Shown one piece after another: positions 1 to 64,000 of a DNA stretch of 64,000 nucleotides (within the stretch, counting starts at the first letter, position 1; each line of letters opens with the position of its first letter). Under the pieces are notes generated by a model that was not told the origin of the DNA, ran no database searches, and was given only the letters and a program-made list of their open reading frames with translations. The position numbers and the translations under genes are program-made. This DNA is from Alicyclobacillus sp. SO9 (GTDB lineage: Bacteria > Bacillota > Bacilli > Alicyclobacillales > Alicyclobacillaceae): positions 1,860,001 to 1,924,000 of the forward strand of contig NZ_CP066339.1 of NCBI RefSeq assembly GCF_016406125.1, in the 5' to 3' direction.

Positions 1-592
1 GGTCTGCCTCGTGACGTACAATTTCAACCGTTCCCGAGACGGTTTTGCAGGGATTGATTAAATTGAATCGATAAGTGTGGTAAACGCCGGCAGACCAATT
101 CGAGCGGCAGACGTTCGAAGTATTGGAAGTGTTACTTGAAGTGTTCGTTGTCTTCTTTGTCGAATTCTTGCTTGTCGACGACGTACTTCCACTAGAACTG
201 GAGGTGTTGTTGGTAGGTACAGGACCGGCGGTATTATTAACGCTCGCCTGATTTGAGTCCGTGTTTGTAGTCGCATTATTTGAAACGCTGTTTCCCGCAG
301 AGGTGTTGGAAACTACGTTAGTTGTAGTGGCAATCTCGTTCGCAGTCGAGTTTGATGAAACCGTTGTATTATTCTTTGAAACTTTGTTCGAAGGTGGGGG
401 ATTCGTATTTTCAGTAGAGGCCCCGGTTGCTCCAATTGCAAACAAGAAAACGATAGCCGCAACACTGTAGATTAAAGCCGCCATTTTTCGGGTTCTCCGA
501 TGTCCCCAGTGGATGACAAGTCTTGGCTTAATGAGACCAAGAACCAGAGCAACCACAGAAGCAAATGAAAGTAAAAAGAAGACAACCGCCAC
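1..592 (-). CDS. Membrane-anchored protein with Ser/Thr/Asn-rich linker (C-terminus off window)
   Basis: Read on the minus strand from a GTG at 592, preceded by GGGGTGAT at a good distance and an in-frame TGA just upstream. The first residues form a hydrophobic segment (about residues 2-20), then a basic loop (KPRLVIHWGHRRTRK), then a second hydrophobic segment (about 38-55). A long low-complexity linker rich in Asn, Ser and Thr follows, then the start of a folded domain with two cysteines. It leaves the window at base 1 with no stop. The layout suggests a protein tethered in the membrane with its C-terminal domain outside the cell. The domain itself cannot be named because it is cut off. A later ATG at 484 would give only one membrane segment. 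The reading frame is reasonably sure; the function is unknown. Confidence 0.6.
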   Translation of the reverse strand, partial: MAVVFFLLSFASVVALVLGLIKPRLVIHWGHRRTRKMAALIYSVAAIVFLFAIGATGASTENTNPPPSNKVSKNNTTVSSNSTANEIATTTNVVSNTSAGNSVSNNATTNTDSNQASVNNTAGPVPTNNTSSSSGSTSSTSKNSTKKTTNTSSNTSNTSNVCRSNWSAGVYHTYRFNLINPCKTVSGTVEIVRHEAD

Positions 593-934
593 AATTAATC
601 ACCCCACGTATTTCTTAAGTAAGGTAATTCCACTCTCTGTAAAACGGTTCCTGCTCGACGAGCTGATTTTATATGTTTCGTGGGGAACGAGTCGTCTGTA
701 ATGAGGCACGAGGGGTGTGATGCCTTATTGTGGCGGTATCAAAGCATTGCTTAGGACAACTGGAATTACTGCTGTTGGAGTGAATCAAAGATGTCCAGCC
801 ATACTTGGACTCGCTCTGGCATAATGTTCTTGCGTTTACACACTGCCTACGTAGCAGGCGAAAACTTATATATATATGGTAAGATTGGTATGTAGTGGGT
901 ACAAGAAAATAATAGATAATTTGGAGGAGTATCA
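593..934. other. Divergent intergenic region
   Basis: This is the space between the minus-strand envelope protein and the plus-strand gene at 935. It must hold promoters for both, but no convincing -35/-10 pair stands out. An AT-rich run of alternating TA lies near 867-880, and a near-palindrome around a central TACGTA lies at about 842-856. No gene is supported here. Confidence 0.3.
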
Positions 935-1375
935 ATGGCTGTTAAACCAAAGGTCCTAGACAAGGTTCCAAGAGTTACAACCGAGCAGATAGAATTTGGG
1001 AAGAAAATCGGATTACAACTTGAAGCACATACCAGTAGGGTAGCCGAGGCAATGCTTAACGACTTGATTGACAAAGAATATTATGGTGCCACGGACCTTG
1101 GAACACCAACGGAGAACCAGTGTAATCTTGCATCGAAATTTGGATATGATATATCACATTCTACCGAAAGGGTTGGTACAGCAATTATTGACGACATAAT
1201 GGACCAACTCAACAAAGAATCAATTGACAATCAACGACTCAAATCCGGGGATACTGTCGTGAACATTTGGGATAATAGACAATATCAGATATCTTCTATA
1301 GCTGAAGATGGAACCGTTTATATGAAAGGTGGTCAAGGTAAGAAAGCATGGGCACGCAGTCTCAGAAAGCGGTGA
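935..1375 (+). CDS. Small protein with two tandem helical repeats and a C-terminal beta-rich tail
   Basis: A 146-residue soluble protein with a strong ribosome site (TTGGAGGAG) just before the ATG. It has an internal duplication: residues about 16-50 (TTEQIEFGKKIGLQLEAHTS onward) and about 57-93 (PTENQCNLASKFGYDISHST onward) share a pattern of T-E-Q or N, then a helix, a K/G turn, then a second helix ending in DDI or NDL. The C-terminal 45 residues are predicted beta-rich and basic, with a glycine-rich turn followed by RSLRKR, and may bind nucleic acid. I do not recognise a named family. It stands alone, with nothing obviously co-transcribed. The coding call is good; the function is unknown. 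Confidence 0.75.
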   Translation: MAVKPKVLDKVPRVTTEQIEFGKKIGLQLEAHTSRVAEAMLNDLIDKEYYGATDLGTPTENQCNLASKFGYDISHSTERVGTAIIDDIMDQLNKESIDNQRLKSGDTVVNIWDNRQYQISSIAEDGTVYMKGGQGKKAWARSLRKR

Positions 1376-1496
1376 CTTAAAACGTAACTTACATCCAACG
1401 ATCTTTCGACAGGATCACTGCGTGATAACATTCCGACATAAAGGGAGTTCTGTGCATAACTTGGATGCAAATGTTTCCGAATATCCCGTATCTCCT

Positions 1497-1667
1497 TTAG
1501 AGTGGTGGAATCGGTTTAGACAACCTTATAGAGCCGATACAGTACCATTCTCCGTCGGCCACCTCTATCCACCGTTCATTCCGGCCTTCCATATACAGTC
1601 TCTCGTTTAACTGCTCGTATTTCGTTCTTAAGGTTGCACTTCTCCGCTCTAGCAACCACTTCAGCAT
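1497..1667 (-). CDS. Possible 56-residue ORF, coiled-coil then beta
   Basis: A short minus-strand frame starts at ATG 1665-1667 with a weak GGTGAATTAG before it. The product begins MLKWLLERR, continues as a charged helix with KYEQLNERLYMEGR, and ends with a tryptophan-rich stretch (RWIEVADGEWYCIGSI). The amphipathic helix and the clean stop make it look coded, but it overlaps another minus-strand frame and has no homologue I can name. It could equally be the tail of a decayed gene that begins upstream. Confidence 0.3.
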   Translation of the reverse strand: MLKWLLERRSATLRTKYEQLNERLYMEGRNERWIEVADGEWYCIGSIRLSKPIPPL

Positions 1668-1975
1668 CTAATTCACCATCCCAGTGAGAAATGGCATTCA
1701 TATTGACTCTGCTTTTTAGTTCATCTTCGGTTAGTATATCAGAACAATACGGGCATATTTATTGTTCGCATGCCAGAGTAAGTAGTTTGAAGAACGGCGG
1801 CTTTGAATGAGCTCTTGCATTTTGATGTAGGAAGTGGACAAAATTGGTCGAATTCTAACCTCGTACTTATCATACATCGAAGGTCGTGACAGAATTTGAA
1901 GCAACCGAAGACAATTAGCAACTCCACTTCTTCCAAGTCTCTCAGTGGTACAAAACAAGGCTTTAGGAAATTCAA
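1576..1975 (-). pseudogene. Possible decayed minus-strand gene with a CPYC motif
   Basis: Two minus-strand frames each look partly protein-like but do not join. One covers about 1739-1975 and beyond. The other, 1576-1758, carries ICPYCSDILTEDELKSR near its start and ends at a stop at 1576-1578. Frame change and loss of the joining sequence near 1740-1760 would explain this as a broken gene with a CxxC metal site. No start codon or ribosome site can be assigned. The evidence is compositional only. Confidence 0.22.
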
Positions 1976-1994
1976 AACTCAAACCGGCTAGGTA

Positions 1995-2273
1995 TTGGGT
2001 AAAGTAACCGGACATGGATTGGCTCAAAAGCTTGATGAATTCACGACGATGTACCGTGATATTGTTGTGGGCCTCGGTGACCACGTTGAATTCCATGAGC
2101 AACACATCCGAACTCACGGTGAAGACATTGAATTTTTGCGACAACAAGCTGAGAATCAGAAATTGATTATAAAGCAACAGCAGAACTCGTTAAGAACAAT
2201 GAAGATCCTGGTCATAATAAGTCTTCTAGTATCCATAAGTTCAATGATAGTAGGTATATCACATGGATTTTGA
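1995..2273 (+). CDS. Small coiled-coil protein with C-terminal membrane anchor
   Basis: A product of up to 92 residues. The N-terminal two thirds is a long charged helix (for example QKLDEFTTMYRDIV and DIEFLRQQAENQKLIIKQQQ), typical of a coiled coil. Residues about 69-90 (MKILVIISLLVSISSMIVGI) form one membrane helix at the very end, so the bulk should face the cytoplasm. The start is uncertain: TTG 1995 has a poor ribosome site and ATG 2051 is the next candidate. The stop overlaps the start of the next gene by 11 bases, so the two are translationally coupled. Function unknown; the coupling implies a shared role with the nuclease-like neighbour. Confidence 0.6.
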   Translation: MGKVTGHGLAQKLDEFTTMYRDIVVGLGDHVEFHEQHIRTHGEDIEFLRQQAENQKLIIKQQQNSLRTMKILVIISLLVSISSMIVGISHGF

Positions 2274-3270
2274 ATTAGAGGCTGTACGCAAGAAGTATCG
2301 GAATTGGCTGGCGAAAACGCACGTCGACTCAGAGGAATACCTCAAGGATATGCACACTAAATATCGAGACCGTATCATGAATGCTGTAGATGCCATGAGC
2401 GTTGCCTGTTCAGTAGCAGATTTTGCGCATGGGGATAGCGTCCACATATCCGAGTTAACACCTCAAATGAAGGAAGCCTTTCACCTTCAATACCCGACGG
2501 TCAGTCTGGATCACCTGGCTCATCTAACTCCTGAGCAACTCCAGGGTTATGTTAATGGATGGACGGGTAAGCTTTTTGAAGTCGCAGTCAGAGATAATCT
2601 GAATTCTGGAGAGTGGGTAGGTAACATTCATCTTATTCCGGGACAAAGTGCGGTTTTAGCAGGTAATCCTACGCAGGCTGGATGGGATTTGCAAATACTG
2701 AATCCGGATGGTTCTGTCGCTCAGTTTTTACAGATGAAGGCCACTGATTCATTGTCCTATATCAAGGCGGCACTTGAACGTTACCCGGATTTCCATATCG
2801 TTGCAACAAGTGATGTATTTAACAACGGGGATCATATTTCGGATGCTTTAATGCACCACATTACCAATAGTGGAATCTCGGATGACCAACTACGCAGTGC
2901 CGTTGAACATGTGGTAAACCATCATCCGGATCTTTCAGCGCACCTCGAGGAACTGGTTCCGGGACTACCTTTCGTGGTGGTTGGTCTTACCGAGAGTCTG
3001 TCTCTTGTACGAAAGAAGAAGGGAATACGAGAAGTAACTAGAGACACGCTGGACCGATCTGTAAAAAGTTCCGTTATAATGGGGATAGTACATGTCCTAG
3101 AGTTGTCAGGAGCAGGAACGCCTATAACAGTACCAGTTGCCTTTTGTACTAGACTCGGTATGAGTCGCATGACGGTTTTCCGGAACTTATCTCGAATTCT
3201 GCATAAGAGAAACAGCCGTCTCAAAGACTGGAAAGGTGCCATAGATCTTTCCGTCAAAGGGTCAATGTGA
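2263..3270 (+). CDS. Putative PD-(D/E)XK-fold protein with hydrophobic C-terminal region
   Basis: A 335-residue protein. The middle (about residues 98-190) has a nuclease-like order of motifs: GKLFEVAVRDNLNSGEW, then PTQAGWDLQIL, then FLQMKATDS, followed by a helix and a strand ending ERYPDFHIVATSDVF. The Glu, Asp and Gln-x-Lys spacing resembles the E...D...(E/Q)xK core of restriction-endonuclease-like folds, with Gln in place of the usual Glu. The C-terminal third has two hydrophobic stretches (about 232-247 and 270-292) that may be membrane helices, then a very basic tail. It overlaps the small coiled-coil/membrane gene upstream and is followed 81 bp later by hsdM. It could be an accessory defence effector; that is inference, and no family name is claimed. 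Confidence 0.65.
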   Translation: MDFELEAVRKKYRNWLAKTHVDSEEYLKDMHTKYRDRIMNAVDAMSVACSVADFAHGDSVHISELTPQMKEAFHLQYPTVSLDHLAHLTPEQLQGYVNGWTGKLFEVAVRDNLNSGEWVGNIHLIPGQSAVLAGNPTQAGWDLQILNPDGSVAQFLQMKATDSLSYIKAALERYPDFHIVATSDVFNNGDHISDALMHHITNSGISDDQLRSAVEHVVNHHPDLSAHLEELVPGLPFVVVGLTESLSLVRKKKGIREVTRDTLDRSVKSSVIMGIVHVLELSGAGTPITVPVAFCTRLGMSRMTVFRNLSRILHKRNSRLKDWKGAIDLSVKGSM

Positions 3271-3351
3271 CTAGGTTAGAACACTTATTTTTATGTAATG
3301 ACATGGTCGGAACTATATTTGTGGAAGAGGTTAAGGGGGACTCATATATTT

Positions 3352-5373
3352 ATGTCTAATTCTCATGAAATGGCGAATTTTATCTGGTCGGTCGCTGATC
3401 TTCTTCGTGGTGATTATAAGCAAGCCGACTACGGGAAGGTCATCCTGCCGTTTACAGTATTACGCCGGCTTGATTCCGTTTTGAAGCCAACGAAACAGCA
3501 AGTCTTGGAACAAGTGGAAAAGCTCAAGAAGATGAACGTAGAAAATCTCGAGCCAGTTCTCAATCGAGTCACTGGATACGAGTTTCACAATACAAGTAAA
3601 TTTGATTTTGAATCGCTACTTGCGGACCAAGACAATTTAGCAGCCAATCTCGTGTCGTATATTAACGCCTTTTCGACAAACGCCAAAGATATCATGGATT
3701 ACTTTAATTTTGCTACGCAGATTGAACAACTTGATAAGTCGAATCTGCTATACCAAGTGATGCAAAAGTTTGCCACAGTTAATCTCCATCCTGATTACAT
3801 CACGAATGTAGAGATGGGCTACATTTTTGAAGAACTCATTCGGAAGTTTGCGGAACAGTCTAATGAAACGGCTGGGGAGCACTTTACGCCTCGGGAAGTT
3901 ATTCGCTTGATGACGAATCTCGTTTTTAACGAAGACCAAACTCGTGATCTCACGAAGGAGGGTATTGTGCGTACGATTTATGATCCGGCCTGTGGGACAG
4001 GCGGAATGCTTTCTGTATCTGAAGAGTATATCGCAGAGTTGAATCCTGATGCCAAGATCCGAGTTTTTGGCCAGGAGATTAACCCGGAATCATACGCCAT
4101 TTGTAAGTCTGATATGTTGCTCAAAGGTCACCAACCTTCTCAGATTAAGTTCGGCAACAGCTTCTCACAGGACCAGTTATCCGATACGCATTTCGACTAC
4201 ATGCTTTCAAATCCCCCCTTTGGTGTGGAGTGGAAGAAAGTACAAAAGGAAATACGGGATGAGGCGGAACGACTTGGTTACAATGGCCGCTTTGGAGCTG
4301 GTCTGCCAAGAATTAGCGATGGGTCACTCCTGTTCCTGCAACATATGCTCTCTAAAATGAAGCCTGTGTCGTTGAATGGAAGTCGACTTGCCATTGTGTT
4401 CAATGGTTCTCCGCTTTTTTCCGGCGGAGCAGAATCTGGGGAATCAAACATTCGGAGATGGATTATAGAAAACGACTGGCTTGAAGCTATCATCGGGCTA
4501 CCAGATCAGCTTTTTTATAACACAGGTATTTCAACCTATATTTGGGTGTTAACAAACCGCAAGGCGGATGAACGGAAGGGTAAGATACAACTCATTAACG
4601 CTACGCATCTGTATCGAAAAATGCGTAAGTCTCTTGGTAATAAGCGCAACGAATTATCTGCTGATGATATTAAAGAAATTACGAGAATGCATGGGGAGTT
4701 TCAAGAGACGAAGCGCAGCAAAATCTTTGATAATGAAGACTTCGGATTTCGTCGTATCACAGTAGAACAACCGCTACGGTTGAACTTTTTGGTCTCTGAT
4801 GAACGGATAGATTGTTTGAAGCAGGAGAAAGCATTTCAAAACCTGGCTGCGACCAAGAAAAAGGGTGCTGCGGGAGAAGCTGAAATTGAAGCAGGCAAAC
4901 AACAACAAAAATCCATCTTGGCTGTACTTGAGGGAATGCGTTCTGAAAAACTCTATAAAAATCGGGAAGAGTTTGTGAAAGAACTGAAAAAACAGTTCAA
5001 AGACAGTGGGCTCAAGATAGCAGCCACTTTGCAAAAGACAATCCTATCAGCGTTATCTGAGAGGGACGAAACAGCGGATATTTGCGTGGATAGCAAAGGG
5101 AATCCCGAGCCAGATGCGGATCTTCGGGATTATGAAAATGTACCATTAAAGGAAGACATTCACGAGTATTTTGAACGTGAAGTAAAGCCTTTTGTACCGG
5201 ATGCGTGGATTGATGAAGATAAGATGAAGATCGGGTACGAGATTCCTTTTACGAGACATTTCTACGAGTACATTCAAATGCGCCCTTTGGCAGAAATTGA
5301 GTCTGAAATACAAGAGTTGGAATTAGGGATTGCCAAAGTAATTAATCAAACTTTTGGGTGGGCGAATGCATGA
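3352..5373 (+). CDS. hsdM: Type I restriction-modification system, N6-adenine methyltransferase subunit (HsdM)
   Basis: This subunit transfers a methyl group from S-adenosylmethionine to adenine N6 and forms the core M2S methylase with HsdS. The HsdM N-terminal helical domain (ANFIWSVADLLRGDYK onward) is present. The SAM-binding motif DPACGTGG lies near residue 211 and the catalytic NPPFG near residue 287. The start chosen is ATG 3352, which follows AAGGGGGA; an in-frame ATG at 3298 has no ribosome site and adds 18 unconserved residues. At about 673 residues it is longer than many HsdM proteins, with a charged coiled-coil insert near residues 500-560. Its stop overlaps the hsdS start (ATGA). 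The operon context makes the call secure. Confidence 0.95.
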   Translation: MSNSHEMANFIWSVADLLRGDYKQADYGKVILPFTVLRRLDSVLKPTKQQVLEQVEKLKKMNVENLEPVLNRVTGYEFHNTSKFDFESLLADQDNLAANLVSYINAFSTNAKDIMDYFNFATQIEQLDKSNLLYQVMQKFATVNLHPDYITNVEMGYIFEELIRKFAEQSNETAGEHFTPREVIRLMTNLVFNEDQTRDLTKEGIVRTIYDPACGTGGMLSVSEEYIAELNPDAKIRVFGQEINPESYAICKSDMLLKGHQPSQIKFGNSFSQDQLSDTHFDYMLSNPPFGVEWKKVQKEIRDEAERLGYNGRFGAGLPRISDGSLLFLQHMLSKMKPVSLNGSRLAIVFNGSPLFSGGAESGESNIRRWIIENDWLEAIIGLPDQLFYNTGISTYIWVLTNRKADERKGKIQLINATHLYRKMRKSLGNKRNELSADDIKEITRMHGEFQETKRSKIFDNEDFGFRRITVEQPLRLNFLVSDERIDCLKQEKAFQNLAATKKKGAAGEAEIEAGKQQQKSILAVLEGMRSEKLYKNREEFVKELKKQFKDSGLKIAATLQKTILSALSERDETADICVDSKGNPEPDADLRDYENVPLKEDIHEYFEREVKPFVPDAWIDEDKMKIGYEIPFTRHFYEYIQMRPLAEIESEIQELELGIAKVINQTFGWANA

Positions 5374-6680
5374 TGGTTTTCAGTGAGTTACCGTCCTATC
5401 AGAACCTAAAAACTGGTGACCAACCCTGGTGGGGACAGATCCCATCTCATTGGGAGAGTCGACGCATATCTCAACTCTTTTACCTCGGAAGAGGAAGAGT
5501 TATAAGTAAAGAAGAACTTGCTGAACGGCCAGGCCCATATCCGGTATACTCATCACAGACGGAGAACGACGGCGAGTTCGGGAGATTATCCACGTATGAT
5601 TTTGATGGTGATTTTCTTACTTGGACTACAGACGGAGCGAACGCTGGGACTGTGTTTAGACGCTCAGGGAAATTCAATTGTACTAACGTTTGTGGCACTC
5701 TGGCGCCAAGAATTATTATGGATTTGTCCTATTTTCGATACGCACTATCTTTGGAGACAAAGAGGCATGTCCGTCTGGATATTAATCCTAAACTAATGAA
5801 CAATGAGATGTCAGTGATTAAGGTTTTACTCCCTCCTTTGGATGAACAGAAGAGGATTGGTTCATTTCTCAATTTCTACACAGCAAAACTTGATGAACTT
5901 ATCGAAAAGAAGCAACGGCTCATCGAACTCCTACAAGAGAAACGCCAAGCCCTCATCACCCAAGCCGTTACCAAAGGCCTTGACCCGAATGTTCCCATGA
6001 AAGAGTCGGGGATTGAATGGTTAGGGGAAGTGCCGGCGCATTGGGAGATTAGAAAGCTTAAATTCTTAGCAACATTTCGTGGTGGTGGCACCCCATCAAA
6101 AGACGAACTTTCGTTTTGGAACGGAGAGATACCCTGGGTGTCGCCTAAGGATATGAAAAATGATGTCATTGTAGATACCGAAGATCACATAACAAATGAA
6201 GCAATAGTTTCAAGTGCTACTTCTCTAATTCGGAAGGACAGTATACTTATAGTTGTTCGTTCTGGGATTTTGCAGCATTCATTTCCTGTTGCGATCAACA
6301 GCGTAGATGTAACTTTGAATCAGGATATGAAAGGACTAGTACCAGCAAAATCAGTGTCACCTCAGTTCTTATTTTGGTTACTCAAAGGCTCCGCAGCTAG
6401 TCTCCTTTTCGATTGTCGTAAGGTTGGGGCTACAGTGGATAGTTTAGATATGGAATCACTTTATAACTTTTCCGTGACTGTACCTCCACGGTACGAACAA
6501 GATGCTATTTCTTCACATTTAGAAGGGCTTTGTAAGACAATAGATGCTGCTGTTGGAAAAATCACTAAACAAATAACATTATTTCTGGAATACCGCCAAG
6601 CCATCATCTCCGCTGCCGTCACAGGTCAAATCGATGTCCGCAATTATGTCGATGCCGAGACAGAGGAGGCCACTTCATGA
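5370..6680 (+). CDS. hsdS: Type I restriction-modification system, specificity subunit (HsdS)
   Basis: This subunit recognises the bipartite DNA target for the type I complex. Two target-recognition domains are visible: one following QIPSHWESRRISQLF near the N-terminus and one following EVPAHWEIRKLKFLATFRGG in the middle. Each ends in a conserved linker (LPPLDEQKRIG; VPPRYEQDAISSHL) and a long coiled-coil helix such as IEKKQRLIELLQEKR. The half-repeat design is typical of full-length HsdS. I take the start as ATG 5370, which overlaps the hsdM stop and follows GGGTGGGCGA; GTG 5358 is an alternative. It overlaps the next gene by 4 bases. The recognition sequence cannot be read from the sequence alone. 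Confidence 0.93.
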   Translation: MMVFSELPSYQNLKTGDQPWWGQIPSHWESRRISQLFYLGRGRVISKEELAERPGPYPVYSSQTENDGEFGRLSTYDFDGDFLTWTTDGANAGTVFRRSGKFNCTNVCGTLAPRIIMDLSYFRYALSLETKRHVRLDINPKLMNNEMSVIKVLLPPLDEQKRIGSFLNFYTAKLDELIEKKQRLIELLQEKRQALITQAVTKGLDPNVPMKESGIEWLGEVPAHWEIRKLKFLATFRGGGTPSKDELSFWNGEIPWVSPKDMKNDVIVDTEDHITNEAIVSSATSLIRKDSILIVVRSGILQHSFPVAINSVDVTLNQDMKGLVPAKSVSPQFLFWLLKGSAASLLFDCRKVGATVDSLDMESLYNFSVTVPPRYEQDAISSHLEGLCKTIDAAVGKITKQITLFLEYRQAIISAAVTGQIDVRNYVDAETEEATS

Positions 6681-7594
6681 GCGACATTAAGCTGTTTCGT
6701 ACCAATGGTTCAGTTGAAGAGCTTTCCGGTACTTCTGTAGCACTAGAGAAATCACTTCAGACACTCTTTGAACAGAACCTGGAATCCCTTCTTGGTGTAC
6801 GCTTTCTCGCCTCTGAGCACACGACCGGAGCAGTTCATGGTGGTCGCATTGATACATTGGGTATTGATGAGAATAACTGCCCAGTTATCTTGGAGTATAA
6901 GCGGGCTACGAATGAAAATGTCATTAACCAAGGGCTCTATTACCTAGATTGGTTACTAGATCACCGGGCGGATTTCCAGCTCCTCGTACAGAAAGCTCTG
7001 GGAACTACGGTTGCGGAAGAGATCGACTGGAGTTCGCCCAGACTGATATGCATAGCAGGCGACTACACCAAGTTTGATCAACATGCTGTGCAACAGATCA
7101 ATCGCCACATTGAATTGTTTCGATATAAACGGTATGGGGACGAACTCTTACTCTTGGAGCTTGTAAACGTTCCTAATGATTCCAAATCTGTTGCAGTACC
7201 AGACGAGAAGATGCCTTCGGACGCCAAGCCATCTGGCTACAAGACGTTCGAAACTTATCTTAATCAGGCCGATACTGGCATGCAAGACCTGTACCAGGGG
7301 TTTCGAGACTATATGTTGGCTCTAGGGGATGACATACATACTAACCGATTGAATTTATATGAGGCTTACAAACGAATCAAAAACGTGGCGAGCATTGTCA
7401 TTCAACCTCAGAAGAAGGACTTCTTAGTATACATCTACGATCCAGGCACGGTGGACTACTCTGCGTTGAGTAATGTCAAGAACGTAGGTAAGAGCGGACA
7501 CTGGGGAACTGGCGATTTGGAGATTAGGTTAAGTTCAATAGAGGACTTGAAGCAAGTGGAGCCGCTGTTGTTACAGGCCTATGAGCGAAGCTAA
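6677..7594 (+). CDS. DUF91-like PD-(D/E)XK nuclease with C-terminal DUF5655 domain
   Basis: A 305-residue protein whose start overlaps the hsdS stop. Residues about 25-155 match the DUF91/NucS-like nuclease fold: LEKSLQTLFEQNLESLLGVR, then GGRIDTLGIDENN, then VILEYKRA, giving the D...E-x-K active-site pattern (Asp near 58, Glu-x-Lys near 72-74), then a helix with NQGLYYLDWLLDH. Residues about 185-305 match DUF5655, seen as a helix with LYEAYKRIKNVAS followed by strands and the turn GKSGHWGTGDLEIRL. Proteins of this design often lie inside type I restriction operons, as here between hsdS and hsdR. The likely role is an extra nuclease or an anti-restriction/repair helper; the substrate is unknown. 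Confidence 0.82.
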   Translation: MSDIKLFRTNGSVEELSGTSVALEKSLQTLFEQNLESLLGVRFLASEHTTGAVHGGRIDTLGIDENNCPVILEYKRATNENVINQGLYYLDWLLDHRADFQLLVQKALGTTVAEEIDWSSPRLICIAGDYTKFDQHAVQQINRHIELFRYKRYGDELLLLELVNVPNDSKSVAVPDEKMPSDAKPSGYKTFETYLNQADTGMQDLYQGFRDYMLALGDDIHTNRLNLYEAYKRIKNVASIVIQPQKKDFLVYIYDPGTVDYSALSNVKNVGKSGHWGTGDLEIRLSSIEDLKQVEPLLLQAYERS

Positions 7595-7618
7595 GGGGTA
7601 AGGAAAGGATGCGGTACG

Positions 7619-10597
7619 ATGACCCAGATACACACAGAAAAAGCTCTGGAAGAAGCGATTGAAGGTCATTTGATTGACTATGGATGGACCAAGGGCGATC
7701 CAGCCACATTCGACCGACAACGAGCGCTTTTCCCGGAAACCTTCACCAAATTTGTCCAAGAGACACAGCCAGACCATTACCAGAAGCTCGTGGGATTCTT
7801 TGGCGCAAAGACGAATGAAGAGATTGTAAAACGCCTAGTGCAGGTTCTCGAACGAGATGGGATGCTCAAAGTTATACGCAAAGGCTTTGATATTTATGGC
7901 GTCCCCGTCAAGACAGCGTTCTTCAAACCCGCAAGTGGTTTGAATCCCGAGACCATTGCACGTTATGAACAGAATGTCCTGACGGTGACCAGGCAGGTGC
8001 ATTACAGCGTCAAGGACAAAGAGAAATCGCTCGACATGGTACTATCCATCAATGGCCTTCCAGTCATGACCCTAGAACTGAAGAATCAATATACGGGGCA
8101 AAGAGTTCAGAATGCTATACGGCAATACAAGGAGGACCGAGATCCACGAGAACTGCTCTTTCAATTTAAGAAGAGGGCATTAGTTCACTTTGCGGTTGAC
8201 CCTGACGAAGTCTATATGACCACGAAGCTCAATGGCAAAAACACCTTCTTTTTACCGTTTAATCGTGGCTACAACTTTGGTGCTGGAAACCCACCATCGG
8301 ATGGCTTCCGTACGGCATATTTGTGGGAAGATGTCTGGCAGAAGGACAGCTTCCTCGAGCTGCTTCAGAAATTTCTTCACCTTCAGGTAGAGGAAAAGGT
8401 CAAAGACGGAAAAAAGACGACCACCGAAACGATGATTTTTCCTCGCTATCATCAACGTGACGCCGTGTTGCGTATCCTTACGGACGTGCTCAAAGTGGGA
8501 CCGGGCCATAATTACCTCATCCAACACTCTGCTGGTAGCGGGAAAACCAATACAATCGCTTGGCTGGCGCATCGGCTCTCTAATCTACATGGCTCAGATG
8601 ATAAATCCATCTTTGACGGGATTATCGTCATTACCGACCGCAAAGTCCTCGACCGACAACTTCAAGATGCGATATATCAGTTTGATCATGTCCAAGGCGT
8701 CGTACAACAGATTGACAAGAATTCCAAGCAACTCAAAGCCGCTCTGGAAAATAAAGAGGCAAAGATCATCATCTCTACGCTCCAAAAGTTTGGTGTTATC
8801 TCCAACCAGGTGGCAGACCTATCTGATAAAAATTTCGCTATTGTCGTTGATGAAGCACACAGCAGTCAAAGCGGTAAGGCTGCTGATGCTGTTAAGGAAG
8901 TCCTTGCTGCTGGATCATTAGAAGAAGCAGAGCACATCCAGCGTGAAGTGGATGCGAGGAATACAGATATGGAAGACAGAATTGTCGAAAAGGTAGCGAA
9001 AGATGGGCCTCAAAAGAACTTGAGTTACTTTGCTTTTACTGCGACACCAAAGGCAAAGACTATCGAAATGTTTGGGCGTAAGCCTTCTCCAGAAGAAAGC
9101 GCACAGCCCTTTCACCTGTACAGTATGCGTCAAGCCATTGAGGAAGAGTTTATCCTTGATGTGCTCAAAAACTACACGACCTATAAGGCCTTTTATAAGT
9201 TGGCCAAGGCGGTTGAAGACGACCCAACGCTTGAAGAAAAGCCGGCCAAAAAAGCTATAGCACGGTTTGCTTCGCTTCATCCTCACAACGTATCTCAAAA
9301 GACCGAAATCATGGTTGAACACTTCCGTAACGTTACTCGAAATAAGATTGGAGGACGAGCCAAAGCCATAGTCGTCACCAGTTCCCGTCTGCATGCGCTG
9401 CGCTATAAAAAAGCCTTCGATGAATACATTCAGCGCAAGCACTATACCGACGTCCAGACCCTCGTTGCATTCTCTGGAACTGTAGTCGATGAGGATATAT
9501 CTTATACCGAGCCAGAGATCAATGGTTTTGGCGAAGGTGAACTCCCTGAGAAATTCGACACGGATGATTATCAGGTTCTTATCGTAGCGAATAAGTATCA
9601 GACCGGTTTTGACCAACCGCTTTTGCACACGATGTATGTCGATAAGAAGCTAAGCGGGATACAAGCTGTCCAAACGTTGTCTCGTCTCAATCGGAAAACA
9701 CGAGGGAAAGAGGATACCTTTGTGTTGGATTTTGCCAATGAGGCGGATGACATTCGAAAGGCATTCCAAGACTATTATGAGGTTACCAATCTCGGCGAAG
9801 CCACTGACCTTAATCTGATATTCGACCTAAAGAGTCGGCTTGAGCAGGTGCAACTTATATGGCCTGATGATATTGAAGCACTATGTGAGGTGTTCTATTC
9901 GGGAAAGGCAAAGAATGCTGCGGCACTGCACAAATATACTGACCCAGCGGTTGAGCGCTTCAAAGCCCTTCCCAATGATGGGCAAGAGGAATTTCGGTCT
10001 ACCTTATCGACGTTTGTACGAGTGTACAGTTTCGTGACACAAATTGCTCCGTTCCAATCCGTGGCTATGCATAAGTTCTACACATATACGAGACTTTTGC
10101 TTAGAAAACTTCCACAGCGTGGCCGGGTCACACTTGATCTGGATGATGAAGTCGCCATGGAATATTATCGCCTTCAGGAAACGTGGAATGGAAATATTGC
10201 GCTCGCAAAGGGTGAACAAGGGGAAGTAGACGGGATTACGCAAGCTGGAACCGGGACCAATGAGAAGAAGATGGCACAGCTTTCCTCGATTATTTCTGTG
10301 CTCAATGAGGCTTTCGGTACAGATTTTACAGAAGCTGACCGGTTGTTTTTCGAACAAGTTGAAACGGACATCATGGAGGACGAAGATATCGTACAAGCAG
10401 CTCGCTCCAATACGATGGAGAATTTCAGCTATGCCTTTGACGATGTCTTTCTGAGCAAAGTCATTGACCGCATAGGAACGAATGATGAGATTTTTGCAAA
10501 AATCATGAACGAGCAAAAGTTCCAAGATGCTGTGAAGAGTTGGATCATGAAATCGGTGTACACGAAGCTTCACAATCCTGACCAACCTTCGCAATAA
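7619..10597 (+). CDS. hsdR: Type I restriction-modification system, restriction/translocase subunit (HsdR)
   Basis: The motor and nuclease subunit, which pulls DNA past the bound complex and cuts it. The N-terminal nuclease domain carries LPVMTLELKNQYTGQ, with the Glu-x-Lys at about residues 153-155. The superfamily 2 helicase core has a Walker A site (HSAGSGKTNT, about residues 303-312), DEAH near residue 411, motif III FTATPK, and motif VI LSRLNRK. The C-terminal helical domain that docks on the methylase completes the expected length (992 residues). The ATG at 7619 follows GGAAAGGATG. It is the last core gene of the operon and appears intact, so the system is probably active. Confidence 0.95.
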   Translation: MTQIHTEKALEEAIEGHLIDYGWTKGDPATFDRQRALFPETFTKFVQETQPDHYQKLVGFFGAKTNEEIVKRLVQVLERDGMLKVIRKGFDIYGVPVKTAFFKPASGLNPETIARYEQNVLTVTRQVHYSVKDKEKSLDMVLSINGLPVMTLELKNQYTGQRVQNAIRQYKEDRDPRELLFQFKKRALVHFAVDPDEVYMTTKLNGKNTFFLPFNRGYNFGAGNPPSDGFRTAYLWEDVWQKDSFLELLQKFLHLQVEEKVKDGKKTTTETMIFPRYHQRDAVLRILTDVLKVGPGHNYLIQHSAGSGKTNTIAWLAHRLSNLHGSDDKSIFDGIIVITDRKVLDRQLQDAIYQFDHVQGVVQQIDKNSKQLKAALENKEAKIIISTLQKFGVISNQVADLSDKNFAIVVDEAHSSQSGKAADAVKEVLAAGSLEEAEHIQREVDARNTDMEDRIVEKVAKDGPQKNLSYFAFTATPKAKTIEMFGRKPSPEESAQPFHLYSMRQAIEEEFILDVLKNYTTYKAFYKLAKAVEDDPTLEEKPAKKAIARFASLHPHNVSQKTEIMVEHFRNVTRNKIGGRAKAIVVTSSRLHALRYKKAFDEYIQRKHYTDVQTLVAFSGTVVDEDISYTEPEINGFGEGELPEKFDTDDYQVLIVANKYQTGFDQPLLHTMYVDKKLSGIQAVQTLSRLNRKTRGKEDTFVLDFANEADDIRKAFQDYYEVTNLGEATDLNLIFDLKSRLEQVQLIWPDDIEALCEVFYSGKAKNAAALHKYTDPAVERFKALPNDGQEEFRSTLSTFVRVYSFVTQIAPFQSVAMHKFYTYTRLLLRKLPQRGRVTLDLDDEVAMEYYRLQETWNGNIALAKGEQGEVDGITQAGTGTNEKKMAQLSSIISVLNEAFGTDFTEADRLFFEQVETDIMEDEDIVQAARSNTMENFSYAFDDVFLSKVIDRIGTNDEIFAKIMNEQKFQDAVKSWIMKSVYTKLHNPDQPSQ

Positions 10598-10635
10598 CAG
10601 TACAAACGTAAAAATCTACAATGGGGGATTGGCAC

Positions 10636-10857
10636 ATGGCAGACATTAAATTTGAAATACAGGAAACTATGGGGATTCTATCAGAATCCAATAAAGGCTG
10701 GAAAAAAGAAGTGAATCTAATGTCGTGGAACGGTAACAAACCTAAATATGATATTCGGGATTGGGCTCCTGAGCATGACAAGATGGGGAAGGGAATTACG
10801 CTGACTGAAGAAGAACTCAAAGCACTGAAGGAATTGCTGAACAGCATGGATTTGTAA
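10636..10857 (+). CDS. YdbC family PC4-like single-stranded nucleic-acid-binding protein
   Basis: A 73-residue protein with the conserved layout of the Bacillota YdbC family: MADIKFEIQETMGILSES, then GWKKEVNLMSWNG, then YDIRDWAPEHDKMGKGITLT and a C-terminal helix ELKALKELLNSM. The family has a transcriptional-coactivator PC4 fold and binds single-stranded DNA. The start is ATG 10636, which follows TGGGGGATTGGCAC; an ATG at 10621 lacks a ribosome site. It lies 38 bp after hsdR, so it may be co-transcribed, but the family is a general housekeeping one and is not usually part of restriction systems. Confidence 0.85.
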   Translation: MADIKFEIQETMGILSESNKGWKKEVNLMSWNGNKPKYDIRDWAPEHDKMGKGITLTEEELKALKELLNSMDL

Positions 10858-10896
10858 AGGCTCTTTTCGCAAACATTGTTGTTTAGAACATGTAGA

Positions 10897-10927
10897 TTGA
10901 TAGAATCACCTTCATGCATGGTATAAT
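10897..10927 (+). promoter_or_regulatory. Candidate sigma-A promoter with extended -10
   Basis: TTGATA at 10897-10902 and TATAAT at 10922-10927, 19 bp apart, with TGG directly before the -10 (extended -10). Downstream, GGGAGG and a GTG at 10975 open a frame that stops after eight codons. The promoter therefore seems to have outlived the gene it drove. Confidence 0.45.
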
Positions 10928-11042
10928 ATGGATTGTTGGTGTTTCGTTGTGGAACGAACAGGGAGGATAATAAAGTGAACTTTCTCCAAGATGTACGGTA
11001 AGCATATTATAGGGAATAAAAGAATAAAAAGGATGAATTTAT

Positions 11043-11267
11043 ATGCTATGGATTTATACACAAGATAAAGAAAGTCTGGTCAGTGTCAGTGAAGTTACTG
11101 TAAAAGGATAAAAAATAGTAGGCATTGTTAGAACTTCGAGACTAGTTTTAGGGACGTACGAATCAAATGAAAGAGCATTAGAAATCCTGAATGAAATATT
11201 TTTGAAACTGAAAGAATCAAGTGGTGATGTTTGTGTGAAATTCGCTATGCCCGAGAGAACAGTGTAA
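11043..11267 (+). pseudogene. Small conserved Bacillota protein broken by an in-frame stop
   Basis: An ATG at 11043 with AAGGATG before it opens a 75-codon frame with TAA at codon 23 (11109-11111). Reading continues in the same frame to a second TAA at 11265-11267 and remains clearly protein-like: MLWIYTQDKESLVSVSEVTV, then after the stop KIVGIVRTSRLVLGTYESN and RALEILNEIFLKLKES. This matches the plan of a small protein common in bacilli and their phages. A single A-to-T change (AAA to TAA) would explain the break. Readthrough or sequence error cannot be excluded. Confidence 0.6.
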
Positions 11268-11830
11268 AACAAACTGGGGGGCAGGTAATGTGAAAGCGGT
11301 CACGCTGCGGCTACCTACGAGACTGTTGGTTACTTGGTGTTTCGATTTTCCACTACGTTTACGTGCTTCTTTATGAGAAATTTGTCTCTTGCCCCTTCAT
11401 TGAGTCAATTCTAAGCCCTCCTAGTGGGAACCTACGAACCCACAATGGCAGGAGCGACAAATATTACGAAAAGGACCTTTGTAAATGAAGGAATGAGGAG
11501 AACGGGTGCTTTCTTCGTTCTCTTTATTCGCAATCATACACACGCCCAGCCAGGGTCCAAGCTTGTCCATCATTATAGTTGATGATATAGGTTGATTTCC
11601 GGCAGAGGTGATCAGAAGGATTCCATTGCCCTCCTTGGGAATACGAATAAAGTTCCTTCCATCCAGTGGCAAATCAACGTATATTAAGTAGTTAGGACTC
11701 GGTATGTACAAGATTCCCGGAGTGGAAAAAGATTCCTCTTTTAGATGGTGAATTTATACATGTATTTGTTTGGGATGTAGGTTTTACTCACGGTGGGCGG
11801 GGAACAGATGTGAATGTCTGGAGGTAACAT
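11268..11830. other. Gene-poor decayed stretch
   Basis: No gene is convincing here. On the minus strand, 11421-11711 is open for 96 codons from an ATG with GGGAA nearby; the product begins MYIPSPNYLIYVDLPLDGR and ends with CRSCHCGF, but no family is recognised. On the plus strand about 11715-11822 reads as a possible gene tail (FPEWKKIPLLDGEFIHVFV). The two cannot both be real, and both may be decayed remnants. Confidence 0.25.
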
Positions 11831-12512
11831 ATGAACTCTATTGAATCGTTTATTGCGGAACTAGCTGCACGTCCTTCCTCTAGCACCGTCAACAATATGT
11901 ATTACGGTGAGAGCGCAGAAGCACGTATCCGGAGAAAAAACCTCCACTTATATCTAAAAAGTATGGAGCGTTCACGGATTCTTCGTAGGAGAGGCTCCGG
12001 GGCATCGAGGATGCGCACAGACAGGTATTCCGTTTACAAGCGAGGCCATTGTGTTACAGGGAAATGAGAGACACAACATCTTCGGCACGGAGCGGGGATA
12101 TCGCAAAGCCTCTCTAGGTACTAGACCATTGAAAGAGTCTACGGCGACGGTAATCTGGGAGATTTTAAGTAAACTGAAGTCTTTGCCTCTTATGTGGAAT
12201 TCATTCCCTTGGCATCCTCACAAGTCGGGCAGTTTACAGTCAAACCGAGCCCCAGTCGCAGGAGAGTTGCAAGAGGGTAGAGGGTTCTTGGAACAGTTGG
12301 TGGGTATGTCTGATCTGGATATGGTTGTAGCTGTGGGAAGGAAGGCAGAGACAGGACTCAAGCCCTATGTATCAGAGTCCACTGGGGAATTGAGGATTGG
12401 TGACTCTGTACTTCGTTTTGCTACAGTCCGTCATCCCTCTTTCGGGGGCAAGGGAGACTTTGTGAAGGGAATGGCAACAGTGTTGGGGAATACAGTAACT
12501 AGAGTATTATAG
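11831..12512 (+). pseudogene. Uracil-DNA glycosylase superfamily gene, frameshifted
   Basis: The family removes uracil from DNA. GGAGG precedes the ATG at 11831. The first frame encodes the N-terminal helix (SIESFIAELAARPSS and LYLKSMERSRIL) and then loses the pattern near 11978-11985. In the frame shifted by one, the text resumes at once with FVGEAPGHRGCAQTGIPFTS, the GEAPG motif of UDG-fold enzymes, and runs on through NSFPWHPHKSG and the C-terminal VRHPSFGGKGDFVKGM. A net loss of two bases (or gain of one) in the CTTCGTAGG stretch accounts for the break. Both halves are otherwise well kept, so the damage is recent or is a sequencing error. Confidence 0.7.
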
Positions 12513-12585
12513 AACGAGTGGCTGGTCAGCAGTTGCTAAGAGTAACTTCTACTACTGTGGTAAAGTGTTTATCTGGGGTGGAAAG

Positions 12586-13698
12586 ATGGATTTAGAGGAA
12601 ATGGTTTACTTTGAGAATGAATATACAAAATTGGATTTTAAGAAGATGCAATATCGCAAGGATCAGTACGAGAACTTAATAAAGGATTTAATTGCAATGG
12701 CAAACGCCGACGTTGAAGGTTGCCGGTACATAATTATCGGAGTAAAGCATCATGCCGCAGGCACCAGAGAGTTTTCACCAATTGACGCCGGCGATTTCGT
12801 AGATGATGCAACATATCAGCAGTTGATTAGTGACAACGTAGAACCGGGCCTGCCATTCAGATATTTTCCATTAGAACTTAATGATAGGCTATTTGGTGTT
12901 TTTGAAATTGACGCAGCGGTGGATCCGCCCTATCTCATGAAAAAGGACTATGGCAAGCTCAGGCGTGGGCAAAGCTGGGTAAGATATGGAAGCTCGCAAC
13001 GTTGCATCAGTCGGCCCGACCTGGATAGGATGTATCTTACAAAAATGGACTCACCTATGGGGGTCGGCACGCTGTCCACTTTTGATCAGGAATTGAGGTG
13101 GGCATCGGGTGCAAACTCCAATGGTGCATACTTTTCCGTGATGGTGAATTATGGGGTTGAATACGGTGAATTGACTTCCGATAGGAAGTGGGACTTGCTT
13201 AAGTTCGCACGTAAAATTACCGAAGACTTAGGCTACTCCCCAGACGATGCATTTCGGAATAGTACCAGTGAAGTAGTAGAATATTGGGCACCTTCGAATG
13301 ACTCATCGTTTCACTTAAAGTATCATCACCCTGGTGTGTTATGGCTGCAATTTCGTCAAGAAGGGGACGTGATATCACTAGAGTGGTTGATAGATATGTA
13401 TTGCTATGTCTACAACTGGATTCATAGTGAGCCCAATTTGAAAACTCTAACAGCAACTCAGCTTGGATTGGCATTAGTTCATTGGCCAGCAAACGGAGTT
13501 GATCTGTTCCCACTCTTACCTTTCTATGAGTCTTTACGAAAAGGACATTTGACCGGTGCACGTCTTATAGAGAAAACATCTATCTCTGACAAGCAGAGTT
13601 GGGGGGATTTCTTCAAAGTGGCTCTGGAGAAATGCCTTACAGAGAATGGATATATAGGGCATGAAGACGGGATTCGGTCCCTTGAATTCAATTTCTAA
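12586..13698 (+). CDS. AlbA_2/Schlafen-type putative DNA-binding protein
   Basis: A 370-residue protein. Residues about 1-140 match the AlbA_2 (Schlafen-like) domain: ENEYTKLDFKKMQYRKDQYE, LIKDLIAMANADVEGCRYII, GVKHHAAGTREFSPI, and a C-terminal strand with KDYGKLRRGQSWVRYGSS. In this family the ExxxxEFK region and the GxK strand form a nucleotide- or nucleic-acid-binding fold. Residues about 140-370 are not recognised, but contain a globular aromatic-rich region. The start is ATG 12586, directly after GGGGTGGAAAG. AlbA_2 proteins often occur in defence islands as effectors or regulators; no partner gene with a known role is adjacent, only a small membrane protein downstream. Confidence 0.75.
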   Translation: MDLEEMVYFENEYTKLDFKKMQYRKDQYENLIKDLIAMANADVEGCRYIIIGVKHHAAGTREFSPIDAGDFVDDATYQQLISDNVEPGLPFRYFPLELNDRLFGVFEIDAAVDPPYLMKKDYGKLRRGQSWVRYGSSQRCISRPDLDRMYLTKMDSPMGVGTLSTFDQELRWASGANSNGAYFSVMVNYGVEYGELTSDRKWDLLKFARKITEDLGYSPDDAFRNSTSEVVEYWAPSNDSSFHLKYHHPGVLWLQFRQEGDVISLEWLIDMYCYVYNWIHSEPNLKTLTATQLGLALVHWPANGVDLFPLLPFYESLRKGHLTGARLIEKTSISDKQSWGDFFKVALEKCLTENGYIGHEDGIRSLEFNF

Positions 13699-13803
13699 CT
13701 GTTCATTTGCTCTATGGACCAGCCCCCTGAAGACAGTATTTCAGCCCTATTGGCGCACATTGCGTGTTTGCTGGTACAAACATATGAGACGGAGGGGTAA
13801 GTG

Positions 13804-14271
13804 ATGTCCTTTGCGCATCATCGGTTACTGGAGTTTATGAATAATCCTTGGGTAACATCCATAATAACAGGGTTAATTTCAGGGTTGCTAGTAGCTGAGT
13901 GGTACAAGTTCAAAGATGAAAAGAACGCTTTTGTGGATCGATTATATGACCTTCATCTGTATGTTGAACTTGTTCGAAGGGGATTAGAACGCTACAAAGA
14001 AAACAGGAACATCGATGCACTGTGGGATATTGTTGTCATGCAAGAACAAGGCAAACTCTACAAGGATCTCCTGGGCTACACAAAACAGAACGAGGAGACT
14101 AAGAAGGTAATCCGAGCAGTTATGGGGACGCTCTATGAAGAACTATATTATGATGTTCGGTTGCAACAACCGTTAGACCAAACGTACGTTTACAGTAAAC
14201 TATCGGAGCTTGCGAAACTAAATATACAAATAATTGCTATTCGGGATAAACACATTAACGGCAGCTCTTAA
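13804..14271 (+). CDS. Small protein with N-terminal membrane helix and helical cytosolic domain
   Basis: About 155 residues. The ATG at 13804 follows GGAGGGG at an ideal distance; the GTG at 13801 is less likely. Residues about 15-32 (WVTSIITGLISGLLVAEWYK) form a single membrane anchor. The rest is helical and charged (LVRRGLERYKENRN and ETKKVIRAVMGTLYEELYYD). I do not recognise a family. It lies 105 bp after the AlbA_2 gene in the same direction and could be part of the same unit. Confidence 0.65.
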   Translation: MSFAHHRLLEFMNNPWVTSIITGLISGLLVAEWYKFKDEKNAFVDRLYDLHLYVELVRRGLERYKENRNIDALWDIVVMQEQGKLYKDLLGYTKQNEETKKVIRAVMGTLYEELYYDVRLQQPLDQTYVYSKLSELAKLNIQIIAIRDKHINGSS

Positions 14272-14378
14272 ATTCTGCCTTACCCACCGATATTTGGTCG
14301 GCGAACGTAGATGGATCTAACTCAAATACTAGAGGGCTCAAGGCCTGCTAGAGGTATCATATATGTGGGGTGGTAAAA

Positions 14379-14663
14379 ATGCTTTCCTTTGAACACAAGC
14401 GTGAAATACTAAGGTCGTTTCCTGAGCTGCGTGAGCAATCGATAAGTAACGGTCATTACGTGAATTTCACTTTCTCTAGCAGTAAGAAACCAGGCAAGAC
14501 CGTGGCCCGTGAATTGTATCACAGTGGCAACGGCTACGTATGTGGACGGTACATGGCCGACTATCCAACGGATGCTCGAGGATGGATAAATATCAAGAAC
14601 TTCAACGAAGCAGAACTCAAAGAAGTTGTGAGCATGTCGATCGAATCCATGTCTAAGCCATGA
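14379..14663 (+). CDS. Small protein of unknown function
   Basis: About 94 residues, starting at ATG 14379 after GGGGTGG. It begins MLSFEHKREILRSFPELRE and continues with SNGHYVNFTFSSSKKPGKTV, ARELYHSGNGYVCGRYM, and a C-terminal helix (NEAELKEVVSMSIESM). The mixed alpha-beta pattern and clean ribosome site make it a credible gene. It converges with the minus-strand pair at 14738-16108. No family is recognised. Confidence 0.6.
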   Translation: MLSFEHKREILRSFPELREQSISNGHYVNFTFSSSKKPGKTVARELYHSGNGYVCGRYMADYPTDARGWINIKNFNEAELKEVVSMSIESMSKP

Positions 14664-14737
14664 GGAAGTGCCGAAATATTTGCGGGGATTTTAAGGTTGG
14701 TCTTATAGGCGGCAACCAGTGCGTCAATGCCGTAACA

Positions 14738-15316
14738 TTAACAGCCCTCAACAATCTCCTCAACAGTTTTAACCACGTCGCCGAGAGATTTAATTTTGGC
14801 CGTGTTATTTCCCTGTGACTGAAAGAGTTGATGGAGCGGTTCAACGATATATTGCAGCACTTTTTCTTCTCCACTCACGGTCTCGAGTGGTAAGAAGTAG
14901 TACCACATTTCCACGCCGTCGTCGATGTTGTGGTACAACTTAATATTGACGTCCTCTCTATAATCAGATTCATCTGACCACCCGGCATCGAAAAGTGGGT
15001 CACATTTATGAAACAAGCCTTCATTTTCTGCCTTAAGATAGGCACAGGTGATGGCCGGATACTGGTTATTAAAGTCTGCATAGTCAAATAAGATGTTGAC
15101 GCCAACCCCTTCGTTTCTCCGCTGCGAGCCGATCCATATCTTCTGTTGGAAATATGGCATCCAGAATCTAGGGCCATGCCAACTATTTGAACGGTCCCAC
15201 ATGACCCCAGTACCGTTTGCCGCATAGCCCAGCTCAACAAGCTGATCGTTTATCGAGTTCAGAAGCATGGATACTTCCTCACAAATTGCAGTCATCGCCA
15301 TATAGATTTCCTTCAT
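14738..15316 (-). CDS. Unknown protein paired with an upstream PD-(D/E)XK protein
   Basis: About 192 residues, starting at ATG 15316 after AGGA with six bases between; a TTG at 15334 is the alternative. It begins with a helix (MKEIYMAMTAICEEVSMLLN), has a conserved-looking core with SWHGPRFWMPYFQQKIWIG and acidic strands (FDAGWSDESDYRED, VNIKLYHNIDDGVEMWYYF), and ends in helices. I do not recognise a family. It begins 36 bp after the stop of the nuclease-like gene, in the same direction, so the two form a unit and this may be its partner or immunity protein. Confidence 0.7.
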   Translation of the reverse strand: MKEIYMAMTAICEEVSMLLNSINDQLVELGYAANGTGVMWDRSNSWHGPRFWMPYFQQKIWIGSQRRNEGVGVNILFDYADFNNQYPAITCAYLKAENEGLFHKCDPLFDAGWSDESDYREDVNIKLYHNIDDGVEMWYYFLPLETVSGEEKVLQYIVEPLHQLFQSQGNNTAKIKSLGDVVKTVEEIVEGC

Positions 15317-15352
15317 TCTTTTTCCTGTTATCAAAGACGCATCTCCTCATCC

Positions 15353-16108
15353 TTAAAATTCTGCCCCTGCTTGGCGCCAAAAGAATGGCCGGTTTAGTCC
15401 ATCAGCGTCGAATGAATCGACTGCCTTAAATCCCTGAAAGGGAACGAGTCTCTTCCTGTGAAGTAGCAAGCGTAGGTCGGTTAGTAGCCGAACTGTCATA
15501 GTATCGGTTTCCGAATCTGCTATTTGGGGTTCGATGATGGAATTAACTTTTCTCCAAGAAGTCCAAAAAAGGCAATTGTAGGATTCATTCACGCCTTTGT
15601 TTCGAAGAAGTTCAGCAGATTCTTGGATGTCAGCCCTGGGAAGCGCATAGTGAGCGGTTACATAAAAGAGATACTTTCGCTCTGAGGAAGAGATTTTCAT
15701 ATAGTTGGCATCACTAACATTAAGACGATTCGTCACCAAATCGTAGTATTGCTCGGCCAACTGGTCCCCATGTGACCACGAATGGCTGTCCAAACTATTA
15801 CTCTTTGGCGACGTGTATTTACACTCGACTATGATTGTCGTAACGGTTCCGTCCTGCCCTGTAAGAATGCACAAGACATCTGGTTCCCGGTGAAAACCTG
15901 TAGTTTTAGGCCAGAACAAATACTCAGCATCAACAACAGGACCGTGCTCCCTGAAACTTTCTCCGAGGAGATTTTTACTAGTTCTGAGGAATGGAATAAG
16001 CCCTCTACCTGGACTAACGTACTTGAACGTTCCGAAGACATCCGACGTTAATAGGTCTTCGGATTCTTCTTGAGCCGATAGTTTTCCATGCAGTTCTGCA
16101 AGAGTCAT
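15353..16108 (-). CDS. Putative PD-(D/E)XK nuclease
   Basis: 251 residues with a strong AAAGGAG ribosome site before ATG 16108. A nuclease-type core is visible at about residues 72-100: FHREPDVLCILTGQDG then TTIIVECKYTSPKS, giving D...E-x-K. Upstream, ESEDLLTSDVFGTFKYVSPG and later DQLAEQYYDLVTN fit a helix that often follows the lysine strand in restriction-like folds. It is the first gene of a two-gene minus-strand unit with 14738-15316. A role in DNA restriction or repair is likely; the target is unknown. Confidence 0.72.
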   Translation of the reverse strand: MTLAELHGKLSAQEESEDLLTSDVFGTFKYVSPGRGLIPFLRTSKNLLGESFREHGPVVDAEYLFWPKTTGFHREPDVLCILTGQDGTVTTIIVECKYTSPKSNSLDSHSWSHGDQLAEQYYDLVTNRLNVSDANYMKISSSERKYLFYVTAHYALPRADIQESAELLRNKGVNESYNCLFWTSWRKVNSIIEPQIADSETDTMTVRLLTDLRLLLHRKRLVPFQGFKAVDSFDADGLNRPFFWRQAGAEF

Positions 16109-16217
16109 ATGCGACTCCTTTCTAAGAAAATCTAACTTATCATTTCAATTAAACATCCAGATTCTAAACTCCTCTTTCACCGGATAAGACTCAGTTCTGG
16201 ATATAGTGCACAAGTTC

Positions 16218-16466
16218 TCATACTCCCCACGAGTGGAGTTCATTTGCACAATGCGTGCACACAGGCCTTCCCTTCATGTCTATTAGTTCCCCAGGGAAAC
16301 CGCAGAACAGACATACGGCAGAATATGCCGTAACTACGATATTTTCGCCTTCCATGAAGATCTCTATTTCATCCTTCTCATCAATCCCTAAAGTCTTTCT
16401 TAATTCGATAGGAAGGACCACTCGTCCCAGGGTATCAATTCGGCGAACGATGCGACTTTGCGCCAT
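16218..16466 (-). CDS. AbrB/SpoVT-type transcription regulator with C-terminal zinc finger
   Basis: About 82 residues. The N-terminal half is a textbook AbrB swapped-hairpin domain: SRIVRRIDTLGRVVLPIELR then KTLGIDEKDEIEIFMEGENI. The C-terminal half has CLFCG and CTHC, four cysteines spaced as a zinc ribbon, where AbrB itself carries a different multimerisation domain. The ATG at 16466 follows AAGGAG by nine bases; the ATG at 16475 sits directly on that site. It lies between two accessory units and may regulate one of them. The domain call is secure; the target is unknown. Confidence 0.9.
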   Translation of the reverse strand: MAQSRIVRRIDTLGRVVLPIELRKTLGIDEKDEIEIFMEGENIVVTAYSAVCLFCGFPGELIDMKGRPVCTHCANELHSWGV

Positions 16467-16652
16467 TTTATTCATCTCCTTCAGCAGCAGTATGTCTCAA
16501 ATTTGCATAAAACGACATGCTGTTCAGGAGAATCTGTGCGCATTTTGAAATAGCGAAGAAAATCTTCTACCTGTAACTTGCAGTGTCCGATCAACCCTCC
16601 GTAGGCTATCCCCATTCAACCGGTAGACACCGGAAGGAAGGGGAACTGACAG

Positions 16653-17363
16653 GTGTTTTTCGTGAGAGAAGAAGAACCGATTCGTCTGAATGAGATCAAT
16701 AACTTAGTGTGGTATGGAAAGAAGAGAGACAGGAAGCGAGTTGTGACACAGTGGGCTGATCGAGAGTTTTACGGGGTCTGGGAGGCTGCAATGCAGGAGG
16801 CGTTTGACCTTCTGGGCATGATGGACAGGTTCAGCACTATGACAAGTGATGAGGCTGGAATTGAGAAGGCCAAGCCGTCTGGAGCTGAGGAACTCATCCC
16901 TGTTCCGGGGGACCAAAACCGGAGATTGCTGCGAAAGGCCACTTTGAACATAGCTGAGCCAACGAGCCGGTTTGACCAAGTTTTACTTGAAAATGGTACG
17001 GCGATCCGTTATACAGGTGACAAAGAAACAGCGCTAAAGCAATGGGGGGCGCTGACAGAACTGCTCGCACAGACGACGATGATGGCTATCGTGACTCCAG
17101 GACTGCAATATTACGTGCAGGGAACGCAGGTGGGGTATACACCGGCCACACGGAACCTTTTTCGGCGCAGTAATACCCTGGAGCGAATTGGGTTGCCAAG
17201 CAAACCTCATTGGAGGGCGAATGTGTCTGGATACGTGATAGACATTCATGGAGACTGGGACGAAATCAGGAAAACTCGCAAATCGACGGGTTACAACATG
17301 TTTCAGATGTTACAAGTGAGGATCAATGAGGAACTGGAGAAGGCGCTCAGGAAGGAGAGATGA
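16653..17363 (+). CDS. Protein of unknown function, 236 residues
   Basis: GTG start at 16653 following AAGGGGA with eight bases between; a GTG at 16662 is also possible. The product has a helical N-terminal part (REEEPIRLNEINNLVWYGKK, WADREFYGVWEAAMQEAFD), then an alpha-beta core with RYTGDKETALKQWGALTEL and TTMMAIVTPGLQYYVQGTQV, and a charged C-terminal helix. The codon pattern is coherent over its full length. I cannot assign a family, and no neighbour suggests a function. Confidence 0.6.
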   Translation: MFFVREEEPIRLNEINNLVWYGKKRDRKRVVTQWADREFYGVWEAAMQEAFDLLGMMDRFSTMTSDEAGIEKAKPSGAEELIPVPGDQNRRLLRKATLNIAEPTSRFDQVLLENGTAIRYTGDKETALKQWGALTELLAQTTMMAIVTPGLQYYVQGTQVGYTPATRNLFRRSNTLERIGLPSKPHWRANVSGYVIDIHGDWDEIRKTRKSTGYNMFQMLQVRINEELEKALRKER

Positions 17364-17547
17364 CGTTTATGGGGCTGCGCTGGCGGTCCCTACATAAATG
17401 GGAAAAATCCAAGGTTTTACGCAACGTGTGCTACAGTAAGAATTGTTGATTCATTTCTCCGGCGATATTTGCAATGTCCGAAGTGAAAAAAGGACACAAT
17501 TTGGACCGGTAAACGGCAAGGGAATTTCTTTGACGAGAAGGGATAGA

Positions 17548-17844
17548 GTGAAACTATATCTGGACGATTTGCGTGAGTCTCCTGACGGGTTTGTGATCGT
17601 ACGAGATTACGAAGAATGTATCCTATTATTGGAGCAGTGCGATGTCAGCACGCTGTCTCTGGACCATGATTTGGGCGAAGAAAAAACAGGCTATGATGTA
17701 GCCAAATGGATTGTTGAACATGGGCGCTGGCCATCGTCTATTTATCTCCATACGTCAAACCCCGTCGGACGAGATAATATGTATCAACTTTTGATGCATT
17801 ACAAGCCTAAGCATGTTTCCGTTTATCCGTTTCGGCCGGTATGA
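17548..17844 (+). CDS. Cyclic-phosphate-processing receiver-like domain protein
   Basis: 98 residues from GTG 17548, which follows AAGGG. The pattern VKLYLDDLRESPDGFVIVR at the start, then a helix YEECILLLEQC, SLDHDLGEE, a helix YDVAKWIVEHG and the closing strand SIYLHTSNPVGRDNM matches the small receiver-like domain described as cyclic-phosphate-processing (LDDxR...LDHDL...HSxNxxG). Here HTSNPVG replaces the usual HS-type motif. Such proteins have been linked to RNA-end or cyclic-nucleotide metabolism and to conflict systems. The longer upstream frame back to 17443 lacks a ribosome site and family similarity. Confidence 0.78.
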   Translation: MKLYLDDLRESPDGFVIVRDYEECILLLEQCDVSTLSLDHDLGEEKTGYDVAKWIVEHGRWPSSIYLHTSNPVGRDNMYQLLMHYKPKHVSVYPFRPV

Positions 17845-17945
17845 GTGGGTGGTATTGATATCGCAGTCGTTGCGGCGATCACCTGAGTCCAGCCATTGTT
17901 CAAAAGTGGTCAAACTTGGACACTGTGTCTGACCTCTAATTCAGT

Positions 17946-17994
17946 AGTAAACTACTGTAGTTTACTAGTCATTAGTATCCTACTGTGGTTTACT
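17946..17994. promoter_or_regulatory. Paired 21-bp palindromic operator-like sites
   Basis: The first site, 17946-17966, is a perfect palindrome (AGTAAACTAC, central T, GTAGTTTACT) that extends one more pair on each side. A second copy with a degraded left arm (AGTATCCTAC, T, GTGGTTTACT) lies at 17974-17994, exactly 28 bp further on. Equal length, shared centre and near-helical spacing look like a tandem repressor site. The nearest downstream gene is at 18166, about 170 bp away. The cognate regulator is unknown. Confidence 0.5.
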
Positions 17995-18165
17995 TGGATT
18001 TATTCCAGTATACACCATTCTGCTTATGTTCAAATTTGACTCATGGTAGGAGGAAATCACGAGCACACTAAGACCAGCCACAATACATCTACTTATCTAG
18101 TCGACATAATACTTATCAAGTAGTAAAATATGGGCAATCTAATGTGAAAGGTGGTTTTCCCAGTC

Positions 18166-18390
18166 ATGGCGAAAAAAAGAACTAGATTTGGTTCACGAGG
18201 GGAAGCTCAAGCTTTTGCTAACTCGGTCAACAGACGGATTCCGGAGATGAATTCGAAGGGTAAGAGACTTGCAGAGCAGGAAGCATATCGTCGTACAGAC
18301 CCTGTGACTGGAGAGGTAAGCTACTTTACACGTGCTAAGAAAGGTCAAGCCAGTTCTGCTACACATAAACCGTATCTACGCAGAGGATAG
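18166..18390 (+). CDS. Small basic protein of unknown function
   Basis: 74 residues from ATG 18166, with AAAGGTGG eleven bases upstream; the GTG at 18151 would sit on that site. The product is very basic: MAKKRTRFGSRGEAQAFANS, then a helix NSKGKRLAEQEAYRRT and a tail GEVSYFTRAKKGQASS. Strong positive charge suggests nucleic-acid contact. No family is recognised. It lies downstream of the paired palindromic sites, which could control it. Confidence 0.5.
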   Translation: MAKKRTRFGSRGEAQAFANSVNRRIPEMNSKGKRLAEQEAYRRTDPVTGEVSYFTRAKKGQASSATHKPYLRRG

Positions 18391-18624
18391 AACGTCCCAA
18401 TCCGGTCCTGTCGACCGGACATACATAAAGCCACGTTCAGATTCGTCTCTTGAAGCTATCGGAAAAACGACAATGGGTTCAAAAACTTCTATGTCTGAAC
18501 TTCATCAAAACGACCTCTTTTTCTCACACGTTGGGCAAAACGCTTTGTATATAACGGAAATCTGAGACATCAGCTTGCTCCGCTACGATGGAGCAGAGTG
18601 TCTGCGTATTAAAGGGGGGCTTCT

Positions 18625-19557
18625 GTGCGTGATGTAGACAGGGAATATAGTCATCTATCGAGTGAGGATCGTTTTTTGGTTTGGTTAAGCGAGCACGTGA
18701 AGAGTCATGTCATTCAAAAAGCAGGGGGCCCTTTATATCACTATACGACTGCAGGCGCATTAATTAGCATTATAGAAAATAGAGAACTTTGGTTGTCACA
18801 GAGTGATTTCTTGAACGATCCTCAAGAAATGACATATGGAATCAATGTCCTTCATGAAGCGATTCACGCATACCCCATTTCAGATGAGATCGAAAGAAAA
18901 ATTTTAACTGAAATCCTTCGTGTCATTGACGATCAAAGAGCTAAAAGGAAATTTGTTTTATCGCTATCGACGGACCAGGATTCATTGATGCTGTGGTCTC
19001 ACTACGCTAAGACAGACGGATACGCAATTGGATTTAAGCAGGATGCATTGGTAAATAGACTTTATAGCGAAGAGGATAAGGTAAATTGTTTTATGGCTTA
19101 CTACGGGAAAGTCCTCTATAGTACAGAGGATCAAATGGGCGATGTTCACAGTTTTATCGCCCCTGTATTTGACTATTTACGGAATTTTCATGATGAAAAC
19201 CGAAAATACTTATCAAATATTTTAATCGACGAAATCTCGTTTGCTTTATCCTTCAAATTACTTCTATACAAATCTCCTGTCTTCCACCCAGAACGAGAGT
19301 TTCGATTTGTACTTACTCAAGGAAACGACTCTTGTCATTGGCCCAATGTAGGGCTTCGAGCTGTACGAGGTACTATAGTACCATATGCTAAAGTCTCGTT
19401 GGGTAATCGTGGCGACATGCTTAACTGTATACAGAGCATTCAGGTGGGACCTGCATACCATAACGATGAGAATACAGAATTGGGAGTAAAGGAACTACTC
19501 TATTACAATAAACTGCAACGAATAAAGGTGGAAAAGTCCGGTTTCCGGATTCGTTGA
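18625..19557 (+). CDS. DUF2971 family protein
   Basis: 310 residues from GTG 18625 after AAAGGGGGG. The pattern GGPLYHYTTAGALISIIENR then ELWLSQSDFLNDPQEMTYG near residues 33-75, FVLSLSTDQDSLMLWSHYAK near 112-131, GYAIGFKQ, and later FHPEREFRFVL is the typical order of DUF2971 (LYHYT...W.....NDP.E...S.....LMW.HYA...GFciGF...E.E.R). The biochemical role is unsettled; members are frequent in accessory regions. It stands alone between unrelated genes. Confidence 0.85.
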   Translation: MRDVDREYSHLSSEDRFLVWLSEHVKSHVIQKAGGPLYHYTTAGALISIIENRELWLSQSDFLNDPQEMTYGINVLHEAIHAYPISDEIERKILTEILRVIDDQRAKRKFVLSLSTDQDSLMLWSHYAKTDGYAIGFKQDALVNRLYSEEDKVNCFMAYYGKVLYSTEDQMGDVHSFIAPVFDYLRNFHDENRKYLSNILIDEISFALSFKLLLYKSPVFHPEREFRFVLTQGNDSCHWPNVGLRAVRGTIVPYAKVSLGNRGDMLNCIQSIQVGPAYHNDENTELGVKELLYYNKLQRIKVEKSGFRIR

Positions 19558-19762
19558 AACGAAGGAACAGGTGAGAGATAGACCTTTGTCGTGTGATGCG
19601 TCGTTATTGTTCTGCCGAAAGGTTGCTTCGGTCCCAAAGTGCCACTTCGATAGAGAAGTGTATTCAAGCGCTGTTCGGGTGTTATGTATGGATAATCATA
19701 CTACTTGTTAAATACGGATCTGGATGAAAGAACATAACTAATGAGTAGCGGGGTGACAGAGA

Positions 19763-20557
19763 ATGGCCAAGCAAGACGAGATGAAGGTTATCGATCTGAA
19801 TGGTGTACGGGTTGTTGTAACAGGGGCTTCAAGGGGCTTGGGATTGGCTATGGCAGAGGCCCTGCTCGAGTCAGGAGCAACCGTGGCCCTGGCAGCTCGC
19901 TCTGGAGCTAGGCTGGATAGAGAGGTACAACGCCTCGTTGACGAAGAATATGATGCGTACAAGATGCCTCTGGATGTTCGGTCCGAGGAGTCCGTCGCAG
20001 AAGCGGTCAGTTGGGTGCATAAACAGTGGGGTGGACTTGATGTGCTGGTGAACAACGCCGGCATTGGAATGAGGACAGTCAATCCACGATTCATGGTCGA
20101 GCCCCAATCATTCTGGCAGGTGACTTCGGACGGCTTTCGGGACGTCATTGACACGAATCTCACTGGCTATTTCCTCGTATCCCGTGGATTTGCACCGATG
20201 ATGGTAGAACAGGGAAAGGGCAAGATCATCAACGTCTCCATGAATCACTCCACTATGCGCAGGAAGGGTTTTGTCCCTTATGGCCCGTCTCGTGCTGGTG
20301 CCGAATCACTCTCTTACATCATGGCTGAAGACTTATTGCCGCATGGGGTCACAGTGAATATGCTGTTGCCTGGTGGGGCGACGGAAACTGGAATGATTCC
20401 CGAAGAATTAAAGACACAACTGAAGATGCCTCTGCTGAAGGCAGAGGTGATGGCGGAGCCGATTGTCTTCCTGGCTTCTGAGCAATCGGACGGGATCACG
20501 GCTGAGAGGATTGTGGCTACGGAGTTTGAAGGGTGGTATGCTAGTCGACTGGATTAG
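19763..20557 (+). CDS. Short-chain dehydrogenase/reductase (SDR) with Arg in place of catalytic Lys
   Basis: 264 residues. The Rossmann NAD(P) site TGASRGLG is at about residues 20-27 and the family motif NNAG near residue 97. The catalytic tyrosine is in PYGPSRAG (Tyr near 173); the expected YxxxK lysine is Arg 177, so the acid/base mechanism may be altered. The C-terminal LLPGGATETGMI matches the NADP-binding loop of the family. The substrate cannot be told. It stands as a single gene and converges with the minus-strand operon at 20650. Confidence 0.88.
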   Translation: MAKQDEMKVIDLNGVRVVVTGASRGLGLAMAEALLESGATVALAARSGARLDREVQRLVDEEYDAYKMPLDVRSEESVAEAVSWVHKQWGGLDVLVNNAGIGMRTVNPRFMVEPQSFWQVTSDGFRDVIDTNLTGYFLVSRGFAPMMVEQGKGKIINVSMNHSTMRRKGFVPYGPSRAGAESLSYIMAEDLLPHGVTVNMLLPGGATETGMIPEELKTQLKMPLLKAEVMAEPIVFLASEQSDGITAERIVATEFEGWYASRLD

Positions 20558-20594
20558 GGATGTATCAGCAGGCAGTCAACTGTGAATAGCAGAG

Positions 20595-20624
20595 CCCATT
20601 ACCGAGCACCAAGCCGGCAATGGG
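20595..20624. terminator. Hairpin between convergent genes
   Basis: CCCATT at 20595-20600 pairs with AATGGG at 20619-20624, with an inner CCG/CGG pair, between the SDR gene and the RNase H-like gene, which point at each other. No T-run follows, so the call as a two-way terminator is weak. Confidence 0.35.
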
Positions 20625-20649
20625 TTCTATACGGACTTAGGGTAATGCA

Positions 20650-21210
20650 TTATCTCACCTTATTCATTGCCGCTTTACGAGCTGCGTTATGTGCCCCACG
20701 ATAGTGGGGATTATTGGATTGCTCCTTAGGTGGTAGATAGGTGATTTCGAGGGATAATTCTGGCCAATCTCTTTCAATGGCAGCCTGAGCGTCGTGAATT
20801 TTCTGGACGCACTTCCCATAGACTTCGTGCTCTGTATGGAGCAATAACTCGTGTATATGGTCTACATCGCTCATTATTATAATGCTTTCGGGAAGAAACC
20901 GTCGCCCTTGTAAATCATTATCGAGATGCCGAAGGGCGTGCAGTAGTGCACACACTTCGCCGAGCGTCCCGTGGAGCGCACCTGACCGATAGAACCGTTC
21001 TGATGTCACTGTGACCCAGCCGTCGTATACGTACGATGCTGCTACACCATACGTGTTAGTTTTGTGATGGATTGAAGAGTCACAGTACACTCGCATGGTT
21101 TTTTGGTCCCACAACTGTTGATCCATTTCGGCCTGTCTGGCTCTGGATGGCCCCCAGTCCTTTCGCCGTAGGGCCATAGGAGAGGGAGGACGTGAAAATC
21201 GTCGATACAT
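20650..21210 (-). CDS. RNase H-like fold protein
   Basis: 186 residues with GGAG seven bases before ATG 21210. After a basic N-terminal stretch, the RNase H order is visible: MRVYCDSSIHHKTNTYGVAA (first Asp near residue 44), GTLGEVCALLHALRHL (Glu near 84), SIIIMSDVDHIHELLLH (Asp near 114) and a final RGAHNAARKAAMN, where family members carry the fourth acid or a His. Three acidic active-site positions are kept, so it may cut RNA in an RNA-DNA hybrid or act on another nucleic acid. It is the last gene of a three-gene minus-strand operon, 60 bp after the SANT-repeat protein, and probably works with it. Confidence 0.75.
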   Translation of the reverse strand: MYRRFSRPPSPMALRRKDWGPSRARQAEMDQQLWDQKTMRVYCDSSIHHKTNTYGVAASYVYDGWVTVTSERFYRSGALHGTLGEVCALLHALRHLDNDLQGRRFLPESIIIMSDVDHIHELLLHTEHEVYGKCVQKIHDAQAAIERDWPELSLEITYLPPKEQSNNPHYRGAHNAARKAAMNKVR

Positions 21211-21270
21211 AGAATCATCTCCGTTATATATACAGTCTATAGCTGTTCATCTATTGGAACGCTGTAACAG

Positions 21271-22824
21271 TTAAAACGGCTTGATACGCTTGATTCCAAG
21301 TCGACTTGCCCGTGATACAATCGCCATCCAAGATCTGTTGGCAAACGCTGCTTCAATCACCGAACGTGGCTCTGCAGGGTACAATCGGCGCAGCCTGTCA
21401 TCTTCCTCGGCAGTCCATCCATTCTTCTTTAGGCCGTGGCGATGAGCACGGGTGCGGATGCTATCCAGAGATCTTCCGGGTAGAAGACCGAGGAGCTGAT
21501 CGTCAGACGTGGTTGCATAGTTATCTCGAAGAATCTCCTCTTCTGCCACGGTCCAAACATCCCGTCGCTTAACGCCAAGGCGGGATGCACGGGTGGCAAT
21601 ACCTTGCCACGAACGTCCTGGAAGCTTTTCGAGAAGTTCATCCTCAGTGGCATTGGCGTAGTTCGCCCGGATGATATCGTCCTCTTCTGGTGAGAAGTTC
21701 TTCGTCCCACGAGTCAGACCAAGGCCTCGGGCTTTGTGAATAACTGCGTGGCGGGTCCGAAATGTAGATAAATTGGTTTGTAATGCTTCAATAGACACCT
21801 TTCCATACTGGTTCCGGACGGTGTCCTCATCCTCAATACTCCAGGGGTTGCCGAATTTGGCGTGTTCCTTAGGGTCGTATAGGGGTTGATCCCAGTGATA
21901 ATACTGCCTCTCCAGTTCTTCCACATTCGACATATACGACTCGTAGTAAGTCTTGTCTCCATGCTGTAGGTCATGGACAATGTGATGGATTGTGTCGAGC
22001 ACTTCTGCAACGAACTCCTTTGTTAACTCATCTCCGAACCAGATAGGAATCCAAAACCAGCCGAGTTCTTCGGCATAATGCCGTTTCGCATAGTCACGGT
22101 TTCGCCGGCCGGCATGGGTGCGAACGTGATTGACCTCGACGGCGATTTTGAGCCCGGTCGGAAATTCGATTGGGATGTCGATTTGCCATCCACGGCCTCC
22201 AGACCAGTTTCGATTATGTTGCCATGGGACGACCGCATCACCGTACTCCTTCACAAGTGCATCACGGATCAGGCGCTCCGCAAGGGACCCGTCTTCAAGC
22301 AACGAGGTGTTTGAAGAATGGCGATTTGTGACGCCTGCCTCTTTTTTCAGCTTATTTGATACATGCCGGACCGCTGAATATTTGACACCGAGTTCGTAAC
22401 TGATTTCCTTTAGGCTCCGTTTCGAGTTTCGGATCATATCACGGATAGTTTGCTCCTGATCGGATGTGATTTTCCGATTCGCTAGGTTTAATGTCTTAAT
22501 ACGGGCGTGAACGGAAGGGACTGAACGTTGAACTTGCTGAGAAATCATCGGAATCGATGCACCTTTGGCGTACCATCCCTTGAGTGTGGCATCCTCCTGT
22601 TCTGTCCAGGGCTTGTCCTTGTAAGCAACAGCAACTTCGGATTCTGCTTTATCTCGCTGACGGATCTTGTTCAATGTGTTATATACGATACGCTCCGTAA
22701 TTGGCCCGTCAATCACGTTGGGGTCAGCATTGAGTTGATTTGCGACCTCTTTAGCGATGTGGTCTCGATAGAGTTCGGGTATGCGTCGGAGTAGGTAGTC
22801 GGCATCCTTTCGTCTTTGGGGCAT
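21271..22824 (-). CDS. Five-repeat SANT/Myb-like DNA-binding protein with central nuclease-like domain
   Basis: 517 residues, GAGGAGG before the ATG. One SANT/Myb-like repeat lies near residues 70-113 (KPWTEQEDATLKGWYAKGAS), and four more in the C-terminal third (NPWSIEDEDTVRNQYG, NFSPEEDDIIRANYANATED, DVWTVAEEEILRDNYATTSD, NGWTAEEDDRLRRLYPAEPR), each ending in a helix such as TRASRLGVK. A helix-turn-helix (SLKEISYELGVKYSAVRHVS) follows the first repeat. Between them, residues about 180-290 carry GRGWQIDIPIEFPTGLKIAV then EVNHVRTHAGRRNRDYAKRH and ELGWFWIPIWFGDELT, a restriction/VSR-like core with D...E-x-N, where Asn replaces the usual Lys. It may be a site-specific nuclease or an inactivated one serving as a binding module. 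Confidence 0.8.
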   Translation of the reverse strand: MPQRRKDADYLLRRIPELYRDHIAKEVANQLNADPNVIDGPITERIVYNTLNKIRQRDKAESEVAVAYKDKPWTEQEDATLKGWYAKGASIPMISQQVQRSVPSVHARIKTLNLANRKITSDQEQTIRDMIRNSKRSLKEISYELGVKYSAVRHVSNKLKKEAGVTNRHSSNTSLLEDGSLAERLIRDALVKEYGDAVVPWQHNRNWSGGRGWQIDIPIEFPTGLKIAVEVNHVRTHAGRRNRDYAKRHYAEELGWFWIPIWFGDELTKEFVAEVLDTIHHIVHDLQHGDKTYYESYMSNVEELERQYYHWDQPLYDPKEHAKFGNPWSIEDEDTVRNQYGKVSIEALQTNLSTFRTRHAVIHKARGLGLTRGTKNFSPEEDDIIRANYANATEDELLEKLPGRSWQGIATRASRLGVKRRDVWTVAEEEILRDNYATTSDDQLLGLLPGRSLDSIRTRAHRHGLKKNGWTAEEDDRLRRLYPAEPRSVIEAAFANRSWMAIVSRASRLGIKRIKPF

Positions 22825-22852
22825 CGTGGAGTGCCTCCTCTCTCACAGTGAG

Positions 22853-23149
22853 TCAATTTGGATACTCACCAAGTACATCTACCTCTATGTCGTCGGATGA
22901 CTCATCAACGGTGCCTGACGGACGATAACTTTGAGCTGAAAAATGTAGCGTGTCTTGGTCAATCTCTCGGTCAAGGACGATCAAGGAATTTCCAATTGTC
23001 ACGATGGCGGATTGTACACGATGTAGGTCTACAGAAATCTCACGTATGTGGTGTTCAATCCACTCAGCGTCTTCGGGCGTGAAAATGGTGAGTGTCAACG
23101 GACCGGAGGGATGAACAGTTTTAATTCGCCTATACCTGGCATCAACCAT
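22853..23149 (-). CDS. Small protein heading the SANT-nuclease/RNase H-like operon
   Basis: 98 residues with AAGGAGGG eight bases before ATG 23149. It begins MVDARYRRIKTVHPSGPLTL, has TPEDAEWIEHHIREISVDLH and later IVTIGNSLIVLDREIDQD, and ends in an acidic tail. An alpha-beta pattern is clear but no family is recognised. It is the first gene of a minus-strand operon, 28 bp before the SANT-repeat gene, and faces the CGNR regulator across a shared control region. Confidence 0.65.
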   Translation of the reverse strand: MVDARYRRIKTVHPSGPLTLTIFTPEDAEWIEHHIREISVDLHRVQSAIVTIGNSLIVLDREIDQDTLHFSAQSYRPSGTVDESSDDIEVDVLGEYPN

Positions 23150-23164
23150 GCGTCCGTCCCTCCT

Positions 23165-23255
23165 TTTTTAACCTCTTTTTGTATAAATTAAGGTTAATAG
23201 TATTCTGATTGAATTAACTTGTCAAACATGTACAATGAGGTTAAATAAAGCTGCT
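23165..23255. promoter_or_regulatory. Divergent control region with AGGTTAA inverted repeats and promoter
   Basis: TTAACCTC near 23168, AAGGTTAA near 23190 and GAGGTTAA near 23238 are copies of one heptamer in opposing orientations, a pattern expected of operator half-sites. TTGAAT at 23209-23214 and TACAAT at 23231-23236, 16 bp apart, form a plausible plus-strand promoter for the CGNR gene. The third heptamer copy lies just after the -10, where a bound protein would block transcription, which suggests autoregulation. Confidence 0.5.
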
Positions 23256-23273
23256 GCTTTGGAGGGATAAGCC

Positions 23274-23852
23274 ATGAAGACCACAGGACCATTAGTGGAG
23301 GGAAACTTGGCTATCGATTTTGTGAATACGGAAGAGATCCGCAGAGGGATACGGAAGGATTACATTGACACTGCCGATACGTTTTCTGTTTGGCTAACGG
23401 ATGAAGAGTTAGAAGGAGCAGTCTCGAAGGAACAACTTCCGTTTGAGGTTGAAATATGGCCTGAGGAGGCCATGGGGAAGGTTCATGAATTAAGGGAAGA
23501 GATTCGAGACAACGTGGAACAAACAGCGGAATGTGAAGAGGTGGGTCCACGGTTCGTTAAACAGATGGAATCATACATTGAAAAAGCCCCTTTTGCGATG
23601 AAGTTGCATGAAGGTCGGGTCGTCCATGTGCCAGTTGGGGATCCGGTTGAGAAGTTGTGCTCGCTGGTAGCAGCGGATGTGTTGCGAATGATTGGTGAAG
23701 GCCAACTAGAGCATGTGCGCAAGTGTGCGAATCCCGAATGCCTGTTTATGTTCGTGGATAGGGCGGGACGGAGAAAGTGGTGTTCCATGAGAAGGTGTGG
23801 AAATCGAGCGAAGGTTACGAGGCATTTGAAGAGGCAGGCCGGAGGCGATTAA
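23274..23852 (+). CDS. CGNR zinc-finger transcription regulator
   Basis: 192 residues. The N-terminal part begins GPLVEGNLAIDFVNTEEIRR, the ABATE-type domain that precedes CGNR fingers. The C-terminal CANPECLFMFVDRAGRRKWC then SMRRCGNRAKVTRHLKR is the CGNR zinc finger, with four cysteines and a basic DNA-contact helix. Proteins of this family are transcription factors sensing small molecules. It is divergent from the SANT-nuclease operon, with operator-like repeats between, so it is the best candidate controller of that operon and of itself. Confidence 0.9.
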   Translation: MKTTGPLVEGNLAIDFVNTEEIRRGIRKDYIDTADTFSVWLTDEELEGAVSKEQLPFEVEIWPEEAMGKVHELREEIRDNVEQTAECEEVGPRFVKQMESYIEKAPFAMKLHEGRVVHVPVGDPVEKLCSLVAADVLRMIGEGQLEHVRKCANPECLFMFVDRAGRRKWCSMRRCGNRAKVTRHLKRQAGGD

Positions 23853-24205
23853 ATGATGAAGAATTGGTCTAATACGGTTTGGTTGAACCGAACGAAGGAT
23901 AGATATTTCAATAGTCGAATGGGGTGAAAGAGCAGAGAACTCCGTAGTCACGTACTAACTCGATTGAATATCTGGACGGGTTGCTGGCAATCGTCACTAT
24001 ATCTATAATGTACGTGAATGCAACGGTCAAGCACAAAAATGGAACGCTTTTTGATAGACCGTTGGAGTCTAGCAACGGATCGTTTCTTGAAAGAGCAAAA
24101 TATAGGTTCACAAATTGGGCGGAAGAGGTGCCTTTTTCCCTTGAGAATTAAGGGATTGAGTGGGTTTCATCGGAATTCCAAGGCTGTTTTTCCAAACACG
24201 GTTTT
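23853..24205. other. Gap before tRNA-Ser
   Basis: About 350 bases between the CGNR gene and the tRNA. Short open frames occur but none has a ribosome site or recognisable product. The tRNA promoter should lie in the last 60 bases, but no clear -35/-10 pair can be fixed. Confidence 0.3.
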
Positions 24206-24295
24206 GGAGAGGTGGTCGAGTGGTTTAAGGCAGCGGTCTTGAAAACCGTCGAGTTCGCAAGGGCTCCGTGGGTTCGAATCCCACCCTCTCCGCCA
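24206..24295 (+). tRNA. tRNA-Ser (anticodon UGA)
   Basis: A 90-base class II tRNA with acceptor arms GGAGAGG and CCTCTCC, discriminator G and an encoded CCA. The anticodon stem GCGGT/ACCGT encloses a loop with TGA. A long variable arm (GAGTTCGCAAGGGCTC) and the T loop GGGTTCGAATCCC fit tRNA-Ser. A terminator follows directly. It is the only intact tRNA in the window and marks the left border of the reshuffled island. Confidence 0.96.
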
Positions 24296-24312
24296 TATCT
24301 AGCAAGGGATTT

Positions 24313-24338
24313 CGGCACCTTCAGGGGTGCCGATTTTT
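24313..24338 (+). terminator. Rho-independent terminator of tRNA-Ser
   Basis: CGGCACC at 24313-24319 pairs with GGTGCCG at 24326-24332 over a six-base loop, followed by ATTTTTTA. A close copy of this hairpin with the same upstream context recurs at 33024. Confidence 0.85.
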
Positions 24339-24499
24339 TACGTTTGTGTGTAAACCCATTGGGCAATTCCGATAGTCAACGAGACGTTAATTAGGAATTG
24401 TTGACGGCCGCAACAAAGGTTTGGCAGTCGGCATTTCAAGACTCAGACTGGAGACAATGTCGCAACCACCATACCACGACCGGGCTGGATGCCTCCCCT

Positions 24500-24745
24500 G
24501 GAATGTTGACCATCAAAAACAATACAAGCTCTTTCCACCATTCAATGTGCATTCCATTCTTGCGCGTGGACAGTGAGAAGGACGAATTCTGCAAACACAT
24601 GGAGGCGCGGACGAAGGATTTGCCGAGGGAAGTTCGATATCTGGATCAGATATTCTCCGTGGATGATGGAGCGAATTACCTCCATGGGCTATTGATGGGC
24701 CATCCGTCTTCCAGCATGGAGTTTGTGACGTTCCTAGGTGAATAA
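24500..24745 (+). other. Open frame of uncertain status
   Basis: An open frame from about ATG 24506 to the stop at 24745 (MLTIKNNTSSFHHSMCIPFL ... GLLMGHPSSSMEFVTFL). It has no clear ribosome site and no recognised family, and the sequence directly after it is a decayed Sir2 copy. It may be the remnant of another gene in the same decayed block. Confidence 0.2.
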
Positions 24746-24844
24746 CTATCCGAAGTTCTATACCTAATCGTGTGGTTGCTCGGCTGGAACATTGATGATG
24801 GGAAATCGTGTGTCACACCGTTTGGTTCCACGGTGAGTAAGTCG

Positions 24845-25150
24845 AAATCCGGTAATTTGTATCTGGGCCGGGGGTTTAATGTCGATCCAATCACGGCGGC
24901 GACAGTGGCGCTTTGAAGGAAAACCATAGTCTCTTCAATAATTTTATCGGAAAAGAATCGAAAACCTACCGACGCGAGCGCAATATGACGCTCGTTATAC
25001 CCTGGCCAACTGGGAAGTACAACGACTGATTGATTGCGTGACCACACAGAACGTTGACGGTTTCTACCAAGCGGCAGGGAGGAAAGAGGTATACGAGTTA
25101 AATAGATCCATCCGGGGACTATTCGCTGTCATGACTGCCAGTCGATGCAC
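24845..25150 (+). pseudogene. Decayed Sir2 family gene fragment
   Basis: The DNA aligns by eye with the middle of the intact Sir2 gene at 29067. Shared blocks include the runs around GCGACAGTGG, GAAAATCG-type sequence, the CACACAGAACGTTGACGG block (the TQNVDG NAD/active-site region) and CGCTGTCATGACTGCCA at the zinc-site start. Several small deletions shift the frame, the catalytic histidine codon has become AAT (TTAAAT where the intact gene has TTGCAC), and neither end of the gene is present. It is a dead copy. Confidence 0.75.
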
Positions 25151-25509
25151 ATCTTGCAAAGCTGACGGAAAAGGCCTATTTCGCCAGAAAGGCCACAGGT
25201 TGCGTTAAGAAGCATAGCACTTTGAAGATACCAGCAGTGGCGTTGAGGAGATGTACAGTGTGGTCAATCTGTGGTAACCGAAAAGGGAAGTGCTAAATAA
25301 ACAGACGCCGAGTAGAATGCGGGCTAGTTCTGTTCACTTCTCTGGGTCAATCTTAAGATCGGAGTTTTGAGGAAGTAGCTTTTGACTCTGACAAGCCACT
25401 AGTGGCAAATTGGGTTTAGGCAGGACCTATAGACCTTTACACTCTCAGCTTCTGAAGGAATCAGTGACGGATTGGTTGAATTTACTATTACAATACGTCA
25501 TTCGAATAG

Positions 25510-25764
25510 GTGGCGAGAGCGTTGCGTGAAGTCAAGGCGTTAAGTGAATTCCGCGGGTATCGATCCGGGAGTAAAGGGTATTTTGTCATTACAGATACGG
25601 CGAATGGAACTAAGGTACATGAAGTAGGGTGCACGTACGTTAGCGAAGATAACTTTTGAACAAAGGTTATCGAAAACGTTGGGGGAAATGGGCGATACTA
25701 TTGTATCAAACGGCAAAATGATGCTCCTGCCAATGTCCGGCCCTGCAAGGTTTGCTTGGGTTGA
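25510..25764 (+). pseudogene. Broken small domain with C/H metal-like residues
   Basis: From GTG 25510 one frame runs through SGSKGYFVITDTANGTKVH, EVGCTYVSEDNF, then a TGA at 25657-25659, and resumes in the same frame with TKVIENVGGNGRYYCIK and RPCKVCLG to a stop at 25762. His, Cys and a final CxxC suggest a zinc-binding fold of about 75 residues. A single change would explain the internal stop. No family name is claimed. Confidence 0.5.
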
Positions 25765-25820
25765 GAGAAGGAAATGAGAACGAGATAGCTTGGCGCCGGA
25801 TTCCGGTAGCATAGCGTTGT

Positions 25821-26250
25821 ATGAACATGCAGTCCGGGTTCAATACGATGCCTATGCGAATGAATTACAGGACCCTAAGCTGTTCCGGTTTAGCAGGTTG
25901 GATTGCTATGAAGAGATGGGGAGTAAATATCGATTATTGCTTCGTTACGGATGCTGCGAAAGTACACCAACGGGGCATGCAAGACGATGGTTGCTTTGAT
26001 ATCTCTTTAAGTAGCGACCTTCTGTGGAAGGAGGTAGAGTTGTGCAATCCCAATCTGCTCATCCTGCTTGGCGCTCATCGACCCGGGGCGGGTTTATAGG
26101 GACGTTGGGGGTAGTACTTTTGTGCGCCATGGGATGACGTTCGCTGTTTCTCCATTTCCGATTGGGCAGGGACGCACACAAAGAGGATTCAAGGAAAAGG
26201 TACAAAGGACGACGGAAACGATTCAGCACCTCATGAGAGCGTCACAATAG
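25821..26250 (+). pseudogene. Decayed gene, possibly uracil-DNA-glycosylase-like
   Basis: One frame reads GLAGWIAMKRWGVNIDYCFV, TDAAKVHQRGMQDDGC and LWKEVELCNPNLLILLGA up to about 26080. The text then continues in a second frame with YRDVGGSTFVRHGMTFAVSP and FPIGQGRTQRGFKEKVQRTT to the stop at 26250. The strand-helix order (nucleotide-binding strand, LLILLGA, HGMTFAVSPFP) recalls the UDG superfamily, but the defining GEAPG-type motif is absent. A frameshift near 26075-26090 is certain if the two halves belong together. Confidence 0.45.
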
Positions 26251-26275
26251 ATGCTCCGAAAGGAGTGGGACTATT

Positions 26276-27283
26276 ATGGTAGCCGTACCCGGCGTCAACA
26301 GTCGTCGTAGATTCCTTTCGGTCATGGAAATCCTGCAGGAAAAGACCGATGAGGACCATGGCATCTCTCTGTCCGAGTTAACCCGAGAACTTAAGGTTAA
26401 GTTTGGAACCTCCTTTGAGGTAACAGATCCTGTGCTCCGTGAAGACATTAAGAGCTTGCAGGACCACGGCTTTTGGATTGGCGAGGAGAAGGCCATCGGA
26501 TATCCCACTCGGTATAAGTGGATGGACAGACGGTTTGGCCTGCATGAAGTACGCCTTTTAATTGACGCTGTTGCCTCTGCACACTGCCTAACAGTTCAGG
26601 ATTCCGAGCAGTTAATTACAAAGTTAAAGTTACTTGTAAGTCAGCATCAAGCCAAGCGACTCAGCAACCGTTTGTTTGTGGAAGAACACGTGAAAACGAA
26701 CATGGGGTTTGTGAAGCATTATATTAGAGACATTCACGAAGCAATTCTGAATCGGAAAAGGATCACGTTCCAATACCGTAAATTCGATATTAATAAGAGA
26801 CTCGTGTTCCATAGAGATGGCTTTCATTACGTGGTTTCTCCGTATGCCTTGGTATGGAACCAGGACAACTACTATCTCATTGCGAAGCAAGACGGATTCG
26901 ACGGTGTAAAGACATTTAGAGTTGACCGGTTGTACGCGGTGACTGAATTGAATGAATCATTTGTAGAGCCTAATTTTAATGTAGCCCAACACGTCAAGAA
27001 GACGTTTCACATGTATCCAGGACCGGTAAATCAAATCCGCGTTCAGTTCGACAATTCTCTGTTAAACGTAGTGATGGATAGGTTTGGAGAAAAAGCAGCA
27101 CTTCGTGTAGCCGATGACAAGTCCTTCATCGTGGTCTTCCCAGCGGCGGTGAGTGAGGGCCTCTTTCGTTGGCTACTTACATGGGGAGCGGATGCCAAGG
27201 TTCTGTCTCCGCCGGAACTAGCAGAGAGGTTGAGGTGTGAGGCACAGAAAATGGTACAGTCTTACACTCTACCGGGCCAATAG
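26276..27283 (+). CDS. WYL-domain transcription regulator
   Basis: 335 residues, AAAGGAG ten bases before the ATG. The N-terminal winged helix (RRRFLSVMEILQEKTDEDHG, then VTDPVLREDIKSLQDHGFWI) has the DeoR-type layout of WYL regulators. The WYL domain follows at about residues 140-225: RDIHEAILNRKRITFQYRKF, YVVSPYALVWNQDNYYLIAK, KTFRVDRLYAV. A WCX C-terminal domain ends the protein. Such proteins sense nucleic acid or nucleotide ligands and commonly repress defence genes. It lies after a block of pseudogenes and before 27559; its target may be itself or the genes downstream. Confidence 0.9.
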   Translation: MVAVPGVNSRRRFLSVMEILQEKTDEDHGISLSELTRELKVKFGTSFEVTDPVLREDIKSLQDHGFWIGEEKAIGYPTRYKWMDRRFGLHEVRLLIDAVASAHCLTVQDSEQLITKLKLLVSQHQAKRLSNRLFVEEHVKTNMGFVKHYIRDIHEAILNRKRITFQYRKFDINKRLVFHRDGFHYVVSPYALVWNQDNYYLIAKQDGFDGVKTFRVDRLYAVTELNESFVEPNFNVAQHVKKTFHMYPGPVNQIRVQFDNSLLNVVMDRFGEKAALRVADDKSFIVVFPAAVSEGLFRWLLTWGADAKVLSPPELAERLRCEAQKMVQSYTLPGQ

Positions 27284-27350
27284 TGTGGGCAGTATACTTT
27301 ATCTTTTCGCGAGACTTTACCCTGTATACAAAACACAATAGTGCACAACG

Positions 27351-27380
27351 GGGGTGGTGGATTTTCTTCCACCCCTTTTT
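27351..27380 (+). terminator. Rho-independent terminator after the WYL gene
   Basis: GGGGTGG at 27351-27357 pairs with CCACCCC at 27369-27375, followed by TTTTT. It ends the WYL transcript. Confidence 0.8.
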
Positions 27381-27558
27381 GATACCCTAAAGTTGTTAGC
27401 GGCAAGAGGGTGAGCCGCCGATGGTGAGCAATGGGTCGGCAACTCCGGCCACAGACAAACTTCTGGTGGCTGTACGGACCGGGACGCGGAACAACAGATT
27501 CCAGCGAAATTCCTTACGCCTGCGACAGTAGACTCTGTCTTAAAAGGAGGGATTCACG

Positions 27559-27942
27559 GTGACAAATTGGCTGGGTGATTATCTACTGGGAATGTTGGTG
27601 ACGAATCGTGTAGGAATTGGGTCAATGCTCGCCGAGGTTGGAAGAATGGCTGCACGCGAAGACTTGAAGGACTACATTTGGGACTGTGTTAAGCGGGGCG
27701 AATCCTTTATGTATGACCTGAGGGAAGGGGATGAGGAAGAAGAATGGGTATTCGTGCGACTCCCCGGAGACGATGCGGACCTGCAACCTGATGACATCAC
27801 ATTTGAGGATTTCGTTGCAATTGAGCCTTCCTTTCGGCCTTTGGGGATTTGGTACAAATCGCACTATCCCGACGGCCCACCAAATGATGAAGATGACGAA
27901 TTCTATCTCGATGTTGACGACGATGACGGCGAGTTGGACTAA
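27559..27942 (+). CDS. Acidic protein of unknown function
   Basis: 127 residues from GTG 27559, AAAAGGAGGG just upstream. The N-terminal half is helical (MLAEVGRMAAREDLKDYIWD); the C-terminal half is extremely acidic (DEEEEWVFVRLPGDDADLQP and a tail rich in D and E). Highly acidic proteins can act as nucleic-acid mimics or chaperones, but nothing here proves that. It is followed 55 bp later by the gene at 27998 and is probably co-transcribed with it. Confidence 0.65.
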   Translation: MTNWLGDYLLGMLVTNRVGIGSMLAEVGRMAAREDLKDYIWDCVKRGESFMYDLREGDEEEEWVFVRLPGDDADLQPDDITFEDFVAIEPSFRPLGIWYKSHYPDGPPNDEDDEFYLDVDDDDGELD

Positions 27943-27997
27943 GGCCGGGCACTCCCTGCATCGCTCTAATTTACACACCTTATTGGAGGTTAGGAGT

Positions 27998-28630
27998 ATG
28001 AACGATCCAACGGTTTACAGTGTCTTTCGGAAGGACGGGATTCACACGTATCGTCCTTCGGCTTATTTGCAATTTGGAACAGCTACAACGTCACTCGGTG
28101 CGGTGACGCTACTAAATCCCGGTGCGGCAGGCAGCGATGATCCAGATGTGCAGGAGGCGCTTAAAAGTACTGGAAACTATTCAGGCATCGTGAAACCGGA
28201 CCCGACCATGAGACAGCTCATCAAGTTTGTCAACCGCATATGCACAAGCCCGGACGGACCAAACGGTCAGTTGCATATCTACAACCTGTTTTCGCTTCAA
28301 GGTGCAAAGGCTGAAACGGCGATTGATACCTTCGAATCACAGGTGTTTAGCGGCTTGTCTCCGGATTTCGAAATGCCATCGACCGCAGAGATTCACCAGC
28401 ACCCTTGGTTCTTAATTGGCTGGGGTCTGAAGAGGAAGGAGAGGTGGGGGCGGCTACAAGAACGAAGAAAGCGCTGGATCTGCACACTTGAGAAAGAGAA
28501 AATTGCTTATTTCGGTAAGCCTCATCCCAAGATTCAGTTGGCCTACTATCATCCCTGTCCCATGCTCGAAAAGAATAAAGAACCTGTGTTGAACGATCTC
28601 GTAGCGGCCTACAAAACTGTTGTGAATTAG
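27998..28630 (+). CDS. DUF1643-like protein
   Basis: 210 residues from ATG 27998, with GGAGG eight bases before it. The pattern GAVTLLNPGAAGSDDPDVQE near residue 40, a helix MRQLIKFVNRI and QLHIYNLFSLQGAKAETAID recalls DUF1643 (LNPSTA...DDPT...vvNLFaLr), whose function is unknown. The C-terminal half (RKERWGRLQERRKRWICT, KIQLAYYHPCPML) is longer than usual. After the stop the frame stays open and acidic for 28 codons to about 28717, which may be a lost C-terminal extension. The family link is tentative. Confidence 0.6.
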   Translation: MNDPTVYSVFRKDGIHTYRPSAYLQFGTATTSLGAVTLLNPGAAGSDDPDVQEALKSTGNYSGIVKPDPTMRQLIKFVNRICTSPDGPNGQLHIYNLFSLQGAKAETAIDTFESQVFSGLSPDFEMPSTAEIHQHPWFLIGWGLKRKERWGRLQERRKRWICTLEKEKIAYFGKPHPKIQLAYYHPCPMLEKNKEPVLNDLVAAYKTVVN

Positions 28631-29057
28631 GAGCTTGACGACTACTATGAGTACTGCATGGTGGACGACTATGAAGACAAGTATCAGGACTCTACGCGGG
28701 CGCACCGGGAATTGTAATCATTGTGGAACTCCGTGGCAGAAGTCTATACGCGTGGAACGAATCATGGGAAGGGACCGGCCGGGGATGCAATATTTGGCAA
28801 CGATTTGGTTTGAGTGAGTGTGACTCGCGGCAATTTTCTCGTTATAGATAAAATCGTCATTAAAGAGATACTGAAACGGGTAAAGCCGTCCACGAGATAT
28901 TAGTGATTGCGGACGTGTTGGATCATCGGGGTTGCACTGTCTGTGTTGGTATTTTGCAGTGTTAATGGCTCCTACCCCGGAGAGAGCAAAAGGAAATAGC
29001 CATCGAAGCGGAGTGACGTAATCCTAGTTTAAGACATTTTGATAGTTTGTAGAAAGG
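28631..29057. other. Intergenic stretch with possible remnant
   Basis: The first 87 bases continue in frame from the upstream gene (ELDDYYEYCMVDDYEDKYQD, then a stop). A CNHCGTPW-type zinc fragment can be read in another frame near 28715-28740, but has no gene around it. The rest holds no feature I can support beyond the leader of the Sir2 gene. Confidence 0.3.
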
Positions 29058-29066
29058 GTGGGTAAT

Positions 29067-30128
29067 ATGGCCAATCAGTTCGAAGTTGTGCTTGAGGTCG
29101 GAGGCGAAGGCGGGAGCATTACTCTGTACGGTGTATCGTCAGAGAATGGATGGCGTTTTAGCCGTACCACGGAGGAAAGCGCACTTGGAGATATTGCAGA
29201 TCGGCCGACCGATTCTCTTGTACGAAAGAGCAAAGTTGTGGATTCTTGGGAGGAAGCACTCCAACTCGTGCAGCGCTACCCGTGGTATCGGCTCTCTCCA
29301 CGTAAAGTCCATCCGGATTTTGCGGCAAAGGTTTGGAAGGAAGTAGTGAACCGGCTCGACTGGATGGATCACGGTCGAGACCTAAACCGCTGGTCGCGGG
29401 TCTGTTTTGGTGACGGAGGTGCTCTTGGGGAATTGTCTCTATTGATGAAGAAATCTCAATCCACAGTGATTCTTACTGGTGCCGGCATGTCCACGGAAAG
29501 CGATATACCGGATTTTCGATCAAAGGATGGCTGGTGGCGTAATATCGATCCCACCACGGTGGCGACAGTGGACGCTTTGAAGGAAAACTATAGTCTCTTT
29601 CACGAATTTTATCAGATGAGAATCGAAAACCTAGAGTCACGAGTGCCGAGTGGCGGTCACTACATCCTGGCCAAGTGGGAAGAACAAGGGCTGATTGATT
29701 GCGTGGCCACACAGAACGTTGACGGTTTTCACCAAGCAGCCGGGAGTAAAGAGGTGTATGAATTGCACGGTTCCATCAGGACGATTCGCTGTCATGACTG
29801 CCAAAGTCCGGCAAGCATTGACGAGTTTGTTGCTGGGGACAGGTGCAGCCAATGTGGTGGTAAGCTGAGACCGAATCTCGTACTGTTTGGTGAATTGCTT
29901 CCACGTGATGCTTGGGAGCGCGCTCTTGCTGCTATCCGTCAGGCCGATTTGGTTGTGGTCATTGGGTCCAGCCTCCAGGTCTCACCCGTCAACACCTTGC
30001 CATCACTGACAAGCGGAAAAGTTGCGATAATCAACGCGGAGGAGACAGAGCAAGACGAAATGTTTGATATCGTAATACACGGCAAGGCGGGGGAGGTTCT
30101 GCCGAAATTGGATGAGGTGTTAGGGTAA
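29067..30128 (+). CDS. Sir2 family NAD-dependent deacylase fused to an N-terminal Sir2-associated domain
   Basis: 353 residues from ATG 29067, with AAAGGG eight bases upstream. Residues about 1-110 form a separate domain (VVLEVGGEGGSITLYGVSS, GWRFSRTTEESALGDIAD, EEALQLVQRYPWYRLSPRKV) that recurs as a free protein at 34241. Residues about 120-350 are Sir2: GAGMSTESDIPDFRSKDGWW near 138, TQNVDGFHQ, the catalytic His in YELHGSI near 234, four zinc cysteines (CHDC and CSQC) and VIGSSLQVSPVNTLPS. All catalytic residues are kept, so NAD-dependent deacylation or ADP-ribosyl transfer is possible. A decayed copy is at 24845, a stand-alone paralogue at 37675. The fusion suggests the N-terminal domain guides or regulates Sir2. 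Confidence 0.9.
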   Translation: MANQFEVVLEVGGEGGSITLYGVSSENGWRFSRTTEESALGDIADRPTDSLVRKSKVVDSWEEALQLVQRYPWYRLSPRKVHPDFAAKVWKEVVNRLDWMDHGRDLNRWSRVCFGDGGALGELSLLMKKSQSTVILTGAGMSTESDIPDFRSKDGWWRNIDPTTVATVDALKENYSLFHEFYQMRIENLESRVPSGGHYILAKWEEQGLIDCVATQNVDGFHQAAGSKEVYELHGSIRTIRCHDCQSPASIDEFVAGDRCSQCGGKLRPNLVLFGELLPRDAWERALAAIRQADLVVVIGSSLQVSPVNTLPSLTSGKVAIINAEETEQDEMFDIVIHGKAGEVLPKLDEVLG

Positions 30129-30244
30129 GGTGACTAGATGCAGGAATCCCCTCTTATTTGGAGGAATTTATATTTATATGAAGAATTGAGGAGATATGGG
30201 CAGGTGTGGAGCGGTCTGGAGTCAGTCTCGCAGGTGTCGGTCGC
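30129..30244. other. Short gap after the Sir2 fusion gene
   Basis: No ribosome site or recognisable frame. It leads directly into the decayed WYL fragment. Confidence 0.3.
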
Positions 30245-30400
30245 TATATGTTGCGGTTTCCTGTTCGCGTCAATCCGTAGTTCATTCGTTACATTCTACA
30301 ATATGGCCCTTCCGTTGAAGTGACGGCTCCCGCAGAGGTGCGCGAGCACATTAAGGGAGAAGTCGCGAAGATGACAATCAAGTACTCTTCGTATGAGAGA
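30245..30400 (+). pseudogene. C-terminal fragment of a decayed WYL regulator
   Basis: The frame reads RVNP, a TAG at 30278, then FIRYILQYGPSVEVTAPAEV and REHIKGEVAKMTIKYSS. It lines up with the end of the intact WYL gene at 40136 (LNPEFVHWVLQYGADVEVLG, EEIRRHVQLQAQRYL). The TAG replaces the GAG of the intact gene. Everything upstream of this tail is lost. The frame runs on past the expected stop to 30541. Confidence 0.65.
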
Positions 30401-30480
30401 GAAGGAACCCTGACTCTATATCGATTTTCCGGAATCATCCATCAATTCGTACATCCGCAACTGAATCAAACATACGTTCC

Positions 30481-30513
30481 TGTGACATGTCTTGACACCT
30501 CCGCTTGCTATAG
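30481..30513 (+). promoter_or_regulatory. Conserved GTGACA...CTTGACAC promoter block
   Basis: TGTGACATGTCTTGACACCT at 30481-30500 followed by TTGCTATAG. The same block, in the same place after a WYL gene end, occurs at 41138-41175. Here TTGACA (30492-30497) and TATAGT (30509-30514) are only 11 bp apart, while the second copy has 16 bp, so this copy has probably lost bases and with them normal activity. Confidence 0.5.
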
Positions 30514-30537
30514 TTGGGCTAGTGGGAGGTGGGGACG

Positions 30538-31252
30538 GTGAATTTGGATACGGAGATGGTCCAGAGCCGGTTGTTCCAACGACGTCGCGGGGCGGACCTA
30601 TGCAAGTGGATGCTCTATCTCATTTGTGGGTTGGCACTATGGTTCTGGGCGTATGGCTAGGAATGAAATATGGTCACCTACGCGCGGGCTTGATAACGAG
30701 TGGGTCCCTTATCGGCTTTGCACTGTTTTACTCCCTGTTTGTTCTCGGCTGGCATCTAAAGTCAGAGGTGCAATCTGACGACAATGAGCACCATCCACAT
30801 GCGCTGCGGGTGAAGCGCTTGTTTAGCCTTTGTGTAAGAGAGCCGGCATCAGGATGCCGACCGTGTTTATCATTCCAACCACTGCACCCAATGCATGTGC
30901 CGTGGGTATCTTTCGCCGAGCGCGATCGATAGGCGTCACCCAGGGAGCCATGCGATTGTTAAATGACGACGAGCTGAATACATGGCAGACGCCGGAGCCG
31001 TCCTATTGACTGAACGCGCGAAGCCTTTAATGCAGGCGCTTCAGAAGCTGAAATCTGCCGGTGTTGTGTTTGACGTTCCGTCTATGTTATCTATGGTATT
31101 TTCCGTTTCCGCCGTTCCCCACACATTGGTGGCAGCGCATGCTTGATACTCATCTAAAGACGAGGAAGCGGATTAAGCAACTGGCGAAACTGGGGAAGGA
31201 ATTCGGAGAGATGTCAGCCAGAAGATTAATGGCGTTGGTGCTTGTCAGCTGA
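30538..31252 (+). pseudogene. Decayed M48 family membrane protease gene
   Basis: From GTG 30538 the text MNLDTEMVQSRLFQRRRGAD then KWMLYLICGLA follows the start of the intact M48 gene at 33246. Later blocks match it too: AGLITSGSLIGFALFYSLFV, the PTVFIIPTTAPNACAVGIF region (frameshifted), and at the end a PSMLSMVFSVSAVP-like and DTHLKTRKRIKQLAKLGKE stretch. Frameshifts occur early, and the segment with the HExxH zinc site and two membrane helices is deleted near 30980, so no protease can be made. Confidence 0.8.
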
Positions 31253-31284
31253 ATTCATTACAAGGGACAAGGGGTGAAGATGGT

Positions 31285-31746
31285 ATGGACCTGCAAGCAC
31301 TTCACGATGCTGTAGATGCGTTTTTCAAAGAGGAAGAGTGGAACTACGAGTATGTCAACGAGAGATTGCTTCGGTTTGGCATGAAGGGTGAAAACCTTGA
31401 TGTGGACGCGCATATGGTGCTCGACGAAGAGGATAGGGAGTTGGTCATGTACTCAGAATTTCCGGTAAAGGTCCCGCCTGAGAAACGAGGAGTCATCGCT
31501 GAGTTACTTACCCGAATCAATTATGTGTTGAGGCACGGTAACTTTGAGATGAGCTTTGACGAAGGGGACCTATACTTTCGTACTGGGCTTGATGCTGCTG
31601 ACGCGGAAGTAACGCCAACCCTGGTCCGAAATGTGGTCTTCAGGAACTTCTGGATGATGGACCGCTATGTGCCAACGATTATGAGCGTGCTTTATGGTGG
31701 GATTAGCCCAAAGGTGGTGTTGGAGCCGTCGGAGACGATGTCGTAG
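31285..31746 (+). CDS. YbjN domain protein
   Basis: 153 residues, AAGGGG ten bases before the ATG. The pattern DAVDAFFKEEEWNYEYVNER, LDVDAHMVLDEEDRELVMYS, KRGVIAELLTRINYVLRHGN and GDLYFRTGLD followed by a helix with MDRYVPTIMSVLYG is the YbjN fold, which resembles type III secretion chaperones. Family members bind or chaperone other proteins; the client is unknown. It stands between the decayed M48 gene and the HD gene. Confidence 0.85.
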   Translation: MDLQALHDAVDAFFKEEEWNYEYVNERLLRFGMKGENLDVDAHMVLDEEDRELVMYSEFPVKVPPEKRGVIAELLTRINYVLRHGNFEMSFDEGDLYFRTGLDAADAEVTPTLVRNVVFRNFWMMDRYVPTIMSVLYGGISPKVVLEPSETMS

Positions 31747-32018
31747 ATGGCGAAAGAGATGTGGATTAGTACCTTGAGGGAGTGGTAATCAGAGGAGTGA
31801 GCAACGATATCCAGCAGACGAGAGAGTCAATGCGTTCTTTTTATCCTGGCTCTATGACGAGGTATTACATCAAAGCCGCGTGTCACAAGAGCCTTGCATT
31901 ATCGTAGGGGTAAATATTCAATACCATCACCCTAATCATGAAAGATTAGTTCCCGCAGTGATACCCGCAGTGAATCGATAACCTAAAGGAATAATCGCTA
32001 GAGAGAAGGATGGATTAA

Positions 32019-32822
32019 ATGAAGATAGACGTCGAGTACTATAACAAACAGCTAGAGTTGGCGATTGAAATTGCCCTCAAGGCCCATGCTGGACAAGTGG
32101 ACAAAGGAGGAATCGCATACATATTACATCCGCTCGCTGTATCAGGTAGAATGCGAAATTTGCCGGAAAAAGTCATTGGCATATTGCACGATGTTATAGA
32201 GGATTCGGAATGGACAAAACAAGACTTATTGCGTGCTGGAATTGATCCAAACATCGTGCGCGTATTAGATTTTGTGACAAAGCAACCTGGCGAACCCTAT
32301 GCTGAATATATAGACCGATTGAAGGGTGAACGGGCTGCAATTAATCCCAAACTCTCTGATATCGAAGAGAACTCAGATCCATCTCGTCTAGATGTTCTAG
32401 AAACCATCGATTATAATCGCATCCAAAAATATCTAGATATAAAAGACAAATTATTGAGAGAAAAAGTAAACTACTTTGGTGTTATGGATTCACAGCTGCA
32501 AATAGAGATGATTGAGCGTTTGCGGAACGTTATTCACGAAATTGATAAAGCAATGTCCACAGCGACCTATCCGAAAGAAGGCTATCGACAGCAGTTAATC
32601 TTGCTTAAACAACTAAATAAAACCTTTCAGGGTCGAATATTATGGCACTTCAAAGGAAATCCATATATCTTCGATAAAGTCATTCACGACACAAACACAT
32701 CCGCATGGAAAGTCGTTTATCAAGACACGGATGGGCTTGAGCACTCAATAGATTTTGAAGAAATGTTTGATAACTCTCCAAGGTACAAGCAAGGTATGCG
32801 CTTTATGTTTATCAACGAATAA
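32019..32822 (+). CDS. HD-domain (p)ppGpp hydrolase-like protein with C-terminal DUF1653-like domain
   Basis: 267 residues, GAAGGATGG before the ATG. Residues about 10-130 fit the RelA/SpoT-type hydrolase (MESH1-like): AHAGQVDKGGIAYILHPLAV, VIGILHDVIEDSEWT (His-Asp near residues 57-58) and KLSDIEENSDPSRL, which together place the metal ligands. Residues about 207-265 (RILWHFKGNPYIFDKVIHDT, WKVVYQDTDG) resemble DUF1653. The HD part could hydrolyse alarmones or another phosphorylated nucleotide. No synthetase is nearby, so a stand-alone role or a sensor function is possible. The fusion with DUF1653 is unusual. Confidence 0.8.
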   Translation: MKIDVEYYNKQLELAIEIALKAHAGQVDKGGIAYILHPLAVSGRMRNLPEKVIGILHDVIEDSEWTKQDLLRAGIDPNIVRVLDFVTKQPGEPYAEYIDRLKGERAAINPKLSDIEENSDPSRLDVLETIDYNRIQKYLDIKDKLLREKVNYFGVMDSQLQIEMIERLRNVIHEIDKAMSTATYPKEGYRQQLILLKQLNKTFQGRILWHFKGNPYIFDKVIHDTNTSAWKVVYQDTDGLEHSIDFEEMFDNSPRYKQGMRFMFINE

Positions 32823-33000
32823 TAGCAAATGCACTGGCAACGGTGTAGCCATTGAACTGCTACGACCTCAATTTGAAACTGGCAAATTTGTCTATACGTA
32901 CTCTATTAGAGTTTTCCGTTCGTTGAAACTACCCTACCTCATCGATTAGTTCCTGTTCTTTCACCACATAGGTGGGCTTACCTAAGATCCGAACTCTAGA
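32823..33000. other. Gap after the HD gene
   Basis: No gene is supported. The last 60 bases before 33001 show only loose similarity to a tRNA body, not enough to call a decayed tRNA. Confidence 0.3.
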
Positions 33001-33050
33001 CCGCCATACACAAATGGGGATTTCGGCACCCTATGGGGTGTCGAGTTCTT
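33001..33050 (+). repeat. Degenerate copy of the tRNA-Ser 3' end and terminator (possible att site)
   Basis: CCGCCATA at 33001 followed 15 bases later by GGGATTTCGGCACC and a hairpin CGGCACCC/GGGGTGTCG. The same words in the same spacing stand at 24290-24338 (CCGCCATA of tRNA-Ser, GGGATTTCGGCACC and its terminator). The copy aligns without gaps over about 50 bases with roughly three quarters identity by eye. It may be an old integration site at the right edge of an element that entered at the tRNA, or a duplicated terminator. The hairpin itself could still stop transcription. Confidence 0.55.
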
Positions 33051-33245
33051 TATTTTGAAGCGCTGAATCCCAAGATATCAACCTCCATACTACAGCAGGA
33101 TTACTGGTGCATGTCGTTGTGAAGCACCGTGTCAAAGTGTCAGTCGTTATGTGTACGCCACGTACGACAGTGACCGAACGTTCGTTCTAGTGACGTGTTC
33201 TGTCAGTACCTCCTGATACACTGATAGCGATGGAGGCGATGAGCA
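33051..33245. promoter_or_regulatory. Leader of the M48 gene
   Basis: The block CTAGTGACGTGTTCTGTCAG near 33188-33207 loosely resembles the GTGACA...CTTGACAC promoter block at 30481 and 41138. ACGTACGACAGTGACCGAACGTTCGTT upstream contains the palindrome AACGTT. The leader keeps GGAGG before the ATG. No other gene is seen. Confidence 0.3.
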
Positions 33246-34205
33246 ATGAACGTGGACACTCAATCCCAACGGTTCGATTTGTTCAAGAGGCGTCGAAGCG
33301 CTGATGTACGCAAGTGGATGATATATCTCATCATGTGGGTGGGTATTGTCGTATTTGGGGCCTGGGTGGGATGGAAGTTCGGACGGGTTCGTATTGGTCT
33401 TATCGTCAGCGGATCGGTCATCATTATTGGACTGTTCTATTCAGTGTTTATTCTTGGGGGACATGTGAAAGCATCAGTGAATTCATCCGAAGATCCATCG
33501 CACATGGGAATTTCACGGATTCGGAGATTACTCCATCCCCTCTGTAGTCAGACCGGACTGGCGATGCCGACTATCTTTATCATGCCGACAGACGCACCGA
33601 ATGCGTGTGCTGTCGGTATTTTCTCTAAATCTCAATCGATTGGTGTAACTGAGGGCGCCCTCAATATGTTAACAGACGAAGAACTGTCTGCTGTTTTGGC
33701 ACATGAAGTGACCCATCTCCAACGCAAAGACATCTTCTTTGACGGATGGTGGATAGCATTGACGGGGATGGCTGTTTCCCTTTCCGCAGTGGTAGTAGGA
33801 ATGGGAATTGCTTCGCTGCTGGCGGCTCGCAGAGCAGAGACAAAAAAGCAAGCCGAATCTGCAGAAGGATGGGGAGTTCTCTTGATAGGTCTAGGCATTA
33901 TCGTCGGTATTGTCGGTGTCGTGATACTGCAGCTGATTCAGCACGTGGTGATGAGACGTGCTGAATATATGGCCGATCACGGTGCTGTACTTCTCACTGG
34001 CCGCGCCCGGCCGTTGATGCTGGCGTTAGAAAAAATGGAGGTGGCGGACTCGCTCTTTCAGGCGCCGTCCATGCTGTCTATGGTCTTTTCCGTATCGGCA
34101 GTTCCTCGGTCACACTGGGGGCAAAGGTGGTTCGACACACATCCGCCGACCAGAAAGCGGGTCAAGAGATTAGAGAAGATAGGTCGGACGCTTGGAGAGT
34201 TTTGA
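33246..34205 (+). CDS. M48 family membrane metalloprotease (HtpX-like)
   Basis: 319 residues. Two membrane helices lie near residues 25-65 (WMIYLIMWVGIVVFGAWVGW, IGLIVSGSVIIIGLFYSVFI) and two more after the active site (ALTGMAVSLSAVVVGMGIAS, GVLLIGLGIIVGIVGVVIL). The zinc site HEVTH is at about residues 153-157 and the third ligand in EYMADHGAV near 240. Substrate-contact text ACAVGIFSKSQSIGVTEGAL is also typical. HtpX-like enzymes cut misfolded membrane proteins. A decayed paralogue lies 2.7 kb upstream, so the gene was duplicated within the island. It precedes the free Sir2-linked domain. Confidence 0.93.
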   Translation: MNVDTQSQRFDLFKRRRSADVRKWMIYLIMWVGIVVFGAWVGWKFGRVRIGLIVSGSVIIIGLFYSVFILGGHVKASVNSSEDPSHMGISRIRRLLHPLCSQTGLAMPTIFIMPTDAPNACAVGIFSKSQSIGVTEGALNMLTDEELSAVLAHEVTHLQRKDIFFDGWWIALTGMAVSLSAVVVGMGIASLLAARRAETKKQAESAEGWGVLLIGLGIIVGIVGVVILQLIQHVVMRRAEYMADHGAVLLTGRARPLMLALEKMEVADSLFQAPSMLSMVFSVSAVPRSHWGQRWFDTHPPTRKRVKRLEKIGRTLGEF

Positions 34206-34240
34206 ATCTGCTTAGCAAAAACGCGTTTATGGAGGTAAGG

Positions 34241-34603
34241 GTGTTGGGGTTTAACTCAGGTAAAGAGCAGGTAATTGTCCGTGTTGTAGGTGAAGGAGGG
34301 TCCATTACTTTATGGGGCCGGCAAGAATTAAATGGGGACTGGAACTTTGCATTGGGTCGAGACGAGTCAGGTCTGGCTGATTTTCTAGACGATGAAGATG
34401 AAGTGTTACTGGTTTCTCGCCCGCGGAATTGGGTACAGTCCTTCGAAGAAGGTTTGGCTTTGTTGGATAGGTATCCGTGGAAGCGATTGTCGCCACGCTG
34501 GGTCCATGAAGATTTCCGCAGAAGAGTGTTGCGCGAGGTGAAGCGGGATGGATTGGCCGCATCAAGAATCGAGAGATGGGTAGAGGTATGCGGCGGTCAG
34601 TAA
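34241..34603 (+). CDS. Free-standing Sir2-associated domain protein
   Basis: About 120 residues. GTG 34241 is chosen because GGAGG stands five bases upstream; an in-frame ATG at 34229 has no ribosome site. The text VIVRVVGEGGSITLWGRQEL, WNFALGRDESGLADFLDDED, SFEEGLALLDRYPWKRLSPR and WVHEDFRRRVLREVKR matches the first 110 residues of the Sir2 fusion at 29067, block by block. It starts 35 bp after the M48 gene. Known homologues of this short alpha-beta pattern are uncharacterised as far as I recall. As fused and free forms lie 5 kb apart, it may work in trans with the stand-alone Sir2. Confidence 0.75.
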   Translation: MLGFNSGKEQVIVRVVGEGGSITLWGRQELNGDWNFALGRDESGLADFLDDEDEVLLVSRPRNWVQSFEEGLALLDRYPWKRLSPRWVHEDFRRRVLREVKRDGLAASRIERWVEVCGGQ

Positions 34604-34677
34604 AGAATTAAGAATTAGCAGTATTTTGTAATGGTCCAACCATAGAATAGCGAATATTGGGTGAAGGGTGTGAGTCT

Positions 34678-35640
34678 ATGTACTTATGGGATGACTTAAA
34701 GAAGCAGATTAAAGAAACGGATACGACGGTTCAATGTCCAGTCGAGGGCTGCCAGACCGTGGTCAAAAGACAACGGAGGTCATTTCGCCGTGAAGAACAA
34801 TTCTTATGCACAGATCACAAGATTTATATTTCGCCTACCACGTGGGAATACAAGAATTTCTGGGACAACCTTTTGGAACAAAATGATAACGACAGACAAC
34901 TGATGCAGACCATAGTTGAGAATAAAGCCGAATCCCGTCTTGCACGGGACAAGAGTGAAGACGCAGTGACATGGAATGTATTCCGTCACTTGCAAAAGAA
35001 AAATCTGGTAGGAAAGGCACTTCAGACTTGTCTAGGTACCAAGAATGAGAAAGACTACTCCCTTATTTACTGGTCCTATTCGCAGGAGAATAAAAGCGTG
35101 TGGAAACCGCTGGTTGATGTTAGAAAGATCTTTAAGGAAAATCAAAACCATCCTAGTGAGCCAGACCTCATCATTGAAGCACCTTCAACCATTGTGCTTA
35201 TTGAGGCGAAGTTCACGTCCGGAAATAGGACGACCCCCTCAAACCTTGCAGTGGAGAGCAATTACGTTGATGGTGGGGATAACTGGTTTCGTCAAGTGTT
35301 CCAAGATGATGTTGACTTTCAGTCAGTTGCTGTGCAAGACAGGTTTTATGAACTCATGCGAATGTGGCTTCTTGGAACCTGGATAGCAAAAGAGAAAGGG
35401 AAGAAGTTTGTTCTTGTAAATCTAGTTTTGGAAGACAAGGAGCCCCACGTCGAAGAACAGTTTGGCAGGAACCTTATTCAAAATTCGAACCGGCGTTTTA
35501 AACGATGTACTTGGGAGCAAATATATAGAAACGTTCAGACTGATATAGCTGGAAACCATCTGGAAAAGTTCTTTAAAGGAAAGACTTTGGGATACCCGAA
35601 CAGAAGGGATCTTAAGAGAGCGTTTAAACTGGACGAATGA
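34678..35640 (+). CDS. Putative PD-(D/E)XK nuclease with N-terminal zinc finger
   Basis: About 320 residues from ATG 34678, AAGGG nine bases upstream. A zinc finger of the form C-x4-C...C-x2-H is near residues 18-48 (CPVEGCQTVV and FLCTDHKIYI). The nuclease core follows: ARDKSEDAVTWNVFRHLQKK (with Glu), then SEPDLIIEAPSTIVLIEAKF (D...E-A-K near residues 162-178). The C-terminal half holds a helix-strand set with KGKKFVLVNLVLEDKE. All key residues are kept, so it is probably an active DNA or RNA nuclease. It is followed by a nested palindrome. Confidence 0.8.
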   Translation: MYLWDDLKKQIKETDTTVQCPVEGCQTVVKRQRRSFRREEQFLCTDHKIYISPTTWEYKNFWDNLLEQNDNDRQLMQTIVENKAESRLARDKSEDAVTWNVFRHLQKKNLVGKALQTCLGTKNEKDYSLIYWSYSQENKSVWKPLVDVRKIFKENQNHPSEPDLIIEAPSTIVLIEAKFTSGNRTTPSNLAVESNYVDGGDNWFRQVFQDDVDFQSVAVQDRFYELMRMWLLGTWIAKEKGKKFVLVNLVLEDKEPHVEEQFGRNLIQNSNRRFKRCTWEQIYRNVQTDIAGNHLEKFFKGKTLGYPNRRDLKRAFKLDE

Positions 35641-35803
35641 AACGGATAACGGTGGCATCGTGTTTGTGTATTGATTGGACTGCAAAGGCGAATGTTACCC
35701 TATTCGGAATATCAACATTATCTTGACTTCACCAATATTCTGTCATATCATAACAACGTAAATACTTCTTCTTGAAAGTAAATCTAATATCTGAACAACT
35801 CAT

Positions 35804-35865
35804 GTTGGTAACCAAAGGTTCCCTTCCGCTTCTTGCGGGAGGGCCCTTTTAGTTTGGTTACCAAC
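35804..35865. repeat. 62-bp nested perfect palindrome
   Basis: GTTGGTAACCAAA at 35804-35816 is a perfect 13-bp inverted match to TTTGGTTACCAAC at 35853-35865. Inside, CCCTTCCGC (35821-35829) and GCGGGAGGG (35835-35843) form a second stem, followed by CCCTTTT. The inner stem alone would make a terminator for the nuclease gene. The outer arms make the whole a cruciform-like element, which ordinary terminators do not need; a small mobile palindrome or a structured RNA are alternatives. Confidence 0.7.
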
Positions 35866-35933
35866 CTGGGTATGGGTACTCTCATGCCTATGGGTACCTG
35901 TATGGAACTCCATTTCAGAAAGGATGATGTGTA

Positions 35934-36227
35934 ATGTTTCAGAGTCTAGATTATTACTTGTCTCAATTTCAATTGGGGCGCAAGTCTGTCCTTACCTCAT
36001 CATTTTTCGGCGATGATAACTGTGGAGTTATGCAATTGTCGTTTCGGAACCATGAGATAAACCAAATCTATCGTCAATTTAGGGAGGACGACCAGTCCGT
36101 AGATTTTGAGGGTCGTTTCCTTGAGGCTTTGGTGGATTCATTTCGATTTGTTCTAGAGACACAACCTAAAAGAAGTGAAATCGCTCATAGTTTGCATCAA
36201 TATATCTCTGCAGCCTTCGAGTCCTGA
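35934..36227 (+). CDS. Small protein of unknown function
   Basis: 97 residues, GAAAGGATGATG before the ATG. It begins MFQSLDYYLSQFQLGRKSVL, has SSFFGDDNCGVMQLSFRNHE and INQIYRQFREDDQSVDFEGR, and ends in a helix (EIAHSLHQYISAAFES). The pattern is alpha-beta and coherent. No family is recognised. It is bounded by a palindromic element and a terminator-like hairpin, so it is transcribed alone. Confidence 0.6.
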   Translation: MFQSLDYYLSQFQLGRKSVLTSSFFGDDNCGVMQLSFRNHEINQIYRQFREDDQSVDFEGRFLEALVDSFRFVLETQPKRSEIAHSLHQYISAAFES

Positions 36228-36234
36228 TGGTGAG

Positions 36235-36274
36235 GGATCGGTGAGATTTCAGTCTCATCGATCCTTCATTTCAT
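36235..36274 (+). terminator. Terminator-like hairpin
   Basis: GGATCGGTGAGA at 36235-36246 pairs with TCTCATCGATCC at 36253-36264 (one G-T pair), followed by the T-rich TTCATTTCAT. It ends the gene at 35934. Confidence 0.65.
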
Positions 36275-36393
36275 ACAGACCCCCGTTCTTGGAGCATGTT
36301 CGACATGAGTGACACGCTTTGTCAGTCCTTCGAATTATACTTGGCAAGATCCATATGCAACCAGCTTTAAGTGATTGCAAGGGGGTTATCGCA

Positions 36394-36972
36394 TTGACAA
36401 ACCGAATTGGTCTATTTGTAAAAGAGGACATTCCTTTTCCGGTAACAGTGGGGCAGACTTATAATCTCGCCTGGAGCAGGTACCGAATTGTAGACATGAA
36501 TTACACCAATCAATATGGGACGTTCATTTTAGGGTGTTGTGTAGAGGATCACGATGACAGTGAGACAGATGATTGGGTACGAGAAATGGGGAGGCCCAGT
36601 CATCCGGATAACCCGATTGAACTTCTTAAGACTTTGTATATTGAAGGCGGATTGAGCACAAAGGGACTTATGGTTGCATTTCTCTATCGTGATCGCCAAA
36701 AGGGTAAGATTTTTGGCCTCACGTATCGTGAAATCTGGCCCTTGGTGTTCCATCACGGCGCAGTCAACGCAGGTGCTAGTCGGTCTAGATACCAGCAGTT
36801 CAACAGTCGTTTGTTGGATACCATCGATGAACTCCGCGGGTTGGACAGCTGGTTTTGGCGTGAGCGGATTGAATATAGGTCTAAGGGTGAAGAGATTTGG
36901 TCCTCTCAACTGCAACGCGAGATTGAGCGGCGTGGGACGGCGCAGAGCCCCAGACGTGCACGAGCGCACTGA
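36394..36972 (+). CDS. Protein of unknown function, 192 residues
   Basis: The start is TTG 36394, with AAGGGGG eight bases upstream; the frame is open further left but without a ribosome site. The product begins with a strand-rich part (NRIGLFVKEDIPFPVTVGQT, YRIVDMNYTNQYGTFILGCC), continues with an acidic loop and a helix with NPIELLKTLYIEGGLSTKGL, then YREIWPLVFHHGAVNAGASR, and ends in a basic helix. The last part has the feel of a DNA-associated helical domain. No family is recognised. The zinc-ribbon gene follows 51 bp later. Confidence 0.6.
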   Translation: MTNRIGLFVKEDIPFPVTVGQTYNLAWSRYRIVDMNYTNQYGTFILGCCVEDHDDSETDDWVREMGRPSHPDNPIELLKTLYIEGGLSTKGLMVAFLYRDRQKGKIFGLTYREIWPLVFHHGAVNAGASRSRYQQFNSRLLDTIDELRGLDSWFWRERIEYRSKGEEIWSSQLQREIERRGTAQSPRRARAH

Positions 36973-37023
36973 TTGACCCGATTTACAATCATGTAAAAAT
37001 AGAGAAGGAGAGGCGGAATTGAC

Positions 37024-37500
37024 ATGCAGCGGATGAAATATGACTGTACCTGCGGGTGGCAATACGAGGGGTGGCTTGGCATACATTACTTTGTTGTGGA
37101 TCCGTACCGAATCGTTGAGCGTCAGATTAGAACCGCCGCCAATATACATGCAAATTTGCTACAGGTCTGGTCAGAACTTCTTGACCACCCACTCATGGTA
37201 GAGGAGAGTACGCGTGTTCGAAGCCAGCCGATTGATGTTCCTTCTTTTCTCAAACCCGGCCAGGCACAGGGCAGCCCGCGTAAACCTCTGCTGTATTTGT
37301 CATGGGAACTTGGACATTGTTCTGAATGCAGCGCAATTGTACGAAACATGCTGGCCTATCTCCCGTCGCACGAGTTGATGCATCCAGTTTTATGTCCTCA
37401 ATGCGGCAATGAGACGGTAACGCTATACGGTGTCCCAAAGGAGCTTCAGTGTCCGGAATGTCAAGAAGCTGTAGCAGGGAAGAGTACGGGGATTGCATAG
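37024..37500 (+). CDS. Zinc-ribbon protein of unknown function
   Basis: 158 residues. Cysteine pairs occur near the start (CTCGW), in the middle (HCSECSA) and at the end (LCPQCGNET and CPECQEA), enough for two zinc ribbons. Between them a helix with RTAANIHANLLQVWSELLD is seen. The start ATG 37024 follows GGCGGA; ATG 37033 is also possible. It follows the gene at 36394 closely and lies ahead of the second Sir2 gene, but with 174 bases between. Confidence 0.65.
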   Translation: MQRMKYDCTCGWQYEGWLGIHYFVVDPYRIVERQIRTAANIHANLLQVWSELLDHPLMVEESTRVRSQPIDVPSFLKPGQAQGSPRKPLLYLSWELGHCSECSAIVRNMLAYLPSHELMHPVLCPQCGNETVTLYGVPKELQCPECQEAVAGKSTGIA

Positions 37501-37674
37501 TCAGTTCAAGGAAATGGGTATTCACAAGAGTTGCACTGACGTATTTTGTCACCCCCTGGAGGTAAGGTTGAATCAACAACGCTACGGTGTCGATATATAG
37601 AATCAGTTTCCCGCAGTCAAAACATTGGAACATGCCTGTATTTTAACCGCTATAAGCTCAAAGGGGGATGATGG

Positions 37675-38430
37675 ATGAGGCGCGTAAGTCTGGGTGAGGA
37701 CGTACAGACCAAAATGGAGACGCTGGCTCTGTGGATGCAACGGTCACAGTCTACAGTCATATTGACTGGAGCCGGTATCTCGACGGAAAGCGGGGTGCCG
37801 GATTATCGTTCAGAAGATGGTTGGTGGAACAAGGTTGATCCGTTAACAATTAGTACCGCATCCGTGCTGAGCAGTAACTACGACCTATTCCATGAATTTT
37901 ACTCGAGTCGATTGCGTGCTCTTGGCCACGTTCAACCGAATCGTGGCCACCAAATTATCAGTGACTGGGAAGAACGAGGTCTGGTGCACACCATTGCCAC
38001 ACAAAATGTGGATGGTTTACATCAGTTGGCGGGTAGTACAAACGTCACTGAATTACATGGCACAATTCGGAGATTCCGCTGTTCGCGGTGTGATGCAACC
38101 GCTGAGTTGGAAGAGTTTCTGAATAAGGAGGCCTGTGTTCACTGTGGTGGGAATCTGAGGCCCAACGTCATTCTGTTCCAAGAGATGCTGCCTCAAGGCG
38201 CATGGGATGTGGCACTTAGGGCGATAACCAATGCCCATCTCGTGCTTGTCATCGGCACGAGTCTCCAAGTATCCCCCGTCAACCAGCTGCCTTCTATGAC
38301 GGCCGGTAAAATTGCGGTCATCAATATGGAGGAGACTGACTTTGACCATGGGTTTGATTTGGTCATTCACGGCACGGCTGGTGAAATTCTTGAACAAGTA
38401 AATGCATTGATTATGATCCCGTCTAGTTGA
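37675..38430 (+). CDS. Stand-alone Sir2 family NAD-dependent deacylase
   Basis: 251 residues, AAAGGGGG seven bases before the ATG. The Sir2 motifs are complete: GAGISTESGVPDYRSEDGWW, TQNVDGLHQ, the catalytic His in TELHGTI near residue 128, zinc cysteines (CSRC and CVHC) and VIGTSLQVSPVNQLPS. It aligns along its length with the Sir2 part of the fusion at 29067, with about half the positions the same by eye, but lacks the N-terminal domain. The next gene is an ADP-ribosylglycohydrolase 96 bp away in the same direction, so the pair could deal with ADP-ribose made or transferred by Sir2. Confidence 0.93.
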   Translation: MRRVSLGEDVQTKMETLALWMQRSQSTVILTGAGISTESGVPDYRSEDGWWNKVDPLTISTASVLSSNYDLFHEFYSSRLRALGHVQPNRGHQIISDWEERGLVHTIATQNVDGLHQLAGSTNVTELHGTIRRFRCSRCDATAELEEFLNKEACVHCGGNLRPNVILFQEMLPQGAWDVALRAITNAHLVLVIGTSLQVSPVNQLPSMTAGKIAVINMEETDFDHGFDLVIHGTAGEILEQVNALIMIPSS

Positions 38431-38463
38431 TATGAAAGGAGATATCGGCCTGACTGTTTCCAT

Positions 38464-38503
38464 ATGGTTACTTCGAAAGCAAGATGGTTACTTCGATAGC
38501 AAG
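38464..38503 (+). repeat. Tandem 20-bp repeat in the Sir2/glycohydrolase gap
   Basis: Two head-to-tail copies of a 20-base unit, ATGGTTACTTCGAAAGCAAG at 38464-38483 and the same with one A-to-T change at 38484-38503. They fill most of the space before the glycohydrolase ribosome site. This may be a simple slippage product, or two binding sites for a regulator. Confidence 0.6.
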
Positions 38504-38526
38504 ATAATTCGCTGGGAGGGGTTAGT

Positions 38527-39858
38527 ATGAGTCAGTTTGACGGAATGATGAATCGATTTGATGGAGTGTTAACGCGATTAACCCACCACTTAGAGAACAT
38601 TGACCAAATCATGGAGAATTCGGGTACAGAAGAAGGACGGAAAGAATTACTGAACAATCAACTTGTTTTAGTTGTGGACTTCGTATATCAGCTTAAACAA
38701 ATGCTAGGAAAAGAAGACACCTCTCGTGTCATTCCTCAGTGGCTTCGCATCGAAAACCGCCTGCGGCGGTTACGGCGTTTAGTTGAGCTTCAGTCCCCAA
38801 CCGTCATTATTCAAAACGAGAATCAGTGGCTTAAGAAAATGGTTCGTGAGATGGAGCAACTGGGGAATGGGTTTGAACCGGACCTGTATACGGAGGAAGA
38901 GCAGGAAGAGTTGGCGATGGAGAGAGACTTCTTTGATGAAGAGGAATTCGCACTTGATCGTATCAAAGGGGCAATTCTTGGACACGCCATTGGCGATGCC
39001 ATGGGTGCAACAACGGAATTTATGGAACCAAACGAGATATGCCGGAAATACGGCACAGTCACAGACATCCTCGGTGGAGGCTGGTTACACTTGAAACCTG
39101 GAGAAACCACCGATGACACGGCAATGAGTCTATGTGTGGCCGAGGGGATCCTGGAATCCCCGGACAATCCTATTGATGCAATTGGGCAGGCTTTTTTACG
39201 CTGGGAAGCAACCGATCCAGAAGATATCGGCAACACGATTCGTTCTTCACTCGATCACTTTAATGGTGACTGGCTCGAGGCCGCCTATCAGACCCACCTT
39301 GAATTTGATGGTTATACGGGTGGAAACGGATCGCTTATGCGGTGTCTACCGGTTGCCTTAGCGTACACGGATAGCGATAAAATGGAAGATATCACAGAGC
39401 GCCAGTCCAAAATGACTCATTATGACGACATCGCCAGTGAAGCGTGTCTGATTTACAACCGTATTGCAGCCAGGGTGTTGAACGGTGATAATTTGCTGTT
39501 AGCCCTCGTGGCGGAGACCGATGGTACACGCTACCATAACGTGTTCTTAGACCGTCCTTCCTGCTCTCCGGATGGATTTGTGGTGAATACATTTACGTGG
39601 GTCCTGTACCTGTTATGGACCTATGATTCTTTTGCGGAAGTTGTGCAGCAAGCGACGAATGAGGGCTATGATTCGGACACAGTCGCTGCGATTGCCGGGG
39701 GTCTCAAAGGATTGTCCACCCAAAGCTTTGGTTTGCCGCAGGAATGGGTTAACAAGTTACGCAATCGTAAGCAGTTGGAGAAAGCAGCCGAAGACTTGTA
39801 TCAATTGAGGCAATCGATGCTGGGAATGACGTCTCAACCCGCTGGAACAAATGACTAA
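38527..39858 (+). CDS. ADP-ribosylglycohydrolase family protein with N-terminal coiled coil
   Basis: 443 residues, GGGAGGGG before the ATG. Residues about 1-130 are helical and charged (NRFDGVLTRLTHHLENIDQI, LRIENRLRRLRRLVELQSP), an unusual addition. The DraG-type domain follows from about residue 145: GAILGHAIGDAMGATTEFME, the metal site ETTDDTAMSLCVAEGI (TDDT near 195-198), TGGNGSLMRCLPVALAY, and YDSDTVAAIAGGLKGLST. These keep the acidic residues that bind two magnesium ions, so it should remove ADP-ribose from protein or nucleic acid. It follows the stand-alone Sir2 gene and is probably coupled to it in function. Confidence 0.92.
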   Translation: MSQFDGMMNRFDGVLTRLTHHLENIDQIMENSGTEEGRKELLNNQLVLVVDFVYQLKQMLGKEDTSRVIPQWLRIENRLRRLRRLVELQSPTVIIQNENQWLKKMVREMEQLGNGFEPDLYTEEEQEELAMERDFFDEEEFALDRIKGAILGHAIGDAMGATTEFMEPNEICRKYGTVTDILGGGWLHLKPGETTDDTAMSLCVAEGILESPDNPIDAIGQAFLRWEATDPEDIGNTIRSSLDHFNGDWLEAAYQTHLEFDGYTGGNGSLMRCLPVALAYTDSDKMEDITERQSKMTHYDDIASEACLIYNRIAARVLNGDNLLLALVAETDGTRYHNVFLDRPSCSPDGFVVNTFTWVLYLLWTYDSFAEVVQQATNEGYDSDTVAAIAGGLKGLSTQSFGLPQEWVNKLRNRKQLEKAAEDLYQLRQSMLGMTSQPAGTND

Positions 39859-40135
39859 AGAGCACATATCCAATGCTACAATGAGCTTGTTAACAATGCG
39901 GGTGTTACAAGTCGTACAGTGTAGAGAGTGCTACGAAGACGTACAATCGAATCAGGCAATGTGAGAGTATGAATGGGCAGGGGCACGAGTGACGATTAAT
40001 TAGAGAATAGGACCGTTAGGGGATTATCTCGGTTATACTAGACATAGTTAGGAAAATTCTTCTGGTACTACTAGTTTCCGTCTAATCGCGCTTATCCTGT
40101 TTTGTGTCAATATACTTGCAAGGAAGGGGTCAGCT

Positions 40136-41119
40136 ATGCCTGATTCAACCGCACGCATTCTTCAAACATTGCACCTTATCAATGCAGAACCGAAACAATA
40201 CTCTGCGCAAGGACTGGCGGAGCACTTTGGCGTGGGTAAGCGAACTGTGCTTCGAGACATCCGAGTTCTTAGAGGACTGGATTATATCATCGATAGTGAA
40301 AATAGAGGGGGTTACTATATTCAATGGGACCCCCTTCGACTCCCGATGCGTCTCACAGAAGACGAAAGAGTGGCTCTAAAGCTTCTGCCTGAACTGGCCC
40401 TGTCGCATGGGTCCCCTCAAGAGGTAGCGAAAATTTCCCGGGAATATCGCAGCGCTATTGCAAAGATATTTGAAAAACTAGGCTTGCAAAGAGACGGGCA
40501 CGAGACCAGTGATCGCCTGAGTGAACGTATGTTGGCGGGGTTCAATTTCAATGGCATGGGGAACGACGGCGCCATTATTGCTCTGTTAGACGCGGTTCAG
40601 CGGCGATCAACGGTAGAAATGGAATACCACAGTTTCAGTTCAGACACTGTTTTAACCCGCCAATTTGATCCGTACTACATACTCCCTCGCCACAATAGTC
40701 TCTACGCTCTTGGGTATTGCCATCTCAGAAACGAATACCGCACGTTTCGGGTTAGTCGAATGCGCAGCGTCCGTGTTTTGGACAAAAGGTTCGTCGAAGA
40801 AACAGATTTTTCACTGGCTGAGGTCCTTTCCACCTCCTTCGGCGTTGATGCCAATGGTGAAGAAATCCTGGCGGTGCTGTGTTTTGACCGAACGAGTGTG
40901 CGATACGTAAAGGAGCAGATTGAGAATCCGGAAAGTGTTGTGGAGGAATCCGAGAGGGATGACGGAAGCGTCCAACTGAAGATCAGTGCCCACCTGAATC
41001 CTGAGTTTGTGCACTGGGTGCTCCAATATGGTGCAGATGTTGAGGTGCTGGGTCCGGATAACCTCGTGGAGGAAATTCGCAGACATGTTCAACTTCAGGC
41101 ACAACGGTACCTAACGTGA
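40136..41119 (+). CDS. WYL-domain transcription regulator of the AddAB-like pair
   Basis: 327 residues, AAGGAAGGGG before the ATG. An HTH_11-type winged helix (RILQTLHLINAEPKQYSAQG, LAEHFGVGKRTVLRDIRVLR) is followed by the WYL domain at about residues 145-215 (IALLDAVQRRSTVEMEYHSF, DPYYILPRHNSLYALGYCHL, EYRTFRVSRMRSVRVLDKR) and a WCX domain ending QYGADVEVLGPDNLVEEIRR. A palindrome GGGAAC-TTTT-GTTCCC and a promoter follow directly, then the nuclease-helicase genes, so this protein is the likely repressor or activator of that promoter. Confidence 0.92.
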   Translation: MPDSTARILQTLHLINAEPKQYSAQGLAEHFGVGKRTVLRDIRVLRGLDYIIDSENRGGYYIQWDPLRLPMRLTEDERVALKLLPELALSHGSPQEVAKISREYRSAIAKIFEKLGLQRDGHETSDRLSERMLAGFNFNGMGNDGAIIALLDAVQRRSTVEMEYHSFSSDTVLTRQFDPYYILPRHNSLYALGYCHLRNEYRTFRVSRMRSVRVLDKRFVEETDFSLAEVLSTSFGVDANGEEILAVLCFDRTSVRYVKEQIENPESVVEESERDDGSVQLKISAHLNPEFVHWVLQYGADVEVLGPDNLVEEIRRHVQLQAQRYLT

Positions 41120-41121
41120 CG

Positions 41122-41137
41122 GGGAACTTTTGTTCCC
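41122..41137. promoter_or_regulatory. Palindrome between the WYL gene and its target promoter
   Basis: GGGAAC, four T, GTTCCC, right after the WYL stop and 10 bp before TTGACA. No T-run follows, so it is more likely an operator than a terminator. The WYL protein itself is the prime candidate to bind it. Confidence 0.45.
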
Positions 41138-41175
41138 GTGACAAGACTTGACACTTCTCCTTGCTAGGCTATAGC
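41138..41175 (+). promoter_or_regulatory. Promoter of the AddAB-like operon
   Basis: GTGACA at 41138, then TTGACA at 41148-41153 and TATAGC at 41170-41175, 16 bp apart. The block is nearly the same as at 30481-30513 in front of the decayed M48 gene, also after a WYL gene end. A shared control module is the simplest reading. Confidence 0.6.
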
Positions 41176-41286
41176 TAGGGAGGGTAATCACGAATGAACC
41201 AACGCATTTCGCATCCATTGCTTATGGAGTACACAGCAGTAATGTGAGTAACGGCGATGCAAGAACCAGGAAAAGGGGGATTTAAC

Positions 41287-44076
41287 TTGCACATCATTCT
41301 GGGTTACGAATTGGATTCAAACACCTTTCCGGATGCTTTGGGAGAGCATGAGGCTGCAGTAGGTACCGTGGTAACGGGCTTTCGAGGGCTCGTAGGAATG
41401 TTGGAGACACAGTTGGGCCTGATTTCTCCCCAAGTATCTGAAATCCAGCGAATAGCAGAATGGGAAGAGCGCGCAAGGCGGTGTGCTGACGAGAGATTTC
41501 CATTCGTCAAGTCCTTCGCTGTGGATTCGTGGAATACGGCTAAAGAGCTGCTTCGAAGACGAGACGAACTGGTTATCGCAGGATGGGACCCGGACACTCA
41601 CGTCGGCGGTAGTCCATTGATTGACGCACTGGCGCGGCTTGAGAAAATCGTAGAGACAAAAAGTCCAGGTTTCTCCGACAGAGTGAGCACCTTGCTCACG
41701 ACACTGCAACAACCGGCAAGGTTGGACATGGATACTATCACCGTTGTGGATGAGAACCCCGCTCTATGGGACCCATGGTGCCACCACTTAATGGAAGCGG
41801 TTGAACGCCACGGCGTAACCGTTCAAAGTGATTTAGGTTCTCTTTCCAGGACCGACTATGTGTCATCAGACTTGGCCAGGTTCCAAGGGGTAGTGTCCGG
41901 AAAGTTCAGACCGGAAGATCCCGACAAGTTCGAGGCCAAAATCACAGGAGATGGAAGCCTTAGGCTTATCCATGCGGAACAAGAGTTTGATGCCGGAGAC
42001 TATCTTGTTACTTGGCTCCAACTGCATGGGGACGAAGACACTGTGATTATTGACGGCGGGGGATCCCTTTTCCTCGATGAACTACTCCATCGGCGCGGAC
42101 TGCCCGCAGCAGGAGTCAAGCAGCCTTCCAAGTGGCGATCTATCCTTCAAGTGCTCCCGCTGACCATCGATACCTACTGGGAACCGCTATTGGCGGGCCG
42201 GCTGTTGGAATTGCTGACGCTGCCGCAGTCTCCGGTACCGTCGCAACTTCGCTATCGCTTGGCTAAGATACTTGCGAGCGCCCCGGGAATTGGAGGGCCA
42301 GGGTGGGAAAAGGCCATTCACGAAGGCGTACAGACCTACGAAAAGAAGTGGGTCGAAGACCAACTCGACGAGAAAGAAATTCGCAAGAAAAGAGACCGGC
42401 TGCAAGACATCATCGATGTCTGGGTGAATCACCCCTACTTCGATGCCAACGAAGGGATGCCCGTTCAGCATCTGGTGCGAATCTGCCAAAAGGTGGGTCA
42501 ATGGGCAGCGAGCCGTGCCATGTCCAGTAACGACAGCCTCTATATGACGGCTCAGCAACAGACAGCCCAAGTTGCAGATGCTGTTAAGTCCCTGGGCGTC
42601 GATCGGCTGACGCGGCTTGAAGTGGGCCGGATTCTGGATTCTGTGTTGGGGGAAGGCATTACGCTACCAGAAATGGAGCAACAGGCGTCCCCGTGGAAGT
42701 TAGTTCAGCATCCCGGGCAAATTTGGGCACCTGTTAGCAAGATTGTCTGGTGGGGATTTCACCGTAGCGGGGGAACAAGTACTCGAACCTGGACGCGGGC
42801 TGAGCGGAAATGGCTGCAGCAACAGGGGGTGTGGTTGCCGGAGGAAGGCGCTCATAGGCAGAGAGAAGCCCTTGCCTGGCAACGGGCAGCGCAAATGGCC
42901 AAGACGCAGTTTATTATGATTGCGCCGGATAAGGTTCGAGGTGCCGCTGCCCCTGTGCATCCACTGTGGGATGAAATTCGGCAGGCCATTGCACCACCGA
43001 GATCGGGGGATGAACAGAAAATCACATGTGATGCAAGCAATCTTCGGTACGAGCACGTGGTGAGGATTGCTGGCGAGGAGGTCACACGTCGCGCGCTGGC
43101 GCCATTGCAGTTGCCAAGGCCGCTTCGTAATTGGGAAGCTCCAGCAGGCCGCATTGGTCCTCGGGAAATGGAGTCAGCCACAAGCGTAGAGAAGTTGCTG
43201 GGCTGCCCTCTGAATTGGACGCTGTCCTATGCGGCAGGGGTCCGTGAAGGCGGTATGCTGTCGTTGCCCAATGAGTCCATTATGTTAGGCACATTGGCCC
43301 ATGAAGTGCTGTGTCACCTTTTAAATGAGTCCTCACACTGGCGTAAGGAAGACGCGGAGAGACGTGCGGGTGATTTGTTCGATGATTTGGTGCCCCAGTA
43401 CGCACGTCCGCTCTTGGAACCGCAAAACGGCGTACTCTTGACGGAAACTCGAATACTGTTACAAAAAGCCTTGGGCAGGTTCTGTCAGTTCCTGAATGAG
43501 ACGGGCATTCAAATCGACGAGACAGAGTATCCGATAGAGAAGCAGTGGTCAGACAGCATAAAAATGGGAGGACGTCTTGACTTGGTTGGTAAGACAGAGT
43601 CGGGGAGCCGTCTTCTCTTCGACGCAAAGTGGTCAAGACGACCGAATAAGTACCGTGAAAAATTGGAGAAGCTGTCGCCTCAGTTGGCCCTGTATCACTG
43701 GCTCTTGACAGAGGATGAGGCAGAGGAGATTCCCGTAGCATACTTCATGCTCAGAAGTGGAGATCTATTTGCCCATCCCCACACCGATATCCCGGTGGAA
43801 CATCACGTCAACGGTCCATCTCTCGTCGAATCTGTGGCACAGCTGCGAAACGGGATGGAGCAAGAGTGGCAGCGACTGAGTGGGGGGACCGTTGTTGCCA
43901 GCGCCATCACCATGGACGACAGCGAGACGGATGCGGCGGGTCATCAAGCGGCCGATGCATCAACCATTGTTGCTGTAGCGCCCGTTCCACCTGATGAAAG
44001 TGATGGCTTACTGGAGCCGCCCTGTCGCTTTTGTGAATATCAGAACCTGTGTGGTTTGGGAGGTGTGACGGCATGA
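41287..44076 (+). CDS. AddB-like protein: inactive helicase body with C-terminal Fe-S PD-(D/E)XK nuclease
   Basis: About 929 residues. TTG 41287 is preferred because AAAGGGGGA stands six bases upstream; ATG 41257 has no clear site. There is no Walker A motif, as expected of an AddB-type partner that lost its motor. The C-terminal part has the nuclease of this family: LGCPLNWTLSYAAGVR with the first Fe-S cysteine near 640, LGTLAHEVLCHLL, GGRLDLVG (Asp near 765), LLFDAKWSRR (Lys near 781), SPQLALYHWLL, and the closing cysteines in CRFCEYQNLC (near 913-922). The stop overlaps the helicase start (ATGA). It processes broken DNA ends with its partner, in repair or against foreign DNA. It is much more diverged than housekeeping AddB as I know it. 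Confidence 0.85.
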   Translation: MHIILGYELDSNTFPDALGEHEAAVGTVVTGFRGLVGMLETQLGLISPQVSEIQRIAEWEERARRCADERFPFVKSFAVDSWNTAKELLRRRDELVIAGWDPDTHVGGSPLIDALARLEKIVETKSPGFSDRVSTLLTTLQQPARLDMDTITVVDENPALWDPWCHHLMEAVERHGVTVQSDLGSLSRTDYVSSDLARFQGVVSGKFRPEDPDKFEAKITGDGSLRLIHAEQEFDAGDYLVTWLQLHGDEDTVIIDGGGSLFLDELLHRRGLPAAGVKQPSKWRSILQVLPLTIDTYWEPLLAGRLLELLTLPQSPVPSQLRYRLAKILASAPGIGGPGWEKAIHEGVQTYEKKWVEDQLDEKEIRKKRDRLQDIIDVWVNHPYFDANEGMPVQHLVRICQKVGQWAASRAMSSNDSLYMTAQQQTAQVADAVKSLGVDRLTRLEVGRILDSVLGEGITLPEMEQQASPWKLVQHPGQIWAPVSKIVWWGFHRSGGTSTRTWTRAERKWLQQQGVWLPEEGAHRQREALAWQRAAQMAKTQFIMIAPDKVRGAAAPVHPLWDEIRQAIAPPRSGDEQKITCDASNLRYEHVVRIAGEEVTRRALAPLQLPRPLRNWEAPAGRIGPREMESATSVEKLLGCPLNWTLSYAAGVREGGMLSLPNESIMLGTLAHEVLCHLLNESSHWRKEDAERRAGDLFDDLVPQYARPLLEPQNGVLLTETRILLQKALGRFCQFLNETGIQIDETEYPIEKQWSDSIKMGGRLDLVGKTESGSRLLFDAKWSRRPNKYREKLEKLSPQLALYHWLLTEDEAEEIPVAYFMLRSGDLFAHPHTDIPVEHHVNGPSLVESVAQLRNGMEQEWQRLSGGTVVASAITMDDSETDAAGHQAADASTIVAVAPVPPDESDGLLEPPCRFCEYQNLCGLGGVTA

Positions 44077-47000
44077 GTGAAGGCGGAAAGTTGCAGATTA
44101 TCAGTGCCGGTGCGGGGGCTGGCAAGACGACGGACTTGTCCAACAGAATCGTGGCGGCTGTACAAAGCGGTGTGCCTGCACAATCTATCATGGCCACAAC
44201 CTTTACCATCAAGGCTGCGGATGAGTTGATTGAGAGAGTGCGCATCAAGTTACTGGAAGCGGGGAACGCAAACGCGGCGACACGAATCTTAGACGGCTAT
44301 GTAGGGACTATGAACAGCGTGTTTGGCCGTTTGCTGCGGGAATTTGCATTGGAACTAGGTATGTCACCCGTACAAACGGTGCTGCCGGAGAGGGAAGCCA
44401 CAGCACTGTTTCAATCGGTGGTGGGCACGGTGTTGAACCGCTATTACAGGGACTACCGCAAGGTGTTTCGGCGCTTGCAGATGCAGGACTCCTGGCGCGG
44501 CGTGGTTCTGTCCATCATCGAAAAGGCGCGCCAAAACAAGATGTCTGCTGAAGATGTCAGGGCCTGTGCGAATTACTCATGGACCACGTTGTCTGCTTGG
44601 CTGCCAGCGGCTGAAGGTGAAAGTAGTGTGTTGAATGACGCGCTGTATCAATCCATGCAAAACGTTCGCAGCATGCTGCCTGGCGGTGACACGACCAAAA
44701 GAACTGCGCAAGTCCTGGACACAATTAACGATGCCCTGCGCGAATGGGAGCAGTACGACGACATCACCTGGCAGCGTTGGGCCCAGTTGGCCAAACTCAA
44801 ACCAGGCGCGCGCAGTCAAGATATTGTACAGGACTTGATACGGGCAGCCCAGGTTCATGATAAGCATCCGGGCCTTCACCAAGATATGCGTCAGGCCATC
44901 GAGGTGGTGTTCTACTGTGCAGCAGAAGCCATGCAGGCGTATGCGGAAGAAAAGAGTCAGCGCGGGTTAGTCGACTTTACCGATCAAGAATCGCTCGCAC
45001 TGGAACTCCTCTTAAACGAGGATTACGGCGACGAACTGCGGCACAGGATTCGTCACGTGTTCGTGGATGAATTTCAGGATTCCAGTCCGCTGCAACTGGC
45101 TCTCAACACTCGTTTACGAGGGTTAGCGCAGAGCGCCACTTGGGTAGGGGATGTGAAGCAGGCTATTTTCGGTTTTCGCGGCACAGACCCTTCGTTGATG
45201 AATCTGGCTATGGATCAGCTTCAAGAAGTTGATGTGAGTGTTTTGGATACATCATATCGATCGCGTCAACGTCTGGTGGAGTTCGTCAACGCTGTGTTTG
45301 TTCCTGCCTTTGGGGTCAGCGGAATGGCCCCAGACCGAGTCGCCTTAAAACCGAATCGCAGCGATGATGGTGAGCAAGGGATGCCCCTTGAAACATGGTT
45401 GTTCCCATCCGCTCGAAACCAGACGCAAGACATGCAGTGCTTAGCAAAAGGTGTTGCTGACATGTTGCGTCAACCGGATCATTATCCAATAAAAGATAGA
45501 GTGAGTAAGCAACTTCGCAACATCCGGCCGGGTGATATCGCGGTTCTTTGTCGCAGCAACGCCGAGTGTGAAGTGGTGGCAGAAGCGCTGTCAGCGGTGG
45601 GTATTGTGGCGACAGTGGGCAAAAACGGGTTGTTTTCCACACCCGAGGCCATCCTGGCTATGGCAGCCTTGCGCTATCTTGTGGATGAGCGCGATACACT
45701 GGCCTTGGCAGAATTGTTGCACTTCGCTTCTTCGGACTGGTCGGAAGGGCGCTGGCTGTCAAAGTGGTTGGAATCTGACCAGCCGCGCTCGGCTTTTGAG
45801 CACGATGAATACATTGAGGCGTTAAATGAGACACGACAACGCATCGCACACATGAGTCCAGCGGAAGTCCTGGATGTGGCAATCACTGCAGCAAAGATTG
45901 ATGAGCTCGTACTTCGGTGGGGGCAGGGGAATGACCGACTGGTCAACCTGGATAAACTCCGGTCCCTTGCAACACAGTACGAAGATGTTGCCGAAACCAA
46001 CGACAGTGCAGCATCGGCCGGCGGGTTGGTCTTGTTCCTGCAGGAGGCCGGCCAACAAGGCAGTGAGATGAATCAAGTGGCGGACACAACCAATGACGCG
46101 GCTGTCAACGTAATGACCTATCACAGGGCTAAAGGATTAGAGTGGCCTGTGGTCATTTTGTCTTCTCTGTTTCGTGGATCCGAGCGAAAGATTGCTCCTG
46201 TGTTTGACGCCGCCACAGCCGTCAGCACCACAGGATTTGACGTAAACCAGCCTCTGTCTGGCAGGAGACTGTACTTCTGGCCCTGGCCTTACGGGCAGCA
46301 GTCGACGAACGTTGGCCTCGATGGACACGTGCAGTCTGCTCCGGAATATATGGAAGCCAAGCAGCGCCTTTTGGAAGAGAATCGTAGATTGCTGTATGTG
46401 GGCATGACGAGAGCCAGAGACTACCTCATCCTGGCCACCCGTACAGCAGACAAAGGCTTATGGTTGAAAGAACTGAAAGACGAGAACGATAGGCAGATAC
46501 TAGAACTTCCGGAAGACCCGGTGAATCAGGTCATAGCAGTCAAAGGCCAGCCTTTTGATTGCAGAGTTCGTGTTCTGTCACCAGCAGATGAAGACATCGC
46601 TGTACAAAAGCAGTCCGAGAGCCAAGTATTTGTTGCAGAGCCGAGTCCAGTGACTGCCCCCTTTGTGCCAGCAACTTTCCGGGCCAGTGGACTGACGGAT
46701 GAAGACGAGGTGGATTCTGTACAGTCTGGTTCGCCTCATGGGCACGATGGAAAGGCGGGTGAGGGTGCCTCTGAGTTGGTGACAATCGGGAATAGATTTC
46801 CGCTCACGGGCGATGTGGATATGGCACAATTGGGTGACATGGTCCACGCTTTTCTTGCCGCGGACGATAGGGACGCCGCAGTTTCGAATCGCCTATCGAT
46901 GGCTTCGGCACTGCAGCAACGGTTTGGCATCCACGCGATACCTGCTGATGCCATGGTCGAGGCATCCGATAGACTGCACCGGTTTATCAAAGACCACTAC

Positions 47001-47315
47001 GGAGATGTCATCAGTAAACACCACGAGTGGCCCATTCACCTGCGGCGTGGTTTGCAGACGGCATCAGGCTGGATTGACTTACTGATTGAGACTCAGAAGG
47101 GCTGGGTCATCGTCGACCATAAAAGTTTTCCCGGTAAGATTTCGGCCTGGGTAGCAAAGGCAGAGAGCTACCTGCCGCAACTTCGCGTGTACCGCGATGC
47201 AGTCGTTAAGGCCACCGGCAAACCGGTGATTGGAGCCTGGATTCACATGCCGGTGGTCGGCGCGATGGTCGGGTTCAAAATGGATGACGTGTCTGGTGAG
47301 GAATCTGCTGGGTAA
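44073..47315 (+). CDS. AddA-like UvrD-family helicase with C-terminal nuclease
   Basis: About 1080 residues from ATG 44073, with GGGAGGTG upstream and a 4-base overlap with the AddB-like stop. Superfamily 1 motifs are in order: ISAGAGAGKTTDLSNRI (Walker A, about 13-19), ATTFTIKAADELIERVR, VDEFQDSSPLQL (near 332), GDVKQAIFGFRGT, VNVMTYHRAKGLEWPVVILS and LLYVGMTRARDYLILAT. The C-terminal nuclease has GWIDLLIETQKGWVIVDHKS, where HK replaces the usual YK. This is the motor that unwinds DNA from ends while both nucleases cut. Placement after a WYL regulator within an accessory island argues for defence rather than housekeeping repair. Confidence 0.9.
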   Translation: MSEGGKLQIISAGAGAGKTTDLSNRIVAAVQSGVPAQSIMATTFTIKAADELIERVRIKLLEAGNANAATRILDGYVGTMNSVFGRLLREFALELGMSPVQTVLPEREATALFQSVVGTVLNRYYRDYRKVFRRLQMQDSWRGVVLSIIEKARQNKMSAEDVRACANYSWTTLSAWLPAAEGESSVLNDALYQSMQNVRSMLPGGDTTKRTAQVLDTINDALREWEQYDDITWQRWAQLAKLKPGARSQDIVQDLIRAAQVHDKHPGLHQDMRQAIEVVFYCAAEAMQAYAEEKSQRGLVDFTDQESLALELLLNEDYGDELRHRIRHVFVDEFQDSSPLQLALNTRLRGLAQSATWVGDVKQAIFGFRGTDPSLMNLAMDQLQEVDVSVLDTSYRSRQRLVEFVNAVFVPAFGVSGMAPDRVALKPNRSDDGEQGMPLETWLFPSARNQTQDMQCLAKGVADMLRQPDHYPIKDRVSKQLRNIRPGDIAVLCRSNAECEVVAEALSAVGIVATVGKNGLFSTPEAILAMAALRYLVDERDTLALAELLHFASSDWSEGRWLSKWLESDQPRSAFEHDEYIEALNETRQRIAHMSPAEVLDVAITAAKIDELVLRWGQGNDRLVNLDKLRSLATQYEDVAETNDSAASAGGLVLFLQEAGQQGSEMNQVADTTNDAAVNVMTYHRAKGLEWPVVILSSLFRGSERKIAPVFDAATAVSTTGFDVNQPLSGRRLYFWPWPYGQQSTNVGLDGHVQSAPEYMEAKQRLLEENRRLLYVGMTRARDYLILATRTADKGLWLKELKDENDRQILELPEDPVNQVIAVKGQPFDCRVRVLSPADEDIAVQKQSESQVFVAEPSPVTAPFVPATFRASGLTDEDEVDSVQSGSPHGHDGKAGEGASELVTIGNRFPLTGDVDMAQLGDMVHAFLAADDRDAAVSNRLSMASALQQRFGIHAIPADAMVEASDRLHRFIKDHYGDVISKHHEWPIHLRRGLQTASGWIDLLIETQKGWVIVDHKSFPGKISAWVAKAESYLPQLRVYRDAVVKATGKPVIGAWIHMPVVGAMVGFKMDDVSGEESAG

Positions 47316-47554
47316 GATAAGTCCGTGGAACAGCCTAAGCGGTGGAACGAGCGCAACAACCACATACACGAAGCTATGGTTCACAAAAGGATTTTGAGAG
47401 GGGTATCTAGTTGAGTCAGAAGAATGATATGTTATGAGACTATATGTGATGATAATTATTGGGATATAGAGCGCGCTTTGATCCGGAGCGCGACACCCGT
47501 CTTTGTACTCAATGCTAGAAATGTGCCGCAGTATTTTCACAAAGGGGATAAGAC

Positions 47555-48160
47555 ATGGGCCCTCATTACAATCGGGAAGCAGAGTTGAGAGAGCGTTTCA
47601 ATCGATTCGTTTCTGACAAAATAACTGGAATCGTTGACGATTACTATGCCAGACTGAAAGTTGAGGACTTCGAGGATATTAAGACCACTCTAAGAGACAT
47701 AAACAATATTATTACATATAAGGCCACAGTCCGCTTGCTAGAGTGGGTGAGAGACCGATTTCCGTACGTTAGGGATAATTACGAATTTCATTTGGATCAG
47801 GTTCTAAAGACGAAGCCGAATGATAACGGATACGACCTTACAGTTGTGGGAGATGTCAACATCATAGCCGAAGTAAAATGTAACAGACCGATAAACGATG
47901 GTTACAAGTTTGGTTCGCAACAGAAAGCAGGAATTGTAAAGGATATACAGGGGTTACTGAACGGTAAATCTAAAGCAACGTCTGTGGACCCGACCCAAGC
48001 GTTTAAATTTGCAGCCATTTATGACTTCGGGGACCGTACTATATCTGCTGTGAACCACCTCATTAGAAATTTGTCCACGGATCTCAAGGAACGGGTAACG
48101 ATTTACAAGGAGGGTCAATTGTTAACCAAGGACAAAGTTCATATTGTATTTATTAAATAA
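47555..48160 (+). CDS. Putative PD-(D/E)XK nuclease-like protein
   Basis: 201 residues from ATG 47555, AAAGGGG upstream. A helical N-terminal part (REAELRERFNRFVSDKITGI, LLEWVRDRFPYVRDNYEFHL) is followed by the core NDNGYDLTVVGDVNIIAEVK, giving D...E-x-K at about residues 92-109, then GSQQKAGIVKDIQGLLNGKS and AFKFAAIYDFGDRTISAVNH. The fold and residues fit a restriction-like nuclease. It lies 239 bp after the AddAB-like pair in the same direction and may belong to the same system or be a separate cargo gene. Confidence 0.75.
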   Translation: MGPHYNREAELRERFNRFVSDKITGIVDDYYARLKVEDFEDIKTTLRDINNIITYKATVRLLEWVRDRFPYVRDNYEFHLDQVLKTKPNDNGYDLTVVGDVNIIAEVKCNRPINDGYKFGSQQKAGIVKDIQGLLNGKSKATSVDPTQAFKFAAIYDFGDRTISAVNHLIRNLSTDLKERVTIYKEGQLLTKDKVHIVFIK

Positions 48161-48363
48161 GTCGGAACCAAGAGGTCATTTCTCCGTGTGTCACATCGGG
48201 TACAAGCTGGTTCGATACGCCTCGAATCCTTAGTATTAAAGGAAAGTCGCCTCCACCATACTTGACCAAAACCACGACCTGCAATCGCTTTCGATAGGGT
48301 AAACATGACGACATGAATTGGAGGGCACACGGGCACCCTTGAGGGACGAATGAAGGTGTGGAA

Positions 48364-49084
48364 ATGAAGGAGCCAGCGCAGCCGACGAAGCAAGCAGCGA
48401 AGGTTCTCCATTCTCTGTTTCCGGACCTGGAGATGCGCCATATCTCAATACTCGGCGAGGGCTGGGACAGCGTTGCATATCTGGTCAACGATAGCATTGT
48501 CGTTCGGGTTCCCAAGCGCCCAGCAGTCAGACGACAGATGGCAAGAGAGGTACGCATACTGGAAGCGATTCGACCCTATGTGAACGCCCGAATCCCGCTT
48601 GTTGAATGGTTCGGCCAGTGGCAGGAGGATTGGTCAGTTTCTCAGAGACCTCCGTGCTATCCCGACGAGTGTGCTGACCAAATCTGATGCGCCGTGGTTT
48701 CGATGGACGGGGGACAGCAGTCCAGAGGGACCACACGGTTGGAAGAGCGGCTTGCAAGCGTTCACACTTCGTATCATGGAAGACGTTGTACCGCTGCTGA
48801 ACGCCTCGACTGCTGAGAGCGTGAGACAGGAAATTGCGCTATCCCTGGACGAACAGCAACATCCTGTTCTCATTCACGGTGACCTGTCTCCAGAACACAT
48901 CCTTGTCAACACCGAAACGGGTGAAATCAGCGTAATCGACTTTGGGGACAGCGGTATGGGCGATCCCGCTTACGACGTGATGGATGAGCTTCTGCCTTGG
49001 TATGATAATCCAAATCGCAATTCAGCAGTTCAACTAAAGGTCATTGCCTTAAGGCTTACTCCCTTTGTTATGAGGCAGCCATGA
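48364..49084 (+). pseudogene. Aminoglycoside-phosphotransferase family gene with internal deletion
   Basis: The first frame from ATG 48364 carries the N-lobe (ISILGEGWDSVAYLVNDSIV, RVPKRPAVRRQMAREVRILE and IPLVEWFGQ). At about 48615-48630 the reading must change frame to continue with IGQFLRDLRAIPTSVLTKSD, then the catalytic HPVLIHGDLSPEHILVNTET and ISVIDFGDSGMGDPAYDVMD. The hinge region that should lie between FGQ and IGQ is missing, about 35 residues against the usual family plan, so a deletion that also shifted the frame is likely. The kinase-fold catalytic residues remain in the second half, which could still be translated from a TTG at 48599. Confidence 0.7.
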
Positions 49085-49233
49085 TGGTGGCATCGAACAA
49101 CGGGGCCAGCATTCCAATCAACAAAATCGCCACCATTTTCATCACAGCGGGGTCTATCTTGGTCTCGGACGACTTCCCAATTGATTTGTTCATGTGTGTG
49201 CACAGTCCTTTCTGGCGTGTAAGATACTAAACG

Positions 49234-49273
49234 TTTCTTATTTGAGGATATGATACAATAAGACAATAAGAAA
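49234..49273. promoter_or_regulatory. TetR-type operator around the promoter of 49303
   Basis: TTTCTTATT at 49234-49242 and AATAAGAAA at 49265-49273 are perfect inverted repeats that flank TACAAT (49254-49259), a good -10. A repressor bound here would cover the promoter, so self-control by the downstream TetR protein is likely. Confidence 0.55.
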
Positions 49274-49302
49274 TGCAACGTATTCTAAAGAAGGGTGATC
49301 AC

Positions 49303-49884
49303 ATGCGCATGAATAAGGCAGACGAAGGACAGGTCCCGACGCGAAGAAGAGGAGAAGAATTAGAAGCCGCCATTATTCGAGCAGCGTGGGATGAACTGAT
49401 GGAGGTCGGCTTTCAGAGCCTTACCATAGAAAGGATTGCCGATAGAGCCCGCACCAGTAAGCCGGTGATTTACCGGCGCTGGCCGAATCGTGAAGAGCTG
49501 GTCCTGGCGGCCATTCAGAAGAATCTACCGCCGCCGGACGAGCTCCCCAATACCGGTAATCTGCGAGACGATGTCATCAGCCTACTGAGTCGAGCCAATG
49601 AAATGCTTCGTCAGATCGGGCCGGAAACAATTCACGGATTAATGTCCGTTTTACCGGGGACTCCATTTTCTGAATTGCTGAATTTTCGAAGAACCAATGC
49701 CATGCCAACGGTTCTCAACCGAGCCATCGAGAGAGGAGAAATTCAACGCGGAAAAATTACGCCACGGATTTCACGGTTGCCGGTCGATCTCATTCGGCAT
49801 GAGATGTTAATTACCTACGAACCGGTGTCACTGGCGACGATTGAGGAGATTGTCGATGAGATTTTCCTTCCTCTGGTAAGGTGA
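49303..49884 (+). CDS. TetR family transcription regulator
   Basis: About 193 residues from ATG 49303, with AAGAAGGG upstream. The N-terminal helix-turn-helix is typical: AAIIRAAWDELMEVGFQSLT, IERIADRARTSKPVIYRRWP, NREELVLAAI. The C-terminal part (LLSRANEMLRQIGPETIHGL, VLNRAIERGEIQRG) is the ligand-binding domain of the TetR_C class linked to multidrug or solvent response. No transporter gene is adjacent; the target may have been lost with the broken phosphotransferase gene upstream. Confidence 0.9.
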   Translation: MRMNKADEGQVPTRRRGEELEAAIIRAAWDELMEVGFQSLTIERIADRARTSKPVIYRRWPNREELVLAAIQKNLPPPDELPNTGNLRDDVISLLSRANEMLRQIGPETIHGLMSVLPGTPFSELLNFRRTNAMPTVLNRAIERGEIQRGKITPRISRLPVDLIRHEMLITYEPVSLATIEEIVDEIFLPLVR

Positions 49885-50028
49885 TGGCTTTGCGAAATCA
49901 GAAGGCTCTCTGGGCCAAGGGAGATTAAAGCCAGATGTGAAGCACCGAAGCATGTAAATCTGAATTTATAGATGATTCGTAGGGGATAAATGTATACTTA
50001 ATATATAAACTATAACGGGTGGGTTGGT

Positions 50029-51819
50029 ATGATCCCTATTAGTGAGTTTCTCAACAGACTAGAGTGTTCCGCTGAGCAACTTGCGGGGCAGAACCGGATG
50101 GACAGTCTAGCAAGAGACGTGGTACTACTCAACCACCAAGACCAAATTTGGCTTACTCGCCAAAAGACGGACGAGTTTGAGAGCGCATTGGTGTTTGTTC
50201 AGTCGCGTATGTTTCCGGGCTATCTGTCTGCATTTGATTTGCTCTTGCGTTTTCTCAAACAAGCCGGGGCAGTGGGGGTCCTTTTCCAAGGCGGTAACCG
50301 ATCCGACTTTTCCAAGGCAACCGTTATGCTTGCAGAAAATTTGGAACTTCCGTTAATTTGGGTTCCAAATCCTGTGAAATACTCTACCATGGCCCGACAC
50401 TTTTACAGTTCGTTAATTGCTCAACAACGGCGGCAGCAGGCTAAAGTCGCCGGAGTACGAAGGGACATGGAGTCTCGCTTGTTTGAGTCGTTTACACTTC
50501 ATGCTTGGTTGAAAGACCTAGCGGAGACCCTTGATTCGACGACAAGATTACGCCTATCCAAGTTAGACGCTTCGAAACCGGTGTGGCAGAACTATCGCTC
50601 TTCAAGTGACACTGGGCGTGATACACTCGTTGTGCCTATTAAGATCCTAGAGAAGCGTTATGAGCTTTGCGTCTCTCCTTCGGCCGCATGTCCTCTATAC
50701 GATCCCGATATCCAGCAAGTGTGGATAGACGAGTTAGCCGGTCTCTTGGCTGCGCAAGTTTCCTATCTATTGTTGCTGGAAACACCAGGTATTCTCATGG
50801 AGCATAATTGGGTAACATCGTTTGAGAGTCTCGTATACTCAAGCATGAGAAGCATGCCAATGTTCACGATGCCAAACGCATCTAATCAAGGTGAAAACAG
50901 GCATTCTGATGTATTTGTGCCAGACGTGGTTGAGCCCGTATCTATGCTACGTCGCCTCGACCTGCTCTCTCTTTCTCCGGTCCCGTCTATTTCAGTGCTA
51001 TGGATGACTTCTACAAGTGTAACGAGTCATCAGGGATCTAGCGATCACGCGGAAACCGGTGTTGATGAAGGTGCAACTTCTCTAACCAGACCCTATGCTT
51101 ATCGGTTATTTCGGGATGACATGCTTGTCTTGCGCGGCCATGCTCTTAATCTTCTTCGCCACGCGCGCTTTTCTACTGGGATGCAGTATGACTTGCTCTC
51201 TTGTGTTCCGTGGCGAACTTGGAAGTCGAATGAAGGGATTGTAGTCATTTGGGTTCCGTTTGCAAAAACTGCTACCTATCCATCAGAGCGCATGATCCGC
51301 GACTTTGTCAGTCAGTTGTCGGCACGAGTTCAGGTTCCACTTCGCGCATTCTTTCATCGAGAGGACTTGCTTGAGGACGTTACAGAGGCTCAAGACCTGT
51401 TGACGCAGGTGGTTAATGTCTTGGAAACGTCCTATCCAGAGTTCTTAAGTCAGCCAAGCGGGTCACAGAGCCTGCAATTCTCCGAAACTGGCCGAGATAT
51501 GGCAAATGTCATTCTTCAAGGGACGAGTCCAGAAACCTCATACCAACATGCGTTGGGACTGCTAAAACCAATCCTTGGCGATAAAAACCACTTGTCACTG
51601 ATAGAAGCACTTGAGGGGTATTTGGAGTGTGGTGGTAAAATCCAACTTGCTGCAAACCGATTACATCTTCATCGCAACACCATGCGCTATCGGTTGAACC
51701 GTTTGGAAGAACTGCTGGGTGTTTCTCTCGCAGACGCGGAAGTGCGTTTTACTTATCAAGTCGCCGTACGCACATGGAGACTTAACAATGGTGATGCGGG
51801 GGGAGCCTTGTCTCCCTAA
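50029..51819 (+). CDS. PucR family transcription regulator
   Basis: 596 residues. The N-terminal purine-catabolism-type domain (DVVLLNHQDQIWLTRQKTDE, FLKQAGAVGVLFQGGNRSDF, NLELPLIWVPNPVKYSTMA) and the C-terminal PucR helix-turn-helix (LIEALEGYLECGGKIQLAAN, RLHLHRNTMRYRLNRLEELL) are clear. Family members switch on genes for use of purines, hydantoins and other cyclic ureides. It is followed by its own terminator and then by a permease and the hydantoinase-type genes, which it most likely controls. Confidence 0.92.
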   Translation: MIPISEFLNRLECSAEQLAGQNRMDSLARDVVLLNHQDQIWLTRQKTDEFESALVFVQSRMFPGYLSAFDLLLRFLKQAGAVGVLFQGGNRSDFSKATVMLAENLELPLIWVPNPVKYSTMARHFYSSLIAQQRRQQAKVAGVRRDMESRLFESFTLHAWLKDLAETLDSTTRLRLSKLDASKPVWQNYRSSSDTGRDTLVVPIKILEKRYELCVSPSAACPLYDPDIQQVWIDELAGLLAAQVSYLLLLETPGILMEHNWVTSFESLVYSSMRSMPMFTMPNASNQGENRHSDVFVPDVVEPVSMLRRLDLLSLSPVPSISVLWMTSTSVTSHQGSSDHAETGVDEGATSLTRPYAYRLFRDDMLVLRGHALNLLRHARFSTGMQYDLLSCVPWRTWKSNEGIVVIWVPFAKTATYPSERMIRDFVSQLSARVQVPLRAFFHREDLLEDVTEAQDLLTQVVNVLETSYPEFLSQPSGSQSLQFSETGRDMANVILQGTSPETSYQHALGLLKPILGDKNHLSLIEALEGYLECGGKIQLAANRLHLHRNTMRYRLNRLEELLGVSLADAEVRFTYQVAVRTWRLNNGDAGGALSP

Positions 51820-51851
51820 GTGTAACCACTGTAACTATTGGTAAGATCCGA

Positions 51852-51882
51852 TTGTGCAAAGCGCACAAATAGGTTTTTTTTT
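51852..51882 (+). terminator. Rho-independent terminator after the PucR gene
   Basis: TTGTGC at 51852-51857 pairs with GCACAA at 51863-51868, followed shortly by a run of nine T. A clear terminator, though the stem is short. Confidence 0.75.
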
Positions 51883-51969
51883 CGTTCAAGATATCCATAT
51901 ATTTTGAATTGATTATAAATTAAGATAAGTGTACAGCTTATGCTGAAACCTTGGGGGGAGGAAACAAAT

Positions 51970-53319
51970 GTGAGAAAGCCGGAGAACGAAGTTCACAAGC
52001 TCGACGACTACTCGCTGTCCAGGGTTCCTGAGCACGATAGGCGTCACTGGTTTGGGATTGCAACGATGCGCTTTGGCCAGATGTCCGCATTGTCACAGTT
52101 CCTGCTTGGTGCGACGTTAGGGTTCGGGATGCGTTTCTGGACGGCATTCTGGGCGCTGACCTTGGGTGCAGTGATTCTAGAAATCGTCTCAATCTTCGTT
52201 GGTATTGCTGGTATGAAAGAGGGCCTCAGCACGACTATGTTGGTTCGCTGGGGTGGATTCGGTCGATTGGGATCAGTTCTCGTCAGTGTCGTCATCGCCA
52301 TCTCCTTGATTGGTTGGTTTGGCGTACAGAACCAGGTATTTGCCGACGGGTTGAATCAACTGCTTGGCGGGCCGGTGTGGCTGTGGTCGATTGTTACTGG
52401 ACTGTTAGTTACCGTTATCGTTGTATATGGTTTTCTCTCCATGGGGTACACCGCCTATATTGCTGTACCGCTGTTTATGGTTGTGGCGTTCATCTCTATT
52501 GGGAAGGCACTCAGCCATCAATCCTTGGGTCATTTGATTGCGATGGGGGCACCAGGTCATGTACTTTCGCTCGCAGCAGGGGCCAGTATAGTGGCAGGTG
52601 GATTCATCATTGGAGCGATTATCTCACCGGATATGACTCGGTATAACCGGTCGGTTACTGATGTAGTCAAACAGACGGTGCTCGGTATCACGTTGGGTGA
52701 ATATCTAATTGGTCTGATTGGCGTGTTGTTGGCCCATGCTGTGAAATCGGGCAACGTTATAACGATAGTCATGTCTACAAGTGGCGTTATCGGTACCGTT
52801 GTTTTGGTCACAGCGACGATTAAGATCAATGACTGGAACCTGTACTCATCGTCACTCGGTATCGTGAATCTGTTTGATGTAGTATTCCACAAGAAAATCC
52901 ATCGGGCAAGCGTCACTATCCTCTTTGGTGTACTTGGGACCTTATTGTCTGTCTTTGGAATTTTAAATCACTTCATCGGCTTTCTGACACTCTTGGGGGT
53001 TGCAGTACCTCCAATCGGTGGAATCCTGGTGGTCGAATACTTCTTCATCCGTCGGTACAAAAGCGATTTAGACAGTTCGCGCTTAAGCGGTGCGCTGCCC
53101 TCAGCCTATGAATCTTGGAATCCAGTCACCCTTATTGCTTGGGTCGCCGCATTCCTTATCGGTGAATTTGTACACTGGGGTATTCCATCACTCAACTCTT
53201 TAGTTGTTTCTGCAGTGGTGTATTTCATCGTAAGCAAAGCTGTAAACCGCAGGCAGATTGTCACATATGGGCAAGTCGAAACGCGAGAATGGCAAGCAGA
53301 GGTTCGCGAATCGCTATAG
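51970..53319 (+). CDS. NCS1 family cytosine/purine permease
   Basis: 449 residues from GTG 51970, with GGGGGGAGG eight bases upstream; ATG 51940 is less likely. About twelve membrane helices can be traced, for example FLLGATLGFGMRFWTAFWAL, WLWSIVTGLLVTVIVVYGFL and GLIGVLLAHAVKSG. The N-terminal VPEHDRRHWFGIATMRFGQM and the SAGASIVAGGFIIGA-type helix match cytosine permease (CodB-like) of the NCS1 family. It probably imports the substrate of the DUF917/hydantoinase genes that follow, a cyclic amide such as a hydantoin or pyrimidine. Confidence 0.92.
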   Translation: MRKPENEVHKLDDYSLSRVPEHDRRHWFGIATMRFGQMSALSQFLLGATLGFGMRFWTAFWALTLGAVILEIVSIFVGIAGMKEGLSTTMLVRWGGFGRLGSVLVSVVIAISLIGWFGVQNQVFADGLNQLLGGPVWLWSIVTGLLVTVIVVYGFLSMGYTAYIAVPLFMVVAFISIGKALSHQSLGHLIAMGAPGHVLSLAAGASIVAGGFIIGAIISPDMTRYNRSVTDVVKQTVLGITLGEYLIGLIGVLLAHAVKSGNVITIVMSTSGVIGTVVLVTATIKINDWNLYSSSLGIVNLFDVVFHKKIHRASVTILFGVLGTLLSVFGILNHFIGFLTLLGVAVPPIGGILVVEYFFIRRYKSDLDSSRLSGALPSAYESWNPVTLIAWVAAFLIGEFVHWGIPSLNSLVVSAVVYFIVSKAVNRRQIVTYGQVETREWQAEVRESL

Positions 53320-53356
53320 TACTTTTCGCTGCTCTCATCTGAGGTTCACTCTTACG

Positions 53357-53380
53357 TGAAGACGGGGTGACCCGTCTTCA
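53357..53380 (+). terminator. Hairpin between permease and DUF917 genes
   Basis: TGAAGACGGG at 53357-53366 pairs perfectly with CCCGTCTTCA at 53371-53380 over a GTGA loop. There is no T-run behind it, so it may lower read-through or protect the upstream mRNA end rather than end transcription fully. Confidence 0.5.
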
Positions 53381-53420
53381 TCGCTTCAATATAAGATTTT
53401 ACACTACAGGTGGTGGGAAA

Positions 53421-54503
53421 ATGAAAAGACTGATTCATGCGGAAGACATCGAGTACCTCGCATTGGGTGCAACCGTACTGGGCACTGGCGGGGGTGGCGA
53501 TCCATACATCGGTGCATTAATGGCTGTGCAGGCCATCGAAAATCATGGGCCAATAGAACTGGTGTCCATCGATGAATTAGACGACGACGCACTCGTGATT
53601 CCATCTGCGATGATGGGCGCTCCGACCGTCATGATTGAGAAGATGCCAAGCGGAGATGAACCCATTCAGGCTTTTCAGCAACTCGAAAAGTTCTTGGGTC
53701 GTAAAGCCGCAGCAACAGTAACGATTGAGGCCGGTGGACTGAATTCTACGATTCCCTTCGTCGTTGCTGCGGAACTTGGGATCCCAGTTGTCGACGCTGA
53801 TGGAATGGGGAGAGCTTTTCCTGAGATCCCCATGACGACATTGCATGTCGGCGGTATTTTAGCCACTCCGATGATGGTCGTTGATGAGAAAGGGAACTCC
53901 GTCCTGCTGTCGACAAAAGACAATGCATGGACTGAGGCGCTGTCCCGAAATGCGACTATCACAATGGGCGGATCGTCTATGTTAGCTCTTTACTCGGCAG
54001 AGGCGAAACGCATGCGTAACAACTTAGTGCACGGTACTATCTCCAAGGCAATTCAAATTGGCAAGCTCCTTGCGAAGCATGAAGACACGTCGGTCCGGCT
54101 CGCAAACCTGCTGAAATTCGTAGGTGGAGAGGAACTTTTTAGAGGGAAGATAACAGATGTCATGCGTCGTACGGTGGGGGGCTTTGCGCGAGGAACTGTG
54201 AGCGCGGAAGGTCTAAGTAAGGACGAAGGAGCGGTCTGTCGGCTAGAGTTCCAAAACGAAAACCTGATTGCCATACGCAATGGGACACCAATTGCAACTG
54301 TGCCTGATCTCATAACAGTGCTAGATCAGGAAACTATCCGTCCAATTACCACGGAGGAGCTTCGATATGGGCAACGGGTCGTTGTCATTGGTATTCCTTG
54401 CGCAGATGTGTGGCGCCGTCCGGAGTGTTTGGAACTGGTGGGACCCCGGTATTTTGGATACGACATAAATTTCACACCACTCGACGTTCCTGTATCACTA
54501 TGA
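53421..54503 (+). CDS. DUF917 family protein (copy 1)
   Basis: 360 residues from ATG 53421, AGGTGG upstream. The family signature LALGATVLGTGGGGDPYIGA is at the N-terminus, then VIPSAMMGAPTVMIEKMPSG, TIEAGGLNSTIPFVVAAELG, VVDADGMGRAFPEIPM and FQNENLIAIRNGTPIATVPD. DUF917 proteins accompany hydantoinase/oxoprolinase proteins; a thiohydantoin-desulfurising activity is known for one branch. It is the first of three copies here, and with the next gene forms a pair. Confidence 0.9.
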   Translation: MKRLIHAEDIEYLALGATVLGTGGGGDPYIGALMAVQAIENHGPIELVSIDELDDDALVIPSAMMGAPTVMIEKMPSGDEPIQAFQQLEKFLGRKAAATVTIEAGGLNSTIPFVVAAELGIPVVDADGMGRAFPEIPMTTLHVGGILATPMMVVDEKGNSVLLSTKDNAWTEALSRNATITMGGSSMLALYSAEAKRMRNNLVHGTISKAIQIGKLLAKHEDTSVRLANLLKFVGGEELFRGKITDVMRRTVGGFARGTVSAEGLSKDEGAVCRLEFQNENLIAIRNGTPIATVPDLITVLDQETIRPITTEELRYGQRVVVIGIPCADVWRRPECLELVGPRYFGYDINFTPLDVPVSL

Positions 54504-54569
54504 ATGGACGTGTGAGTTAATGGACCGCTTTGTCGTCTTTTATGGACTATCAGCAAAGGAGTAGATACA

Positions 54570-56177
54570 ATGTCGCATCGCTTGGGAATCGATGTCGGGG
54601 GAACCAATACTGACGTAGTGTTGCTAAACAGTGACAACGAGGTCGTTGCCAAAACAAAGGTTGCTGTCACTACTGATATTGTTACCGGAATCCGGACTGC
54701 AGTGGCACAGGTTCTTGATTCAAGCGGGATCAATCCTGCTCAAATCACTCACGCCATGCTGGGCACCACGCAGGTTACAAATGCCATCATTGAACGCAGT
54801 GAGCTTAATGATGTCGCAATTATACGTTTGGGTGCGCCCGCGACGAGGGCAGTGAAACCCTTAGCAGGCTGGCCAGAAGACCTGCGCGAACGTTACGCAA
54901 AGTATTCGTGGATTGTTGGAGGCGGTCACGAGTTTGACGGGAGAGAGATTGCCCCCCTTGATGAAGAAGAGTTGCAGTCTATTGCACATTGTGTGAAGGG
55001 CAATGTTGGTGCAGTTGCAGTGACTGGTGTCTTCTCACCTGTAAATACGTCCCATGAAGAACGTGCGGCACGAATCTTTCGCGAAGTGCTTGGCGAGGAT
55101 ATCCCTATTTCGTTATCCTATCAACTCGGCAGCGTAGGGTTGCTGGAACGCGAAAACGCGACGGTCTTGAATGCGGCGGTCTCAAATGTTGCCAAGCGGG
55201 CAACGCTGTCATTCCAGCAAGCACTAGTCGATCTCGATGTCTACGCAGACTTGTACTTGGCGCAAAACGACGGAACCTTGATGTCGGTGGACTACGCGTT
55301 GCTATATCCTATTCTGACGATCGCCTGTGGCCCAACCAACAGTATGCGCGGTGCGGCACATTTGACAGGCATGGCAAATGCCGTTGTCGTAGACGTCGGC
55401 GGCACCTCAACGGATGTTGGTGTGCTGGTCAATGGGTTTCCACGGGAGTCGTTTGTTGCCGTTGACGTTGGTGGCGTTCGAACAAACTTTCGCATGCCCG
55501 ATTTGTACTCGCTTGGTCTTGGGGGAGGCAGCCTCGTGATAGAGAAAGGTGACGATGTTACCGTCGGGCCCAAGAGTGTCGGATACCGGATCGTCCAAGA
55601 AGGACGTGCATTCGGTGGAAGTACAACGACATTTACAGATGTTGTCGTTGCTTTAAACAAAGCCAAAGTTGGAACACATGAAGTTGATGTGCCGCACGAA
55701 CTAGCAGACACGGCGTACAAAATGGCAATACAGAAAGTGGCTGAAGCAGTCGATCGCATGAAAACCAGCGCCAAACCTGTCCCACTAGTGCTTGTTGGTG
55801 GTGGAAGCGTACTGTTGCCAAACGAGTTTGAGGGTGTTTCTGAGGTCCATCGCCCAGAGAACTTTGATGTTGCCAATGCGATTGGTGCTGCGATTGCGCA
55901 GGTTAGTGGACGAGTCGATCGGATTTTTGCCATGGATAAAAAATCACGCGATGAGGTCCTGGAAGAGGCAAAGTCGATTGCCTTTGCCGAAGCGATTCGA
56001 GCTGGTGCAGACGCTTCCACGATGGAAGTCGTGGAAGTGGAAGAGGTTCCAATTGCGTACTTACCGGGGAATGCCGTGCGCATCAAGGTAACCGTCGCCG
56101 GAACACTCGCTTCATACCATGCAGAGAGCAGGGTCAATTCACCAGATGTGAGAGCAGACGCCAATGCGGATTACTGA
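54570..56177 (+). CDS. Hydantoinase/oxoprolinase family protein (copy 1)
   Basis: 535 residues, AAAGGAG upstream. The N-terminal actin-like ATP site LGIDVGGTNTDVVLLNSDNE, then the MLGTTQVTNAIIERSELNDV turn, PISLSYQLGSVGLLERENAT, ILTIACGPTNSMRGAAHLTG and VVVDVGGTSTDVGVLVNGFP are the hydantoinase A family plan. Such proteins open cyclic amides using ATP. It lacks the large C-terminal domain of full 5-oxoprolinase. Its end overlaps the next DUF917 gene by 14 bases, so the two are coupled. Confidence 0.9.
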   Translation: MSHRLGIDVGGTNTDVVLLNSDNEVVAKTKVAVTTDIVTGIRTAVAQVLDSSGINPAQITHAMLGTTQVTNAIIERSELNDVAIIRLGAPATRAVKPLAGWPEDLRERYAKYSWIVGGGHEFDGREIAPLDEEELQSIAHCVKGNVGAVAVTGVFSPVNTSHEERAARIFREVLGEDIPISLSYQLGSVGLLERENATVLNAAVSNVAKRATLSFQQALVDLDVYADLYLAQNDGTLMSVDYALLYPILTIACGPTNSMRGAAHLTGMANAVVVDVGGTSTDVGVLVNGFPRESFVAVDVGGVRTNFRMPDLYSLGLGGGSLVIEKGDDVTVGPKSVGYRIVQEGRAFGGSTTTFTDVVVALNKAKVGTHEVDVPHELADTAYKMAIQKVAEAVDRMKTSAKPVPLVLVGGGSVLLPNEFEGVSEVHRPENFDVANAIGAAIAQVSGRVDRIFAMDKKSRDEVLEEAKSIAFAEAIRAGADASTMEVVEVEEVPIAYLPGNAVRIKVTVAGTLASYHAESRVNSPDVRADANADY

Positions 56178-57324
56178 ACAAGACTTAGAGGAATTGTCTA
56201 TTGGAGCAGCTATTCTTGGCACAGGCGGTGGTGGCGATCCGCTGATTGGGAAACTGATGGCCCAGCAAGCGATTGCTGAGTACGGCCCGGTCGAACTGAT
56301 ATCAGTGGACGATTTGAAAGAAGATGACGTTGTGTTTCCAGTGGCCATGATGGGCGCGCCGACGGTGTTCTTGGAGAAGGTCCCAGCTGGTCAGGAAGGG
56401 TATGCAGCGGTGAAGAGGATGGAACGCCACCTTGGTAAAAAGGTGACAGCGTTGTGTCCCATTGAGTGTGGTGGGATGAATAGCATGATCCCGTTTGTTG
56501 TTGCGGCCCGCATGGGCGTGCCCGTGGTGGACGCTGATGGTATGGGGCGCGCGTTCCCGGAACTGCAAATGGAGACTTTCGGTGTGCTTGGTGTACCTGG
56601 GACACCGGCATGCATCGCGGATGAGTGGGGCGATGTGGTGCTGTTTGAGACAATCGATAATATGCGGCTTGAATCATACGCAAGGGCAGTCACGATTCAG
56701 ATGGGGGGTTACTCACATCTTGTTGACTACCCGATGAATGGGAAGCAGGTGCGGGACACCTCGGTACGCGGAACAATCTCGATGGGCATCGAGATTGGCA
56801 GGGCTGTGCTAGCGGCACAGCGTGATCTTCGCGATCCCGTTCAAGCCGTCCTCGAAGCTACTCGACATAGCATCTATGGCCACGGAATTCAGGTGTTCGC
56901 AGGTAAGGTGATTGACGTCTCCCGCCGAACCACTGATGGATTTGCCGTAGGACGGGCGCAACTACAGGGGCTCGACGAATATAGTGGGCAAACCATGGTC
57001 ATCGACTTCCAAAACGAGAACCTTATCGCTGTGGTGGATGGGCACGTAGTGGCTAGTGTACCAGACCTCATCACGCTGATGGACCCTGAAACGGGCATTG
57101 CGGTAACGAACGAGCGTGTACGTTATGGGCAGCGTATGGTGGTGATTGGAATTCCAACGCCGGAAATTATGCGTAGTAAGGCGATGCTGAATGTGTGGGG
57201 GCCACAGCAGTTCAACCTCGACATTCCGTTTATCCCGCTTGAGGAGGCGTACCCGGCCTTTTACCAGCACGTGGGTGTACCGCCGGAAAAGGAGTTTCGG
57301 CTATCTGCAGCTCGTGCCAGGTAA
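56164..57324 (+). CDS. DUF917 family protein (copy 2)
   Basis: 386 residues, starting inside the end of the hydantoinase gene. The family text is complete: LSIGAAILGTGGGGDPLIGK, VFPVAMMGAPTVFLEKVPAG, CPIECGGMNSMIPFVVAARM, VVDADGMGRAFPELQM and IDFQNENLIAVVDGHVVAS. It is closer to copy 1 than to copy 3 by eye (both have GGDP and GMGRAFPE followed by a Met strand). It ends with a short charged tail, and the broken DUF1177 gene follows 18 bp later. Confidence 0.9.
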   Translation: MRITEQDLEELSIGAAILGTGGGGDPLIGKLMAQQAIAEYGPVELISVDDLKEDDVVFPVAMMGAPTVFLEKVPAGQEGYAAVKRMERHLGKKVTALCPIECGGMNSMIPFVVAARMGVPVVDADGMGRAFPELQMETFGVLGVPGTPACIADEWGDVVLFETIDNMRLESYARAVTIQMGGYSHLVDYPMNGKQVRDTSVRGTISMGIEIGRAVLAAQRDLRDPVQAVLEATRHSIYGHGIQVFAGKVIDVSRRTTDGFAVGRAQLQGLDEYSGQTMVIDFQNENLIAVVDGHVVASVPDLITLMDPETGIAVTNERVRYGQRMVVIGIPTPEIMRSKAMLNVWGPQQFNLDIPFIPLEEAYPAFYQHVGVPPEKEFRLSAARAR

Positions 57325-57342
57325 AGGAGGGAGAGGTCCGCT

Positions 57343-57612
57343 GTGACACTGAGGCAGACCTTGGATATTTATGATCTGCTCGACGACCCACAGGTAACTG
57401 GCCTACGTGTGATGGGGTCCCCTGTCGACATGTTGACGAAAAATGAGCACGAGGTATCTCCAAAGAGGGATGCTATCTTGTCTATCGATACAACAAAAGG
57501 TAACCGTGTCTTTAATCACCACGGTATTGCTGACTTTTGCTGTCAGAAGGAACAAGGCATCACCGATTTTTCCGAGGTGGCGCCAGGACGACAACCGTTT
57601 CACGCACTATAA
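57343..57612 (+). pseudogene. Truncated DUF1177-like gene
   Basis: AAAGGAGGG precedes GTG 57343. The product starts VTLRQTLDIYDLLDDPQVTG, which is how DUF1177 proteins begin, then jumps to AILSIDTTKGNRVFNHHGIA, a piece I recall from the C-terminal half of the family, and stops at 57612 with unrelated text. The central 150 or more residues are missing. A deletion within an operon gene, with later frame damage, is the best reading. DUF1177 genes commonly keep company with DUF917 and hydantoinase genes, which supports the assignment. Confidence 0.6.
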
Positions 57613-57712
57613 TGCAGATTGCGATATGTTTCAAGGTTAGTTTTTAATCAGGACCGGTCCTGAAAGAAAGGATTGACTTTACATTCGACGGGTTTTCAAG
57701 GAGGAGTAGCAT

Positions 57713-59419
57713 TTGAATCTGAGACTTGGAATTGACGTTGGTGGCACCAATACAGATGCGGTAATCCTCAATCCTTCCGGCGAACTCCTCGCTAAAGCAA
57801 AGCGCCCCACAACCAGTGATGTAACAAACGGCATTCGTAATGTACTGCGGGCTGTGCTCGAAAGTGAAGCAGGGAAACGCATAGAGAGGAAAGCTATTGT
57901 ACAGGCGATGTTGGGAACTACACACTGCACCAATGCCATCGTAGAACGAAAGGGACTCTCCAGGGTGGCTGTTCTTCGCATTGCCGCTCCAGCTTCCTTG
58001 GCCATACCTCCGCTGTCCGATTGGCCGGAAGATTTCGTTGAAAAGCTAAACGCTCAAGTGGAGATTGTCGAAGGGGGACACGAGTATAACGGACAAGAAA
58101 TTGTCCCGCTCAACGAGGGGGCTATTCAGCATTTCGCACACCGGGTGCGCGGCGTCCGAGCCGTGGCCGTGACAGGTATCTTTGCACCTGTGTCGGATGC
58201 ACATGAGCGGCGTGCCGAGCGAATATTGCGAGAGATTCTTGGAGATGAGGTATCTATCACTCTCTCGTCGCAAATAGGAAGTGTGGGACTTCTCGAGCGG
58301 GAGAATGCGACCATCTTGAATGCTGCACTAACGGATGTAGCCATTCAGGCCACGTCTGCGTTTAACGAAGCCTTGTCAGCAGAATGTATTGAAGCTGACA
58401 AGTACTTCTCCCAAAACGACGGCACCTTGATGCGCTTCGAGTATGCACTCAGGCATCCGATTTTGACTGTCGCCTCTGGGCCAACCAACAGTCTGCGTGG
58501 CGCCGCCTATCTGACTGGTCGAACTGATGCGGTCGTTATCGATGTTGGTGGTACTACTTCCGACATTGGGGTACTCGCGAACGGTTTTCCACGTGAATCC
58601 GCAGTCGCCGTTGAAATTGGTGGCGTGCGCACGAACTTCCGAATGCCAGACCTCATCTCAAAAGGCTTAGGTGGTGGTACGAAAGTCATTATCGGAGGAA
58701 ACACGAACCATTCCTGGTATCCCGGCACGACCGTACAGACGGGTGCCACTGGGCACGCGCACAAGAGCGAGACTGTGGCAGAGTACGCGAGACAGAACGG
58801 ATATGAGGGTCAAGCACCCGTACAAGTTGGACCCGAAAGCGTTGGCTACAGATTGGCACAGGAGGCCCAAGTCTTCGGTGGTGGCACGCTGACCATGACT
58901 GACATTGCTACGCGCACTGGAGCGGTTCAAATTGGTGATCCGGAGCTTGTCTCAGAAGTCCCTCTAGGCGCCGTACGTGATTCCCTCATCATAGCACGGG
59001 AAATGCTTGCAGACGGTCTTGATCGAATGAAGACCTCCGCGGCAGCGGTACCTCTGATTGCAGTTGGGGGTGGCAGTTTCTTGGTTCCCAATGACCTTGA
59101 AGGCGCAAGTGAAGTCCTCCGACCCGAGAACAGTGACGTCGCCAATGCCATAGGTGCGGCTATTGCACAGGTCAGCGGTGAGGTTGACCAAATCTTTATG
59201 TTGGGTGAAGCGGGTCGCAGCGCAGCACTCGCGGGAGCGAAGGCGAAAGCCATTGAACTCGCGATTAAAGCAGGTGCTGACAAAGACCAAGTTCAAGTGA
59301 TTGAAGTGGAAGAGGTTCCACTAGGGTACATTCCGGGAAACGCCTCCCGAATCCGTGTGAAGGCTGCAGGCCCGCTCGTCAGGCTTGCAACAATTGGTAC
59401 AAAGGAGGATCGTGGATGA
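57713..59419 (+). CDS. Hydantoinase/oxoprolinase family protein (copy 2)
   Basis: 568 residues from TTG 57713, with AAGGAGG eight bases upstream. Family motifs repeat those of copy 1: LGIDVGGTNTDAVILNPSGE, MLGTTHCTNAIVERKGLSRV, SSQIGSVGLLERENATILNA, ILTVASGPTNSLRGAAYLTG and VVIDVGGTTSDIGVLANGFP. It carries an insert of about 35 residues near 325-360 (TNHSWYPGTTVQTGATGHAH) that copy 1 lacks, which may change substrate choice. It overlaps the third DUF917 gene by 4 bases. Confidence 0.9.
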   Translation: MNLRLGIDVGGTNTDAVILNPSGELLAKAKRPTTSDVTNGIRNVLRAVLESEAGKRIERKAIVQAMLGTTHCTNAIVERKGLSRVAVLRIAAPASLAIPPLSDWPEDFVEKLNAQVEIVEGGHEYNGQEIVPLNEGAIQHFAHRVRGVRAVAVTGIFAPVSDAHERRAERILREILGDEVSITLSSQIGSVGLLERENATILNAALTDVAIQATSAFNEALSAECIEADKYFSQNDGTLMRFEYALRHPILTVASGPTNSLRGAAYLTGRTDAVVIDVGGTTSDIGVLANGFPRESAVAVEIGGVRTNFRMPDLISKGLGGGTKVIIGGNTNHSWYPGTTVQTGATGHAHKSETVAEYARQNGYEGQAPVQVGPESVGYRLAQEAQVFGGGTLTMTDIATRTGAVQIGDPELVSEVPLGAVRDSLIIAREMLADGLDRMKTSAAAVPLIAVGGGSFLVPNDLEGASEVLRPENSDVANAIGAAIAQVSGEVDQIFMLGEAGRSAALAGAKAKAIELAIKAGADKDQVQVIEVEEVPLGYIPGNASRIRVKAAGPLVRLATIGTKEDRG

Positions 59420-60501
59420 GAGAATTGACGGAAGAGAATCTACGGAATATCGCTATGGGTGCAGCTGTGCTCGGAACGGGCGGTGGTGGCAACGCACATA
59501 TGGGACTGCTTACTGCCTTACAAGTGATGAAGCAGGGATACAAGTTTGAGCTCACCGAACCCGAAGAGCTGGAGGAGGACTTGGTGGCGGTCGCGATGTT
59601 TGGTATTGGTGCGCCAACCGTAGGGGTGGAGAAAATCCGGAACGGATCGGAAAGTATACGTGCTATGAAGACGCTTGAACGTTACTTGGGCAAGAAGTTC
59701 CAGGCCATTGCACCGATTGAGGTCGGGGGTGTGAACTCGATGCTGCCGCTCGCACTCGGTGCCATGACAGGCCTTCCCGTGATGAATCTCGACGGGATGG
59801 GCCGCGCCTTCCCCGAAGTTCAAATGGTAACCTACTCTGTGTACGGAATTGAGGCATCGCCCATGGCTGTCGCAGATGAACGCGGAAACGTAAATTTGAT
59901 TGACGCTTACAGTGATGTATGGACAGAACGGATCGCACGCGCAACTTGCGTCGTTGAGGGTGGACACGCTGACGCTCTCGGCTACGTCAGTACAGTTGGT
60001 GAATTCATCCGAACCAGTGTCCCCAGCACATACACGTTGGCTGAACGTATTGGTAACGTCATTCGGTACAGTCGCGACGTATGGAATGAAGTACTGGACA
60101 CTGTTGATGGGCACATATTGTTTGAAGGAAAGTGTTCAGACATCGAACGGAAGATGGTCGCGGGGTTTGCACGTGGGTCGGCAAGCATTGAAGGAATGGG
60201 CCCCTACAAAGGCTCTGAGATGACCATTTCGTTCCAGAACGAGAATCTTGTTGCATTACTTGACGGGAAACCCGTTGCCACAGTCCCCGATTTGATTACG
60301 GTAATGGACTACGAGAACGCGAAACCGCTCACCACTGAGGTCCTGCGCTACGGGGTACGGGTCAAGGTACTAGCGATACCTTGCCATGAAAAGTGGCGGA
60401 CGCCAGAGGCTCTGCGTGTAGCCGGACCCAAAGCCTTCGGCTATGACTTCGAGTATATCTCTTGTGAGCGAATCCGCGCGGAGAACGGAGCCCTTCTCTG
60501 A
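59416..60501 (+). CDS. DUF917 family protein (copy 3)
   Basis: 361 residues, starting on the stop of the hydantoinase gene (ATGA), AAGGAGG upstream. The motifs are those of the family, with changes: AAVLGTGGGGNAHMGLLTAL (Asn-Ala in place of Asp-Pro), MFGIGAPTVGVEKIRNGSES, APIEVGGVNSMLPLALGAMT, VMNLDGMGRAFPEVQM. The change at GGGGDP and at VVDADGMG (here VMNLDGMG) suggests a different substrate from copies 1 and 2. It closes the operon before a strong hairpin. Confidence 0.9.
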   Translation: MRELTEENLRNIAMGAAVLGTGGGGNAHMGLLTALQVMKQGYKFELTEPEELEEDLVAVAMFGIGAPTVGVEKIRNGSESIRAMKTLERYLGKKFQAIAPIEVGGVNSMLPLALGAMTGLPVMNLDGMGRAFPEVQMVTYSVYGIEASPMAVADERGNVNLIDAYSDVWTERIARATCVVEGGHADALGYVSTVGEFIRTSVPSTYTLAERIGNVIRYSRDVWNEVLDTVDGHILFEGKCSDIERKMVAGFARGSASIEGMGPYKGSEMTISFQNENLVALLDGKPVATVPDLITVMDYENAKPLTTEVLRYGVRVKVLAIPCHEKWRTPEALRVAGPKAFGYDFEYISCERIRAENGALL

Positions 60502-60513
60502 TCCCAGTCGAAG

Positions 60514-60555
60514 ACCTGTCTGGCTGGTATGGGTCGGCCAGACAGGTTACATTTC
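60514..60555 (+). terminator. Terminator of the DUF917/hydantoinase operon
   Basis: ACCTGTCTGGC at 60514-60524 pairs perfectly with GCCAGACAGGT at 60537-60547 over a 12-base loop, followed by a weak T-rich stretch (TACATTTCT). Confidence 0.7.
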
Positions 60556-60915
60556 TCGAGTCGATATTCAAACAAACAGCACTATAGTAGAACTCGCCTA
60601 TACTCTTCTGCTTCAATTCAACCAGGAGTCTAATTCTTCGCCGTATAACATTCATGACCTTTACTTAAGCAAATGCTTTAACCAACATTTTCCGCAATAT
60701 CTCCGCATGTTCTTCCACCTTTTATCCATGTCGATAATTAACTAAAGTGAAAAGGAAGCTAATTAACTACACAATCAAGTGACCTATTTCGTAAGTAAGT
60801 TGGATTTTCCCTTGTAAATACAGTGAAAATGTCATAAGATTTAAACATAGTATCGTCATGATGTTTGTTGTGAGAGAGCTGAAATTTCTGAAATAATTGT
60901 TTTGGAGGTGAGTAT
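60556..60915. other. Intergenic region before the carbohydrate locus
   Basis: About 350 bases with no supported gene. A direct repeat AATTAACTA occurs at 60736-60744 and 60761-60769. An AT-rich stretch before GGAGGTGAG (60904-60912) should hold the promoter of the next gene, but no pair can be fixed with confidence. Confidence 0.3.
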
Positions 60916-61611
60916 TTGAGGCCTTGGATGGAGCGGTTCGAAAGATTGAAGAGTTCAAATCCAGACCTTTCTTTGCGGCATGTTCACGAATCCTCGTTCG
61001 CTACATATGGACGGGTTCTTAAGGACTATGATGTCTCTCAATTACGTGTGTTGATGGAGAGAACCACAATTCCCGAGTTTGGAAACCGTTATGAAGCGTC
61101 AATTCACGAATTAGAGGAGACGCACCTAAAAGGATTACTTGAATCCAGTGTGTATGGTGGGTTAGAAATTCAGATTGGATACTGCAATGGTATGAATTCT
61201 TTCCTGAATGGACTCGAGTATCATAAAGTTTCTGAAGTGAACGTTGCAATAACTGATTTCATTCTTTTGCTTGGAAAAGTCCAAGACATTAGATGTAACA
61301 CGTATTCCGTGGAACAAGTAGAGGCATTTTATGTACCTCAAGACACTGCGTTGGAACTTTACGGTACCACATTGCACTATGCCCCATGCAAAGTGAGTTC
61401 GTCGGGGTTTAAGTGTGTTGTGGTACTTCCGAAAGGAGTGAATTTCCCCTTACAGTATGGTCCCCGAGAATTTACACTAGAAGACAAACTACTCTTTATG
61501 CGCAGTAAGTGGTTACTGGTTCACCCAAGTCGACAAAAGCTCATTCAGGAGGGTGCTTGTGCCGGTATCAAAGGAGAAAATTTAGAAGTCGTGGGCGTAG
61601 CAGATGATTAG
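60916..61611 (+). CDS. DUF4867 family protein
   Basis: 231 residues from TTG 60916, with GGAGG seven bases upstream. The text SLRHVHESSFATYGRVLKDY, YEASIHELEETHLKGLLESS, VYGGLEIQIGYCNGMNSFLN, GLEYHKVSEVNVAITDFILL and TALELYGTTLHYAPCKVSSS fits the DUF4867 family, a cupin-like sugar-associated group. Such genes lie beside sugar dehydrogenase genes, as here, and probably act in sugar acid or rare sugar use. The Gfo/Idh gene follows at once. Confidence 0.85.
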   Translation: MRPWMERFERLKSSNPDLSLRHVHESSFATYGRVLKDYDVSQLRVLMERTTIPEFGNRYEASIHELEETHLKGLLESSVYGGLEIQIGYCNGMNSFLNGLEYHKVSEVNVAITDFILLLGKVQDIRCNTYSVEQVEAFYVPQDTALELYGTTLHYAPCKVSSSGFKCVVVLPKGVNFPLQYGPREFTLEDKLLFMRSKWLLVHPSRQKLIQEGACAGIKGENLEVVGVADD

Positions 61612-61667
61612 TAAGGACGGGCATGAGAGATAACGGATGGCACGCTAAAGAGAGGAGTTATCCACTG

Positions 61668-62876
61668 ATGGAACGCGGCAAAGAGATTCGTAGTAATTTT
61701 TTCATGGGGCATCATGTGACTCAATATTTAAGCGATTCTGATAAGTATTTGTATGCCCCCACTGAGCTTAGATACAAGTTCAATGTAATCGGTTTCGGAA
61801 TGATGGGGTTAGAACACGCCCTTGTCACCATGCTTGAGGGTCAGGCGAAAATAAAAGGCGTATTTGATAGTAATCAAAGGAGCATCGAGGCTAACCTTAA
61901 TATCTTCAAAAGTTACGTCCCCGACCAAGAATTGGTGGTATATGACACTTTGAAAGAAGCATGTAGCGATCCTGAAGTCGATGCGCTAATCATATGTTCG
62001 CCAAACTACACCCATCTTAGCATTGTTAGAGAAGCGGTAAAGTCAGGGAAGCACATCTTACTTGAAAAGCCGATGGCGACGACGGTAGATGACGCAGTTG
62101 CCATCACTAAACTAGCTGCAAACTATACCGGTGTATTTCAAATTGGCCTCCAATATCGTTTCAAGGCTATCTATAGTGAGGCAATCCATGAAACGTTATC
62201 ACGCAAATCGATAGGAGATCTTAAACTTATTAACATTGTTGAACATCGGGTTCCTTTCCTTGACAAGGTGAACCAGTGGAACAAATTCTCACAGTATTCA
62301 GGCGGAACGTTGGTGGAAAAGTGTTGCCATTACTTTGATTTGATGAATCTATTTGCAGGTTCTAAGCCGGAGTCAGTATACGCTTCTGGGGATATGGCTG
62401 TAAATTTCAAATCATTTAAGTATAACGCGGAAACTTCCGATATCCTGGATAATGCTCTTGTAACTGTGATTTATGAGAATGGAGTCAAGGCCTCGTTTAA
62501 CCTGTGTATGTTTGCTCCAATGTTCTATGAGGAGCTAGTACTTTGTGGCGATGAGGGTCGTCTTAAGGCCTATGAAAACCGTGACTTTTTGCCTGATGCC
62601 AGACCGGAAACACATTTAGAGGTATTGTCAGGTGAAAATCGTGCCTCCAAAATTTCAACGCCATGTTATCCAACTGCTATTCAACATAGTGGCCACAACG
62701 GAGCTACTTACTATGAGCATAAGCATTTTATTGACAACATAGACGGAAAAGAAACTAACACGGCTAGTGTTGATGACGGATTGTGGTCTATTATCGTTGC
62801 TGCAGCAGCAGACAAGTCCATTAGCACAGGTCGTGTAGTGTCGATCAAGGAGTTCTTAGATAACTTCTCATTTTAA
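61668..62876 (+). CDS. Gfo/Idh/MocA family oxidoreductase
   Basis: About 402 residues from ATG 61668, with GAGGAG ten bases upstream; ATG 61623 with AAGGA closer by is the alternative and would add 15 residues. The Rossmann site (FNVIGFGMMGLEHALVTMLE), ALIICSPNYTHLSIVREAVK, the signature GKHILLEKPMATTVDDAVAI and the C-terminal substrate domain with GGTLVEKCCHYFDLMNLFAG are standard. It oxidises or isomerises a sugar or sugar acid with NAD(P). It lies 56 bp (or 11 bp) after the DUF4867 gene and before a sugar-binding lipoprotein. Confidence 0.92.
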   Translation: MERGKEIRSNFFMGHHVTQYLSDSDKYLYAPTELRYKFNVIGFGMMGLEHALVTMLEGQAKIKGVFDSNQRSIEANLNIFKSYVPDQELVVYDTLKEACSDPEVDALIICSPNYTHLSIVREAVKSGKHILLEKPMATTVDDAVAITKLAANYTGVFQIGLQYRFKAIYSEAIHETLSRKSIGDLKLINIVEHRVPFLDKVNQWNKFSQYSGGTLVEKCCHYFDLMNLFAGSKPESVYASGDMAVNFKSFKYNAETSDILDNALVTVIYENGVKASFNLCMFAPMFYEELVLCGDEGRLKAYENRDFLPDARPETHLEVLSGENRASKISTPCYPTAIQHSGHNGATYYEHKHFIDNIDGKETNTASVDDGLWSIIVAAAADKSISTGRVVSIKEFLDNFSF

Positions 62877-62973
62877 GGCATGAGGTAGTTTAGGACAGCA
62901 ACAAAGCAATGACGCGGTATCTTGTGTGTTGAGCCTAATGAACTTATTTTCTCCAATTTGCTTATTACATACT

Positions 62974-62987
62974 TGAAAACGCATACA
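62974..62987. promoter_or_regulatory. Candidate CcpA catabolite-response element (cre)
   Basis: TGAAAACGCATACA fits the bacillar cre consensus (TGWAARCGYTWNCW) with one mismatch. It lies about 165 bases before the sugar-binding protein gene, where carbon catabolite control would be expected. Confidence 0.5.
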
Positions 62988-63152
62988 TCATGATGTTACT
63001 ATGTTTTATATTAGTAGGCTAAATATTCAGATGCTTTAGATTGTAGGACGTATCCATATAAGAGAACAACACCATTTGGGGGTGGTGATAGCACTGGAAT
63101 GTGATGTGGGGCTGCGCGGGTTTTCGAGACTTAATTAGGGGGGCGTGTTGTT

Positions 63153-64000
63153 ATGAAAAAACTGTTAACTTGGTCTAGTGTAGCGGTGGCACTGTCGTTT
63201 GGCGTAGTCGGTTGCGGTAATAGTACGACTTCCGGTAGTGGTAATGGAGCAACTCAGTCCGGTGGAAATTCCTCAGCAAATGCTAAAACAGTTACGTTAC
63301 AGTTTGAACATTGGCGCGGTGAAGACGTTCCAACTTTTAAGAAGATTATCAAACAGTTTGAAGCCAAATACCCTAACATAAAAGTGCAGATGACGGTCCT
63401 CCCGTCGAGCAAATACGCAGCTCAGATTCAAACTACACTTTCCGGAAGTCATGGGGCTGACATCTTTGCGACGTTCCCGGGCGCTGAATTTAACACCTTA
63501 TATAAAATGGGTGTATATGAGGACCTTAGCGGTCAGTCTTGGTTGAGTCGGTTTTCACCAAGTCTCATCAAGGCCGGTCAAATGAATGGCAAGCAATATG
63601 CTGTACCTTGGCAGCTAGTGTATAACGATCCTTTGTATAATGTTAAAATGTTCAAAAAATATAATATTAAGGTTCCGAAGACTTGGAGTCAGTTCTTGAG
63701 TGCTTGTCAGACCTTAAAGTCACATGGCATTATCCCAATGGCTTGGGTGGGACAAATCAGTAATACTCAGTTCATCAACCCAATGCTAATGAACAATATG
63801 CCAAGCGTTAATATTTTTGACAAAGTGGACTCCGGTGCGGCTAAGCTGACTGGTTCTTGGTACACGAAGACCTTAACTCAGATAAAGCAATTGTATGACA
63901 AAGGATACTTCCAGAAGGATCCGACAGGAACTAGCAAGCAGGGTGCTATTGCTTTGTTTGCTTCTGGAAAGGCAGCTATGTTTGATATGGGTAGCTATGA
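63153..64000 (+). CDS. ABC transporter sugar-binding lipoprotein (C-terminus off window)
   Basis: ATG 63153 follows AGGGGGG. The product begins MKKLLTWSSVAVALSFGVVG and then Cys, a lipoprotein signal peptide with lipobox VVGC near residues 18-21. A Gly/Ser/Asn linker follows, then the extracellular-solute-binding fold of the carbohydrate class (VTLQFEHWRGEDVPTFKKII, YPNIKVQMTVLPSSKYAAQI, GADIFATFPGAEFNTLYKMG, YAVPWQLVYNDPLYNVKMFK). It leaves the window at 64000 without a stop. Lipid-anchored at the membrane, it should feed a sugar to permease genes beyond the edge. The candidate cre site upstream suggests catabolite repression. Confidence 0.93.
   Translation, partial: MKKLLTWSSVAVALSFGVVGCGNSTTSGSGNGATQSGGNSSANAKTVTLQFEHWRGEDVPTFKKIIKQFEAKYPNIKVQMTVLPSSKYAAQIQTTLSGSHGADIFATFPGAEFNTLYKMGVYEDLSGQSWLSRFSPSLIKAGQMNGKQYAVPWQLVYNDPLYNVKMFKKYNIKVPKTWSQFLSACQTLKSHGIIPMAWVGQISNTQFINPMLMNNMPSVNIFDKVDSGAAKLTGSWYTKTLTQIKQLYDKGYFQKDPTGTSKQGAIALFASGKAAMFDMGSY

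What the first reader, a model, noticed from the sequence alone, without database searches (positions are those of the whole stretch)
20650..23852. SANT-repeat/nuclease-like protein in an operon with an RNase H-like protein, divergent from a CGNR regulator
Seen: one protein has five SANT/Myb-like repeats and a helix-turn-helix around a restriction-like core (D...E-x-N); the next gene has an RNase H-type D-E-D set; a third small gene leads the operon; and a CGNR zinc-finger gene faces it across repeated AGGTTAA heptamers. Known: multi-repeat SANT domains bind DNA; RNase H folds cut RNA in hybrids or act in integration. Inference: a DNA-targeting module with two nucleic-acid-processing activities under ligand control could be an undescribed defence or genome-arrangement system. 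I know of no named system with this set.
Basis: partly seen in the sequence, partly recalled or inferred. Interest (0 to 1): 0.85.

Follow-up and report, generated by a model that had tools for sequence, protein, structure and literature searches.

The report
CGNR-controlled DNA-nuclease and RNase H operon
A small bacterial operon pairs a predicted long-site DNA-cutting protein with an unusual RNase H and sits behind what looks like a conserved repressor switch; some of its parts turn up in other combinations in related bacteria, and its RNase H gene tends to lie near phage-defence genes, but what it does is untested.

Summary
Window 20650-23852 carries a three-gene minus-strand operon: a 98-aa leader, a 517-aa protein with five SANT/Myb-like repeats and a helix-turn-helix around a restriction-nuclease-like core, and a 186-aa RNase HI-fold protein. 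A divergent ABATE/CGNR regulator faces it.

New here:
(1) The same four genes lie together in one genome outside the order (G121; SANT 60% identical), with frameshifts in leader and regulator there.
(2) The CGNR-leader 'head' occurs once without this cargo (before a DnaG-type primase, G005). The leader alone precedes an Mrr-type nuclease once and a short SANT/HTH gene once.
(3) The 'AGGTTAA heptamers' belong to two dyads, TTAACC-N18-GGTTAA and TTAAC-N19-GGTTAA, lying on the operon's promoter-like site; the same pair occurs in G005.
(4) The RNase H family (15 of 398 class genomes, fragments included) has D-E-D plus a histidine where RNase HI has its fourth acid (by motif). A restriction, OLD or Gabija gene lies within 8 kb in 5 of 11 loci.

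Best reading: a repressor-controlled anti-mobile-DNA operon with exchangeable nucleic-acid enzymes. Defence is inferred, not shown. Main rival: cargo or competition module of a mobile element.

The parts
22853..23149 (-). leader gene, 98-aa protein of unknown fold; the part shared with other operons
   Evidence: no significant match: none in Pfam or PADLOC, best E 0.13 in NCBIfam and 0.32 in PHROGs; relatives in G121 (two), G010, G005 and G017
21271..22824 (-). 517-aa SANT-repeat protein with restriction-nuclease-like core
   Evidence: full-length relative in G121, 60% identical
22483..22623 (-). SANT/GcrA-like repeat 1 (residues 68-114)
   Evidence: VIA Z 8.4 over 48 residues to the GcrA DNA-binding domain 5yiu; GcrA Pfam model 31.0 bits against cut-off 26.9 in the G121 relative, 24.1 bits in the window protein
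22315..22482 (-). helix-turn-helix (residues 115-170)
   Evidence: secondary structure of the model; HTH_38 below cut-off
21955..22314 (-). restriction-nuclease-like core (residues 171-290): E183, D216, E230-x-N232, H237, R243-D244
   Evidence: helix-strand-strand-helix-strand-helix in the model; VIA Z 7.4 over 94 residues to Holliday junction resolvase 4tkd, Z 7.2 to 2eo0, Z 6.4 to VRR_NUC 4qbl; MTES_1575 REase 18.7 and 20.0 bits, below cut-off 38.2
21274..21846 (-). SANT/Myb-like repeats 2-5 (residues 327-517)
   Evidence: repeat alignment and shuffle test
20650..21210 (-). RNase HI-fold protein, 186 aa; D44, E85, D115 and H174
   Evidence: phrog_30328 E 8.3e-18, phrog_531 'Rnase H' E 1.1e-5
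23274..23852 (+). ABATE/CGNR transcription regulator, divergent from the operon
   Evidence: zf-CGNR 52.2 bits and ABATE 40.4 bits, both above cut-off
23168..23197 (.). proposed operator dyad 1, TTAACC-N18-GGTTAA; its right arm touches the -10-like hexamer of the operon promoter
   Evidence: same in G005 C10 (L104 3163-3192)
23214..23244 (.). proposed operator dyad 2, TTAACT-N19-GGTTAA; holds the -35-like hexamer of the operon promoter and the -10-like hexamer of the CGNR promoter
   Evidence: L104 3208-3238
23197..23225 (-). promoter-like site for the operon, TTGACA-17-TACTAT
   Evidence: same place relative to the dyads in L104 3191-3219, TTGACG-17-TATATT
23209..23236 (+). promoter-like site for CGNR, TTGAAT-16-TACAAT
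   Evidence: the scan found no counterpart in L104

Best explanation
It is a repressor-controlled operon of an accessory (defence-type) island that destroys foreign or competing DNA. The CGNR protein sits on two TTAACC/GGTTAA dyads and shuts off both itself and the operon. A signal (ligand or stress on its ABATE domain, or loss of the repressor when the DNA enters a new cell) opens the operon. The SANT protein reads a long composite DNA site with its five SANT repeats and HTH and cuts the DNA with its Vsr/MTES_1575-like core. The RNase HI-like protein removes RNA from RNA-DNA hybrids, for example replication primers or R-loops of the target. The leader protein is a partner or modulator shared with other nucleic-acid enzymes. 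Shown by calls: the gene set, its partial conservation, the RNase HI fold (predicted model), the conserved residues, the dyad pair, and the RNase H family's neighbourhoods. Suggested but not settled: the restriction-like fold of the core. Inferred: repression, DNA cleavage, hybrid cleavage, cooperation of the two enzymes, and the anti-mobile-DNA purpose.
For: The four genes lie together in G121 at 60% (SANT), 43% (RNase H) and 59-70% (CGNR, two pieces) identity. Third codon positions differ near saturation while protein is kept (SANT: differences 0.28/0.19/0.66 at positions 1/2/3), i.e. selection on the protein; the nuclease core is the most conserved part. RNase HI fold: Foldseek E 1.2e-8 to an E. 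coli RNase HI structure, VIA Z 14.8 over 133 residues to LC11-RNase H1. Core. Dyad pair conserved in length and spacing in two genomes, with the operon's promoter-like site in the same register in both. The leader also precedes an Mrr_cat nuclease (37.3 bits against cut-off 21). In 5 of 11 loci with the RNase H gene there is a restriction, OLD or Gabija gene within 8 kb; in the window a type I system ends 10 kb away; in G323 BREX genes lie on the same contig at least 11 kb away. Nine control stretches (107 ORFs) gave no restriction, Gabija or BREX model among the 25 of 27 matched models shown.
Against: No activity has been tested. No PADLOC model matches the operon's proteins at E 0.01 or better. 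The complete set is known from two genomes only, and in G121 the leader and CGNR genes carry frameshifts. Two further SANT copies are remnants (G017, G040) and two are cut by contig ends (G005, G015). The nuclease core match is below Pfam's cut-off, its Z values are middling, Foldseek alone found nothing at E 0.001, and the SANT model is weak (mean pLDDT 67). The control stretches also matched defence-labelled models (Cas12f, IetA, Csx1, Csa3, TRIP13, AriA, PDC-S33, RT-Protease_XI and mads models), so a PADLOC match alone says little. Around the RNase H gene in L064, L027 and L011 I saw no restriction-type genes. A tightly repressed operon is, as far as I recall, not the commonest defence layout.
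Confidence: 0.42

Rival explanations
1. Cargo or competition module of a mobile element (integrative element, satellite or free-standing homing gene): the SANT nuclease cuts empty or rival copies of the element so that the island spreads or excludes relatives, and the CGNR repressor acts as an immunity-type switch.
For: Tyrosine recombinases sit directly upstream of the leader in G010 and of the SANT gene in G015, and a recombinase-like remnant before the leader and SANT remnants in G017; a serine-recombinase-like gene (by eye) and a DnaG-type primase lie near the set in G121, and a primase plus integrase beside the CGNR-leader head in G005. Patchy distribution and decayed copies. SANT-repeat matches to phage HNH endonucleases.
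Against: I saw no recombinase within about 8 kb of the set in the window (by eye), no repeats marking ends of an element around it, and no empty site. I know of no role for RNase H in homing.
Confidence: 0.3
2. Replication or maintenance module of a (former) plasmid-like or phage-satellite element: RNase H processes primers, the SANT protein binds the origin and nicks or resolves DNA (its core resembles Holliday junction resolvases), the primase belongs to the same module.
For: DnaG-type primases in the related loci L011 and L104; best structural matches of the core are archaeal Holliday junction resolvases; many phage RNase H proteins among the nearest viral folds, and a full-length relative in two Brevibacillus phages.
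Against: I saw no replication initiator, helicase or partition gene in the set. The RNase H gene stands without the SANT gene in 8 of 11 loci.
Confidence: 0.16
3. Remnant of phage genes: a D5-like phage transcription regulator and a phage RNase H retained by chance, without a joint function.
For: phrog_323 'transcriptional regulator, D5-like' E 3.8e-33 with its best stretch at residues 21-189, and phrog_30328 for the RNase H.
Against: Gene order, the divergent regulator and the reading frames of SANT and RNase H are kept between distant genomes with near-saturated third positions. The nuclease core is outside the best stretch that matches the phage regulator.
Confidence: 0.1

Closest known systems
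Odn, the origin-directed nuclease of phage ICP1 (PMC8263062, abstract and outline seen)
   Same: A nuclease domain joined to a DNA-binding domain gives sequence-specific destruction of a competing mobile element.
   Different: Odn is phage-borne and stands alone; its DNA-binding part resembles origin-binding proteins of its target. Here the binding part is five SANT repeats plus HTH, inside a regulated operon with RNase H. The nuclease families were not compared.
EDxHD (I-Bth0305I) and other phage homing endonucleases with tandem DNA-binding modules (PMC3943268, passages seen)
   Same: Small nuclease core tethered to a series of DNA-binding modules that read a long site.
   Different: Homing endonucleases drive the mobility of their own reading frame. 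This gene lies in an operon with a regulator; homing was not tested.
MTES_1575/Vsr-like PD-(D/E)XK nucleases (Pfam PF18741)
   Same: Only Pfam match of the isolated core in both relatives (18.7 and 20.0 bits).
   Different: Scores below the curated cut-off of 38.2; E-x-N at the second motif; SANT repeats on both sides.
RNase HI
   Same: Fold; three catalytic acids D44, E85, D115.
   Different: H174, by motif alignment, where RNase HI has its fourth acid; extra N-terminal stretch; patchy distribution (15 of 398 class genomes, fragments included).
ABATE/CGNR regulators (Jann_2411, PMC2954205, abstract and outline seen)
   Same: Both domains above Pfam cut-offs.
   Different: Here paired with a nuclease operon over a dyad pair kept in a second genome.
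Mrr-type nuclease with the same leader (G121 contig 48)
   Same: Homologous leader gene directly before a nuclease gene.
   Different: Nuclease of the Mrr_cat family, no SANT repeats, no CGNR seen on the 3.7-kb contig.

Membership tests
RNase HI | RNase HI fold | tested here: met
   pLDDT 87.6 model; Foldseek E 1.2e-8, VIA Z 14.8 over 133 residues, rmsd 3.1
RNase HI | first three catalytic acids D-E-D | tested here: met
   D44, E85, D115 invariant in 10 sequences; paired with D10, E48, D70 of E. coli RNase HI by hhalign, although that comparison is not significant by itself (probability 0.7%, E 0.085)
RNase HI | fourth catalytic aspartate (DEDD, PMC9719913 passage) | tested here: not met
   Motif H174-N-A-A-R lies where RNase HI has D-E-L-A-R (that motif is recalled); histidine in 9 of 10 sequences, tyrosine in one. 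The placement is by motif, not by a residue-level superposition. A D134H mutant structure of the E. coli enzyme exists (1kvb, listed); that it is active is recalled
RNase HI | cleaves RNA in RNA-DNA hybrids | not testable with these tools
   needs protein
PD-(D/E)XK / Vsr-MTES_1575 nucleases | alpha-beta-beta-beta-alpha-beta core | tested here: inconclusive
   order of elements roughly fits; VIA Z 7.4 over 94 residues, pLDDT 67 overall
PD-(D/E)XK / Vsr-MTES_1575 nucleases | score above the curated family cut-off | tested here: not met
   18.7 and 20.0 bits against 38.2
PD-(D/E)XK / Vsr-MTES_1575 nucleases | conserved acidic active-site residues | tested here: inconclusive
   E183, D216, E230, H237, D244 are identical in the only two full-length sequences; too few sequences to tell active-site conservation from the general 60-70% identity
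Homing endonuclease (EDxHD type) | moves its own gene into an empty site | not tested
   no empty allele available
Restriction-modification | companion methyltransferase in the operon | tested here: not met
   none among the four genes of 20650-23852; the type I genes at 3298-10597 have their own M, S and R subunits
Known defence system of PADLOC-DB 2.0.0 | match of component proteins | tested here: not met
   best E 0.012 for the SANT protein, no family for the other three
ABATE/CGNR regulator | both Pfam domains above cut-off | tested here: met
   40.4 against 24.4 and 52.2 against 24 bits
ABATE/CGNR regulator | binds DNA and represses | not testable with these tools
   only the dyad pair and promoter overlap support it

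The most novel reading that the evidence does not exclude
A new class of modular, repressor-gated anti-mobile-DNA system: a conserved CGNR-operator-leader head into which different nucleic-acid enzymes are slotted (SANT/PD-(D/E)XK nuclease plus a D-E-D-H RNase H; DnaG-type primase; by the leader alone, Mrr-type nuclease), with target choice set by a string of SANT repeats.
Probability: 0.22. Interest if true: 0.82.

Novelty: new variant of a known kind. Interest (0 to 1): 0.56.

Why it matters
If right, it adds two things that can be tested directly: a protein-guided DNA-targeting nuclease whose specificity comes from a countable string of SANT repeats, and a natural RNase HI-like protein with histidine at the fourth active-site place that often lies near defence genes. 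The dyad pair gives an immediate handle, because the proposed CGNR target and the operon's promoter-like site are placed to the base. If it proves to be mobile-element cargo instead, it still shows one regulatory head used with different enzymes.

Tried and rejected
Neighbour gene o16653 (16653-17363) as a fourth component: it lies near the set in the window, G005 and (a fragment) G121. In G010 it stands beside an SDR gene (by eye), about 8 kb from the leader relative but without the RNase H or full SANT gene, and the window genome has two more copies elsewhere. I treat it as a separate unit.

SDR (19763-20557), DUF2971 and PDC-M15A-like neighbours: no match in the G121 contig.

Integration at the tRNA-Ser (24206-24295): the repeat search of window 1-30000 (18 bp or more) reported no repeat of the tRNA end.

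Viral, phage, plasmid and named-genome collections: viral-contig scans with SANT, RNase H (45) and leader (118) queries gave one weak partial hit and otherwise none. Genome contigs gave only the G005 record, Alicyclobacillus sp. MAG HOT.MB2.91. The short patterns these scans need make absence uninformative. By tblastn the SANT protein has partial matches in 17 phage and 20 plasmid records, none covering 80%; the leader has none in phages.

Control for the defence-island count: one of my ten control stretches (L090) lay on the same contig as an RNase H gene and held BREX genes, so it was not a fair control. I report the count with it (79 models from 112 ORFs) and without it (27 models from 107 ORFs), against 293 models from 91 ORFs in the case set. 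Models are redundant, the lists shown are capped at 25, and the controls too matched some defence-labelled models, so these numbers are not system counts. The per-locus count of 5 of 11 comes from proteins I picked by eye for and from similarity to the window's type I genes. No significance test was made, and neighbouring ORFs were taken by length (150 aa or more), without gene calling.

My first operator pattern had the wrong spacing and found nothing; the corrected spacing is. The promoter scan as a whole finds no more sites than shuffles (3 against a mean of 5.0 in the window, 2 against 3.4 in L104); only the position of the sites is informative.

Novelty searches, of which I saw only the capped listings: 'EDxHD, homing endonuclease, Vsr' (15 of 25 listed), 'RNase HI, D134H, Asp134' (95, 8 of 9), 'RNase H, defence island, anti-phage, endonuclease, Myb-like' (96, none), 'tandem SANT, phage, nuclease, homing endonuclease' (97, 10 of 451), 'CGNR zinc finger, ABATE' (128, 15 of 62,643, mostly the ordinary word), 'RNase H-like, Mrr, SANT, defense island, restriction endonuclease' (129, 8), 'Alicyclobacillus, anti-phage, defense system' (137, 3), 'RNase H domain, phage defense, restriction endonuclease-like, operon, Myb' (138, none). 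No listed title or abstract start described this gene set. Of the papers, I opened PMC3943268 and PMC9719913 (passages) and PMC8263062 and PMC2954205 (abstract and outline).


Full report
Observation. The window lies in a 5.29-Mb genome. A genome of the same family in this collection, G005, has a contig of the same length (223,649 bases) with the RNase H match at the same end as the named record Alicyclobacillus sp. MAG HOT.MB2.91, so the family is most likely that of Alicyclobacillus (inference).

SANT protein. Five repeats of about 45 residues resemble each other far above shuffled copies. The order is N-terminal part, SANT 1, HTH, nuclease-like core, SANT 2-5. The AlphaFold model is from two sequences only (mean pLDDT 67, pTM 0.39). 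Foldseek found nothing at E 0.001 or better. The second look by VIA-align placed residues 180-290 on Holliday junction resolvases 4tkd (Z 7.4, 94 residues, rmsd 2.9) and 2eo0 (Z 7.2) and on VRR_NUC (Z 6.4), and residues 66-114 on the GcrA DNA-binding domain (Z 8.4, 48 residues). The Z values of the core are middling, but they agree with the sequence match to MTES_1575 REase, the only Pfam family found with the core alone in both relatives (E 0.0019 and 7.2e-4, below cut-off). PHROGs places its best stretch, residues 21-189, in a phage 'D5-like regulator' family (E 3.8e-33). Partial matches, none covering 80%, are in 17 phage and 20 plasmid records.

RNase H-like protein. The model is good (pLDDT 87.6, pTM 0.81) and has the RNase HI fold. 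Aspartate 44, glutamate 85 and aspartate 115 are invariant in ten sequences. Histidine 174 (9 of 10) falls where the fourth acid is expected by motif. The family was found in 15 of 398 genomes of the class at E 1e-5 (several of these are fragments), in 9 of 59 of the order (fragments included), and in 1 of 348 sampled from the phylum, the window's own (E 1e-6). A full-length relative is in three Brevibacillus phage records (two phages), and none in the plasmid collection.

Who has the set. SANT protein: full length in 2 of 398 class genomes, the window's own and G121 (six others match in part). In the order 5 of 59 have some match: the window, two cut by contig ends (G005, G015) and two remnants (G017, G040). 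In G121, which is not among the 59 genomes of the order, the order leader-SANT-RNase H with divergent CGNR is the same, but leader and CGNR are each split by a frameshift. In G005 the RNase H and the SANT C-terminus lie at a contig end. I examined 11 loci with the RNase H gene (one has an in-frame stop); the SANT gene is beside it in 3.

The head in other company. The leader has relatives in G121 (a second copy), G010, G005 and G017. In G005 contig 10 the CGNR gene (59% identical) and the leader are divergent as here, but a DnaG-type primase follows, then a short gene of unknown family. In G121 contig 48 a 394-aa Mrr_cat nuclease follows the leader; a 47%-identical relative of it is in G010. 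In G010 a tyrosine recombinase directly precedes the leader (overlapping it if the longest start is taken) and a 119-aa protein that I read as SANT/HTH-like follows (Pfam gave it only a weak MerR match); that recombinase is 73% identical to the one before the SANT gene in G015. Each of these alternative arrangements was seen once.

Operator. In 64 kb these are the only two places (three strand matches, shuffle mean 0.15, 0 of 100 reach three). Among the 104 loci then held, the pattern occurs only in copies of this locus and of G005 contig 10, where the two dyads have the same lengths and start 45 bp apart (46 here). G121 keeps at most degenerate versions. The operon's promoter-like site runs from dyad 2 to the right arm of dyad 1 in both genomes in the same register (23225-23197; L104 3219-3191). 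A CGNR promoter-like site lies on dyad 2 in the window, but the scan found none in L104. This is what a repressor of both directions would need; binding itself is inferred.

Neighbourhood. Within 8 kb of the RNase H gene, 5 of 11 loci hold a restriction, OLD or Gabija gene: L012 (OLD/GajA-like at 6.7 kb; a type I R gene at 8.7 kb), L026 (type I), L030 (type III-like and Ppl-like), L066 (GajA and GajB), L068 (type II R and M with Vsr). Beyond that, the window has a type I system ending 10 kb away, L029 has a protein kinase that matches PD-T4-6 models and, on the same contig at least 11 kb away, BREX genes, and L028 has a 1875-aa protein with Sacsin, HATPase and NOV_C matches, the first two below cut-off. 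L064, L027 and L011 show no such genes in my reading. Nine control stretches gave 27 PADLOC models from 107 ORFs: no restriction system, Gabija or BREX among the 25 shown, but Cas12f, IetA, Csx1, Csa3, TRIP13, AriA, PDC-S33, RT-Protease_XI and mads models. The sample is small, and neighbourhood shows company, not function.

Mechanism and verdict. The anatomy fits a repressor-gated operon that cuts DNA at a long site and clears RNA from hybrids, aimed at foreign or competing DNA (confidence 0.42). A mobile-element competition or homing module is the strongest rival (0.30). No activity has been measured. The components belong to known kinds; the combination, the head in other company and the dyad pair were not described in the libraries or paper listings searched here (searches listed under Tried and rejected).

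Noticed in passing
window 2263-10597: Type I restriction-modification cluster (HsdM 3298-5373, HsdS 5358-6680, HsdR 7619-10597) with PDC-S18-like and PDC-M72B-like genes; the HsdR is 77% identical to the one in G005 near its RNase H gene.
   Followed up: partly
window 15353-16108 and 18625-19557: Genes matching candidate defence families PDC-M15A (E 3.5e-6) and PDC-S31 (E 2.9e-14, with DUF2971) beside the operon.
   Followed up: no
L080 (G000 C1 3155000-3174500): A second place in the same genome holds two relatives of the o16653 gene and what read as near-copies of the PDC-M15A-like and 14738-15334 genes (by eye).
   Followed up: partly
window 29058-30128, 37675-38430, 38527-39858: Two genes that look like Sir2-type deacetylases and one like an ADP-ribosylglycohydrolase (by eye, no family call; the first and third were scanned without a PADLOC match at 1e-5).
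   Followed up: no
window 41257-47315: Two large overlapping genes that by eye resemble a PD-(D/E)XK nuclease/helicase pair of AddB/AddA type, following a relative of the WYL protein (40136-41119; similarity).
   Followed up: no
window 24934-25115 and 29599-29780: A 182-bp direct repeat, 79% identical, with shorter matching flanks, 4.7 kb apart.
   Followed up: no
L097 1719-3381 (G121 contig 48) and L079 7633-8844 (G010): A 394-403-aa family with an Mrr_cat domain towards its C-terminal side (Pfam call on the G121 member) and a long N-terminal part without a Pfam match; in G121 it follows the leader gene.
   Followed up: partly
L066 8773-13817 (G040): An RNase H-family gene lies beside, and divergent from, a Gabija pair (GajA, GajB).
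   Followed up: partly
L012 11398-11769, L104 304-744, L011 5468-5893: Short genes of unknown family beside the RNase H or primase genes; the L012 and L011 ones are related (49%, split by a frameshift in G121), and the L104 one ends similarly (RRLDVIL, by eye).
   Followed up: no
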